Assembly: GCA_024639455.1 (NCBI GenBank)
Contig: JAHEIH010000006.1
Span: forward strand, 1-44,410
DNA length: 44,410 bases
Reading direction: 5' to 3'
From: Cellvibrionales bacterium
GTDB lineage: Bacteria > Pseudomonadota > Gammaproteobacteria > Pseudomonadales > JAHEIH01
Part shown: positions 1-44,410 of the stretch, piece by piece
How positions within the stretch are numbered: position 1 is the stretch's first letter
Layout: each line of letters opens with the position of its first letter
Made by a program: the position numbers and the translations under genes
Notes under the pieces: model-generated
Told to the model about the DNA's origin: nothing
Seen by the model: the letters and a program-made list of their open reading frames with translations, nothing else
Database searches by the model: none

Positions 1-2
1 TA

Positions 3-404
3 CTGAAACCTGGCGAACCACTTATGGAGATCATTCCAACCGGTGATACGCTTCTGGTGGAGGCCAAAATCCCGCCCAAGGACATTGCCGACCTAGAGAA
101 TGGTCTACAAGCAACGCTGCGATTGGACCCCTATGATTCATCGATCTACGGTAATTTAGTCGGGGAGGTAGCTTTTATCTCGGGAGACACCATGATTGAG
201 GAGACCTCACGGGGAGAGGAAATGTATTATAAGGTGCATATTTCGCTGCCCAAGCTGCCGTTCACCACGTCAATTGGCAAGAGCGTTGATATCATTCCCG
301 GCATGACGACCCAGGTCGACATCAAAACGGGTAAGCGCTCTGTGCTCACCTATTTATTGAAGCCCATTGTTAAGACCCTGGATGAGTCCTTTGGCGAGCG
401 CTAA
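3..404 (+). CDS. HlyD/LapC-family type I secretion membrane fusion protein, C-terminal part (5' end outside window)
   Basis: The frame is open from the left edge and ends at a TAA, so only about 133 C-terminal residues are present. They begin LKPGEPLMEIIPTGDTLLVE, the conserved stretch after the coiled coil in HlyD/LapC/PrtE-type adaptors, where a beta-barrel follows the lipoyl half-motifs. The tail GMTTQVDIKTGKRSVLTYLL is the usual C-terminal signature of this family. Such proteins link an inner-membrane ABC exporter to an outer-membrane channel and secrete large adhesins or repeat proteins. The ABC transporter and channel genes are presumably left of the window. An ATG overlaps the stop (TAATG), as if a further operon gene once followed; that frame closes after seven codons next to insertion-sequence remains. 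The family call is firm; the substrate cannot be told. Confidence 0.85.
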   Translation: MKPGEPLMEIIPTGDTLLVEAKIPPKDIADLENGLQATLRLDPYDSSIYGNLVGEVAFISGDTMIEETSRGEEMYYKVHISLPKLPFTTSIGKSVDIIPGMTTQVDIKTGKRSVLTYLLKPIVKTLDESFGER

Positions 405-427
405 TGACTTCTAAAAAAGGATACTGA
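404..427 (+). pseudogene. Possible start of an operon gene cut off by an insertion sequence
   Basis: An ATG overlaps the HlyD stop codon in a TAATG arrangement typical of translationally coupled operon genes. The frame reads MTSKKGY and then stops at TGA. The sequence from about 425 onward leads into an IS3-type transposase remnant, so the stop may be supplied by foreign DNA. This is inference from position only; the seven codons are too few to identify a product, and chance is a real alternative. Confidence 0.25.
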
Positions 428-445
428 CCACCGGCCTTAAAGCCC

Positions 446-751
446 TTAGTGCAGAAAATAGCGTGGGGCTTTCGTAGTTTTAGTTATGGCGTAGGTTTGC
501 GGGCATGATTGATGGCAGCCAAAGCTATGGCGGCGCTTGAGTTCGCGTTTTAATCGAGCAATTTCTGCCCGAAGATCCACTTCTTCTTTGCGCTTACTCG
601 TCGGCTTTGAGAAAGTCTTGAGGCAGCTGTACCAGGTCTTGCTGCTGATGCCAAGGCGCTCTGCAACATCATTCACTGCATAGCCGTGAATAGCGACTTG
701 ATTAACTGCTTCTTGCTTAAATTCGTCCGAGTAACGGATACCTTTACCCAT
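446..751 (-). pseudogene. IS3-family transposase OrfA remnant
   Basis: The first 70 or so residues (MGKGIRYSDEFKQEAVNQVA, then VNDVAERLGISSKTWYSCLK) are the helix-turn-helix of IS3-family OrfA, followed by the start of the leucine-zipper region (LRAEIARLKRELKR). After that the protein leaves the family pattern: the expected stretch before the KKAAxYFA-like end is replaced by an unrelated Cys/His-containing segment ending KAPRYFLH. The residual YF suggests a degraded or locally frameshifted version of that motif. No OrfB integrase (DDE) frame is present on either side, so the element cannot move by itself. An AT-rich stretch upstream of the start (about 760-815) probably holds the element's right end; no matching left inverted repeat was found, which points to truncation. 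Confidence 0.75.
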
Positions 752-834
752 GATTTACCTCTTATGGTCATAATTACTTTTTTACCATAAAAAGTGTCTA
801 TAAATCTCAGGCCTTACCATTGAGAGGGAATAGT

Positions 835-861
835 TAAAAAGCGCCTACGGGCGCTTTTTTA
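835..861 (+). terminator. Intrinsic terminator
   Basis: The stem AGCGCC/GGCGCT (840-845 with 850-855) closes a TACG tetraloop, is preceded by an A-run and followed by six T. It can act on the plus strand. It lies between the insertion-sequence remnant and the promoter of the oxidoreductase gene. It may be the original terminator of the HlyD-type operon, left behind when the element inserted. Confidence 0.75.
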
Positions 862-873
862 TTGCCTTACGTG

Positions 874-902
874 TTGAAATGTTTACTCTCTAGTTTTATA
901 AA
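874..902 (+). promoter_or_regulatory. Sigma70-type promoter of the molybdopterin oxidoreductase gene
   Basis: The elements are TTGAAA at 874-879, a 17-base spacer, and TATAAA at 897-902, each one mismatch from consensus. The transcript would start near 909, about 50 bases before the ATG at 960 and just downstream of the terminator at 835-861, so the gene looks independently transcribed. Confidence 0.65.
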
Positions 903-959
903 CCTGTCGATACCTGACCGACTAAAACCCGCGATAAAAATTCCAACAGGGCTATTTCT

Positions 960-3074
960 ATGTCAATTGAGCCGGAACAGAATCACTACAGAGCCTGCCA
1001 TTTGTGCGAGGCCATCTGCGGTGTTGAAATTAAAACCCGTGGTGCTGAAATTGTCTCTATTAAAGGCGATGTGAATGATCCCTTTAGTCGCGGACATATT
1101 TGCCCCAAAGCTACCGCGCTAGAGGATCTACATACCGATCCCGACCGTTTGCGCACGCCGATGCTAAAGACAGCCAACGGGTGGGAGGCTATTTCATGGG
1201 AAGATGCCTTCCAGTTTGCGGCCTCGCGTATCGTCGCGCTTCAGAAGGCGCATGGTGATGACAGTATCGCTTTTTATGCGGGTAACCCCACTGTTCACAA
1301 TTATGGATTGTTAACCCATCAGCAAGTGCTGCGCAAAGCTGTCGCATCGAAAATCACCTTTTCCGCGACCTCCCTTGATCAATTACCCCATCAGTTAGTG
1401 GCATGGGGAATGTATGGGCATCAATTTCTGTTGCCCATTCCGGATATTGATCGCACCCAATACATGCTAATTATTGGAGGTAACCCGTTGGCTTCGAATG
1501 GCAGCATGATGACGGTGCCCAATGTAAAAAATCGGCTGCGAGATATTCAGCGTCGCGGCGGTCGATTGGTGGTAGTAGACCCGCGGCGAACGGAGACCGC
1601 CGCCATGGCTGATCAGCATCTTTTCATACGGCCAGGCACGGATGTCTTTTTGTTATGTGCGATGATCAATGAGTTACTTGAGGGAGACACTAAGGCTGAT
1701 GCTTGGCTTGAGGGTGATGAGTTAGCCACTTTAAGGGCGATTGTTTCTTCTTTTACAACCGATATCGCTGCGCAAAAAACGGGTATTGCTGCGCCAACTA
1801 TCCGCCAGCTTGCGCTCGACTTGGCCGCTTCTTCAAGCGGTGTTGTGTATGGCCGTATGGGGGTCTCCACTCAGCAATTTGGCACCCTTTGCCAGTGGGC
1901 AATACAGGTCATAAATCTTTTAACTGGTAATCTTGATCGTGAAGGTGGGGCGCTGCTGACACACCCTGCGGTGGGATATATCGGTAAGGGGGATCGAAAC
2001 GCAGGGAGCCTAGGCCGATGGCATTCTAGGGTATCTCAATTACCCGAGTTTGCGGGTGAGCTTCCTGTTGCTGCGATGGCGGAGGAAATATTGACCCCGG
2101 GTAAAGGCCAAATTCGCGGTTTAATAACTATTGCAGGCAACCCTGTGCTGTCGGCCAGTAATGGTGGCCTGATGGGTAGGGCACTGGCTGATCTTGATTT
2201 CATGGTGGCTATTGATTTTTACATCAACGAGACCACCCTCCATGCCGATCTGATCTTGCCACCGACCGGACCCTTGGAGCATGACCATTACGACATTGTT
2301 TTTCACCGTATGGCGGTGCGAAATACTGCCCGTTTCAACGACGTGGTATTTCCAAAAGGAGATGATCAAAGGCACGACTGGGAAATTTTCAATGCACTGG
2401 GTGTTGCGATTGCTGAACTAAAAGGTGTGTCTTTAAAAACGCTGCCAGCACCTGAACACATTGTTGACCACGAACTTCAGCATGGTTTGTATGGCCAACA
2501 AGATGGCGCGGTGAGTTTAAGTGTCGCTGTGTTACGCATGTATCCCCACGGTGTGGATTTGGGGGCGCTTAGGCCATCATTGGCTGAGCGAATGAATACC
2601 GCCACGGGTGGCGTTGTGTTTATTCCTGATTTTATTGTGCAGGACATTGAGCGCCTGATATTACATATGAATGAGCCTCAAGCAGAGGGGCTGCTTCTCA
2701 TTGGGCGTCGACACGTTCGAAGTAACAACTCCTGGCTGCACAACAGTCACCGCTTAGTAAAAGGCCCGCCTCGGTGGCACTTGCTGATGCATCCGCAAGA
2801 TATGCATGCACGGGGTATCCACGATGGTGCATTGGTCAATATCGTGTCTCGTACAGGAAAGTTACAGACCACGGTTTCCACCAGTGATGAAGTGATGCCC
2901 GGTGTTGTTTCGCTACCTCATGGCTGGGGCCATAAGCGAGAGGGAGTTATGTTATCAATCGCTTCTACACAGGATGGGGTGAGTGCCAACGACCTTACTG
3001 ACGAGCGTTTGACTGACGCAATAAGTGGTAATGCGGTATTTAATGGTGTTCCCGTTGAGGTGTCTCTCGCGTAG
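960..3074 (+). CDS. Molybdopterin-dependent oxidoreductase (DMSO reductase superfamily)
   Basis: This 704-residue protein belongs to the DMSO reductase/formate dehydrogenase superfamily. The N-terminus carries a 4Fe-4S motif, C13-x2-C16-x3-C20-x27-C48 (RACHLCEAICG, then GHICPK). A molybdopterin-binding core follows, with GGNPLASNGSMM and GGRLVVVDPRRTETA. The C-terminal dinucleotide-binding domain runs from about residue 575 (LLLIGRRHVRSNNSWLHNSH to VSLPHGWGHKREG). There is no Tat signal, so it is probably cytoplasmic. At the place where formate dehydrogenases carry a Cys or Sec metal ligand, the sequence is FSATSLDQLPHQ (about 134-145), so Ser or Asp may bind the metal; this makes classical formate dehydrogenase unlikely. 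No electron-transfer subunit or cofactor gene lies nearby. The gene has its own promoter at 874-902. The substrate is unknown. Confidence 0.88.
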   Translation: MSIEPEQNHYRACHLCEAICGVEIKTRGAEIVSIKGDVNDPFSRGHICPKATALEDLHTDPDRLRTPMLKTANGWEAISWEDAFQFAASRIVALQKAHGDDSIAFYAGNPTVHNYGLLTHQQVLRKAVASKITFSATSLDQLPHQLVAWGMYGHQFLLPIPDIDRTQYMLIIGGNPLASNGSMMTVPNVKNRLRDIQRRGGRLVVVDPRRTETAAMADQHLFIRPGTDVFLLCAMINELLEGDTKADAWLEGDELATLRAIVSSFTTDIAAQKTGIAAPTIRQLALDLAASSSGVVYGRMGVSTQQFGTLCQWAIQVINLLTGNLDREGGALLTHPAVGYIGKGDRNAGSLGRWHSRVSQLPEFAGELPVAAMAEEILTPGKGQIRGLITIAGNPVLSASNGGLMGRALADLDFMVAIDFYINETTLHADLILPPTGPLEHDHYDIVFHRMAVRNTARFNDVVFPKGDDQRHDWEIFNALGVAIAELKGVSLKTLPAPEHIVDHELQHGLYGQQDGAVSLSVAVLRMYPHGVDLGALRPSLAERMNTATGGVVFIPDFIVQDIERLILHMNEPQAEGLLLIGRRHVRSNNSWLHNSHRLVKGPPRWHLLMHPQDMHARGIHDGALVNIVSRTGKLQTTVSTSDEVMPGVVSLPHGWGHKREGVMLSIASTQDGVSANDLTDERLTDAISGNAVFNGVPVEVSLA

Positions 3075-3218
3075 CACTTGTTCATGAGCGCCAATGTAGA
3101 TGGTCTCTCTGTCTGTCTTCCATGCGGGGCTAATGAGAGGGCCGCTTGGCGTAGAAAGCATTCTCCACCCAAGGTATCGCCCTCTATACTGCACATTGAC
3201 TGTTAGAGGAGAGTATTG

Positions 3219-4742
3219 ATGACTAAACCGTCAAAAATGGATCGTGCGCTGGCAACCATCGAGCGATGGGGTAACGCTTTGCCAGACCCTGCCATGTTGT
3301 TTCTAGGGTTACTGGTGTTGGTGTGGGTGGCGTCGTGGCTATTTTCGCTCGGATCGTATGATGTGATTGACCCGCGTACCGGTGCGGCAGTGGTTATTCA
3401 TAATCAATTATCAGGCGCCGCTTTCACCGAATTCACCAGTAATATCGTGAAAAACTTTGCACACTTTCATCCTATAGGCGTGGTGTTGGTTGCTATGTTA
3501 GGTATTGGTGTGGCGGAGCATACAGGCTTTATCAATGCGTCCTTGCGCGCCTTATTGAAGTCGACGCCCAATGCTTTTTTAACACCTATGGTCATTATGG
3601 TTGGTATTGTCAGCCATGCGGCGGCGGATGCCGGTTATGTATTGGTTATTCCACTGGGTGGTGTCATTTTTTATGCGGCTGGGCGCCATCCTCTAGCAGG
3701 GATTGCAGCGGCGTTTGCCGGAGTGTCTGGCGGGTTCTCGGCTAACTTTGTGCCGTCGTCTATCGACCCCATGTTGCAAGGTATTACCCAAACAGGGGCG
3801 CAAATACTTGTACCAGATATTACCCTCAATCCGCTCAATAATTATTTCTTCACGGCGGCCTCTTCAATATTGATCATTGGTCTCGGTTGGTGGGTTACTG
3901 ACCGCTGGGTAGAACCCCGTCTGGGCAGTCAGCCGGTCAAATCAAACCATGACAGTGATGGTTTGGGCGATATGGCAAACAATGAACAGCGCGCGCTTCG
4001 TTGGGCGCTGTTGGCCATGCTTGGCGGGGTTGTCGCTCTTTTTGCTACCGCTATACCGGAAGGTTCGGCATGGCGAGGCGAGGGTGGAACATTAACAGAA
4101 TTTGGTGCGCCTTTGATGGACTCCATTGTGTCGTTGATTTTCTTGTTATTCCTACTTCCTGGTGTGGTCTACGGTGTGGTCGCCGGCACAGTTAAAACCT
4201 CCAAAGATGTCATCGATGGTATGACTAACACCATGAAAGATATGGGCTACTACCTTGTCATTATGTTTTTTATTGCCCAGTTCATCTACGCTTTTGGCAA
4301 ATCGAACCTCGGTATTCTGATGGCGCTCGAGGGCGCGGCGGTATTAAAAGCCGCTGGCTTGCCTGCTGGCGTGACTATTGTGGGGATTATCCTGCTAACG
4401 GCAATTCTGAATCTATTTGTCGGTTCGGCCTCGGCTAAGTGGGCGCTACTGTCGCCGATTTTTGTGCCGATGCTGATGCAGCTGGGTATGTCCCCCGATT
4501 TGACCCAAGCGGCTTATCGGGTGGGGGACTCCACCACCAATATCATCACGCCATTGATGCCGTATTTTCCTCTGGTAGTGGTCTACTGCCAACGCTATCT
4601 ACCCAAAACAGGGATTGGCACGGTAGTCGCGTTGATGTTGCCCTATAGCGTCAGTTTTTTAATCTGCTGGACGCTGTTTTTATTGGGGTATTGGGCGCTG
4701 GGCTTCCCGCTCGGACTACAGTCGAGTTATACCTTTCCTTGA
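3219..4742 (+). CDS. AbgT-family transporter (p-aminobenzoyl-glutamate transporter/exporter family)
   Basis: This inner-membrane protein of 507 residues has the family's usual length (E. coli AbgT has 508). Typical stretches are MDRALATIERWGNALPDP at the N-terminus, GVAEHTGFINASLRALL, then SHAAADAGYVLVIPLGG and GGFSANFVPSSIDPMLQGI around the substrate site, and VGDSTTNIITPLMPYFPLV near the end. About nine to eleven hydrophobic segments plus re-entrant loops are visible. Family members import p-aminobenzoyl-glutamate, a folate breakdown product, or export sulfonamide-like antimetabolites in a cation-driven way. A TTG lies in frame just upstream, but AGGAG at 3207-3211 sits seven bases before the ATG at 3219, so that start is preferred. 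No abgA/abgB peptidase genes are adjacent. A possible TATACT -10 lies at 3185-3190. The family is certain; substrate and direction are not. Confidence 0.9.
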   Translation: MTKPSKMDRALATIERWGNALPDPAMLFLGLLVLVWVASWLFSLGSYDVIDPRTGAAVVIHNQLSGAAFTEFTSNIVKNFAHFHPIGVVLVAMLGIGVAEHTGFINASLRALLKSTPNAFLTPMVIMVGIVSHAAADAGYVLVIPLGGVIFYAAGRHPLAGIAAAFAGVSGGFSANFVPSSIDPMLQGITQTGAQILVPDITLNPLNNYFFTAASSILIIGLGWWVTDRWVEPRLGSQPVKSNHDSDGLGDMANNEQRALRWALLAMLGGVVALFATAIPEGSAWRGEGGTLTEFGAPLMDSIVSLIFLLFLLPGVVYGVVAGTVKTSKDVIDGMTNTMKDMGYYLVIMFFIAQFIYAFGKSNLGILMALEGAAVLKAAGLPAGVTIVGIILLTAILNLFVGSASAKWALLSPIFVPMLMQLGMSPDLTQAAYRVGDSTTNIITPLMPYFPLVVVYCQRYLPKTGIGTVVALMLPYSVSFLICWTLFLLGYWALGFPLGLQSSYTFP

Positions 4743-4744
4743 TC

Positions 4745-4769
4745 AAAGGCCTCCTAGGAGGCCTTTTTT
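4745..4769. terminator. Bidirectional terminator shared by convergent genes
   Basis: Positions 4745-4766 form a perfect 22-base palindrome (AAAGGCCTCCT and its complement), with a T-run on the plus strand and an A-run before it. It lies right after the AbgT-family stop codon. The last codons and the TAG stop of the RND permease gene, read from the other strand, fall inside it, so it can end both transcripts. Confidence 0.8.
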
Positions 4770-7700
4770 GATGTCCATTGCAACAGCCAAACGGTAATCG
4801 TAGGTAGTAGGGTAAGCGTTACCACGGTAGCCCCTAAAATGCCAAACATAACGATAACACCTACGCCTCGGTATAGTTCTGTGCCGGCGCCAGGAATGAA
4901 AACCAGGGGTGCAAGACCGAAAACAGTGGTGAGGGTAGACATCATAATGGGCCGAAGGCGCAGCCTAACCGCTTGCAAGACAGCATCAACCGGCGTGGCG
5001 CCATCGTGTAGGTTTTTTACTGACTGGTCGACGATCAAAATAGGATTGTTGACCACCGTTCCCATCAAAATCAAAAAGCCCAGCATCGAGATCATGTCGA
5101 AGGGTTGTGAAATGGCTGCCATGCCAAGATGGGGGAGGAGACTGCCCACGCCATTGAGAAGGGCTAGGCCGACGATGCCTCCTGCAACGCCGACCGGGAT
5201 GGCTGTCATGATCAGCATGGGATATCCCCAGTGGCTAAAAATGGCCACCATCAATAAGTAGATAATGATGAGCGCCACACTATAGTTCTCCATCAGCGAG
5301 GCACGTGTCGCGTCAAGTTGGTCGGCGGCGCCAGAGATAGCAATTTGTACTTGTGATGGAATGGCGCCTTCAGCTTTTAGAGCGGCGACGACATCGCGCT
5401 GAACGATCTCTACGCCAGTTTCTAGCGCGGTAGTGCGCGGTGGAATAATGTTCAAGGTGACGGTGCGACCACCATTAATACGGCGAATCTGAGCGGTGTC
5501 GACAGCGTCGACGATGTCAGCGATATCGCCCACCGGTACAATACCGCCACGCGGTGTGTACACCGGTAATTGTGGAAGGTCTTCTAGTGTGGCCTGTTGT
5601 CCGGCATCACTAAATAGATAGATGTCGATTTTGTCGTCGTCGATAAAAAACTCATCGACGTAGCTACCATCGGTAAGGGCAGCAATAGTGAAGCCTATCG
5701 ATTGGGCATTGAGACCAAGTTCCGCAGCGCGTTCCCAATTCGGGCGGATCTCTGCCAAAGGTTGGGAAAGCGTCAGTGACGAGGGACGCGATTGAATGCG
5801 CGGTTTGCCGAGCACACTGTTGGCGCGGTCGTATATTTTGCGTGCCACGGCGTAAATCTCGCCGAGATCGGCGCCACTTATATCCACATTGATACTTCGG
5901 CTTCCGCCGTCGTTACTGCTAATAATTGAGCCGCGAGCCGCAAAGCCGTGCATGCCTGGGTAGCTTTCGTAATGTTCGGTGAGAGCGTCCATCAGTGGTT
6001 CAATGTCGCTGGCCACTGATGGCTCTGAGATGATGCGCATCGACTCAGGGCTGACACTCATGTTCATGTAGGCCATGGGTGGGACATGTGTGAGCCCGCT
6101 TTCATAATCCGAGCGGTCAGTTCCAACATAGGGTAGAAAGAAGGCCTCGACCTGTTTGCTTATGACCTCCATGGTCTCTAGGTTATAGCCTGGTGGCGCA
6201 TTCATGACGGCAAACACCTTCGGTTCTTCCCCTTCAGGTAGGTATTCAGCGGGCGGTGTCAGCCACCAAAGCACCGACAGGCTTACCAGTCCGGTGATGG
6301 CCACTGTCATGACGCGGGCGCGTTGAGTGTGAATGAAATACTTAACGTGTCCAGTAAGCCTGTCGCTGGCGCGCTCGATGGCTGGTATGTGTTGCGCATC
6401 GATCCCAAGGCGAGCAAGCAAGGTTGGAATAAGGGTAATCGCCACCAGCATCGAGGCCAGAATCGCCGCCGATATGGCCACCGCGATGTCTGAATACAGT
6501 TGCCCCGCCTCCTGTTCGACAAACAGCACAGGCAAAAATACCAAAATAGTTGTTAGGGTTGAGGCAAGGACGGCAGGCCATACTTGGGAGACCCCAGAGA
6601 GCGCCGCCTCGAAGCGGCTTTTGCCCTTGCGCAGTTCATTCTCGATGCTTTCAAGCACCACAATGCTGTTGTCTAGTGTCATCCCTATGGCGAAGGCGAT
6701 ACCGGCTAGGGAAATGACATTGATGGTTCTGCCGGCGAGTAGAAGTCCCAGGAAGGCCACGATGACGCACAGAGGAATGCCCAAAACGGCGATCAGTGTG
6801 GCGCGTCCGGAGCGAAGGAAAAAGTACAAAATAGTGGTAGCTAATAAAGCGCCAAGCAGAAGATTCTGCCAGATGTTAGCAATGGAATTTTCTACATAGG
6901 TAACATCATCCCCTCGGGCAGTGATGGTTAATCCCTGAGGTTCCAGGATCTGTGTTCTCACTTGTGCTACTTCGGCGAGCATCGCTTGTTTGATGTCGAT
7001 GACGTTAGAGCCTGGTTCTCTCCTAACGCTCAACGTTAGGTTACTTTCGCCATTGAACGTGCTGATAGACCTGCGTTCAAATGTCCCGAGTGAAATCTTT
7101 GCAACATCCACGAGCCGAACCAAACTGTCACCGCGGCGCGTGAGAATGAGGTTTTCTAAATCCTGCATGTCTTCAAATCGGCCTATGGTGCGCAGTAAAT
7201 ATTGCCGTTTACCCGCCTCAATCTCGCCGCCTGAACGATCCCGATTGCGCTGGCGAATAGCATCGCGAACGTCGCTCAAGGTCAGTCCTCGTTGTGCTAG
7301 TGCATAGGGATCGACCAGGATTTGAATTTGTCGTTGGGCACCGCCCCAGACATTGATCTCGGATACCCCGGGCACCCGAGCGAGACGGGGTTGGACATTG
7401 TCTTCCACGAAATCGAGTGCCAGGTCCATGTTGACTTGACGCGGGTTGCCGGGGAGGGGCGTGATGCTGAAAAACATGAATGAGTTAGTAGAAAAGGAAT
7501 TGGCATAGATGCGGGGTTCGTCGACATTTTCCGGGTAGCCCTGTACCTGCGACAAGGCATTGTTCACCCTGATCTGCATCTCCGTCATGTCTGTGCCGAA
7601 GGGGAATTCTAGTTCAATTTCGGCGCGGCTCGTACTGGCACTGGATTGCATTCGAATAAGACTTGGTAAGTTTCGCAGATAACGCTCTTGTTCGATCAGT

Positions 7701-7882
7701 ATTTCTTTTTCAACATCCTGCGGTGTGGCGCCTGGCCATACAGTTCTAACGCTAATGACACGGACATCGAGATCAGGGATCATCTGAACTGGAATTCGCA
7801 GTGCCGCCACAATGCCGATAAGGGTGAATATTAGGGTCGCCACTGTCACGATAATGCCGCGGCTTAGAATGGCATTAAACAT
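4754..7882 (-). CDS. RND-family efflux permease (AcrB-like)
   Basis: The protein has 1042 residues, with the internal duplication of RND exporters: a first transmembrane helix (about 10-30), a large periplasmic loop, helices 2-6 (about 335-490), a second loop from about 560, and helices 8-12 at the end. It would form the inner-membrane pump of a tripartite efflux complex driven by protons. In helix 4 the sequence is GMTLDNSIVVLES (D404, N405), where AcrB has Asp-Asp. In helix 10 it is GTVVNNPILIVDQ (N945-N946), where AcrB has a Lys. The proton relay is therefore of the DN/NN kind found in many RND subfamilies outside the classical AcrB group. The start is one base after the adaptor stop, so translation is coupled. 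No outer-membrane channel gene is present. The substrate is unknown. Confidence 0.93.
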   Translation of the reverse strand: MFNAILSRGIIVTVATLIFTLIGIVAALRIPVQMIPDLDVRVISVRTVWPGATPQDVEKEILIEQERYLRNLPSLIRMQSSASTSRAEIELEFPFGTDMTEMQIRVNNALSQVQGYPENVDEPRIYANSFSTNSFMFFSITPLPGNPRQVNMDLALDFVEDNVQPRLARVPGVSEINVWGGAQRQIQILVDPYALAQRGLTLSDVRDAIRQRNRDRSGGEIEAGKRQYLLRTIGRFEDMQDLENLILTRRGDSLVRLVDVAKISLGTFERRSISTFNGESNLTLSVRREPGSNVIDIKQAMLAEVAQVRTQILEPQGLTITARGDDVTYVENSIANIWQNLLLGALLATTILYFFLRSGRATLIAVLGIPLCVIVAFLGLLLAGRTINVISLAGIAFAIGMTLDNSIVVLESIENELRKGKSRFEAALSGVSQVWPAVLASTLTTILVFLPVLFVEQEAGQLYSDIAVAISAAILASMLVAITLIPTLLARLGIDAQHIPAIERASDRLTGHVKYFIHTQRARVMTVAITGLVSLSVLWWLTPPAEYLPEGEEPKVFAVMNAPPGYNLETMEVISKQVEAFFLPYVGTDRSDYESGLTHVPPMAYMNMSVSPESMRIISEPSVASDIEPLMDALTEHYESYPGMHGFAARGSIISSNDGGSRSINVDISGADLGEIYAVARKIYDRANSVLGKPRIQSRPSSLTLSQPLAEIRPNWERAAELGLNAQSIGFTIAALTDGSYVDEFFIDDDKIDIYLFSDAGQQATLEDLPQLPVYTPRGGIVPVGDIADIVDAVDTAQIRRINGGRTVTLNIIPPRTTALETGVEIVQRDVVAALKAEGAIPSQVQIAISGAADQLDATRASLMENYSVALIIIYLLMVAIFSHWGYPMLIMTAIPVGVAGGIVGLALLNGVGSLLPHLGMAAISQPFDMISMLGFLILMGTVVNNPILIVDQSVKNLHDGATPVDAVLQAVRLRLRPIMMSTLTTVFGLAPLVFIPGAGTELYRGVGVIVMFGILGATVVTLTLLPTITVWLLQWTSKKAS

Positions 7883-7883
7883 G

Positions 7884-8957
7884 TTAGTTCACCACGCTTA
7901 CGGCTTGATTGGGGAAGAGTGATTCATTGCCGCGCACGACTGTCTTAGCTTCAGGAGTGAGACCGCTGATAATTTCAACCCGATCTCCCATCGTTTGGCC
8001 AACCTGAACCGTATTTTCGACGGCAATGAATTGGCTGCCATCAGACTCGACGGTCCATACCACCTTGCTGCCGTCGGTGCGACGTAGAATCGCATCGCGC
8101 GAAACCGTGATGCCGCGTCGGCCACTATCTATCATAAGCGTGCCGCTGACAGCCATGCCTGGATACAACCCGCTTTTAGACAGAGGTTGGGCGCGAACTG
8201 TGACACTTCGAGAGTTGATGTCAGCCACTGGGACAATAGCTTCAATATTGGCGGCATTTTCGCGAGTGTCACGTTGGGTACGGTAAGTCAGTGAGGGTGT
8301 TTTGTCGAGTTCACTCAAGACGCTTTCCGGTACGGAAAAATCTAACCAGAGTTGCTCGAAAGCCACTATCTGCATGGTTGCTTTGCCGGGGTTTACCCAC
8401 TCGCCGGGGTCGACAAAGCGGCGCGCGATAATCCCTTCAAAGGGGGCTGCAATCTTGTGGCGCGCCACTATTTCACTGTCGCGTTGCCACTGAGCGCGAG
8501 CTCGGGTAAGTGCGGCTTCTTTTTGTTGAACCGCCGCTTGAAGATCTCTTATGGTGCTTTCAGCCACCGACTGTTTAATCTGTAGTTGCTGCAATTCGTT
8601 GAGTCTGCGGACGGCATCTTTGTGTGTAATGTCGGCATCATCAAGGTTCGCTTTTGCCATGTGCATCGTGTGCGCTGCCAATGTGTCGTCGAGGCTAATT
8701 ACTGTTTCTCCACGACGCACTTTTTGGCCTAGGCGCTTGTCGATTGTTTTAACAATGCCACTTATTTCTGTGCTTAATTCGGCATCGAAATCCGCCACCA
8801 CGCTGCCGCTAACTTGGATAACTTGGGCGATACTTTCTGTGGCGACAGGAGCAATATGGACGGGCGCCTGTGCGGCGCTGTATTCAGTACAAAAAAACAT
8901 CATAACAACACTAAACAAGCGTCGTTTGATGGCGGGGTATGACTTTATAGTGTGCAT
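7884..8957 (-). CDS. RND periplasmic adaptor (membrane fusion protein)
   Basis: With the start used here the protein has 357 residues. A further ATG lies eleven codons upstream (8990), but AAGGA is placed six to seven bases before 8957. From that ATG the product begins with a positively charged stretch and a hydrophobic segment ending in SAAQA, a good Sec signal peptide. The order of domains is that of MFP adaptors: a barrel-sandwich half (ELSTEISGIVKTIDKRLGQK), an alpha-helical hairpin rich in Ala, Gln and Arg (about residues 100-170), the second lipoyl half (KIAAPFEGIIARRFVDPGEW), then beta-barrel and membrane-proximal domains. It would bridge the permease encoded next to it and an outer-membrane channel encoded elsewhere. 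No regulator gene is adjacent. Confidence 0.9.
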   Translation of the reverse strand: MHTIKSYPAIKRRLFSVVMMFFCTEYSAAQAPVHIAPVATESIAQVIQVSGSVVADFDAELSTEISGIVKTIDKRLGQKVRRGETVISLDDTLAAHTMHMAKANLDDADITHKDAVRRLNELQQLQIKQSVAESTIRDLQAAVQQKEAALTRARAQWQRDSEIVARHKIAAPFEGIIARRFVDPGEWVNPGKATMQIVAFEQLWLDFSVPESVLSELDKTPSLTYRTQRDTRENAANIEAIVPVADINSRSVTVRAQPLSKSGLYPGMAVSGTLMIDSGRRGITVSRDAILRRTDGSKVVWTVESDGSQFIAVENTVQVGQTMGDRVEIISGLTPEAKTVVRGNESLFPNQAVSVVN

Positions 8958-9092
8958 TCCATATCCTTGCATGGTGTCGACATATATCACCTAATATACG
9001 ATATGAGATGGGTTTGTGCCTTGTGTCCTTTGTAACAAAAGATCGGATTTCCAGAGGAACAATATTAAAATCATTCTTTAATGTGTTTTTTT

Positions 9093-9100
9093 GCTATAAA
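9093..9100 (+). promoter_or_regulatory. Possible extended -10 promoter of the H-NS-like gene cluster
   Basis: TGCTATAAA at about 9092-9100 fits an extended -10 element (TGnTATAAT), within a very AT-rich stretch from 9060 to 9150. No convincing -35 is present. The transcript would start near 9107, about 65 bases before the ATG at 9173. The AT-richness would also suit binding by an H-NS-like protein, so autoregulation is possible. Confidence 0.4.
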
Positions 9101-9172
9101 AAACTAGATTTTTAAAAAATTTATGGTTTAATTTTATCTTTGAAAAAAATCATTCATACAGGAAAAATATTC

Positions 9173-9358
9173 ATGAGTCGCCTAGAAGAATTGTTGCAGC
9201 AACAAAAAGATTTGGAAAAAGAAATCAAAGATGTCGCTAAAAAAGAGCGCACAGAAGCATTAAAAACCGTTCGTAATTTATGCAAGCAATACGGCTTTAC
9301 CGCCTCAATGCTGAAAAATTATGTTGCAAGTGGTCGCCCCCGTAAGGCTAAAAAATAA
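9173..9358 (+). CDS. Very small H-NS-family nucleoid-associated protein
   Basis: The start at 9173 gives 61 residues and follows AGGA (9160-9163) at a suitable distance; a further ATG at 9140 has no ribosome binding site. Residues 2-37 form a charged coiled coil (SRLEELLQQQKDLEKEIKD), like the dimerisation segment of H-NS family proteins. YGFTASML follows, and the end is SGRPRKAKK, an AT-hook-like basic motif (54-58). Typical family members of about 95-135 residues carry a longer DNA-binding domain with a W-containing end, which is missing here. The protein probably binds AT-rich DNA or modulates a longer H-NS partner. The tadA start lies only three bases after its stop. Confidence in the family is fair; the function is inferred. 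Confidence 0.72.
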   Translation: MSRLEELLQQQKDLEKEIKDVAKKERTEALKTVRNLCKQYGFTASMLKNYVASGRPRKAKK

Positions 9359-9361
9359 GCA

Positions 9362-9847
9362 GTGCATAGCGATGAGTTCTTCATGCGGCGAGCTATTCAG
9401 CTTGCTGCAAACGCTGAGCGTGAAAACGAAGTGCCCGTGGGGGCACTTGTTGTTTCTGAAGCCGGCGAAATTATTGGTGAGGGTTGGAATAGTCCCATCT
9501 CGCTGCATGACCCTAGTGCTCATGCTGAAATGGTGGCGCTTCGAAACGCCGCACAATATATTCAAAATTATCGTCTTGTAAACTGTACCCTCTTCGTTAC
9601 CTTAGAGCCCTGCACAATGTGTTGCGGCGCGTTGATTCACGCTCGGATCAAGCGTGTCGTTTATGGCGCAAAAGAACCTAAGGCGGGTGCTGTGCACAGT
9701 CAATTGCAGCTTTTAGAATTGTCTCACACTAACCACATCGTCGATGTTACCGCAGGCGTATGTGAATCTGAATGCTCGTCCATGTTGAGTGTTTTTTTTA
9801 AACGTCGCCGAGAAGAAAAACGCGCCTTGAGAAGTCAGCAATTATGA
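9362..9847 (+). CDS. tadA: tRNA-specific adenosine-34 deaminase
   Basis: This 161-residue enzyme converts the wobble adenosine of tRNA-Arg(ACG) to inosine. The zinc deaminase signature is complete: HAE at residues 54-56 (catalytic E56) and PCTMC at 83-87 (C84, C87). EVPVGALVV and ARIKRVVYGAKEPKAGA are also typical of TadA rather than of a free-base deaminase. The GTG start at 9362 is chosen because the residues before the next ATG (DEFFMRRAI) match the conserved YWMRxA region of TadA. The gene begins three bases after the H-NS-like gene, whose 3' end supplies an AAGG. Its stop overlaps the next start in an ATGA, so the three genes look like one transcription unit. tadA close to mltF and purL is also the E. 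coli arrangement. Confidence 0.95.
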   Translation: MHSDEFFMRRAIQLAANAERENEVPVGALVVSEAGEIIGEGWNSPISLHDPSAHAEMVALRNAAQYIQNYRLVNCTLFVTLEPCTMCCGALIHARIKRVVYGAKEPKAGAVHSQLQLLELSHTNHIVDVTAGVCESECSSMLSVFFKRRREEKRALRSQQL

Positions 9848-11532
9848 AAAAAATCCTTCTTTCTTTGTTAATTATTGGGTTGTTCGGTTGTTCTCAGTCC
9901 GGTTCTAATTTGTCCAGTGTCACCGTGTATAGCGGAGGCACCATTTACACTGGGCAGGGCGAACAACGCGTCGAAGCAATCGCTGTCCGCGATGGTGTTA
10001 TTGTGGCGTCTGGTTCACTGGCGTCGGTCCTAAATCAATCAGGCGAGTCGCCGCAGCAGGTAGATCTTGCCGGCCAAGTGATGTTGCCTGGCTTGATTGA
10101 AAGCCACGGTCATCTGTCATCCTTTGGTCACAGCCAACAAATTCTTTCTCTTAGCGACGTTGATAGCTACCAAGCGCTGGTTGAGAAAGTCGCTGATGCA
10201 GTGTCCGGTGCTGAGGCTGGCCAATGGGTTGTCGGCCGTGGTTGGCATCAAAGCAAGTGGCACTCCCTCGGTGATAACGTTGTTAAAGGTTTTCAAACCC
10301 ATCACGCGTTGTCAGCGGTGTCGCCAAACAATCCCGTCGTTCTAGCGCACGCCAGTGGCCACGCGGTATTTGCCAATCAGGCTGCCATGGCCCTGGCAGG
10401 TGTGGGACAGGGGGCAGCGTTTGGCGGTGATGGAGAAATTATTCTCGATGAACAGGGGTGGCCGACGGGTATTTTCAATGAGAACGCCGCTGAATTGATC
10501 AGTGCATTAGTACCTGCCGACAGCTTAGATGATCGCATAAAGCAAATTCGTTTGGCCACGCAAGCAGCGTTGGCGAAGGGGATTACCTCGTTTCACGACG
10601 CCGGTAGCGATCCGCTCGATATGCAAGCGCTAGAAACCATGGCCGAGAATGGCAGCCTTGGGATTCGCGTTTATTCAATGCTGTCTACAGCGCATCCAGA
10701 GTTAATCGACAAATGGTTTGCTAAAGGGCCATTAGTGGATGCACACAACGGCATGCTGAGCGTTCGTAGTGTGAAGATCCATGCCGATGGCGCGCTTGGT
10801 TCACGCGGCGCTTGGCTGCTGCAGCAATATAGCGATCGTCACGGGCACTTTGGGATGCCAACTTATCCTATGGAGGGCGTTGAAGAAATGGCCCTGCGCG
10901 GCTTACAGGCAGGCTTTCAGGTAAATGTGCACGCCATTGGTGATCGAACCAACCGTGAGGTAATGGATCGTATGGCCGCTGCGCTGGAGCAATTGCCTAA
11001 CCCCGATCATCGCTTTCGTATAGAACACGCACAGCATTTAACGGATGAAGATATTCCTCGCTTTGCTAAGTTGGGGGTGATTGCCTCGATGCAGGCTATT
11101 CACATGAGCTCTGACCGCCCTTGGGCGATTGATCGACTTGGTATCGAGCGGATAGAAGAGGGCGCCTATGTATGGCAGAAACTTCTACAAAGCGGCGCTG
11201 TGGTGGTCAATGGTACCGATGTTCCGATCGAGCCGATTGACCCCTTTGCCTGTTTCTACGCCTCCGTCACCCGCAAAACTTTGGCGGGTCAGCCCGAGGG
11301 GGGGTACGAGGCCGGTCAGCGTATGACGCGCGCACAAGCACTTATTAGTTACACCCGTGACGCGGCATTTGCCGCCTTCCAAGAAAGAACTCTCGGCACG
11401 CTGGAGGCCGGCAAATGGGCTGATATGGTGGTGTTAGACCGCGATATCATGCAGGTCGATGAAGAGGCTATTCTGGACACTAAGGTGGTGGCGACTATTT
11501 TGGCGGGTAAAACCGTTTACGGTTTGCTATAA
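9844..11532 (+). CDS. Amidohydrolase-3 family (YtcJ-like) predicted lipoprotein
   Basis: The 562-residue protein starts with a lipoprotein signal, MKKILLSLLIIGLFGC, with the lipidated Cys at 16 and Ser at +2, which would favour the outer membrane. The rest is an amidohydrolase-3 domain: metal-binding HGH (LPGLIESHGHL, H88 and H90), then SVKIHADGALGSRGAWLL, NVHAIGDRTNRE, FRIEHAQHL, and a late catalytic Asp (NGTDVPIEPIDPF). Members of this family hydrolyse amides or N-formyl compounds with divalent metals, but most exported ones have no known substrate. The start overlaps the tadA stop (ATGA). The 3' end overlaps mltF by six bases, convergently. Confidence 0.88.
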   Translation: MKKILLSLLIIGLFGCSQSGSNLSSVTVYSGGTIYTGQGEQRVEAIAVRDGVIVASGSLASVLNQSGESPQQVDLAGQVMLPGLIESHGHLSSFGHSQQILSLSDVDSYQALVEKVADAVSGAEAGQWVVGRGWHQSKWHSLGDNVVKGFQTHHALSAVSPNNPVVLAHASGHAVFANQAAMALAGVGQGAAFGGDGEIILDEQGWPTGIFNENAAELISALVPADSLDDRIKQIRLATQAALAKGITSFHDAGSDPLDMQALETMAENGSLGIRVYSMLSTAHPELIDKWFAKGPLVDAHNGMLSVRSVKIHADGALGSRGAWLLQQYSDRHGHFGMPTYPMEGVEEMALRGLQAGFQVNVHAIGDRTNREVMDRMAAALEQLPNPDHRFRIEHAQHLTDEDIPRFAKLGVIASMQAIHMSSDRPWAIDRLGIERIEEGAYVWQKLLQSGAVVVNGTDVPIEPIDPFACFYASVTRKTLAGQPEGGYEAGQRMTRAQALISYTRDAAFAAFQERTLGTLEAGKWADMVVLDRDIMQVDEEAILDTKVVATILAGKTVYGLL

Positions 11533-13011
11533 CACATCACTGCCGCTACCGAGTGGGAGCGGCAGTTCTTCCTCGGCTTTGCCTTCTAGGGTCTCGTCTA
11601 GCTGGCGATTTTGCTCGCTCACATCGTGCCAGTGCAAATAAGACTCAAAGCGGCGAATATTGGTGACGTAGTCCACCGGTTCCTGTCCCCTAGCATAGCC
11701 AAATTTAGTTTTGCTATACCAGCGACGCTTTTGTAGTAGCGGTAAATGTTCTTTGACGTCCTGCCAAAGATCGGGGTTTTTGCCTTGCCGTTGAGTGATA
11801 ACACGGGCATCCTCTAAGTGCCCAAGCCCCACGTTGTAGGCCGCCAAGGCAAGATTGGTGCGGTCTGGGTCGATGATACGTTCGGGTAGGCGATCGTAAA
11901 TTTTCATTAAATATCTGAGACCACCACGCAGGCTTTGTTCGGCATCGAGTCGGTTAGTAATACCCATTTCTTTTGCGGTGATCTGCGTTAACATCATCAT
12001 GCCGCGCACCCCCGTCGGTGATTTGGCGCGAGGATCCCAATGTGACTCTTGGTAGGCCATCGCAGCCAAAAAATGCCAGTTCATGTCGAATTCTTGGGCG
12101 ACATCCTTGATCATACCTCGGTATTTTGGGAGTACGTTCTCAACCCGCTTGGTAAAGGTTTGCGCGCTGCCGCGGGACATGTCATTGCTGGGGTCAAAGT
12201 ATTCTGCGATGAGTTGGTCCAGTGTTCCGTTGCTTTGTTGTTGCTCGATGAATTGGTTAATTTTCTCCAGCAGGCTATTTGACGCTCGGCCTTTCATCAC
12301 GGCCCATGCTAGGGGTTGCGGTTTGCCAATGCTCATACCCATGCTGAGGCTAGGAAACAGCTCCCGGTTGATGGCGAATTCATTCGAGTCAATCAGGGCG
12401 TAGTCGTAGTGAAAATCCCTTACCATCTCCAAAAAATCAATGCTTTCTAGGCGCTGTAGCTCATCCCATAGCAGTTTGGGGTGTTGCTGCTTAAGTTGGC
12501 TCAGTGCTTCGGCGTGACTGCTGTTGGCGATGACGGCAATCGACTTATCCAGTAGGTCCTTGGCGCTGCGAGGCTTGGCTTCGCCGGCCCGGTACACCAC
12601 CACTGTGTCGACGATGTAGTAGGGGTCACTAAATACGAGTTTCTCACGGCGTTTTGGCGTGTCGGCAATACCCGCTGCTGCTAGGTGAACACCGCCAAGA
12701 CTGGTTGTGGTAAATAAGTCTTGCAGATTGTCTACGCTGATGACTTCAAGCTCTACCCCGAGTTGTGTGGCAAAACGTTGTGCGAGATCGTATTCGAAAC
12801 CACGCATTTCACCCTGTTCACGGTAGTAGGTGGTAGGGCCGTTGCGGGTAGCAATGCGTAGCGTGTTGTCTTGGAAAATACTGTCCAACAGATGTGGGGT
12901 ATGGGGAGAGTGGAACGCCAAAACGATACCGATTAATACGGCGCTTAAAGCGACGATCGGAAATGTGCCTATGCGGCGTGCGGATTGAGATTTTGTTGTG
13001 CTCACTGCCAC
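11527..13011 (-). CDS. mltF: Membrane-bound lytic murein transglycosylase F
   Basis: This is a 494-residue two-domain protein. After an N-terminal hydrophobic segment (about residues 16-35) comes a periplasmic solute-binding-like domain (LRIATRNGPTTYYREQGEMR to about 275), which in MltF senses muropeptides. A lytic transglycosylase domain follows, with the catalytic glutamate E322 in AMAYQESHWDPRAKSPTG, and GVRGMMMLT and LALAAYNVGLGH as in the SLT family. It cleaves the glycan backbone of peptidoglycan, forming 1,6-anhydromuramic ends. It is convergent with the amidohydrolase and divergent from purL, the same pairing as in E. coli. The C-terminal tail (residues 470-494) is acidic and low in complexity. 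Confidence 0.94.
   Translation of the reverse strand: MAVSTTKSQSARRIGTFPIVALSAVLIGIVLAFHSPHTPHLLDSIFQDNTLRIATRNGPTTYYREQGEMRGFEYDLAQRFATQLGVELEVISVDNLQDLFTTTSLGGVHLAAAGIADTPKRREKLVFSDPYYIVDTVVVYRAGEAKPRSAKDLLDKSIAVIANSSHAEALSQLKQQHPKLLWDELQRLESIDFLEMVRDFHYDYALIDSNEFAINRELFPSLSMGMSIGKPQPLAWAVMKGRASNSLLEKINQFIEQQQSNGTLDQLIAEYFDPSNDMSRGSAQTFTKRVENVLPKYRGMIKDVAQEFDMNWHFLAAMAYQESHWDPRAKSPTGVRGMMMLTQITAKEMGITNRLDAEQSLRGGLRYLMKIYDRLPERIIDPDRTNLALAAYNVGLGHLEDARVITQRQGKNPDLWQDVKEHLPLLQKRRWYSKTKFGYARGQEPVDYVTNIRRFESYLHWHDVSEQNRQLDETLEGKAEEELPLPLGSGSDVL
11540..11572 (+). terminator. Possible terminator of the amidohydrolase transcript, inside the mltF 3' end
   Basis: A perfect 8-base stem, CTGCCGCT (11540-11547) with AGCGGCAG (11558-11565), is followed by TTCTTCCT. 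It begins eight bases after the amidohydrolase stop. Because the two genes overlap, the hairpin lies in the last coding stretch of mltF (the Pro/Leu/Gly-rich tail). The T-run is imperfect, so termination may be partial. Confidence 0.45.
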
Positions 13012-13138
13012 TCCTTAACAGCATGTCCATCAAGTGTACTTTAGCGCCGAGGCACGGGCTAGCATAAGGCGTAAATAATGCCTGTCAAAAATGCTCGAAA
13101 AAGTCGAATTGTCGCTGCACTTGGTGGAGAAATTACAG

Positions 13139-13144
13139 TACAAT
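13139..13144 (+). promoter_or_regulatory. Possible -10 element of the purL promoter
   Basis: TACAAT lies 37 bases before the preferred purL ATG (13181), which would give a short leader. The -35 region is poor. If this is the promoter, the in-frame ATG at 13091 cannot be the start. No PurR-type operator was recognised. Confidence 0.35.
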
Positions 13145-13180
13145 TGCGCCTTTTCGATAAGCCCAGAGGTCTTCATTAGC

Positions 13181-16100
13181 ATGCTCATTTTGCGCGGTGC
13201 TCCAGCCTTATCCCCATTCCGTCTCGATAAAACCCTCACTGCTCTGCAGTCGATTGATGCATCAGTCTCGCGTGTATACGCCGAGTTTGTGCACTTTGCC
13301 GACCTCACCGATGAGCTTTCTGAGGATAAATTAACGACCTTGCAAGCTCTACTGCATTACGGCCCAAGTGAAACACCCATTGATGTCGATGGTGAGGTGT
13401 TTGTGGTGGTACCTCGCCCCGGTACTATTTCGCCTTGGTCCTCAAAAGCAACGGATATTGCCCGCAACTGTGGTTTGGACAGCGTCAAGCGTTTAGAGCG
13501 CGGTGTGGTGTTCTATGTGGAAGGTCGCTCGCTTGACGTCGCTCGCGAAGCATTGGCTAGTGTGTTGTACGACCGCATGGTCGAAACAGTATTGCCGTCT
13601 GCCGAATCGGCGCGTGTCTTGTTTGAACATCACGAACCCGCGCCTTTGACCGATGTCGATGTCATCGCTGGTGGTCGCGGCGCCCTGGTAAGCGCCAATG
13701 TCGAGTTAGGGCTCGCTCTCGCCGAAGACGAAATCGATTACCTCACCACGAGCTTTACTGAGCTGGGACGCAATCCAACCGACGTGGAGTTGATGATGTT
13801 TGCCCAGGCAAACTCGGAGCACTGTCGTCACAAAATCTTCAATGCCAGTTGGACTATCGATGGTGAAGATCAAGAAAAGTCGCTGTTTGGTATGATCAAA
13901 AACACCTACCAGTGTGGTGGGGAAAATGTGTTGTCAGCCTACTCTGACAACGCTGCGGTTGTGTCTGGTCCAGTGGCGGGGCGTTTCTTCCCTAATCCTG
14001 AAACGACATTCTACGACTATGTTGAAGAGCCCATTCACCTGCTGATGAAGGTGGAAACTCACAATCATCCAACCGCTATTGCGCCATTCCCCGGTGCGGG
14101 CACTGGCTCAGGTGGTGAGATTCGCGATGAGGGCGCGGTAGGTAAGGGATCTAAGCCCAAGGTGGGTTTGACCGGCTTTACCGTATCTAACCTCAGTATC
14201 CCCGGTTATGAGCAGCCCTGGGAGCACGACTACGGTCGCCCTGGCCGTATCGTATCTGCGCTAGACATTATGATAGAAGGCCCCATCGGTGGCGCGGCGT
14301 TTAACAACGAATTTGGTCGCCCTAATATCTGTGGTTATTTTCGAACCTTTGAAGAGTCTGCTGTCGGCGCCAACGGTGAAGAAGTGCGTGGCTACCACAA
14401 GCCCATAATGTTGGCTGGTGGCTACGGCAATATCCGTGGTGAACACGTTGAGAAAACGCCCTTTGAACCCGGCTGCAAACTGATTGCTTTGGGCGGTCCC
14501 GCCATGCTGATCGGCTTAGGTGGAGGTGCGGCCTCATCGATGGATTCAGGGGCGTCATCGGAGGACTTGGATTTTGCGTCAGTGCAACGCCAAAACCCCG
14601 AAATCGAACGCCGTTGCCAAGAAGTGATCGATCGCTGTTGGGCCTATGGTGAGGAGAACCCTATAGCCTTTATCCACGATGTTGGTGCGGGCGGCTTATC
14701 TAATGCCTTCCCCGAGTTGGTGAAAGATGGTGGTTGTGGCGGTACCTTTGAATTGCGTGAGGTGCCCAACGACGAGCCGGGCATGTCCCCCTTGGCGATT
14801 TGGTGTAATGAATCACAAGAACGTTATGTGTTGGCCGTCAAACCTGAAAATCTCGATCGTTTCGCCGCCATTTGTGCCCGTGAGCGCGCGCCTTTTGCGG
14901 TCGTTGGTGAAGCGACTGGCGAGCAACACCTGCGCGTGGGCGATAAAGTATTCGATAATAACCCTGTCGATCTACCGATGTCGATTTTGTTTGGTAAGCC
15001 TCCTAAAATGCATCGTGAAGTCACTCGCGTCGCAGTGGATCTGCCTAGCTTGAACTTCGATGGCGTTACCGTGGCTGAAGCGGCTGAGCGCGTGCTGCAA
15101 ACCCCGGCGGTAGCCTCTAAAAATTTCTTAATCACCATTGGTGATCGCTCGGTGACTGGTATGGTGCATCGTGATCAGATGGTCGGCCCCTGGCAGGTAC
15201 CAGTGGCGGATTGCGCCGTCACTACCGTGTCATATGACAGTGCCGCTGGTGAGGCGATGTCGATGGGTGAGCGCACGCCTTCCGCCTTGATCGATGCGCC
15301 AGCATCTGGACGTATGGCGGTGGGTGAGGCTATTACCAATATCGCGGCTACGGCCATTGCCGATATTCGCGATATTAAGTTATCAGCTAACTGGATGTGT
15401 GCTGCTGGCCACCCCGGCGAAGACGAGAAACTTTACGATACCGTCAAAGCCGTGGGTATGGAGTTCTGCCCCGCGCTTGGTTTGACAATTCCGGTGGGCA
15501 AGGACTCGATGTCTATGCGCACGACTTGGCGCGATGGTAACGAAGACAAAGCGGTAACTGCACCGCTATCGCTGGTGATCTCGGCCTTTACACCTGTGAG
15601 TGATGTTCGCAAGACTCGCACGCCTCAGTTGCGTACCGATTTGGGCGATACCCGCCTGATCGCCATTGATTTGGCGGCCGGTGCCAACCGCCTTGGCGCG
15701 TCCATTCTGGCGCAGACATACAATCAAGTTGGTAACCAGTGTGCGGATGCGGATGATCCAGAGCGTTTGTTGAATTTTTTCAATGCCATGCAAACTCTGT
15801 TGGGTGAAGAGCTCGTGGTCGCCTATCACGACCGTTCAGACGGTGGTTTGTTAGCAACCCTTTGTGAGATGGCGTTTGCTGGTCACTGTGGCGTTGATGT
15901 GGATGTTAGCGCCTTAGGCAAAGACAGTTTGGCAGCGCTATTTGCGGAAGAATTGGGTGCGGTTATACAGGTATTGGCGAGCGATGTTGAACGCGTTAAC
16001 GCGGTGCTAGATAACGTTGACCTCGCGGGGATGTGTCACGACATAGGTACTATTGCCGACATTGACCGTATCGTGATCCGTGCCGGTGAAGAGGCCTTGA

Positions 16101-17065
16101 TCGACGTCCCGCGCAATCACTATCAGCGTTTGTGGAGCGAGACTAGCTTCCGCATCCAGTCTCTACGTGATAATCCAGAGTGTGCACAACAAGAATTTGA
16201 CGCACTGTTGCTTGATGATCCAGGTCTGTCTGTATCGTTGAGCTATCATGTTAACGAGGATGTTACCGCGCCATATTTGAACTTTGGCAAGCGCCCACGT
16301 GTGGCTATTCTGCGCGAACAGGGCGTCAACGGCCATATCGAAATGGCTGCAAGCTTCGATCGCGCCGGCTTTATTGCGCAAGACGTGCATATGAGTGACC
16401 TCATGAGCGGTCGCGTCTCACTCGATCAATTCAAGGGCATTGCCGCCTGTGGTGGTTTTTCCTACGGTGACGTCCTTGGCGCTGGCGAGGGATGGTCGAA
16501 AACCATCCTCTTTAACGCTATGTTGCGTGATCAGTTTGAGGCATTCTTCAGCAGACAAGATAGTTTCTCGCTCGGCGTTTGCAATGGCTGTCAGATGATG
16601 TCGAATCTGCGCGACATTATTCCTGGCGCGTCGCATTGGCCCCGTTTCGTTCGCAACAAGTCAGAACAGTTTGAAGCGCGCTTCTCGATGGTTAAGATCG
16701 AGGATACCGCCTCGGTCATGCTGCGTGACATGGCGGGTAGCTATTTGCCAGTCGCTGTCGCGCACGGCGAAGGTCGCGCCGAGTTTAAGGGGGCGGATCA
16801 CTTATCAAGCGTTGAGCAAAGCGGCACGATTGCCATGCGTTTTGTTGATAACCATATTCAGACCACTGAGCGTTACCCCGTCAACCCGAATGGCTCGCCA
16901 GCGGGTATCACGTCGTTGTGTAGCGAAGATGGTCGTGCCACAATTATGATGCCTCACCCTGAGCGCGTTTTCCGTGCCGTTACCAACAGCTGGTGCCCAG
17001 ACGACTGGGAGCAAGATGGCGGTTGGTTGCGTATTTTCCGCAACGCGCGTGCGTGGGTGAATTAA
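13181..17065 (+). CDS. purL: Phosphoribosylformylglycinamidine synthase (FGAM synthase), single large polypeptide
   Basis: This enzyme catalyses step four of de novo purine synthesis: FGAR plus glutamine and ATP give FGAM. An ATG exists 30 codons upstream (13091), but the family N-terminus (E. coli begins MMEILRGSPALS) matches [14 protein letters not shown] at 13181, preceded by AGAGG. That start gives 1294 residues against 1295 in E. coli. The order is a PurS-like N-terminus, two AIRS-type ATP-binding halves ([53 protein letters not shown]), and a C-terminal class I glutamine amidotransferase with the Cys nucleophile in [10 protein letters not shown] and the His/Glu pair in PHPERVFR. It is divergent from mltF. 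secD begins 43 bases downstream with no U-rich terminator between. Confidence 0.97.
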
Positions 17066-17068
17066 ACA

Positions 17069-17086
17069 GAGCGCCAGCTGGCGCTC
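17069..17086. repeat. Perfect palindrome between purL and secD
   Basis: GAGCGCCAGCTGGCGCTC is an 18-base perfect inverted repeat directly after the purL stop. It is not followed by a T-run, so it is not a standard terminator. It could protect the purL 3' end, act as an attenuating structure, or be a protein site. It lies 23 bases before the preferred secD start. Confidence 0.6.
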
Positions 17087-17108
17087 AATGATAAGAACGA
17101 CGAGATCA

Positions 17109-18986
17109 ATGAATAAATATCCTGTTTGGAAATACCTCCTGATTATCGCGGTGCTAGCGTTAGGTACGGTGTACGCTCTACCTAACCTTTATGCTCCAGA
17201 TCCTGCGATTCAAATCTCCACCGAGAGCAGTGGCGAGTCGCTGCCAAATGACGTTATTGCCCGTATCGGCGATATTTTGGATGAAGCGGGCATCGATCAT
17301 TTTGGCGGTCAGGTAGACGCGAATACCGCGTTGGTTCGCTTGACGGATCAGGACATGCAGTTGCGCGCTCAGGCTACGGTTAAACGTGCTTTGGGTGATG
17401 GCTTCGTTGTCGCTGTAAACTTGGCCCCCACTACACCTGATTGGCTGCGCAGCCTTGGAGCTGGCCCAATGAAGTTGGGTCTTGACCTAAGTGGCGGTGT
17501 GCACTTCTTGTTGGAGGTTGATACCCAGGCGGCGGTGGCTAAGCGTTTAGATGTACTCAGTGATGACATTAAAACTAACATGCGTGAACAGCGCTTGCGT
17601 GGCATTGTCACCGTCGAACCGTCAAACGATCCTGAAGAAACCCCCTACGGTTCAATTCGCCTGCGCTTCAATAGTGAAGAATTGCGTGAGCAAGGATTAA
17701 GTCTGGTACGCAGTAACTACAGCGACATGATTCGTCGCACCGAAGAGGTCGACGGCGACTACTATATCTGGCTTAGTTTTAGTGAACTTAAAATCGCCGA
17801 AATCGAAAATTACGCAGTAGATCAAAACCGCACCACACTGAATAACCGTGTCAATGAGCTGGGCGTTGCCGAGCCTTTGGTGCAGCGCCAGGGTCGCAAC
17901 CGCATTGTGGTTGAGTTACCCGGCATTCAAGATACCGCTGAAGCTAAGCGAATCTTGGGTAAGACGGCCAACTTAGAATTCCGCCTAGTGGCTAAGTTCA
18001 ACGAATCAAGCACAGGCAAAGAAACATTTGAATTCCGTGATCCTGCGCAAGGCGCATCAATCGACTTAGAGCGCCGTATCATCGTCACTGGTGACCGGGT
18101 GTCTAATGCGGCGGCGTCATTCGATGAAAATGGTCGTCCACAGGTAAATATAAGCTTGGACGGGCAGGGCGGTAAGCTGATGCACCGTGCGACTCGCGAC
18201 AATATCAAACGCCGTATGGCCATTTTGTTTATCGAGCGCAAGATCCGCACCCGCTATGAGCAGGATGCTGAAGGCAACGAAGTTGTCATAAAAGAGAAGT
18301 ACGATGTGAAGGAGGTGCTAAGTGCACCAACTATCCAATCGGCGCTCGGTTCTCAGTTCCGGATCACGGGACTTGATTCTCCCGCTGAATCTTCAGAACT
18401 GGCGCTACTGTTGCGTGCAGGTGCCTTGGCGGCGCCCATTGAATTCGTCGAAGAGCGCACAGTAGGGCCATCTCTTGGTGCAGAAAATATTCAGTTGGGG
18501 CTGATGTCTGCCCAGATTGGTATGGCACTAGTGGTGGTATTCATGTTGGTCTACTACCGCCTATTTGGTTTGTTCGCCAATATTGCCTTGGCATTTAATA
18601 TTGTTTTGGTGGTGGCGTGTATGTCGATGTTGTCGGCCACCCTGACCTTGCCAGGTATTGCGGGCATTGTACTCACCGTGGGTATGGCGGTGGATGCCAA
18701 CGTGTTGATCTTTGCGCGTATTCGCGAGGAGCTCGCTGCAGGAAGTAGCCCCCAAATGGCAATCAGCGCCGGCTACGATCGCGCCATGGTGACCATTTTG
18801 GACGCCAACATTACTACCCTGTTAACCGCGGTAATTCTTTATGCTATCGGTACTGGTCCTGTGCGTGGTTTCGCTGTGACGTTATCGCTAGGTATTATTA
18901 CCTCGATGTTTACCGCTATCATCTTCACTCGCTCGTTGGTGAATATGACCTACGGTGGTCGTCGAATTAAAAAGCTGAGCATTTAA
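17109..18986 (+). CDS. secD: Protein translocase subunit SecD
   Basis: This is an inner-membrane RND-related subunit that uses the proton gradient to help pull proteins out of the SecYEG channel. The start at 17109 (MNKYPVWKYLLIIAVLALG) matches the E. coli N-terminus MLNRYPLWKY; an in-frame ATG at 17088 would add seven residues. The protein has 625 residues. It shows the first transmembrane helix, a large periplasmic region beginning with the D1 motif GLDLSGGVHFLLEVD, the P1 head, and five C-terminal helices with AGIVLTVGMAVDANVLIFAR and GPVRGFAVTLSLGIITSMFT. secF follows two bases after the stop. yajC and tgt, which usually precede secD, are absent; purL is upstream instead. Confidence 0.97.
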   Translation: MNKYPVWKYLLIIAVLALGTVYALPNLYAPDPAIQISTESSGESLPNDVIARIGDILDEAGIDHFGGQVDANTALVRLTDQDMQLRAQATVKRALGDGFVVAVNLAPTTPDWLRSLGAGPMKLGLDLSGGVHFLLEVDTQAAVAKRLDVLSDDIKTNMREQRLRGIVTVEPSNDPEETPYGSIRLRFNSEELREQGLSLVRSNYSDMIRRTEEVDGDYYIWLSFSELKIAEIENYAVDQNRTTLNNRVNELGVAEPLVQRQGRNRIVVELPGIQDTAEAKRILGKTANLEFRLVAKFNESSTGKETFEFRDPAQGASIDLERRIIVTGDRVSNAAASFDENGRPQVNISLDGQGGKLMHRATRDNIKRRMAILFIERKIRTRYEQDAEGNEVVIKEKYDVKEVLSAPTIQSALGSQFRITGLDSPAESSELALLLRAGALAAPIEFVEERTVGPSLGAENIQLGLMSAQIGMALVVVFMLVYYRLFGLFANIALAFNIVLVVACMSMLSATLTLPGIAGIVLTVGMAVDANVLIFARIREELAAGSSPQMAISAGYDRAMVTILDANITTLLTAVILYAIGTGPVRGFAVTLSLGIITSMFTAIIFTRSLVNMTYGGRRIKKLSI

Positions 18987-18988
18987 TT

Positions 18989-19927
18989 ATGGCTAAGTCT
19001 AAAGAAAAGAAAGTGTACAATTTTATGCGTTTGCGCTATGCAGCTCAGGCGCTGTCAGGTTTGTTGATCGTGTTGTCGATCTGGTCGCTTGCGGTCAATC
19101 AGCTCAACTTTGGCCTCGATTTTACCGGCGGCACCTTGATTGAGGTTGGCTATGAAAAGCCTGCGGATCTTAACGCCATACGCGACGTGATGGTTGAGGC
19201 CGGTTATGAGGACGCCGTTGTGGTCCAGTTCGGCAATGAGCAAGATGTGCTTATCCGTATGCAGCGCGGCTTTACCGATACTCTCGGTGATGAGGTGCTG
19301 ACCTTGTTGCGTAATAATATCGCCGAGGACGATGGCATTGAATTGCGCCGTGTTGAGTTTGTTGGCCCCCAAGTAGGTGACGAGCTGCGTGATCAGGGCG
19401 GGCTAGCAATGCTGGCGGCGCTCGGCATTATCATGATCTACATTGCCCTGCGTTTCCAATTTAAGTTTTCGGTGGGGGCTGTGGCCGCGTTGGCGCACGA
19501 CGTGATTATCACGCTGGGCTTCTTCTCGTTCTTCCAAGTGAACTTTGACTTGACCGTGCTGGCGGCGTTGTTGGCTGTTATTGGTTACTCCCTTAACGAT
19601 ACCATCGTGGTGGCTGACCGCATCCGCGAAAATTTCCGCACCATGCGCAAATCGACACCCATCGAGGTGATTAATACCGCCTTGACCGATACGCTCAGCC
19701 GGACCTTGGTAACATCGTTGACGACAGTGATGGTGTTGTTGGCGCTGTTTTACTTTGGTGGTGAAATCATTCACTCCTTCGCCGAGGCCCTGCTGCTGGG
19801 TGTTGCGATTGGTACCTACTCTTCAATCTACGTGGCGGCAAGTATCTTGTTGAGTATGAACATTACCCACGAAGACTTGATCATCGAGGTCGTCAAAGAA
19901 GGTGAATACGTCGACGATATGCCTTAA
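18989..19927 (+). CDS. secF: Protein translocase subunit SecF
   Basis: The protein has 312 residues (E. coli 323). It forms a complex with SecD that assists late translocation through SecYEG. The first helix (about 20-40) is followed by the conserved LNFGLDFTGGTLIEVGYE, a short periplasmic P4-type domain, and five helices containing LAALLAVIGYSLNDTIVVAD and RTLVTSLTTVMVLLALFYFG, the SecF signatures. The start is two bases after the secD stop, so expression is coupled. A strong hairpin terminator (19941-19969) follows. Confidence 0.97.
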   Translation: MAKSKEKKVYNFMRLRYAAQALSGLLIVLSIWSLAVNQLNFGLDFTGGTLIEVGYEKPADLNAIRDVMVEAGYEDAVVVQFGNEQDVLIRMQRGFTDTLGDEVLTLLRNNIAEDDGIELRRVEFVGPQVGDELRDQGGLAMLAALGIIMIYIALRFQFKFSVGAVAALAHDVIITLGFFSFFQVNFDLTVLAALLAVIGYSLNDTIVVADRIRENFRTMRKSTPIEVINTALTDTLSRTLVTSLTTVMVLLALFYFGGEIIHSFAEALLLGVAIGTYSSIYVAASILLSMNITHEDLIIEVVKEGEYVDDMP

Positions 19928-19940
19928 TTGTTCTCAGACG

Positions 19941-19969
19941 AAAAAAACCAGCGCATGCGCTGGTTTTTT
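19941..19969. terminator. Bidirectional terminator between secF and suhB
   Basis: The stem AACCAGCGC/GCGCTGGTT is centred on ATGC-type symmetry and flanked by an A-run on one side and a T-run on the other. Since secF and suhB converge here, the same hairpin can end both transcripts. Confidence 0.85.
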
Positions 19970-19986
19970 GTATGTGTCATCTAGCG

Positions 19987-20799
19987 TTAGGCTTGGGTGC
20001 CTAGCTTGGGTTTGACGATTTGTAATACCGCTTTAAATACTTTGGGCGTGCCACAAACCAGGTCGCCGCGAGCGGCGTAATTGTTGCCGCCGTCCATGTC
20101 GCTGATCAAGCCGCCGGCTTCTGTCACCAGCAAAGCGCCTGCTGCCCAATCCCATTCGTTCAGTTCGATTTCCCAGAAAGCATCAAAACGACCAGCGGCG
20201 ACGTAAGCCAAATCCAGCGATGCGGAACCGGCGCGGCGAATGCCGGCGGTATTGGCGCGGGCAAAAGCGTTTAGCGTGTCGGTATAGGCGTCCAGACGTG
20301 CCATGTGACTTGTGCGGAAGGGAATGCCTGTACCGAGCAGGGCGCCCTCTAGTGATTTTTGGGCGCTGACGCGGATGCGGCGTCCATTGAGGGCTGCACC
20401 CTTGCCGCGACTGGCGGTGAACTCTTCGCCACGCACGGGGTCGAGGACGACGGCGTGCTCTAATTTGCCCTTGTATTTACAGGCAATAGATACGGCAAAG
20501 TGGGGAATGCCGCGAAGATAGTTAGTGGTGCCGTCGAGGGGGTCAATGACCCATTCGTAGTCGGCGCCGTCACCTGTACCTGGGGTGTAGCCGCTTTCTT
20601 CGCAGCGATAGCCGTGACGAGGGAAGGCTTTTTTGAGGTGAAACAGAATTTCCTGCTCAGCGGAACGGTCAACGTCGCTAACAAAGTCATTGATGCTCTT
20701 GTTCTCAACCACTAGGCGGTCGAGTTGTTCCTGCGCGCGGATGATAATTTCGCCGGCTTTACGGGCGGCGCGAAGGGCAATATTAATGGTGGGTTCCAT
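19987..20799 (-). CDS. suhB: Inositol-1-monophosphatase / ribosome-biogenesis factor SuhB
   Basis: The 270-residue protein (E. coli SuhB 267) belongs to the Mg-dependent inositol monophosphatase family. Metal and substrate motifs are complete: CEESG (E67, E68), WVIDPLDGTTNYLRG (D86, D89) and NEWDWAAGALLVTEAGG near the C-terminus. SuhB hydrolyses inositol phosphates, but its main bacterial role is as a partner of the rRNA transcription antitermination complex. It is divergent from trmJ, a pairing conserved in gammaproteobacteria. A near-ideal extended -10 (20832-20840) lies upstream. Confidence 0.94.
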   Translation of the reverse strand: MEPTINIALRAARKAGEIIIRAQEQLDRLVVENKSINDFVSDVDRSAEQEILFHLKKAFPRHGYRCEESGYTPGTGDGADYEWVIDPLDGTTNYLRGIPHFAVSIACKYKGKLEHAVVLDPVRGEEFTASRGKGAALNGRRIRVSAQKSLEGALLGTGIPFRTSHMARLDAYTDTLNAFARANTAGIRRAGSASLDLAYVAAGRFDAFWEIELNEWDWAAGALLVTEAGGLISDMDGGNNYAARGDLVCGTPKVFKAVLQIVKPKLGTQA

Positions 20800-20831
20800 G
20801 GAAAAAACTCTGCAGCAAATTTAGGCGCGGA

Positions 20832-20840
20832 ATTATACCA
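20832..20840 (-). promoter_or_regulatory. suhB promoter, extended -10
   Basis: Read on the minus strand this is TGGTATAAT: a perfect TATAAT with the TGn extension. Transcription would start near 20825, about 26 bases before the suhB ATG. No good -35 is visible, which fits an extended -10 promoter. Confidence 0.6.
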
Positions 20841-20847
20841 GAACATT

Positions 20848-20856
20848 TGTTAGAAT
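20848..20856 (+). promoter_or_regulatory. trmJ promoter, extended -10
   Basis: TGTTAGAAT fits TGnTATAAT with one change. A start near 20863 leaves about 23 bases before the GTG at 20886 and rules out the in-frame TTG at 20847 as start codon. It is nearly back to back with the suhB promoter. Confidence 0.5.
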
Positions 20857-20885
20857 CTCGACTTTTTCAACGCTGGAGTCCCTCG

Positions 20886-21638
20886 GTGAATCAAGCCTTT
20901 CTCGATCGCGTGCGTATTGTATTAGTAAACACTACCCATCCGGGCAATATCGGTGGCGCTGCACGTGCCATGAAAAATATGGGTCTGTCGCAGCTTTACT
21001 TGGTGGACCCCTATCGTTATCCCCACGAGGAGGCTACTCGGCGCGCCTCCAATGCCGATGACGTATTAGAAGGGGCTGTGGTTGTAAAAAACGTACAAGC
21101 GGCGATCGAGGGCTGTGACTTAGTGATAGGTACAAGTGCCCGTGAGCGTCGAATCCCGTGGCCGCTAAAGGATCCTCGCGCCTGTATGGCGGAGGCGGTC
21201 TCGCCGCGACATCAGCGCAATATTGCTATTCTGTTTGGTCGTGAGCACAGCGGTCTCACCAATGAAGAACTGGCCATGTGTCAGTTGCATCTCCATATTC
21301 CCACCAATCCCGATTACTCATCACTCAACTTGGCGGCGGCGGTTCAGGTTGTCGCCTACGAGTGCCGTATGTTGGCGCAGGGTGAAACCGTTGAGGTGAG
21401 CGAGGCGTCGGGGTGGGATATGCCGTTGGCGGATGCCGGCGATGTTGAGCGCATGCACCAGCATATGGCCAATACCTTGGCGACGATAAATTTTATCGAT
21501 CCTGCTAATCCTAAGCAGGCGTTGACTCGATTGCGGCGTATGTTTTCCCGTATTCGCTTGGATGAAATGGAGGTTAGTATTTTGCGCGGTATGTTAAATA
21601 GAATAGACAAGGCAGTTGCTCGTAACAAAGCCGACTAA
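20886..21638 (+). CDS. trmJ: tRNA (cytidine/uridine-2'-O-)-methyltransferase TrmJ
   Basis: This 250-residue SPOUT methyltransferase 2'-O-methylates position 32 of several tRNAs using S-adenosylmethionine. The knotted SPOUT fold shows in HPGNIGGAARAMKNMGL, then IAILFGREHSGLTNEELA, and IPTNPDYSSLNLAAAVQVV, the AdoMet-binding loops. A C-terminal extension typical of TrmJ is present. The GTG start at 20886 is chosen because TGGAG (20874-20878) lies at proper distance and the product then begins as E. coli TrmJ does; longer versions would start inside the promoter. It precedes iscR as in E. coli. cysE, often between the two in other gammaproteobacteria, is absent. Confidence 0.93.
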   Translation: MNQAFLDRVRIVLVNTTHPGNIGGAARAMKNMGLSQLYLVDPYRYPHEEATRRASNADDVLEGAVVVKNVQAAIEGCDLVIGTSARERRIPWPLKDPRACMAEAVSPRHQRNIAILFGREHSGLTNEELAMCQLHLHIPTNPDYSSLNLAAAVQVVAYECRMLAQGETVEVSEASGWDMPLADAGDVERMHQHMANTLATINFIDPANPKQALTRLRRMFSRIRLDEMEVSILRGMLNRIDKAVARNKAD

Positions 21639-21651
21639 ATTACTTGGTTTT

Positions 21652-21674
21652 ATACTTGACCATTTTTGTAGGTT
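21652..21674 (+). promoter_or_regulatory. IscR type 1 binding site over the isc promoter -35
   Basis: ATACTTGACCATTTTTGTAGG resembles the IscR type 1 consensus ATASYYGACTRWWWYAGTCGG in its first half and core, with changes in the distal half. It covers the -35 hexamer of the iscR promoter, so [2Fe-2S]-IscR could repress its own operon, as known in E. coli. Confidence 0.65.
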
Positions 21675-21685
21675 TTTAATATAAT
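21656..21685 (+). promoter_or_regulatory. Sigma70 promoter of the isc operon
   Basis: TTGACC (21656-21661), an 18-base spacer and a perfect TATAAT (21680-21685). The transcript would start near 21692, about 34 bases before the iscR ATG at 21726, which excludes the ATG at 21684 as start codon. Confidence 0.8.
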
Positions 21686-21725
21686 GGCTTTCAACTTACG
21701 TAACCATGCGTTCGCTGGAGGAAGT

Positions 21726-22193
21726 ATGAGATTAACGACTAAAGGCCGCTACGCGGTGACCGCGATGCTCGATTTGGCACTGCATTCCCAGCAGGGGCCG
21801 GTCAGTTTGTCGGACATTTCTGGCCGCCAAAATATTTCTCTCTCTTATCTTGAGCAGTTGTTTTCAAGACTGCGTCGCAACGAGTTGGTGAATAGTGTTC
21901 GCGGACCCGGTGGTGGGTATCGCTTGAGCCGTGAAGCCTGTAAAATATGTGTCGCAGAAATTGTCGACGCCGTTAACGAGTCTGTAGATGCCACCGAGTG
22001 TGGCGGCAAGGGTGATTGCCAAGAAGGCGTGACTTGTTTGACCCACCATCTTTGGCAAGACCTTAGTAACCAAATTCACAGTTTCTTATCTTCTATCACG
22101 CTACAGTCATTAGTTGAGCGCCGCGAAGTACGTGCTATTTCACAGCGTCAATCTGCGCGTGATGAAGAATCATTGCTGACCCTGATTAGTTAA
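21726..22193 (+). CDS. iscR: Rrf2-family iron-sulfur regulator IscR
   Basis: This is a 155-residue transcription regulator that senses Fe-S status through a bound 2Fe-2S cluster. The start ([20 protein letters not shown]) is preceded by GGAGGAAGT. A winged helix-turn-helix (about 1-75, including [18 protein letters not shown]) is followed by the ligand set C92, C98, C104 and H107 in [11 protein letters not shown]...CLTH, the same residue numbers as in E. coli IscR. The type 1 site over its own promoter indicates negative autoregulation. It leads an operon with iscS, iscU, iscA, hscB, hscA and fdx. Confidence 0.96.
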
Positions 22194-22218
22194 GCCGGGC
22201 AAAGGCTGGAGATCCAAT

Positions 22219-23433
22219 ATGCAAACACCTATTTATCTTGATTATGCTGCCACCACTCCCACCGATCCTCGCGTGGTTGAGAAAATGGTGGAATGTCTTC
22301 GCCTAGACGGTAACTGGGGCAACCCCGCGTCGCGTTCGCACGTGTTTGGTTGGCGTGCTGAAGAGGCGATCGAAGAGGCGCGTCGTAACGTGGCTGATTT
22401 GATCGCTGCCGACCCTCGTGAGATTGTCTGGACTTCAGGCGCAACCGAGTCTGATAACTTGGCGATTAAAGGTGTGGCGCATTTTTACCAACGCAAAGGT
22501 AAGCATATCATCACCTCTAAAATCGAGCACAAGGCCGTATTAGATACCTGTCGTCAGCTTGAGCGTGAAGGTTTTGAAGTGACTTATTTGACGCCAAACG
22601 CCCACGGTGAAATTACCCCTGCGGCGGTGGCTGAAGCCATGCGTGATGACACCATTTTGGTGAGTTTGATGCACGCGAATAACGAGATTGGTGTGGTGAC
22701 TGATCTGGCCGCTATTGGAGCCATGACGCGAGAGAAGGGCGTTTTGTTTCATGTGGATGCTGCGCAAACTGCGGGCAAGATTGAGATTGATGTCAATGCC
22801 ATGAATATCGATCTGCTCTCTATTTCAGGTCACAAGCTCTACGGGCCCAAGGGTATTGGTGTGCTCTACGTTCGCCGCAAACCTCGCGTGCGTATTGAAG
22901 CGCAAATGCACGGCGGCGGCCACGAGCGTGGTATGCGTTCTGGTACGTTGGCTACTCACCAAATCGTCGGTCTGGGTGAAGCGGCGCGCATTGCCAAAGA
23001 AGAGATGGCACTGGATCAGGCGCACAGTGCAGCGCTGCGTCAGCGCCTTTTGGATGCGGTCTCTGATATCGAAGAGATTCATGTTAACGGGGATTCGCCC
23101 AAGCACCTGCCCGGCTTGTTGAACGTCAGCTTTAACTATGTGGAAGGTGAGTCACTGATTATGTCGTTGAAAGATTTGGCGCTGTCTTCCGGTTCTGCGT
23201 GTACGTCAGCCAGCCTGGAGCCTTCTTACGTGCTGCGTGCACTGGGTCTTTCCGACGAGTTGGCGCACAGTTCATTGCGTATGTCGGTCGGTCGATTCAG
23301 CACTGAAGAAGAAATTGATTTCGCCGCGCAGCAGATTCACACCGCGGTAGAAAAATTACGTGAATTGTCTCCCTTGTGGGATATGTACAAGGACGGTATT
23401 GACCTCAGTACCATCCAATGGTCTGCCCACTAA
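22219..23433 (+). CDS. iscS: Cysteine desulfurase IscS
   Basis: This is a PLP enzyme of 404 residues, the same length as in E. coli, that takes sulfur from cysteine and delivers it to IscU and to tRNA thiolation. PLP-Lys is K206 in [12 protein letters not shown]. The persulfide-carrying Cys is C328 in [20 protein letters not shown]. The C-terminus ([16 protein letters not shown]) matches the IscU-binding tail, including the usual W-x-x-H ending. A ribosome site (GGAG) lies at the proper distance. iscU follows after 21 bases. Confidence 0.98.
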
Positions 23434-23454
23434 GCGGAATAGAGGAGAAAGCAA

Positions 23455-23847
23455 ATGGCTTACAGTGAAAAAGTACTCGATCACTACGAGAACCCCCGCA
23501 ACGTCGGCAAGCTCGACGACAAATCTAATGACGTTGGCACCGGCATGGTAGGGGCTCCCGCCTGTGGCGATGTGATGCGCTTACAAATTCAAGTGAATGG
23601 CGACGGTATTATCGAGGACGCCAAATTTAAAACATACGGTTGTGGTTCTGCCATCGCGTCAAGCTCGTTATTGACCGAGTGGGTCAAAGGCAAAACTTTG
23701 GATGAAGCTGCAGCGATCAAAAACACTGAGATTGCTGAAGAGTTGGCGCTTCCACCTGTGAAAATTCACTGCTCAGTATTGGCTGAAGACGCTATTAAAG
23801 CTGCTGTTGCCGATATCAAGACCAAGCGCGGTCAAGAGGGCGCTTAA
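23455..23847 (+). CDS. iscU: Fe-S cluster scaffold protein IscU
   Basis: This 130-residue scaffold is where 2Fe-2S clusters are built from iron and IscS-derived sulfur. The ligands C37, D39, C63, H105 and C106 are all present. The LPPVK motif recognised by the chaperone HscA is at 99-103. A strong AGAGGAGA precedes the ATG. It sits between iscS and iscA in the usual operon order. Confidence 0.98.
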   Translation: MAYSEKVLDHYENPRNVGKLDDKSNDVGTGMVGAPACGDVMRLQIQVNGDGIIEDAKFKTYGCGSAIASSSLLTEWVKGKTLDEAAAIKNTEIAEELALPPVKIHCSVLAEDAIKAAVADIKTKRGQEGA

Positions 23848-23850
23848 TCA

Positions 23851-24174
23851 ATGGCGATTTCCCTGACGGAAAGTGCGGCTAAACACGTGCAGAGCCAACT
23901 CGACGCTCGCGGTCGAGGTGTTGGTATTCGAGTAGGTGTTAAGACCACCGGTTGCTCCGGTATGGCCTATGTGCTTGAGTTTGTTGATGAGTTAGCCGCC
24001 GAAGACCAAGTGTTCGAAGGTTTCGGCGTCAAAGTGGTGGTGGACCCTAAAAGCCTGTTGTACATCGACGGTACACAAATGGACTTCGTCAAAGAAGGTC
24101 TCAACGAGGGCTTTAAGTTTACCAATCCGAATTCGGCTGGCGAGTGTGGCTGTGGCGAGAGTTTTACAGTTTAA
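23851..24174 (+). CDS. iscA: A-type Fe-S carrier IscA
   Basis: This 107-residue A-type carrier accepts Fe-S clusters and passes them to target proteins. The three conserved cysteines are C35 ([10 protein letters not shown]), C99 and C101 (GECGCGESF), as in E. coli IscA. Its place between iscU and hscB separates it from ErpA and SufA. The start is three bases after the iscU stop, so translation is probably coupled. Confidence 0.97.
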
Positions 24175-24176
24175 CT

Positions 24177-24692
24177 ATGTTTCAGCAGAACTACTTTGAA
24201 CTGTTTGGCTTGCCAATACAATTCGATGTAGATCGAACGGCTCTGTCGTCTGCTTTTCGCAGCAAACAGGCAGCCCATCATCCCGATAAGTTCGCTCATG
24301 CCGACGCGGCTACCCAGCGTGAATCCATGCAGGCGTCGGCATTTATCAATCAGGCGTATCAGACCCTGTTGTCGCCTACCCAGCGTGCGGCATATTTACT
24401 CGAGTTGGCTGAGGGTAGAGTGCGTAGCGATCACACCATGCGCCCTGATGGTGCTTTCTTGATGCAACAAATGATGTGGCGCGAACAACTCGATGAGGCC
24501 TCTGAGCTAGATGAGGTTGAGGACCTGATTGATACCTTTCGGGCCGCCCTGCCGTCAGTCGAAAGCGCCTTTGTGGGGGCCTATCAAGGTGGCGACCTTG
24601 AACTTGCCCATCACTGCGTGGATAAAATGCAATTTATATACAAGCTGGTGGCCGAGGCGGAATCAAAAGAAGCTCGCTTGGCGGATGACTAA
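24177..24692 (+). CDS. hscB: Fe-S assembly co-chaperone HscB (Hsc20)
   Basis: This 171-residue J-domain protein (E. coli HscB 171) brings IscU to HscA and stimulates its ATPase. The J domain occupies about residues 1-75 with HPD at 35-37 ([10 protein letters not shown]), and the C-terminal helical IscU-binding part follows. The start at 24177 ([13 protein letters not shown]) fits the family; an in-frame ATG inside iscA (24144) is unlikely. It begins two bases after the iscA stop. Confidence 0.96.
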
Positions 24693-24712
24693 ACCAGTAC
24701 AAGGAATTACCT

Positions 24713-26551
24713 ATGGCACTTTTGCAGATTTCTGAGCCCGGTCAGTCTCCTGATCCACACCAGCGCCGTCGCGCTGTGGGGATCGATCTAGGCACCACCA
24801 ACTCTCTGGTGGCGACTGTTAATGGTGCTATATCCCAAACACTCCCCGATAGTTCTGGTGAGTCCCTATTGCCTTCTGTGGTGCACTACGGCATTAATCG
24901 TATCTGTGTAGGTCGTGCGGCTCGTGATATGTTGGCAGAGGACTCGGCCAATACTATTGCCAGCGCTAAGCGCTTGATGGGTCGAGGCATGGCGGACGCC
25001 GAGGGTTTGCCCTACGATTTCGAAGCCTCCCCCGACTCGGGTTTACCGCTGTTTGTAACCCGTAAAGGTGCGGTGAGCCCAGTGCAGGTATCAGCTGAAA
25101 TTCTTACGGTGTTAAAGCAGCGTGCCGAGGAATCGCTCGATGGTGACCTCAATGGTGTCGTCATTACCGTGCCTGCTTACTTCGATGAGTCGCAGCGACA
25201 AGCGACCAAAAATGCCGCCTCGTTGGCGGGTTTAAAAGTTATGCGCTTGCTTAACGAGCCAACCGCAGCTGCGGTGGCCTACGGTTTGGATAAGGCAGAA
25301 GAAGGCACTATCGCGGTTTACGACCTTGGTGGCGGCACCTTTGATATTTCTATTTTGCATTTACATAAAGGCGTTTTCGAAGTGCTTTCCACTGGCGGTG
25401 ATTCAAGTCTTGGTGGTGACGATTTTGACGAGGCCATTGCCGACTGGGTGGTAGAGCAAGCAGGGATTACACCTAGCCGTGATGAGCGCCGCCAATTGTT
25501 GGCCTTAGCTCGTCAGGTTAAAGAGGTCCTGACGGAGCGCGAAAGCGTTGAGCTTGATTTTAATGGCTGGTGCGCCGAGTTAACCCGAACCCAATTCGAA
25601 ACCTTAATAGCCCCCTTAGTCACGCGGACCATGCGCGCAGTTAAGCGCGCCTTGCGCGATGCGAATCTTGATAAAGACGCCATTGATAATGTCGTTTTGG
25701 TGGGGGGGTCGACGCGGGTGCCCGCTGTGCGAGACGCGTTAGAAGTCTTGTTTGGTCGGCCACCGCTGAGCAGTGTGGATCCCGATAAGGTTGTGGCCAT
25801 TGGGGCAGCAATCCAAGCGGATATTTTGGTGGGTAACAAGCCCGATAGCGACGTGCTGTTATTGGACGTTATTCCGCTGTCGCTTGGTTTGGAAACCATG
25901 GGTGGACTCACTGAGAAGATTGTTCATCGCAATACCACCATTCCAGTGACGCGCGCACAGGAGTTTACTACCTATAAAGACGGCCAAACTGCCATGATGA
26001 TTCACGTTTTGCAGGGTGAGCGTGAAATGGTCGCGGACAACCGCTCACTAGGTCGCTTTGAGCTGCGTGGTATTCCCCCTATGGTGGCTGGGGCGGCCCA
26101 TATTCGCGTTACCTTCCAGGTGGATGCCGATGGCCTGTTGAGTGTTTCTGCCACAGAGCAGACAAGTGGTGTTGAGGCCAGTATCGTTGTAAAACCTTCC
26201 TTTGGGCTCAGCGACGCCGAGATCGCCGGTATGATCAAAGATTCTTTTGCTTACGCAGCCAACGACAAGGATGCAAGAGCACTTCGTGAGATGCAGGTTG
26301 ACGCCGAGCGTATGCTAGAGAGTGTGGCGTCGGCGCTGCAAGCAGATGGACATTTGCTATCAGAGGTAGAGTTGCATGACATTCGTACCGCGCTGTCAGA
26401 CTTAGCAGACATTAATAAACAGTCGGATGAACATGCCATTAAGGTGCAAATCGACCGCGTGTCGCACCTGACGGAAGCGTTTGCCGCACGTCGAATGAAT
26501 GCCTCAATTAAACAGGCCCTGGCGGGCCACAATGTCAACGAATTTGAATAG
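24713..26551 (+). CDS. hscA: Fe-S assembly Hsp70 chaperone HscA
   Basis: This 612-residue specialised DnaK homologue (E. coli HscA 616) binds the LPPVK motif of IscU and helps release its cluster. The nucleotide-binding domain shows [29 protein letters not shown] and [17 protein letters not shown]. The substrate-binding domain begins near residue 385 ([17 protein letters not shown]). An N-terminal leader ([18 protein letters not shown]), characteristic of HscA, precedes the ATPase domain. It lies in order between hscB and fdx. Confidence 0.97.
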
Positions 26552-26559
26552 GTGAGCTG

Positions 26560-26898
26560 ATGCCACAAATCATTGTTTTGCCCCATGCTGAAATTTGCCC
26601 CGCCGGTGTGGCCATCGAGGCCGAGAGAGGTGAAAGTATATGCGATGCCTTGCTGCGCAACGATATCGATATCGAGCACGCCTGCGAAATGTCTTGCGCG
26701 TGTACCACTTGCCACGTGGTGGTTCGCGAGGGCTATGGCTCGTTGAATGAAGCCGATGAGTTGGAGGATGACTACCTCGATAAGGCGTGGGGGCTGGAGC
26801 CAGAATCGCGCTTGAGTTGTCAGGCTATTGTTGCCGATGATGATCTCGTGGTGGAAATACCCAAGTACACCATCAATCACGCAAAAGAAAACCATTAA
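26560..26898 (+). CDS. fdx: Isc [2Fe-2S] ferredoxin
   Basis: This 112-residue adrenodoxin-type ferredoxin donates electrons during cluster assembly. The ligands C42, C48, C51 and C87 match E. coli Fdx exactly, and the additional C46 of the Isc type is present (ACEMSCACTTCHVVV). It is the last gene of the operon; iscX, often next in enterobacteria, is not found. A hairpin terminator follows at 26933-26968. Confidence 0.97.
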   Translation: MPQIIVLPHAEICPAGVAIEAERGESICDALLRNDIDIEHACEMSCACTTCHVVVREGYGSLNEADELEDDYLDKAWGLEPESRLSCQAIVADDDLVVEIPKYTINHAKENH

Positions 26899-26932
26899 AA
26901 CATTTTAATTTCACTTCCTGCCGTTGATGTTT

Positions 26933-26968
26933 GAAAACCCGCTGAAATTCCTATTTCATCGGGTTTTT
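26933..26968 (+). terminator. Terminator of the isc operon
   Basis: The arms AAAACCCG and CGGGTTTT enclose an inner stem (TGAAAT with ATTTCA), with one mismatch between the two stems, and end in a T-run. It lies about 35 bases after the fdx stop. Confidence 0.75.
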
Positions 26969-27004
26969 CAAGTTTTAAAAGGCCAATCTTACTAGAATCG
27001 CCAT

Positions 27005-27061
27005 TACAACCGTTTGCAATACTTATGCAAACGGTTGCAAAAAAGGTTGCAATCGAAACTT
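27005..27061. promoter_or_regulatory. Array of LacI-family operators upstream of the TonB receptor gene
   Basis: O1 at 27005-27018 is TACAACCGTTTGCA and O2 at 27026-27039 is TGCAAACGGTTGCA, both CG-centred palindromes; their centres are 21 bases apart. A degenerate O3 (27048-27061, TGCAATCGA then diverging) lies a further 22 bases on, so all three face the same side of the helix. The O1 and O2 arms also form a perfect 11-base inverted repeat (27008-27018 with 27026-27036). The same operator form (TGCATACGAATGCA) lies before glgP. The fit is to LacI-family regulators such as MalR-like proteins. Confidence 0.7.
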
Positions 27062-27075
27062 ACCCTGTATATCCT
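27047..27075 (+). promoter_or_regulatory. Likely promoter of the TonB receptor gene
   Basis: TTGCAA (27047-27052), a 17-base spacer and TATCCT (27070-27075). The -35 overlaps the third operator half-site, so a bound LacI-type repressor could block polymerase. The leader would be about 40 bases, with GGAG (27111-27114) before the ATG. Confidence 0.4.
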
Positions 27076-27122
27076 CGCGATCACCCTTATGGGTATAACT
27101 ATATAAATCCGGAGATTTAACT

Positions 27123-30056
27123 ATGAGTCAAAGCTTTAAATTCAAGCCCGCTCTGATGTCACTGGCCGTTGCTGGCGCTGTTGCTAGTTCAGCGGTTGCA
27201 GTAGCACAAGAGCAGGTTATGGAAGAAGTCACTGTAACTGGTATCCGTGCGTCATTGATGCGCGCTCAAGCCGTTAAGATGGACAGCTCGTCTATCGTTG
27301 AAGCGATTTCAGCGGAAGACATTGGTAAGCTGCCCGATTCATCAATCGCTGAATCGCTAGCACGTTTGCCAGGTTTGGCGGGTGAGCGTAGCGGTGGTCG
27401 TACAGCTGGTATCTCAGTTCGTGGTTTCAAAGAAGACTTCGTTGGTACTACTCTGAATGGCCGTGAGCTGATCGGTATCGGTGACAACCGTGGTGTTGAA
27501 TACGATCTGTACCCTTCAGAAATCATGACTGGTGCTGTGATTTACAAGTCTGCTGACGCGGGTCTGATGACTCAAGGTCTGGGTGGTACTGTTGATCTGC
27601 GCACTGCGCGTCCCTTGGAAGTCGACGAGACTTTGACTCTGAACTACACCTACGAGCAAACTGGTCGTGCGTCAGATAACCCTGAGTTTGACGACAAAGG
27701 TCAGCGCTACGCGTTCTCTGTAGTAGAAAAATTTGCCGACGACACCATGGGTATCGCTCTGGCATACGCCGACACTGAGTCACCAACCAACCAACGCAAA
27801 TACGGCGTTTGGGGTTACGGTGCGAACGATGATGGCCAGTTCCTGCCCTTCGGTTTGGACACCCAATCTATTTCTAAAGAGCTGCGTCGCGAGACCATCT
27901 CTGCAATCTTCCAATACCAGCCAAGCGACGATCTCGACATCGTTGTTGACTACTTGGATATCGACTTTGCTGATGCCGGTATTATCCGCGGCTTCATCGA
28001 GCCCTTCTCTGCTGACGCTGCGTCACTGACTGGCTCTGGTTACAATGTTTCTGGTACTCAAATTGGTGCAAACCCTGTACTGCGTACTGACCCAGAAAAC
28101 ATCGTTGGTAGCTTGGAAACTTTCGGTGCAAACATCAAGTTCGCTATCAATGACAGCTGGACGGCAACCGTTGACATTGCTTCTTCAGAGTCTACCAAGC
28201 GCTATGAGCGCGCCGAGTCATACGCTGGCTTGGGCCGTAACGGTTCTTTGACCGCTGCGCAATTGGGTTCTCGCGAATTCCAAATGTCTGAAAACGGCAT
28301 TAACTTTAGCAGCATTTCTGGCATGGACTTCAGCGACTTCAACGCCATCAAACTGACGGGTCCCCAGCAGTGGGGCGGTGGTATGGCCTCTGTGGGTGAA
28401 TACTTCTCATCAAACGTTTTGCGTACTGATGGTAACCCTTACAGCTTCTTGGAAGCGCAAGACGGTTTCTGGAACTACGCTGACTTCGGTGAAACCCTTG
28501 ACACCATGAAGTTGCAATTCGACGGTGATATCGATGCTGGTATTTTCAACCACGTAAGCGTTGGCGTTAACTACAGCGACCGCTCTAAGTTTAAAGAGAA
28601 CCACGGTGACTTCGCGACTGCGACCTCATTCCCCTTCGGTGACGGTAATGGTGCAGTTGACAGCTTGATTCCTGAGTCTTACCGCTACGGTTTGGCTGAC
28701 CTGACTTGGGCTGGTCTGGGTTACGTAGTAGCTTATGACGGTTTTGCGCCTTATAAAGATGGCACTTACTTCCTGACGCCTGCAGACTTCTTGGAGCCCG
28801 ATCGTCTGGGTGATTCGTTCATCATTGACGAAGAAGTAACAACCTACTTCATTAAAGGTGACTACGAGACGACTGTTTCAGGTTTGAACGTATTCGGTAA
28901 TGTTGGTGTTCAAGTGGTTAGCACTGATCAATCTTCAAACGGTTACTTGGGCATCGTAAACGAGCGCAAGAACACCTGTTTGGTAGAAGGTTCTACCCCT
29001 TGGGCGCCTGTGTTGGACGAAGGTTGCCGCATCGATGGTGGCGCGAGCTACACCAACGTATTGCCTAGCTTCAACTTGAACGTTGAGGTGGGTGAAGGCG
29101 AGTTTGTTCGTGTTGCCGCTTCTAAGTCTATGAGCCGTGCACGTCTTGACTACATGAAGGCTTCTGGTTTTGTTAAGTTTGACCAAAACATTGACCTGAT
29201 CGAGCGTTACACTGTTGACGGTTTGGATGCTGGTTCACCATGGTCTAAGTTCCAAGGTAACCCTGAATTGCGTCCTCTGCAGGCCGTTAACTTCGACCTG
29301 TCTTACGAAAAATACTTCGCTGAAGACGGATACGTTGCCGCGTCTTACTTCTACAAAGACATCACCAACTGGACAGATGAAGGCGGTCAAGTCATTGACT
29401 TCGCTAACGACAGCACCAATGGTGGCGCAAACTACTTCATTCCTGGTTTCCACGACCGTACTGTGACTTCTCCTGATGGCCAAACCATCAATGGTCGCTT
29501 CTACGCGAATGGTTCATACATTGATCCTTTCAACAACGGTGTATCTGAAGGTTTCTTCTCAACTTACACTGACGGTTTGACTGGTTCTTTGGACGGTATG
29601 GAGTTCACTGCTAACGTTCCATTGCGCATGGTTTCTGACGCGCTCGATGGTTTCGGTGTAGCAGGTTCTGCAACCTTCATCGACAGCGAATTGTCTAACG
29701 GTTCTAGTATCCCAGGTCAGTCTGACGAGGTTTACTCGTTAACGGCTTATTATGAAATGGGTGGCTTTGAGTTCCGTGTTGCAGGCACCAAGCGTGGTAA
29801 GTACAGCACTTACGAGCGTGGTGGTTCTAACAAGATCTCAAACGCAACGCGTGATGCGGTAACTATTATCGACGCTCAAATCAGCTACGACTTCATGGAG
29901 TCTGGCATCGAAGGTCTGGAAGGTCTGCGTGTTTCACTGCAGGGTACTAACCTGACTGACGAAGGTGATATCAGCATCGATGGCAACGGTATTGTTACTA
30001 CTAAGCGTGACTTCGGTCCCGTTTACATGCTGAACGTGAACTACTCTCTGTACTAG
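27123..30056 (+). CDS. TonB-dependent receptor, Xanthomonas/Caulobacter type, probably for oligosaccharides
   Basis: This is a 977-residue outer-membrane active transporter. The signal peptide covers about residues 1-28 (VAGAVASSAVAVA), and a TonB-box-like stretch EEVTVTG lies at 34-40. The plug domain follows (IVEAISAEDIGKLPDSSIAE, then GISVRGFKEDFVGTTLNGRE), and the 22-strand barrel ends in an aromatic residue (NVNYSLY). The start of the plug and the phrase ASLMRAQAVKMDSSSIVEAI are hallmarks of the TIGR01782-type receptors, many of which take up carbohydrates such as maltodextrins. LacI-type operators upstream, shared with glgP, support an alpha-glucan substrate. Codon choice (GGT, CGT, AAC, CTG, ATC favoured) differs from the neighbours and suggests strong expression. 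A terminator follows. The exact ligand is inferred. Confidence 0.9.
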   Translation: MSQSFKFKPALMSLAVAGAVASSAVAVAQEQVMEEVTVTGIRASLMRAQAVKMDSSSIVEAISAEDIGKLPDSSIAESLARLPGLAGERSGGRTAGISVRGFKEDFVGTTLNGRELIGIGDNRGVEYDLYPSEIMTGAVIYKSADAGLMTQGLGGTVDLRTARPLEVDETLTLNYTYEQTGRASDNPEFDDKGQRYAFSVVEKFADDTMGIALAYADTESPTNQRKYGVWGYGANDDGQFLPFGLDTQSISKELRRETISAIFQYQPSDDLDIVVDYLDIDFADAGIIRGFIEPFSADAASLTGSGYNVSGTQIGANPVLRTDPENIVGSLETFGANIKFAINDSWTATVDIASSESTKRYERAESYAGLGRNGSLTAAQLGSREFQMSENGINFSSISGMDFSDFNAIKLTGPQQWGGGMASVGEYFSSNVLRTDGNPYSFLEAQDGFWNYADFGETLDTMKLQFDGDIDAGIFNHVSVGVNYSDRSKFKENHGDFATATSFPFGDGNGAVDSLIPESYRYGLADLTWAGLGYVVAYDGFAPYKDGTYFLTPADFLEPDRLGDSFIIDEEVTTYFIKGDYETTVSGLNVFGNVGVQVVSTDQSSNGYLGIVNERKNTCLVEGSTPWAPVLDEGCRIDGGASYTNVLPSFNLNVEVGEGEFVRVAASKSMSRARLDYMKASGFVKFDQNIDLIERYTVDGLDAGSPWSKFQGNPELRPLQAVNFDLSYEKYFAEDGYVAASYFYKDITNWTDEGGQVIDFANDSTNGGANYFIPGFHDRTVTSPDGQTINGRFYANGSYIDPFNNGVSEGFFSTYTDGLTGSLDGMEFTANVPLRMVSDALDGFGVAGSATFIDSELSNGSSIPGQSDEVYSLTAYYEMGGFEFRVAGTKRGKYSTYERGGSNKISNATRDAVTIIDAQISYDFMESGIEGLEGLRVSLQGTNLTDEGDISIDGNGIVTTKRDFGPVYMLNVNYSLY

Positions 30057-30070
30057 TAGAGAGTCTCCGG

Positions 30071-30099
30071 AAAAAACCCGCTTCGGCGGGTTTTTTTTT
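30071..30099 (+). terminator. Terminator of the TonB receptor gene
   Basis: The stem CCCGC/GCGGG with a TTCG tetraloop is flanked by an A-run and nine T. It is one of the strongest hairpins in the window. It suggests that the halogenase-like genes need read-through or their own promoter, which is not obvious. Confidence 0.9.
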
Positions 30100-30177
30100 G
30101 CAAACCTTTGACCTATATCCCTTTTTTTTGCAGCTCTAGTTAGTTACATTGGAGCATCTGAAGTTGTTGAGGTTGTC

Positions 30178-31659
30178 ATGGCGATAAAAAAATTGGTTAT
30201 TGCAGGTGGTGGTACCGCGGGTTGGATGACCGCGGCATTGGCATCAAAATTACTGGCGCCCAATGTCACGATAGAGTTGGTAGAATCCGAGCAAATCGGT
30301 ATTGTTGGCGTCGGAGAAGCGACGATCCCCCCCATCCAAACGTTTAACCAAGTGATGGGCCTGGATGAGCGTGAGTTCTTGCGCGCGACTAATGGCACAA
30401 TCAAATTGGCCATTAAATTTGAAAACTGGCGTGTCCAGGGTGAGTCCTATTTCCACACCTTTGGTGCACCGGGTGCGCAAATGGGTTTTTGTAACTTTAA
30501 CCATTTTTGGCAGCGTGCTAAGGCCCTGGGGGATAAACACTCGATTTGGGATTACGACATTAACTACCTGTTTTGCGAGCAAAACGGTTTTAACCAGATC
30601 AATACTCAAAATCCTCTCTACGAGGTGCCCTATGCCTACCATTTTGACTCTGCGTTGTATGGTCAATACATGCGAAAATTGGCGGAACAGGCGGGTGTAG
30701 TTCGTACCGAAGGTATCATCGATCACGTCGCCCAAGATCCAGCGACAGGTTATATCACCTCTTTGACCCTTCAATCCGGGCAGATCATAGAAGGTGACCT
30801 TTTTGTCGATTGTACCGGTATACGCAAACTGTTGATTCAAAAGACCCTTGGCGTCGCTTACGAGGATTGGAGCGAGTTGCTGCCGGCGAACAGTGCTGTC
30901 GCCGTGCAAACCGATCGTTTAGAGACCTTAGTGCCTTATACCCGCAGTATTGCCCATGCTAAGGGTTGGCAGTGGCAGATTCCGCTGACTCATCGCAATG
31001 GTAATGGCATTGTCTATAGTGATAAGTACATGTCTGACGATGAGGCGCGCGACACGCTGCTGAAAAATTTGCCCGCCAAAACGGTCAACGAGCCCCGTCA
31101 GATTAAGTTTCAAACAGGCCGCACGACAGAGCAATGGTGTAAAAACGTCATTGCGATTGGCCTATCGAGCGGCTTTCTCGAGCCCTTGGAGTCGACCAGT
31201 ATTCATCTTATTCAGTCGGCGGTGGTGCGTTTGATGAAGCTGTTCCCGCAGCAAGGCATTGACCAAGTGGCGGTGGAGGCCTACAACCGGGAATCTCAAA
31301 CTGAATACGAGACAATTCGTGATTTCATTATTCTTCACTACTACGTCAATGAACGCGATGATTCGGAATTTTGGCGCGACATGCGGCATCTCGATATCCC
31401 CGATCGCTTGCGCCATAAAATTGATCTATTTACCCAGACGGGTGTTATTTTCAATGAAGAGCACGATATCTTCCGCGATTCTTCTTGGTTGCAAGTGATG
31501 ATGGGGCAGGGCTTACAGGCGCGTGATTATCACCCCGCGGCCAATGCTATGCCGGATCAGGCGTTCTTACAGCGCATGGCGCAGTTGCGCCAAGTGAAGC
31601 GTGAGCCGCTCAGCCAATGCATGCCGCACGAGGCGTTTTTACAGAAGTTTCTAGGGTAG
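30178..31659 (+). CDS. Flavin-dependent halogenase family protein (tryptophan halogenase-like), copy 1
   Basis: This 493-residue protein belongs to the FAD-dependent halogenase family. It has an FAD-binding GGGTAGWM at 10-17, the lysine that carries the reactive halogen species (K76 in TIKLAIKF), the halogenase signature W264-x-W266-x-I-P (GWQWQIPL), and the E338-S339 pair in FLEPLESTSIHL. All active-site residues known from PrnA-type enzymes are therefore present, so halogenation by a partner flavin reductase is chemically plausible. Genes of this group next to TonB receptors, in Xanthomonas and marine bacteria, include bromination-preferring enzymes; native substrates are unknown. No biosynthetic (NRPS, PKS, tryptophan) genes are near. 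The second copy follows four bases later. Family sure, reaction not. Confidence 0.88.
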   Translation: MAIKKLVIAGGGTAGWMTAALASKLLAPNVTIELVESEQIGIVGVGEATIPPIQTFNQVMGLDEREFLRATNGTIKLAIKFENWRVQGESYFHTFGAPGAQMGFCNFNHFWQRAKALGDKHSIWDYDINYLFCEQNGFNQINTQNPLYEVPYAYHFDSALYGQYMRKLAEQAGVVRTEGIIDHVAQDPATGYITSLTLQSGQIIEGDLFVDCTGIRKLLIQKTLGVAYEDWSELLPANSAVAVQTDRLETLVPYTRSIAHAKGWQWQIPLTHRNGNGIVYSDKYMSDDEARDTLLKNLPAKTVNEPRQIKFQTGRTTEQWCKNVIAIGLSSGFLEPLESTSIHLIQSAVVRLMKLFPQQGIDQVAVEAYNRESQTEYETIRDFIILHYYVNERDDSEFWRDMRHLDIPDRLRHKIDLFTQTGVIFNEEHDIFRDSSWLQVMMGQGLQARDYHPAANAMPDQAFLQRMAQLRQVKREPLSQCMPHEAFLQKFLG

Positions 31660-31663
31660 CGCC

Positions 31664-33148
31664 ATGCAGCAGCGATTTATTGTCCTTGGCGGTGGTACCG
31701 CTGGTTGGATGGCCGCCAACCTTCTGGCTAAGCAGTGTGGCGATAGAGTATCGGTGCAGGTCATCGAGTCACCGGACATCGGCATTATTGGCGTGGGTGA
31801 GGGCTCCACGCCCAGTCTCAAGCGTTTTTTTGAAATCCTTGATATCCCCGAGTCGGCTTGGATGCCCGCCTGCCAGGCGACCTACAAGGTCAGTATTCGC
31901 TTTGAAGGTTGGAGCCCTGAGTCGGGTCGCGCTGCCTATAGTCACCCATTTATTTCGCAGCCCGATACCTTTACCGAACGTGCTTTCCACGTCAATTGTC
32001 GCACTCGCCGTATGGGTTTGGACGTCAATACCCAGCCTGAAGACTTTCTGCTCAACGGTCTACTGGCAAAGCAGGGTAAGGCGGCGATTACTCCCGAACA
32101 CTTTCCCTTTCGCATGGAGTATGGTTATCACTTTAATTCGGGGTTGTTGGGCGAATTTCTAGCAGAGCACGCCAAACAACTGGGTGTCGTTCGCACCCAG
32201 GCCCGTGTTGTCAAGGTTGAGCAGGATGACAGCGGTGATATCGCCGCCCTTATCGACGAACAGGGCATCCGCTATGAGGCGGACTTTTTTATCGATTGCA
32301 CCGGTTTTTCTGCCATGCTGATCGAGAAAACGCTAAATGTAGGATTTGACTCCTTTGCCAGCAATCTGTTCAACGACTCTGCCGTAGTATTACCCTCAGC
32401 CCGTGCTGAGGCGCCTCCAGTGGAGACCTTATCCAAGGCCTTATCTAGCGGCTGGATGTGGCGTATTCCCCTGACTGAGCGGTTTGGCAATGGCTACGTT
32501 TACAGCAGTCGTTATATCAGCGCCGAACAGGCTGAGGCTGAATTGCGTCGCGAGCTTGGGATGGAAAACGATCCTACTGAGGCGCGCCATGTGTCGATGC
32601 GTGTCGGTCAGCGTCAGCGTCACTGGGCCAATAACTGTCTTGCACTTGGTTTGTCGCAGGGCTTTATCGAGCCCTTGGAAGCAACGGCTCTTCATCTCGT
32701 GCAAGTTGCCATTCTCGAATTTATTCATCTTTACGAGGAGGGCGGTTTTGGGCCTGCTCGCCGTGATCAGTACAACGGTTTTGTGCGAGAGCGTTTTGAG
32801 CGCGTGCGGGATTACATTGTGGCGCATTACAAACTAAATACCCGTGGTGATAGCCAGTATTGGGTCGATAACCGCAACAATGACAAATTGTCGCCGACAT
32901 TGGATAAATTATTGATGGCGTGGTTTAAGCGCGAGGATGTTGGGGCTGAAATCCAACGTCTAGGAATAGGCGATCATTTCAATAACACCTCATGGCATTG
33001 TTTGCTAGCAGGTTACTCGGCGTTTCCACCTTTGGCGGGAAATCAGCCAGGAAGAGGGGATCTTTATATCGAGCAGGACGTGGAGAAATTTCTCTCTGGT
33101 TGCAGTCTAAATTTTCCCTTGCAGAGGGATGTTTTGGCGCGCTTTTAG
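31664..33148 (+). CDS. Flavin-dependent halogenase family protein (tryptophan halogenase-like), copy 2
   Basis: The 494-residue paralogue of the preceding protein is aligned along its whole length but clearly diverged. It has GGGTAGWM at 9-16, the active-site lysine K75 (ATYKVSIRF), and W264-x-W266-x-I-P (GWMWRIPL). At the glutamate-serine site it has E339-A340 (GFIEPLEATALHL), so the Ser beside the catalytic Glu is replaced by Ala. The middle part (about 85-150), which shapes the substrate pocket, differs most from copy 1. The two may act on different substrates, or this one may have changed function. It starts four bases after copy 1, so the pair forms one transcription unit, ending in the structured intergenic region at 33149-33542. 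Confidence 0.86.
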   Translation: MQQRFIVLGGGTAGWMAANLLAKQCGDRVSVQVIESPDIGIIGVGEGSTPSLKRFFEILDIPESAWMPACQATYKVSIRFEGWSPESGRAAYSHPFISQPDTFTERAFHVNCRTRRMGLDVNTQPEDFLLNGLLAKQGKAAITPEHFPFRMEYGYHFNSGLLGEFLAEHAKQLGVVRTQARVVKVEQDDSGDIAALIDEQGIRYEADFFIDCTGFSAMLIEKTLNVGFDSFASNLFNDSAVVLPSARAEAPPVETLSKALSSGWMWRIPLTERFGNGYVYSSRYISAEQAEAELRRELGMENDPTEARHVSMRVGQRQRHWANNCLALGLSQGFIEPLEATALHLVQVAILEFIHLYEEGGFGPARRDQYNGFVRERFERVRDYIVAHYKLNTRGDSQYWVDNRNNDKLSPTLDKLLMAWFKREDVGAEIQRLGIGDHFNNTSWHCLLAGYSAFPPLAGNQPGRGDLYIEQDVEKFLSGCSLNFPLQRDVLARF

Positions 33149-33542
33149 TCCGTGTAATCGACGCCTGATAATACTAAAGTATTAGTGGGTCTTTAGGCTA
33201 AAGTCTAATGGTGTTGTCGTTGTCCACAGAAGCTGTGGATAACTTGTTTGATAACTTTCTTGCCCAGCCTTCAAATCCGCATTAAATAACGGCTCATTAT
33301 GATTGGTTATTTTTTGATCAATTAAAAATATCATAAAAATCAGTATTTTACGAGAGGTATGTAAGGCTTTTTGTTGGGGAGTGTCGTTAAGTTATTAAGT
33401 TTTGATCGTGCACTGCATTTGTGCATAACTTTTTTGTTAATAGTTTGAAAGCCGCTGAACGCTGACTTTTGTGAAGAAGTTCACATTTTTCATGGGCTTA
33501 GCCCGAAGCGCGCTGAGCGTGCCTCAGGCCGTACCAGAGTGA
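33149..33542. other. AT-rich convergent intergenic region with successive inverted repeats and DnaA-box-like sites
   Basis: No gene was found in these 394 bases, although both flanking genes end here. Three inverted repeats occur in a row: TAATACTaaAGTATTA (33169-33184), CTTTAGgCTAAAG (33191-33203), and a 10-base stem formed by TTGTCCACAG and CTGTGGATAA (33220-33242). The last contains a perfect DnaA box on the minus strand (TTATCCACA, 33234-33242) and a near box on the plus strand (33220-33228). A further near box, TTATGCACA, lies at 33420-33428 on the minus strand. Between them is a very AT-rich stretch (33290-33345) with a GATC at 33316. No U-rich terminator is visible for either side. Confidence 0.5.
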
Positions 33543-35744
33543 TTATTGGCGGGGTCTAAGAGCAGCAACAGCCGCCATTAATTCATTGCCTTGTTGATCG
33601 TTAAAAAAGCCATCGATATCACAGGGTAATTTGCGTTTCCAGTTGGGGTGTTCCTCTGTGGTACCAGGAATGTTTACCTGTTCGACCAACTGCAAAATAT
33701 CCTCGGCGGGAATCATGTGCATCGCGCATGGGGTCAGTGCCAGATATTGTTGTGCCGCCACGGCTAAAATGTGTTCGGCGTGATCATGGTGATTAGCCGG
33801 TGCATCCTGCTCACCCATCAGATCCATATCGATCAACGCGGCGCGCAGATATTCGCGATCAGGGACCCTGCCGTTAGCATCGGCTTCAGCCATATCTTGG
33901 CTTGGGTAGAGGCTCAGTTCGCGGCGCCATGCCAAGTCGCGCCCTGTCCACCATCCAGCGACTGTGTGCAGGTCGTGGGTCGAGCCAGTAGCCATCGCCT
34001 GCTCTGGGTAGGCTTCAGGGCGCATAAATAGGCCGTTCTCCCAGCGTTCAAAAAATAGCACTTTATATGATAGCAAGCCGTGAGCTGACATAATGTCGCC
34101 AAACCCTTCAGGAACGGTGCCTAAGTCTTCGCCCACCACAATACAGTTATTGCGATGGCTCTCAAGCGCGATGACACGCAGAATGTCGGCTAATGGGAAG
34201 CTGATGTAGACACCTTCATCGGCTTTTTTACCTGGCGCAACCCAGTATTGACGCATAAAACCTAAAATGTGGTCGATACGCAGTGCACCGGCGTACTGCA
34301 TGCTTGAGCGCAAGGCTTTGACCAGTGGGCCAAAGCCGGCCTCGCGCAGCGCAACGGGGTTAAGGGGCGTGAGCCCCCAGTCTTGTCCTAGAATGTTCAT
34401 TGCATCGGGTGGTGCGCCCACAGCGGCGCCAGCGAGATAATTAGCTTGGTCAGCCCATACTTCGGCGCCATTGCCATCACAACCCACCGCGAGGTCTAAA
34501 TACAAACCGATGGGCATACCGTGCTCGAGGGCGGTAGCTTGGACGGCAGACAGTTGCTCGTGAGCCAGCCATTGCAGCCAAGCGAAGTATTGAATGCGAT
34601 CTGCTTCAGCTGCTTTAAAGGCAGCTACTTCCGCGCTATGGGGGTCGCGGTATTGTTCGGGCCAGAACGTCCAACCATAAGCGTTGTCATCGCGCTCGCG
34701 GAAGTATTCGTAAAGTGCGTCATAGCAGGCCAGTGAGGCCAGATCGTCTCCCTGTGTTTCACAGAAGGTTGCAAAGCGTTGGGCGCTGTCGCTAGCATTG
34801 GCAATATCGCTGGCTTGGAAGTCCGCAAACAAAGTGCGCAGTACTTTGTATTTCAAGTAGCCAACGGTGCCATGGTCGATGAAGTCAGCGTCGCGCACAC
34901 GAGCTAATAACATCTGAAATTCGCCGTCATTCACTATGGCTTGGCACGGATCGCTATTGGCGTAACCTGGCACTGCCGTCACATCGATGTACATCGTATT
35001 CAGAAAGCTGCGGCTGGTAGGCGAGTAGGGGCTGCGGTGCGAAGGGTTACCCGGGAACAAGGGGTGAAGCGGGTTTAATCCAATCGAACCGGCGCCACGA
35101 GACGCCGCGCGCACGACAAATTCGCGTAGGTCACTGAAATCGCCCATGCCCCAGTTGGTTGCTGATTTGAGCGAGTACACTTGCACCGCGATGCCCCATG
35201 TCTTGGGGGTAATCTCTGCTGGATTGACACAGGTCGGCGGCGCCACAATCACGTGGCATAGCGCGGTTTGATCCCCTGCGGTCACGGTCAGTTGGTGGTA
35301 ACCTTCGGCGATACGTGGCAGCTCCCATTGATAGCGTTTAAAATCTTGTCCATCTAAGCAGGCGGTGTCGACGCAAGGAAGGATGTCAGCTAGCACGTCG
35401 TCTTGACTGTGATGTGTGCCATCTTCGCACACCAAGCGATAGCTAAAACGATCTACCCATACTGGTAAGTTGATATCAATGTTGTACTGGGTTTGTTCGG
35501 CAGCGATGATTTCGCAGCTGCTGACGACACAGCGCCATTGGCTTTGAGCCAGTGTATTGGCCTGCGAGGCGAGGGCCTCTTCTGAGGACGTGTCGTACCC
35601 CATGGCACTGACGAGTGAGGCAAGTGCATCTTCTTGCGGGGTGACGTTATGACCAAAGCAGTTGACATAGCTGCTGTGGAAGCCGATTTCAGTGGCGAGG
35701 CGATGAAGTTGACTCATGGAATTATGCGATCTCTGTTGGCGCAT
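33543..35744 (-). CDS. malQ: 4-alpha-glucanotransferase (amylomaltase)
   Basis: This 733-residue GH77 enzyme transfers alpha-1,4-glucan segments between malto-oligosaccharides, releasing glucose and making longer chains for phosphorylase. Family motifs are GIAVQVYSLKSATNWGMGDF, SPYSPTSRSFLN, the catalytic Asp in GALRIDHILGFMRQ, the catalytic Glu in VVGEDLGTVPEGFG, and STHDLHTVAGWW. An N-terminal region of about 150 residues before the barrel is as in E. coli MalQ. The start at 35744 has AAGG upstream and overlaps glgX by 23 bases; ATG 35717 (MSQLHRLATEIGF), four bases after the glgX stop, is a good alternative. It is the last gene of glgP-glgB-glgX-malQ. Confidence 0.93.
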   Translation of the reverse strand: MRQQRSHNSMSQLHRLATEIGFHSSYVNCFGHNVTPQEDALASLVSAMGYDTSSEEALASQANTLAQSQWRCVVSSCEIIAAEQTQYNIDINLPVWVDRFSYRLVCEDGTHHSQDDVLADILPCVDTACLDGQDFKRYQWELPRIAEGYHQLTVTAGDQTALCHVIVAPPTCVNPAEITPKTWGIAVQVYSLKSATNWGMGDFSDLREFVVRAASRGAGSIGLNPLHPLFPGNPSHRSPYSPTSRSFLNTMYIDVTAVPGYANSDPCQAIVNDGEFQMLLARVRDADFIDHGTVGYLKYKVLRTLFADFQASDIANASDSAQRFATFCETQGDDLASLACYDALYEYFRERDDNAYGWTFWPEQYRDPHSAEVAAFKAAEADRIQYFAWLQWLAHEQLSAVQATALEHGMPIGLYLDLAVGCDGNGAEVWADQANYLAGAAVGAPPDAMNILGQDWGLTPLNPVALREAGFGPLVKALRSSMQYAGALRIDHILGFMRQYWVAPGKKADEGVYISFPLADILRVIALESHRNNCIVVGEDLGTVPEGFGDIMSAHGLLSYKVLFFERWENGLFMRPEAYPEQAMATGSTHDLHTVAGWWTGRDLAWRRELSLYPSQDMAEADANGRVPDREYLRAALIDMDLMGEQDAPANHHDHAEHILAVAAQQYLALTPCAMHMIPAEDILQLVEQVNIPGTTEEHPNWKRKLPCDIDGFFNDQQGNELMAAVAALRPRQ

Positions 35745-37866
35745 TGGCCTTGTGTATATAGCTCAACACGGCAAAGCTCTTAGCTTGCAGTGTTAGGTTG
35801 GGGTCTGTCGCGACGTGCAGGCTATTGCTGTGACTAACTGCGGTATCGAGAATTTTTTGCCAAACGCCATTCAATTCAGGCAGTACAAATGCCTTGCTGT
35901 CGTTGGAGGCGTTAAAGATGAATAGCAGTGCGTCGTCGATGCTACAGCTGTGGCGGAAAGAGCGAACTTCGTCTTTCTCACCGGTGGCGGCCAACAACAT
36001 ACCAAAGCATTTTAAATCGGGTTGCTGCCAGTTTTCCTGGCTCATGTTGTCGCCGTCGGCATTGAGCCAGCTGATATCGGGTAAGCCAGTCACTGTTGAT
36101 GTGTTGATCCCATGTTGATAGCGTGGGCGATTCAGCAGTGGATGCAGGCGGCGCAATTTGATGAGCTCAGTGGTAAAGGCTCTGAGTTCTTCGTTGCCGC
36201 GGTCGATACGATCCCAATTCAGCCAAGAGATGTCGTTGTCTTGGCAGTAGGCGTTGTTGTTGCCTGACTGGCTGTTGCCAAACTCGTCGCCGGCGAGCAG
36301 CATGGGAATGCCCTGCGATAACAGTAGTGACGCCAAAAGGTTTTTTTGTTGACGCATGCGTAAAGCATTGATGGCGGTATTTTTGGTCGGGCCTTCGATG
36401 CCGTGGTTATAGCTGAAGTTTGCCCCGTGGCCATCGCGATTGTCCTCGCCATTGGCGATATTGTGGCGCTCGTTGTAGCACACCAGATCGCGCATGGTGA
36501 ATCCATCGTGGGCGGTAATGAAATTGACGCTGGTATAGGCGGTGCGCCCGGGGCGTTCGAAAATATCGCTAGATCCGTGCATGCGGCGTGCAAATTCAGG
36601 CGCCATGGCGTCATCGGTGAGCCAAAAGCGGCGAACGGTATCACGGAACTTGTCGTTCCACTCGTGCCAACCGTTGGGGAAGTTACCCACTTGGTAGCCG
36701 TTGTAACCAATGTCCCAGGGCTCGGCAAACATTTTAACTTGCGACAATACAGGGTCTTGGGTCACAGCCGAGAAAAAGTGGTTTTCAGGAGAAAAATAGT
36801 GCTGGTGGTTACGCCCTAGGGTGGTTGCTAGATCAAAGCGGAAGCCGTCAACGCCAACTTTTTGCACCAGGTAGCGCAAGCTGTCCATCACGAACTGCAA
36901 TACGCGTGGATGACTGAGATTGACACTGTTGCCGCAACCGGTGTGATTGGCATAGAAGCGCTTATCGCCTTCCATTAGGTGGTAATAACTAAGGTTGTCT
37001 AATCCTTTGAAGGAGTAGGTCGGTCCTAGGTGATTACCCTCGGCGGTGTGGTTGTATACCACGTCGAGAATAACCTCAATGCCGGCGCCGTGCATCGCTA
37101 ATACCACTTGGCGTAGTTCGTCGAAGGCATTCTTTAACGCGTATCGAGGCTGCAGGGCAAAGAAGTGGTAATTGTTATAACCCCAATAGTTAGGGCGGCC
37201 TTTTTCGGCCAAAAAAGGTTCTGCGCAAGAGGCGTGCACTGGCAGTAGTTCAATGCTTGTAACACCCAGCTCTTTCAGGTACTTGATGCTCTCTGGGTCG
37301 GTTAGCGCGCTGTAGGTGCCGCGAATGGGACTGGGCAGTCGCGGGTTGATTTTGCTGAAACCGGCAACATGCATCTCGTACACAATGGTATCACTGAGCG
37401 GGATGTCTGGGCGGTCTTCCGTTGCGTCGGGACGCTCGTCAATTACGATGCACTTAGGCATATGCGGCGCACTGTCAGACGTGTCGATATGCAGGTCGCA
37501 ATCTACTTGTCCGGTTTGGCAGTACGCCAGTTGGCTTGGGTGGTAGTTTAGCGCGCCAGACAGTTCCTTGGCGTAGGGGTCTAGTAGTAACTTGTGTGGA
37601 TTAAAGAGTAGCCCTTCGTGGGGCGAGTAGGCCCCGTGAGCGCGCAAGCCGTAAAGCGTGCCGGGTGAAACCCCGGGGATATAGCCGCACCACACATCGT
37701 TCTCAAACACCGGTAAACGAAGTCGTTGAATTTCCTCGCAGCCACTCGCGTCAAACAGGCACACCTCAATGGCTACCGCTGAAGTAGAGAACACTGCAAA
37801 GTTGGTCCCCTCGCCGTCAAAGGTTGCGCCGAGAGGGTAGTGTTTACCTGGCAATACGTTGTACAT
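35722..37866 (-). CDS. glgX: Glycogen debranching enzyme (isoamylase type)
   Basis: This 714-residue GH13 enzyme cleaves alpha-1,6 branches of phosphorylase-limit dextrins. A CBM48 domain (about 8-110, GATFDGEGTNFAVFSTSA) precedes the catalytic barrel with DVVYNHTAEGN, the nucleophile in GVDGFRFDLATTLGR, the acid/base in VKMFAEPWDIGYNG, and FITAHDGFTMRDLV. The stretch GRPNYWGYNNYHFFALQPRY is typical of GlgX/TreX. It is longer than E. coli GlgX (657), mainly in the C-terminal part. Its ATG overlaps the glgB stop by one base (TAATG). Confidence 0.94.
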   Translation of the reverse strand: MYNVLPGKHYPLGATFDGEGTNFAVFSTSAVAIEVCLFDASGCEEIQRLRLPVFENDVWCGYIPGVSPGTLYGLRAHGAYSPHEGLLFNPHKLLLDPYAKELSGALNYHPSQLAYCQTGQVDCDLHIDTSDSAPHMPKCIVIDERPDATEDRPDIPLSDTIVYEMHVAGFSKINPRLPSPIRGTYSALTDPESIKYLKELGVTSIELLPVHASCAEPFLAEKGRPNYWGYNNYHFFALQPRYALKNAFDELRQVVLAMHGAGIEVILDVVYNHTAEGNHLGPTYSFKGLDNLSYYHLMEGDKRFYANHTGCGNSVNLSHPRVLQFVMDSLRYLVQKVGVDGFRFDLATTLGRNHQHYFSPENHFFSAVTQDPVLSQVKMFAEPWDIGYNGYQVGNFPNGWHEWNDKFRDTVRRFWLTDDAMAPEFARRMHGSSDIFERPGRTAYTSVNFITAHDGFTMRDLVCYNERHNIANGEDNRDGHGANFSYNHGIEGPTKNTAINALRMRQQKNLLASLLLSQGIPMLLAGDEFGNSQSGNNNAYCQDNDISWLNWDRIDRGNEELRAFTTELIKLRRLHPLLNRPRYQHGINTSTVTGLPDISWLNADGDNMSQENWQQPDLKCFGMLLAATGEKDEVRSFRHSCSIDDALLFIFNASNDSKAFVLPELNGVWQKILDTAVSHSNSLHVATDPNLTLQAKSFAVLSYIHKANAPTEIA

Positions 37867-40040
37867 TAGCTCAATTCAAACACGAGGGTTGAAAGGGGCG
37901 GTACAGTAATCGCAATGGAGTTTTCACGGTGGTTTGCCGCGATAGATTCGCTAGTAGCGCCGTTAAAGTTGCCCTGGTTGCTGCCGCCATAGATGGCCGC
38001 ATCCGAGTTCAAAATCTCTCGGTAATGACCCGCTTCTGGTACGCCAAGACGGAAGTTTTCATGGGTTGCCGGGGTAAAGTTCACGACCACTAGCACGGGT
38101 TTGGTGCCTTCTTCGCCTTTGCGAACATAGCTGTAGACCGACTGGCCAGCATTTTCGTGGTCGATCCACTCAAAGCCAGTGTTATCACAGTCACGCTGAT
38201 GAAGTGCGGGTATGTCGCGGTAGATACGGTTCAAATCGCGAATCAGTGCTTGGACACCGCTGTGCCAATCGATATTCAACAGTCCCCAGTCCAGCTCAGA
38301 TTCGAAGTTCCATTCTTTGCCTTGGGCGAATTCGCCGCCCATAAACAACAGTTTCTTACCCGGGTGGGTCCACATGAAGCCGTAGTAGGCGCGTAGGTTG
38401 GCAAATTGTTGCCACGTGTCACCCGGCATGCGTGACAAAATCGAGCCCTTACCGTGTACCACTTCGTCGTGGCTTAGAGGCAAGATAAAGTTTTCGTCAA
38501 ACGCATACACTAGGCCAAAACTGATCTCGTTGTGGTGGTGTGAGCGGTGAATGGGGTCGCGCTTCATGTATTCCAGTGTGTCGTTCATCCAGCCCATATT
38601 CCACTTGTAGCCGAAGCCAAGGCCGCCCATGTCGGTGGGTTTTGAAACTCCTGGCCAAGCTGTGGATTCTTCAGCTACCGAAAAAGCGCCGGGGAAATCG
38701 GCGTACAACTCTTCGTTGAAACCGCGTAAAAAGTCTACCGCTTCGAGGTTTTCATGGCCGCCAAACTTGTTGGGGATCCACTCGCCTTCTTTGCGGCTGT
38801 AGTTGCGATACAGCATTGAGGCGACGGCATCGACACGAATACCGTCGACATGGTAGCGGTCGAGCCACACGCTGGCTGAAGCGCGCAGAAAGTTGGCGAC
38901 TTCGGTGCGGCCAAAGTTGTAGATAAAGGTATTCCAGTCGGGGTGATAGCCCTCGCGCGGATCCATGTGCTCGTAAAGGCAGGTGCCATCAAAGCGCGCC
39001 AAGCCGTGGGCATCAGAGGGGAAGTGACCCGGTACCCAGTCGATCAACAGGCCAAGGTCTTCGGCGTGGCAACGATCGACAAAGTATTTGAAATCGTCGG
39101 CATTACCAAAACGCGCCGTCGGAGCAAACATACCCACTGGTTGGTAGCCCCAGGAACCGTCAAAGGGGTGCTCGCTGATGGGCATGAGTTGGATATGGGT
39201 AAATCCCATAGATTTCACATAGGGGATCAGTTGCTCAGCGATGTCACGGTAGTTGAGGAATTCTCCGTGGTCGCCGCGGCGCCAAGAACCCAAATGAACT
39301 TCGTAAATGGATACCGGGGCATTGCGCGCTGAGCGCAATTCTCGGTGGCTCATCCAGTTGCCATCTTGCCAGTGGAAGGGTGCCTCAGCGTCGATCACGG
39401 AGGCGGTATCGGGGCGCATTTCAGCCTGCGAACCAATAGGGTCAGCCTTCAGTGGCTGCAAATTGCCCGCGCTGTCCTTCATTTCATACTTGTATTTGGT
39501 GCGGGCGGGGATGCCAGGGATGAAAATATCCCAAAAGCCACTATTACCAAGGCGGCGCATCGAATGACGACGGCCGTCCCAATCGTTGAAATCACCGACT
39601 ACCGAGACGCGTGAGGCGTTCGGTGCCCAAACACTAAACGCCACACCGGCGATGCCATCAATAACGCGCTGGTGGGCACCTAGCACGTCATAGAGCTTGC
39701 GATGGGTGCCTTCATTCAATAAGTGGATGTCGACATCACCCAGTACTTGGGGGAATCGATAGGGATCCTCACGTTCGATAACTGTGCCAGGATAAATCAC
39801 TTTGAAGCGGTAATTAAACGGCTTTTTGCGACGGGTTTTTAAGACAAAAAAGCCTGTGGAACCGGCCTGGTCCATCGCCACTTCATCACCATCAATGTCC
39901 ACCAAAACTTCAATTGCGCCTGGTTGGAAGGTGCGTACCACGTACACATCGGATTTTCCTTCACAATGTAATCCCAAAAAGCCAAACGGGTTGGGGTGGC
40001 TTGCATCCAAGATCTGTTGGATTTTAGGTGTGACTTTCAT
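37866..40040 (-). CDS. glgB: 1,4-alpha-glucan branching enzyme
   Basis: This 724-residue GH13 enzyme makes alpha-1,6 branches in glycogen. The N-terminal GlgB-specific module ([20 protein letters not shown]) is followed by CBM48 ([20 protein letters not shown]) and the barrel with nucleophile [19 protein letters not shown], acid/base [13 protein letters not shown] and [14 protein letters not shown]. The length is close to E. coli GlgB (728). It lies 15 bases after glgP and overlaps glgX. Its presence in an otherwise catabolic operon without glgA or glgC is notable. Confidence 0.96.
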
Positions 40041-40055
40041 GGCGATAACCTCAGC

Positions 40056-42515
40056 TTACTTCGATGGCGACAGATGCCAAATGTTGGCAACGTAGTCTTC
40101 GATCGAACGGTCGGAATTAAATTTACCCATTTTGGCCGTGTTGAGAATAGCCATCTTAGCCCAGCGCTTACTGTCTTTGTAAGCTTCGTCGAGGCGCTTG
40201 TGGGCCTCTTTGTAGCTCTCGAAGTCAGCCAGTACTTTGTAGGGGTCACCACCTAACAGATTGTGTTTGATCGACGCCAGTTCGCCTGGGTGACCTGGGG
40301 TGAAGAAATCACCTTCCAGCCAATCTAGTATGGCGCGGATGTCGGCGTTGCTATCGTAGAAGGCGCGTGGGTTATAGCCGTTGGCATCGAGTGCCTTCAC
40401 TTCGTCGACGGTGTTGCCGAAGATGAAGATGTTGTCATCGCCAACTTCTTCGGCGATTTCAATGTTGGCGCCATCTAAGGTGCCAATAGTCACGGCGCCG
40501 TTAAGGGCCAGTTTCATGTTGCCTGTGCCCGACGCTTCTTTACCGGCGGTTGAAATTTGCTCCGAAACATCGGCGGCGGGGATGATTTTCTCCGCCAGAC
40601 TGACGCGGTAGTTGGGCAGAAAAACAACCTTCAGCTTGCCACCGATACGTTCGTCGTTGTTGACACGCTCGCCCACTTTGTTAATGGCATAAATGATGTC
40701 TTTAGCGAAGTGGTAGCTAGGTGCTGCTTTAGCGCCAAAGATGAAGACGCGTGGTTGCATGTCATCGTTGGGGTTGTTCAGCAAGCGGCGGTACAGCGAC
40801 AAAATGTTCAACAGGTTCAAATGCTGGCGCTTGTATTCGTGCAGACGTTTGATCTGCACATCGAAGATGGCGTCAGGGCTGACCTCGATATTTAATTCTG
40901 CGCGGATAAAGTCGGCTAGGCGCACTTTATTATCGCGCTTGATCTGCATGAATTTTTTCTGGAAGGCTGCCTTGTCGGCGTGTTGAGCAACGTCTTGTAA
41001 GAGATCGAGGTCGCGCGCCCAATCACCTTTGACCACGCTGTCGAGTAGCGCAGACAGGTCGGGGTTGCTAGCTTTCAGCCAGCGGCGAGGGGTAATGCCG
41101 TTGGTAACGTTGGTTAGCTTGCCGGGCCACAGGGCGTCAAACTCTGGGAAGAGGTCGCTCTTAACCAGGTCTGAGTGGATTTGTGCCACGCCATTGACTT
41201 TGTGCGAGGCCAATACACACAGGTGAGCCATGCGCACCGAGCGTTCGCCATCTTCGCGAATCAACGACAATTTAGCGCGCATGGCGATGTCGCCAGGCCA
41301 TTTTTTGTCGACTTCATTATTTAGGAACTCATCATTGATGCGATAGAGGATTTCCAAATGGCGTGGTACAACGCGCTCAAACATGCTAACCGCCCAAGTT
41401 TCCAGAGCCTCGGGCAACAGCGTGTGGTTGGTGTAAGAGAAGACTTTTTGGCACAGCGCCCAGGCGTCGTCCCATGCCACCGCGTGATCGTCGATCAGCG
41501 TGCGCATCATTTCCAATACTGAAATGGTGGGGTGAGTGTCGTTCAACTGGATAGCGGCCTTATCGGGGAAGGCGGCCCAATCGTTATGGTGTTCTTTGTA
41601 GCGACGGATGATGTCTTTGATCGAGCAAGCGCAGAAGAAATACTGCTGTAGGAAGCGCAGTTCTTTGCCCTGTGGTGTCTCATCCGCTGGGTAGAGGACT
41701 TTTGAAACGGTTTCTGCCAATACGCGTGCACGGTGTGCTTCGTGGTAGTCACCGGCGGTGAAGCGGTCCCAGTCAAAGTGGTCTTTTACACGGCACTCCC
41801 ACAGGCGCAAGATGTTGGCGGTGGCGCTTTTGTAACCTACGATCGGTACGTCCCATGGCACGCCCACCAAACTGGAGGCGGCTTTCCATACTCGAACTTC
41901 TTCACCTTTGTTATTGGTAGTGGTTTCTACGTGGCCGTAAACCCCTACTTCCTGAGTGAATTGTGGGCGACAAATTTCCCATGGGTTGCCGAATTCACGC
42001 CACACATCGGGGCGTTCAATCTGGCGGCAGTTATCGATTTCTTGTTTGAACAGGCCGTGTTCATAGTGAATGCCGTAGCCGATAGCAGGGTAGTCTAGTG
42101 TGGCCAATGAATCGATGAAGCAGGCCGCCAGTCGACCTAAACCACCGTTGCCCAGCGCCATATCGGGGGCGACTTCACACAAGTCAGCTAGGTTGTGGCC
42201 GAGTTCGTTGACCGCGCTATCAACCACGTCATACAAGTCTAGGTTGGTTAGGTTGTTGGCCAACAAACGGCCCATCAGGTATTCCAGTGAGAGATAATAA
42301 ACGCGGCGTACATCCTGCTCGCGGTGGCGAGCTTGGGTCTTGGTAAGCATGGGGAAGATGACGTCGTTGACAGCCATGCTAACCGCTTCCCACCAAGCGT
42401 GTTTTGTATTCGATTTGCCATGGTCTGCCAAATCACCCAAGGTGTAAGTCAGGTGATGTTGGATACGATCTTTGATCTGCGTGGCAACAGGGTTCTGTTT
42501 GTTTTTAGTCGGCAT
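40056..42515 (-). CDS. glgP: Glycogen/maltodextrin phosphorylase
   Basis: This 819-residue GT35 PLP enzyme releases glucose-1-phosphate from alpha-1,4-glucan ends. Motifs are YYLSLEYLMGRLLANNL, ALGNGGLGRLAACFIDSLAT, and the PLP-lysine region EASGTGNMKLALNGAVTIGT (about residue 665). The length equals that of E. coli GlgP and MalP, and sequence alone does not separate them; with GlgB and GlgX beside it, glycogen is likely, and malto-oligosaccharide use is probable too. It is the first gene of the operon glgP-glgB-glgX-malQ. Upstream are a candidate promoter (42579-42608) and a LacI-type operator (42652-42665). Confidence 0.95.
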   Translation of the reverse strand: MPTKNKQNPVATQIKDRIQHHLTYTLGDLADHGKSNTKHAWWEAVSMAVNDVIFPMLTKTQARHREQDVRRVYYLSLEYLMGRLLANNLTNLDLYDVVDSAVNELGHNLADLCEVAPDMALGNGGLGRLAACFIDSLATLDYPAIGYGIHYEHGLFKQEIDNCRQIERPDVWREFGNPWEICRPQFTQEVGVYGHVETTTNNKGEEVRVWKAASSLVGVPWDVPIVGYKSATANILRLWECRVKDHFDWDRFTAGDYHEAHRARVLAETVSKVLYPADETPQGKELRFLQQYFFCACSIKDIIRRYKEHHNDWAAFPDKAAIQLNDTHPTISVLEMMRTLIDDHAVAWDDAWALCQKVFSYTNHTLLPEALETWAVSMFERVVPRHLEILYRINDEFLNNEVDKKWPGDIAMRAKLSLIREDGERSVRMAHLCVLASHKVNGVAQIHSDLVKSDLFPEFDALWPGKLTNVTNGITPRRWLKASNPDLSALLDSVVKGDWARDLDLLQDVAQHADKAAFQKKFMQIKRDNKVRLADFIRAELNIEVSPDAIFDVQIKRLHEYKRQHLNLLNILSLYRRLLNNPNDDMQPRVFIFGAKAAPSYHFAKDIIYAINKVGERVNNDERIGGKLKVVFLPNYRVSLAEKIIPAADVSEQISTAGKEASGTGNMKLALNGAVTIGTLDGANIEIAEEVGDDNIFIFGNTVDEVKALDANGYNPRAFYDSNADIRAILDWLEGDFFTPGHPGELASIKHNLLGGDPYKVLADFESYKEAHKRLDEAYKDSKRWAKMAILNTAKMGKFNSDRSIEDYVANIWHLSPSK

Positions 42516-42578
42516 ATATCAATCACTCTTTTTGAATCTCGGGAGTGGCGTAGTGCAGATTTATTGTTTTAGCGAGGC

Positions 42579-42608
42579 GTATAATCGCGTCGCAGACGTC
42601 CGCTCCAA
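42579..42608 (-). promoter_or_regulatory. Candidate promoter of the glgP operon
   Basis: On the minus strand it reads TTGGAG (42603-42608), an 18-base spacer and TTATAC (42579-42584). The leader would be about 55 bases. The spacing is acceptable and the hexamers moderate. The LacI-type operator centre lies about 85 bases upstream of the predicted start. Confidence 0.4.
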
Positions 42609-42646
42609 GTAAGGTTTGATTATGACAGTGGTTCCGTATTGCACAA

Positions 42647-42674
42647 TACTTTGCATACGAATGCATGCAAAGTA
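42647..42674. promoter_or_regulatory. LacI-family operator upstream of glgP
   Basis: TGCATACGAATGCA (42652-42665) is a CG-centred palindrome of the same form as O2 before the TonB receptor (TGCAAACGGTTGCA). It is nested in a larger perfect inverted repeat with 10-base arms (TACTTTGCAT at 42647-42656, ATGCAAAGTA at 42665-42674). A weaker CG-centred candidate, with core AAGCGGTT, is at 42681-42694. A LacI-family gene begins at the right edge of the window. Confidence 0.65.
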
Positions 42675-42741
42675 ATCATACTTAAGCGGTTACCAATGTT
42701 GGATTTTTACAAAGTAGATGCAGATGCATCCGCGGCTAATG

Positions 42742-43200
42742 TCATTGTTGCCGTGCCGCTAAGTAGGCCGCGTAATCGGGGACTTCCCAATCCATTTCGG
42801 TGTTAAAAAGGTTCGAAGCCATCAGCATGTCGGCGGTCGTTTCGTTGCAGGCGACGGGGATATTCCATACTGCGGCAAGCCGAAGAAGGGCTTTTACATC
42901 GGGGTCGTGGGGCATCGGCTCAAGTGGATCCCAAAAGAAAATCACGGTATGGATTTTTTGCTCGGCGATCAACGCGCCGATTTGTTGGTCGCCGCCCATT
43001 GGGCCACTTATCAGGGCATTGACAGACATGCCTGTGGCCCGGGTGATCATGCCGCCGGTTGTGCCGGTGCCAATCAGTTGGTGCTGTTGCAGTGCTTCTC
43101 GGTGCTGTTCACACCAGCGTATTAACGAAGCTTTGCGGCTATCGTGAGCGATCAACGCGATAGTCTTTTGAGCGGGAAGTCGTTGAATAATGGTTTTCAT
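42742..43200 (-). CDS. mgsA: Methylglyoxal synthase
   Basis: This 152-residue enzyme, the same length as in E. coli, converts dihydroxyacetone phosphate to methylglyoxal plus phosphate, a bypass that relieves sugar-phosphate overload. Active-site residues H19, D20, D71 ([11 protein letters not shown]), D91, H98 and D101 ([15 protein letters not shown]) are all present. AAGGA precedes the ATG. Placed between the glucan operon and glk, it may serve as overflow valve when sugar phosphates build up; that link is inferred from position only. Confidence 0.95.
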
Positions 43201-43221
43201 GGCACATCCTTATTTTGGCCG

Positions 43222-43250
43222 AGTGTAGCTAGCAACGCGTGGCATGGCAA
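43222..43250 (-). promoter_or_regulatory. Promoter of mgsA
   Basis: On the minus strand it reads TTGCCA (43245-43250), a 17-base spacer and TACACT (43222-43227). The predicted start lies about 15 bases before the mgsA ATG, leaving room for AAGGA. Confidence 0.55.
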
Positions 43251-43259
43251 TGACTTGAC

Positions 43260-43287
43260 TTGAATCTGTGAAGGGGTGTGGTATCGT
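43260..43287 (+). promoter_or_regulatory. Possible promoter of glk
   Basis: TTGAAT (43260-43265), a 16-base spacer and TATCGT (43282-43287), giving a leader of about 24 bases. An alternative TTGACT at 43255 has a poorer spacer. No LacI-type operator was found in this gap. Confidence 0.4.
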
Positions 43288-43317
43288 GCGCGTTTTTGAC
43301 CCGTTAGAGACACCACT

Positions 43318-44283
43318 ATGTATCCACTTGTCGTCGCCGATATTGGCGGAACTAATGCACGTTTCGCGCTGGTGCGCGGTCTGAATGCCAAGGGAAGCTT
43401 TGACCTTGAACAGCAATTGACCTTCGCCACCGCCGAGTACCCAACCATGCAGTCTTGCTTGGCAGCCTACATCGATCAATTACAAGATGCCGAGCCAAAG
43501 CATGTTTGTCTGGCGATTGCCGGCCCCGTGATGGGCGATAATATTGCCATGACCAACTTGTCATGGGCATGGTCGACCAGTGCGGTTAAATCTGAGTTGG
43601 GTTTGACACGCCTCGCGGTGATTAACGACTTTACGGCTCAGGCTTGCAGTTTGCCGTTATTGGGTCGTGAAGATTTGGTTGAAGTAAAAGCCGGTGTCGA
43701 AGTGGCTGGAGCAACCAAAGCAGTATTAGGTCCAGGTACTGGTTTAGGGGCAGCGGGATTGTTGCCTGTAGGTGATAAGTGGTATCCCATTTCGGGTGAA
43801 GGCGGCCACCGCAACTTGGCGGCGGATAACGATGAGGAATACGCCATCGTGAAACATTTGAACGCTGAGTGGAGTCACGTATCCTTGGAAACGTTGCTTT
43901 GTGGCTCTGGTTTGTTGCGTTTGCACAAGACCCTTGCCCATGTGCGAGGTGTCGCACAAAGTTGTGAATCGCCAAGCGATATTACCCATGCGGCAGCGGC
44001 TGGTAATGACGCGCTTGCGCTCGATACTGTCAATATGTTCTGTGGCATGCTGGGTTCGGCGTCTGCCGATTTAGCCTTGACCATGGGTGCTCGTGGTGGC
44101 TTATATTTGGGTGGAGGCATTCTGCCTCGCTTCGGTCAAATATTGCACGACAGTCCTTTTGTTGCCCGTTTTAAGGCCAAGGGCATCATGTCGCATTTTG
44201 TGTCGGAAATCCCGGTAAATTTGATTGTTCATCCACACCCTGCGCTACTGGGCGCGGTTGGTTGGATGCTGTCTAACGCCTAG
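43318..44283 (+). CDS. glk: Glucokinase
   Basis: This 321-residue enzyme, the length of E. coli Glk, phosphorylates free glucose with ATP. Motifs are VVADIGGTNARFALVRG (phosphate binding), VINDFTAQACSLPLLG, LGPGTGLGAAGLL, ISGEGGHRNLAADNDEE (glucose binding) and GGLYLGGGILPRF. It handles the glucose released by MalQ and GlgX and feeds glycolysis. It is divergent from mgsA. Its 3' end overlaps the LacI-family gene on the other strand by 11 bases. Confidence 0.96.
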   Translation: MYPLVVADIGGTNARFALVRGLNAKGSFDLEQQLTFATAEYPTMQSCLAAYIDQLQDAEPKHVCLAIAGPVMGDNIAMTNLSWAWSTSAVKSELGLTRLAVINDFTAQACSLPLLGREDLVEVKAGVEVAGATKAVLGPGTGLGAAGLLPVGDKWYPISGEGGHRNLAADNDEEYAIVKHLNAEWSHVSLETLLCGSGLLRLHKTLAHVRGVAQSCESPSDITHAAAAGNDALALDTVNMFCGMLGSASADLALTMGARGGLYLGGGILPRFGQILHDSPFVARFKAKGIMSHFVSEIPVNLIVHPHPALLGAVGWMLSNA

Positions 44284-44410
44284 TCTTTTTGATATGACCG
44301 CCACAAGAGTGGCGGACCACAAGTTCTGGCTCTATAACCCGTGATGCTACTCTGGGTTCTCCCTCTTTTTGATGAATCATTCCTACTAGCATGTCGGTGA
44401 GTTGCTCACC
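44273..44410 (-). CDS. LacI-family transcriptional regulator, C-terminal end (continues beyond window)
   Basis: Only the last 45 residues and a TAG stop are inside. The stretch GEQLTDMLVGMIHQKEGEP and then VIEPELVVRHSCGGHIKKTRR is the usual C-terminus of LacI/GalR regulators (the TxLxPxLxxRxSxxxP-like motif just before the end). The DNA-binding domain lies outside the window. It overlaps glk by 11 bases, convergently. Position and the operators at 27005-27061 and 42652-42665 make it the natural candidate for control of the TonB receptor and the glgP operon; this is inference. Confidence 0.75.
   Translation of the reverse strand, partial: GEQLTDMLVGMIHQKEGEPRVASRVIEPELVVRHSCGGHIKKTRR

Follow-up and report, generated by a model that had tools for sequence, protein, structure and literature searches.

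Two flavin-dependent halogenase homologues beside a predicted alpha-glucan TonB-dependent receptor with LacI-type operators in a Cellvibrionales bacterium

Flavin-dependent halogenases of the BrvH/Xcc4156 kind have been solved structurally and are active in vitro; in the available parts of their descriptions the native substrates are reported as unknown, and the solved relatives are described with open active sites and without long lids. The motif Fx.Px.Sx.G has been proposed for recognising the family, with known exceptions (Gkotsi 2019, as quoted in the available part of PMC7336383), and Trp_halogenase transcripts in marine samples have been suggested to represent antibiotic synthesis in the accessible text of one metatranscriptome paper. 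A search by titles and the beginnings of abstracts, with subscription journals mostly outside its coverage, yielded no paper on halogenases in sugar TonB loci, nor did papers containing both 'halogenase' and 'TonB-dependent', judged by their search entries and, for PMC11337851, by accessible passages. A presence of halogenase-like genes in the GlcNAc (nix) loci of Xanthomonas was not borne out by the accessible text of PMC3826837, where nixA-nixD are called receptor genes, or of PMC13055268; the word 'halogenase' occurs in neither.

Here we describe a pair of such genes in a Cellvibrionales bacterium (contig JAHEIH010000006.1, positions 1-44,410, forward strand; these 44,410 nucleotides are called the window). 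Gene order, protein families, conserved catalytic residues, synteny and a predicted regulon were computed (Table 1). The initial annotation had placed two halogenase-family genes next to a TonB receptor, with no secondary-metabolite, tryptophan or flavin reductase genes near, and both statements held: the order is TBDR-HalA-HalB on one strand, with 4 bp between HalA and HalB, and no gene of the three kinds was found among 28 window ORFs at the thresholds applied, the shortest ORFs being left out (9 ORFs were scanned against Pfam and NCBIfam, 9 against NCBIfam only and 10 against Pfam only). One of the 28, ORF 9844-11529, had no NCBIfam match at E 1e-20. Profile searches assigned an isc cluster upstream and malQ-glgX-glgB-glgP, mgsA and glk downstream. 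Three PF01613 flavin reductase-like genes are present in the genome, each on a contig other than that of the halogenases.

Table 1. Features of the halogenase locus and its surroundings, in window coordinates
Feature	Position	Strand	Remarks
LacI-type operator 1	27004..27019	.	TTACAACCGTTTGCAA; 2 mismatches to TTGCAACCGGTTGCAA; one of 7 genome sites (reversed control 1)
LacI-type operator 2	27025..27040	.	ATGCAAACGGTTGCAA; spacing to operator 1 of 21 bp, two helical turns
TonB-dependent receptor (TBDR), TIGR01782 type, predicted alpha-glucan receptor	27123..30056	+	Profile match and context of relatives
Terminator-like hairpin and T run	30071..30099	+	AAAAAACCCGC-TTCG-GCGGGTTTTTT; between receptor and HalA; sequence, found by script
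HalA, BrvH/Xcc4156-kind flavin-dependent halogenase, Ser-type signature FLEPLESTS	30178..31659	+	493 aa
HalB, diverged flavin-dependent halogenase paralogue, Ala-type signature FIEPLEATA	31664..33148	+	494 aa
malQ-glgX-glgB-glgP operon (maltodextrin/glycogen metabolism), convergent	33543..42515	-	Profile searches
LacI-type site upstream of glgP	42652..42665	.	TGCATACGAATGCA; 1 mismatch to TGCATACGTATGCA
Glucokinase gene (genomic context)	43318..44283	+	Profile searches

Both proteins match Pfam Trp_halogenase (PF04820) over their full length (HalA 595.6 bits, HalB 424.8 bits, cut-off 21), and in an alignment of 149 rows, 146 of them different, GxGxxG, Lys76, Trp264/Trp266, Ile268 and Glu338 (HalA numbering) are invariant. 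The retention of the active-site Lys and of WxWxIP, claimed earlier for both proteins, is confirmed by this alignment: HalA carries K76, E338 and the full W264-W266-I268-P269, HalB K75, E339 and the full W264-W266-I268-P269. The PF04820 match, GxGxxG, Lys, Glu and WxWxIP, by which variant A membership was judged, are all present in HalA and HalB. Neither protein conforms to Fx.Px.Sx.G: HalA keeps F, P and S and has Ser in place of Gly, and in HalB the Ser following the catalytic Glu and the halide-site Gly are both replaced by Ala. Since this motif is a proposed one and has exceptions, such a deviation was not treated as excluding membership of the halogenase family; the missing Ser and Gly do, however, lower the claim of HalB to be a halogenase. 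The earlier description of two diverged halogenases suits HalB, but it fits HalA less well, which over its full length shares 45-48% identity with two halogenases of solved structure (6y1w and 9luq) and whose model superposes on Xcc4156 (6y1w) with a TM of 0.96 in structure comparison. HalA groups with the BrvH/Xcc4156 halogenases, and it probably has halogenating activity; for HalB we consider such activity an even chance. As side observations, a trace PF04820 match (21.4 bits) lies at C9:30265, and a viral scan gave 80 loci with a top identity of 47%.

The receptor scores 452 bits against TIGR01782 (TonB-Xanth-Caul, cut-off 310), its counterpart in locus L119 is 60.8% identical, and its orthologues accompany pullulanase, GH13, GH31 and GH97. 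Among 15 loci with close HalB relatives (at least 55% identity), 12 keep the order TBDR-HalA-HalB on one strand and one further locus ends at a contig edge; alpha-glucan enzymes (pullulanase, GH13, GH31 or GH97 relatives) likewise occur in 12 of the 15. The close relatives with conserved order span several families, and several of the host genera are marine; cultured relatives such as Alteromonas gracilis, Paraglaciecola chathamensis and Colwellia psychrerythraea carry this locus too. In Glaciecola, HalB has its own operator-like site (TGAATACGTATGCA-like) beside LacI, a sugar MFS gene and GH31, and no receptor was found in that stretch. Many distant HalB-like genes (L092-L094 and other orphans, judged by neighbour lists) are without a recognised receptor, the receptor counts being lower bounds since the receptor of L124 had been missed. 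An occurrence of the pair mainly with unrelated neighbours, named by the initial annotation as evidence against the link, is thus partly seen for the distant HalB-like genes but not for the close relatives. Co-occurrence of receptor and halogenase pair across genomes, which it had proposed to track, is found in most close loci. A halogenase lies within 1.5 kb of only 7 of 24 sampled TIGR01782 receptors, so that such receptors can do without one. Nor is the association confined to alpha-glucan, as the same genome contains TBDR-Hal-SapC-Cupin_8-Hal, a locus of the laminarin type that also has GH3 and GH16.

At two mismatches or fewer, TTGCAACCGGTTGCAA has seven sites in the genome and one in the reversed control. 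Two of the seven precede the receptor, and the other five precede carbohydrate genes elsewhere: two MFS carriers with partial GPH-sucrose similarity, a GH13 gene, pgi-edd-zwf and a ThuA gene. As the consensus was picked after viewing the sites of Cellvibrio locus L117 and of the window, the two window sites do not count as independent support, whereas the five outside are independent of this choice; four of the five sit between divergent genes, the sugar gene there being one of two candidate targets. At three mismatches the motif falls to background level (26 sites, control 23), and sites of this grade lie 120 bp before a LacI gene on contig C22 and 113 bp before GH97-GH31. Cellvibrio L117 carries the same operator type as the window receptor, and the LacI gene directly upstream of its TBDR-HalA-HalB is 54.7% identical to the C22 LacI as compared with 38.3% for LacI_C15, which adjoins the window; LacI_C15 was therefore dropped as regulator of the receptor and is a remaining candidate for the glgP-side site only. 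Another operator pattern, TGCAANCGNTTGCA, proved too narrow, with one place in the genome and, at one mismatch, three matches in 673,125 bp of collected loci, two of them the window's own (eight control palindromes gave 0-5).

The signal is carried only by two lineage-specific operator motifs. The glgP-side site is one of two genome places within one mismatch of TGCATACGTATGCA and resembles sites before alpha-glucan receptors in Alteromonadales; as it differs from the receptor operators, two related LacI regulators are probably at work. In Alteromonas, Paraglaciecola and Colwellia relatives a TGAATACGTATGCA-like LacI operator is found ahead of 24 of 34 receptors of the alpha-glucan type and of none of nine others, and 30 of 53 such sites lie within the 14,179 bp that surround receptor starts, out of 712,713 bp. 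The suggested link to glycan uptake through the operators draws support from conserved synteny and a coherent predicted regulon, with alpha-glucan as the class, but the halogenase-receptor association is not peculiar to alpha-glucan, and the receptor's operator type was not found at the glycogen operon of the window, which carries the TGCATACGTATGCA type instead. Predicted membership of the halogenases in an alpha-glucan (maltodextrin/starch) regulon appears very likely to us.

The terminator-like hairpin, which was absent from the output of a tool scan and was found by script, stands behind the receptor, so that receptor and halogenases need not be cotranscribed, and the word operon is weakened for the three genes; scanning 29900-33560 for promoters gave no sigma-70-like site belonging to the halogenases themselves. 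By its sequence, the hairpin would reduce halogenase expression relative to the receptor.

We assign a probability of roughly 65% to the whole reading, in which HalA and HalB are FAD-dependent variant A halogenases accessory to an alpha-glucan uptake operon under LacI-type operators; the LacI protein that binds, the halide, the substrate and the role are what we infer. With tandem LacI-type operators ahead of TBDR, HalA and HalB, in this gene order, the presence of alpha-glucan would lead a LacI-family regulator, most likely that of contig C22, to alter operator occupancy, and the receptor and both enzymes would be made along with the sugar carriers, GH13 and pgi-edd-zwf (possibly also GH97-GH31), the hairpin probably holding enzyme levels under those of the receptor. 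HalA, and probably HalB as well, would work in the cytoplasm with FADH2 from a flavin reductase-like gene elsewhere in the genome, O2 and a halide, for which bromide is our guess in a marine cell. The target would be an electron-rich aromatic small molecule, probably indole-like, and since the same module occurs with laminarin-type receptors, this aromatic is probably separate from the glycan. A signal or growth-inhibiting compound made during feeding is our first, tentative guess at the role, if a rather doubtful one.

An alternative with a limited chance, which can coexist with the preferred reading as far as the regulon goes and overlaps it in its odds, is that HalB and its Ala-type relatives are FAD monooxygenases or oxidases rather than halogenases, acting on the product of HalA or supplying or removing an oxidant. 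The two Ala residues of HalB, replacing the Ser that follows the catalytic Glu and the Gly of the halide site, would suit this, as would the finding that 38 of the 44 two-gene loci that could be read (most of them collected by HalB similarity) pair one Ser-type with one Ala-type enzyme, and the strong clustering of the Ser/Ala label on the tree (3 changes, 46 in shuffles). Yet the Ala-type rows, too, show no variation in the catalytic Lys, Glu and WxW, and the halide site is described, in the available text, as two backbone NH groups, so that a side chain is not required there. More broadly, an unlike pair, one enzyme Ser-type (EST) and the other Ala-type (EAT/EAS), might serve glycan-uptake TonB receptors in Proteobacteria as a general accessory module, perhaps an ancient one, working as a single functional unit on a substrate that these systems share irrespective of the glycan and induced via the sugar's own regulator; we regard this as speculative and rather unlikely.

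QhpG is a monooxygenase which acts on a protein, and the two flavoproteins might similarly alter aromatic residues in a protein belonging to the uptake system, such as the receptor. That the association follows the receptor and not one glycan, that a Cupin_8/JmjC-like gene lies between the halogenases in laminarin-type loci and that HalB has a distant NCBIfam QhpG match (36.5 bits, cut-off 240) speak for this, but no Trp column is conserved in at least 75% of 71 halogenase-associated receptors, and no receptor was found near the HalB of Glaciecola, which makes such a role improbable. A conserved Trp target was sought by comparing the 71 with only 6 unassociated receptors and none was found; Tyr141 is enriched in the associated ones (0.85 as against 0.17 in these 6). 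Processing or detoxification of aromatics released or taken up with algal or plant glucans would agree with the marine genera among the hosts and with the open, lidless active sites described in the accessible text for HalA's solved relatives; we nevertheless consider it unlikely, no aromatic catabolism gene being present among the motif-bearing genes examined. The lack of any biosynthetic partner or adjacent flavin reductase found might finally suggest a chance neighbourhood or the remnant of a secondary-metabolite cluster, but the order kept across several families and the operators common to sugar genes already contradict this, and we give it hardly any credence.

Should halogenases of the BrvH/Xcc4156 kind turn out to be members of sugar regulons, there would be a candidate condition for their induction, as the predicted switch common to the sugar genes suggests when the halogenases are made. 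Their natural product or modification could then be searched for in comparisons of cells with and without induction and of deletion mutants, and caution would be due in reading marine Trp_halogenase transcripts as antibiotic synthesis.

Compared with the described enzymes, HalA shares its full-length fold with the indole-type variant A halogenases Xcc4156 (6y1w), BrvH (6frl) and that of Pseudoalteromonas sp. L11 (9luq, as given in its database entry), at TM 0.94-0.97 and 39-48% identity. According to the available text, Ser likewise replaces Gly at the halide site of BrvH and two Xanthomonas halogenases, whereas Xcc4156 has Asn, and a second halogenase gene adjoins that of BrvH also; a sugar regulon is absent from the accessible descriptions of BrvH and Xcc4156, 'TonB' occurring in neither text and 'receptor' not in that of BrvH. 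HalB resembles the tryptophan halogenases PrnA, PyrH, SttH and RebH (TM by query 0.81-0.88 among the 50 matches listed), sharing Lys, Glu and WxWxIP with them, but it is only 26-33% identical, is without the Ser and Gly of Fx.Px.Sx.G and, unlike them, has no Trp or antibiotic pathway found near it. The CUT loci (Blanvillain 2007), as far as their available description goes, share with this locus a TonB receptor accompanied by alpha-glucan genes, a sugar carrier and a regulator, as for the maltose receptor XCC2469/MalA, the likeness being one of gene content; 'halogenase' does not occur in the main text of that study, whereas here the halogenase pair is part of the unit. The elements that characterise a CUT locus, a TonB receptor with carbohydrate enzymes, an inner-membrane carrier and a regulator for a single sugar, are all present, adjacent to each other in the relatives and, in this genome, distributed across contigs and joined by the operator motif.

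The two halogenase genes behind the window's receptor were correctly placed by the initial annotation, which also gave their motifs correctly; the features concerned, in a genome of 2.88 Mb (completeness 99.5%) whose contig C15 begins with the window, are collected in the table.

Features of the window and of related places in the same genome
Feature	Location	Details
isc iron-sulphur cluster		upstream of the receptor gene
TonB-dependent receptor (TBDR), 977 aa	27123-30056	TIGR01782, 452 bits
Strong terminator-like hairpin	30071-30099	gap between receptor and HalA
HalA	30178-31659	full-length PF04820 protein
HalB	31664-33148	full-length PF04820 protein, 4 bp after HalA
malQ-glgX-glgB-glgP		strand opposite TBDR-HalA-HalB
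mgsA		after malQ-glgX-glgB-glgP
glk		plus strand
TTGCAACCGGTTGCAA, two sites		upstream of the window receptor
TTGCAACCGGTTGCAA, one site each		before two MFS carriers that partly match GPH-sucrose
TTGCAACCGGTTGCAA, site		before a GH13 enzyme
TTGCAACCGGTTGCAA, site		before pgi-edd-zwf (zwf named by eye from sequence)
TTGCAACCGGTTGCAA, site	genes at L214:740-2592 (G000:C22:740-2592)	before ThuA, then GFO/IDH/MocA dehydrogenase
Laminarin-type locus	L018:3-12240 (G000:C13)	TBDR-Hal-SapC-Cupin_8-Hal, with GH3 and GH16
Receptor fragment	G000:C22:227778-228461 (L011)	TIGR01782, two internal stops, near contig end

Scanning contigs with the HalB alignment A2, and using the best 80 of 580 relatives, we obtained 15 loci with at least 55% identity to HalB (L108-L120, L139, L163), and in 12 of them receptor, HalA and HalB follow one another in this order on one strand (HalA of L116 identified by tblastn). 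In L115, cut by its contig end, HalB is the first gene, and a second receptor and a pullulanase come after it; L110 and L139 are solitary. Relatives of pullulanase, GH13, GH31 or GH97, labelled by best phmmer match to references that had mostly been checked with Pfam, occur in the fetched stretch of 12 of the 15 loci and were not found in that of L110, L118 and L139. The hosts include Colwellia, Alteromonas, Paraglaciecola, Ningiella, Cellvibrio and Novosphingobium, and the same gene order is present in L088 and L089. Among the best 80 of 580 relatives, a receptor lies within 5 kb in 12/13 cases at 58% identity or more, 4/8 at 50-57%, 9/26 at 45-49%, 13/21 at 40-44% and 9/12 below 40%, all of which are lower bounds because the receptor adjoining L124 escaped detection. 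Viewed from the receptor, a halogenase stands within 1.5 kb of 7 of 24 TIGR01782 receptors, for which 8 of 185 genomes supplied matches, and 8/56 genomes of the order, the own genome counted, have HalA homologues (E <= 1e-30).

Several neighbourhoods differ. In L111, L112, L113 and L120 (Alteromonas/Ningiella/Paraglaciecola) a second receptor type and a pullulanase follow HalB, both absent behind HalB in the window. L093 and L094 are a different context for the HalB enzyme family: their HalB-like genes, of 45% identity, adjoin two genes that look hydantoinase-like by eye, and the neighbour lists showed no recognisable receptor. HalA relatives are also encoded in 80 viral-contig loci (L242-L321; best identity 47%).

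The genome holds five halogenase genes (a 21-bit fragment left out of the count): the window pair, the pair of the laminarin-type locus, and one adjoining a GH97 gene and a receptor-barrel match that runs off the end of the stretch read. The four accessory genes of the laminarin-type locus recur in the same order in L052, L053, L054, L100, L104, L106, L174 and L175. The receptor fragment on contig C22 adjoins a LacI-like match and is possibly a decayed locus.

Within Alteromonadales-type loci, the motif TGCATACGTATGCA (at most two mismatches, sought from 300 bp upstream to the first 60 bp of the receptor gene) was found at 24 of 34 alpha-glucan-type receptors and at none of nine laminarin or other receptors, types being assigned by best match to reference receptors; in L111 the match sits slightly past the called start of the receptor gene. 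Of its 53 matches in 712,713 bp, 30 fall in the 14,179 bp that these receptor-start zones make up. The Glaciecola loci L128 and L135 have a HalB-type gene beside a sugar MFS gene, LacI and GH31, with a TGCATACGTATGCA-type site between the HalB and MFS genes and LacI adjoining; no receptor was found near HalB in the fetched stretches.

The Cellvibrio relative L117 carries TTACAACCGGTTGCAA in place of TGCATACGTATGCA and has a LacI gene directly upstream of TBDR-HalA-HalB; variants of TTACAACCGGTTGCAA occur in L114, L116 and the window (none was seen in L119). Written as TTGCAACCGGTTGCAA and allowing at most two mismatches, this motif has seven sites in the window's genome against one for the reversed control. 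All five sites outside the window precede carbohydrate genes, four of them lying between divergent genes (the partners being gmk, a DNA methyltransferase repair gene, hexR and an HlyD gene), and the ThuA/dehydrogenase site suggests keto-sugar chemistry within the receptor's regulon. Three mismatches give no enrichment (26 sites against 23), and to this background-level count belong sites 120 bp before the LacI gene on contig C22, itself followed by a ROK kinase gene, and 113 bp before GH97-GH31. The C22 LacI is 54.7% identical to that of L117, the LacI beside the window 38.3%. The glgP side bears another motif, TGCATACGAATGCA, at one of two genome places with at most one mismatch (eight sites against three in the control with up to two).

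A LacI protein most likely provides the sensor route for alpha-glucan, and receptor and halogenases would be induced together with carriers and catabolic genes. At the hairpin, only part of transcription would pass to the halogenases; strict hairpins occur in 5/31 receptor-halogenase gaps elsewhere. Three PF01613 reductase-like genes lie on other contigs, and one of them would supply the reduced flavin. Since the halogenase module accompanies both alpha-glucan and laminarin-type receptors, we think of the substrate as a common aromatic metabolite rather than a glycan, and from relatives we infer a probable bromide preference. A candidate inducing condition makes the question of the native substrate of these halogenases testable.

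An alignment of 149 halogenase rows, 146 of them different, shows no variation in GxGxxG, the catalytic Lys, the catalytic Glu, WxW or the Ile, and the Pro of WxWxIP is retained in 133. The residue after the catalytic Glu is Ser in HalA-like and Ala in HalB-like rows, with one exception per group; it was readable in 160 of 169 halogenase ORFs (69 Ser, 91 Ala). At least two halogenases occur in 51 loci and exactly two, both readable, in 44, comprising 38 Ser+Ala, four Ala-Ala and two Ser-Ser pairs, kin loci being counted separately; as 100 of the loci (L088-L107, L108-L187) were fetched with HalB, which favours Ala-type or includes it by design, only the Ser-type partner is informative there. 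On a quick tree the label changes three times, compared with 46 when shuffled, and no more than two changes are required by the well-supported branches. Since the Ala-type clades of HalB and of the laminarin-type loci may be one lineage or two, the mixed pair may have one ancient origin or several.

Neither variant A halogenases nor TonB-dependent sugar loci are new in themselves; a link between them was not found in the open-access literature searched, including passages of PMC1790865, PMC5945002, PMC7336383, PMC8269204, PMC11337851, PMC5943477, PMC3826837 and PMC13055268, and subscription literature may mention the association. By sequence, the solved structures closest to HalA are 9luq (542 bits), Xcc4156 (6y1w, 483) and BrvH (6frl, 407), to which its AlphaFold model (mean pLDDT 90.6) aligns with TM 0.94-0.97. 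HalB, 33% identical to HalA, matches 5hy5 best (297 bits), and its model (mean pLDDT 92.8) reaches query TM 0.81-0.88 at 26-33% identity among the 50 structures listed, which are Trp halogenases and Xcc4156; it is about equidistant from all known relatives. According to PMC7336383, Fx.Px.Sx.G is a proposed recognition motif, whose Gly is replaced by Ser in BrvH and in two enzymes from Xanthomonas. HalA matches their Ser-for-Gly pattern, and HalB deviates from the motif at both S and G.
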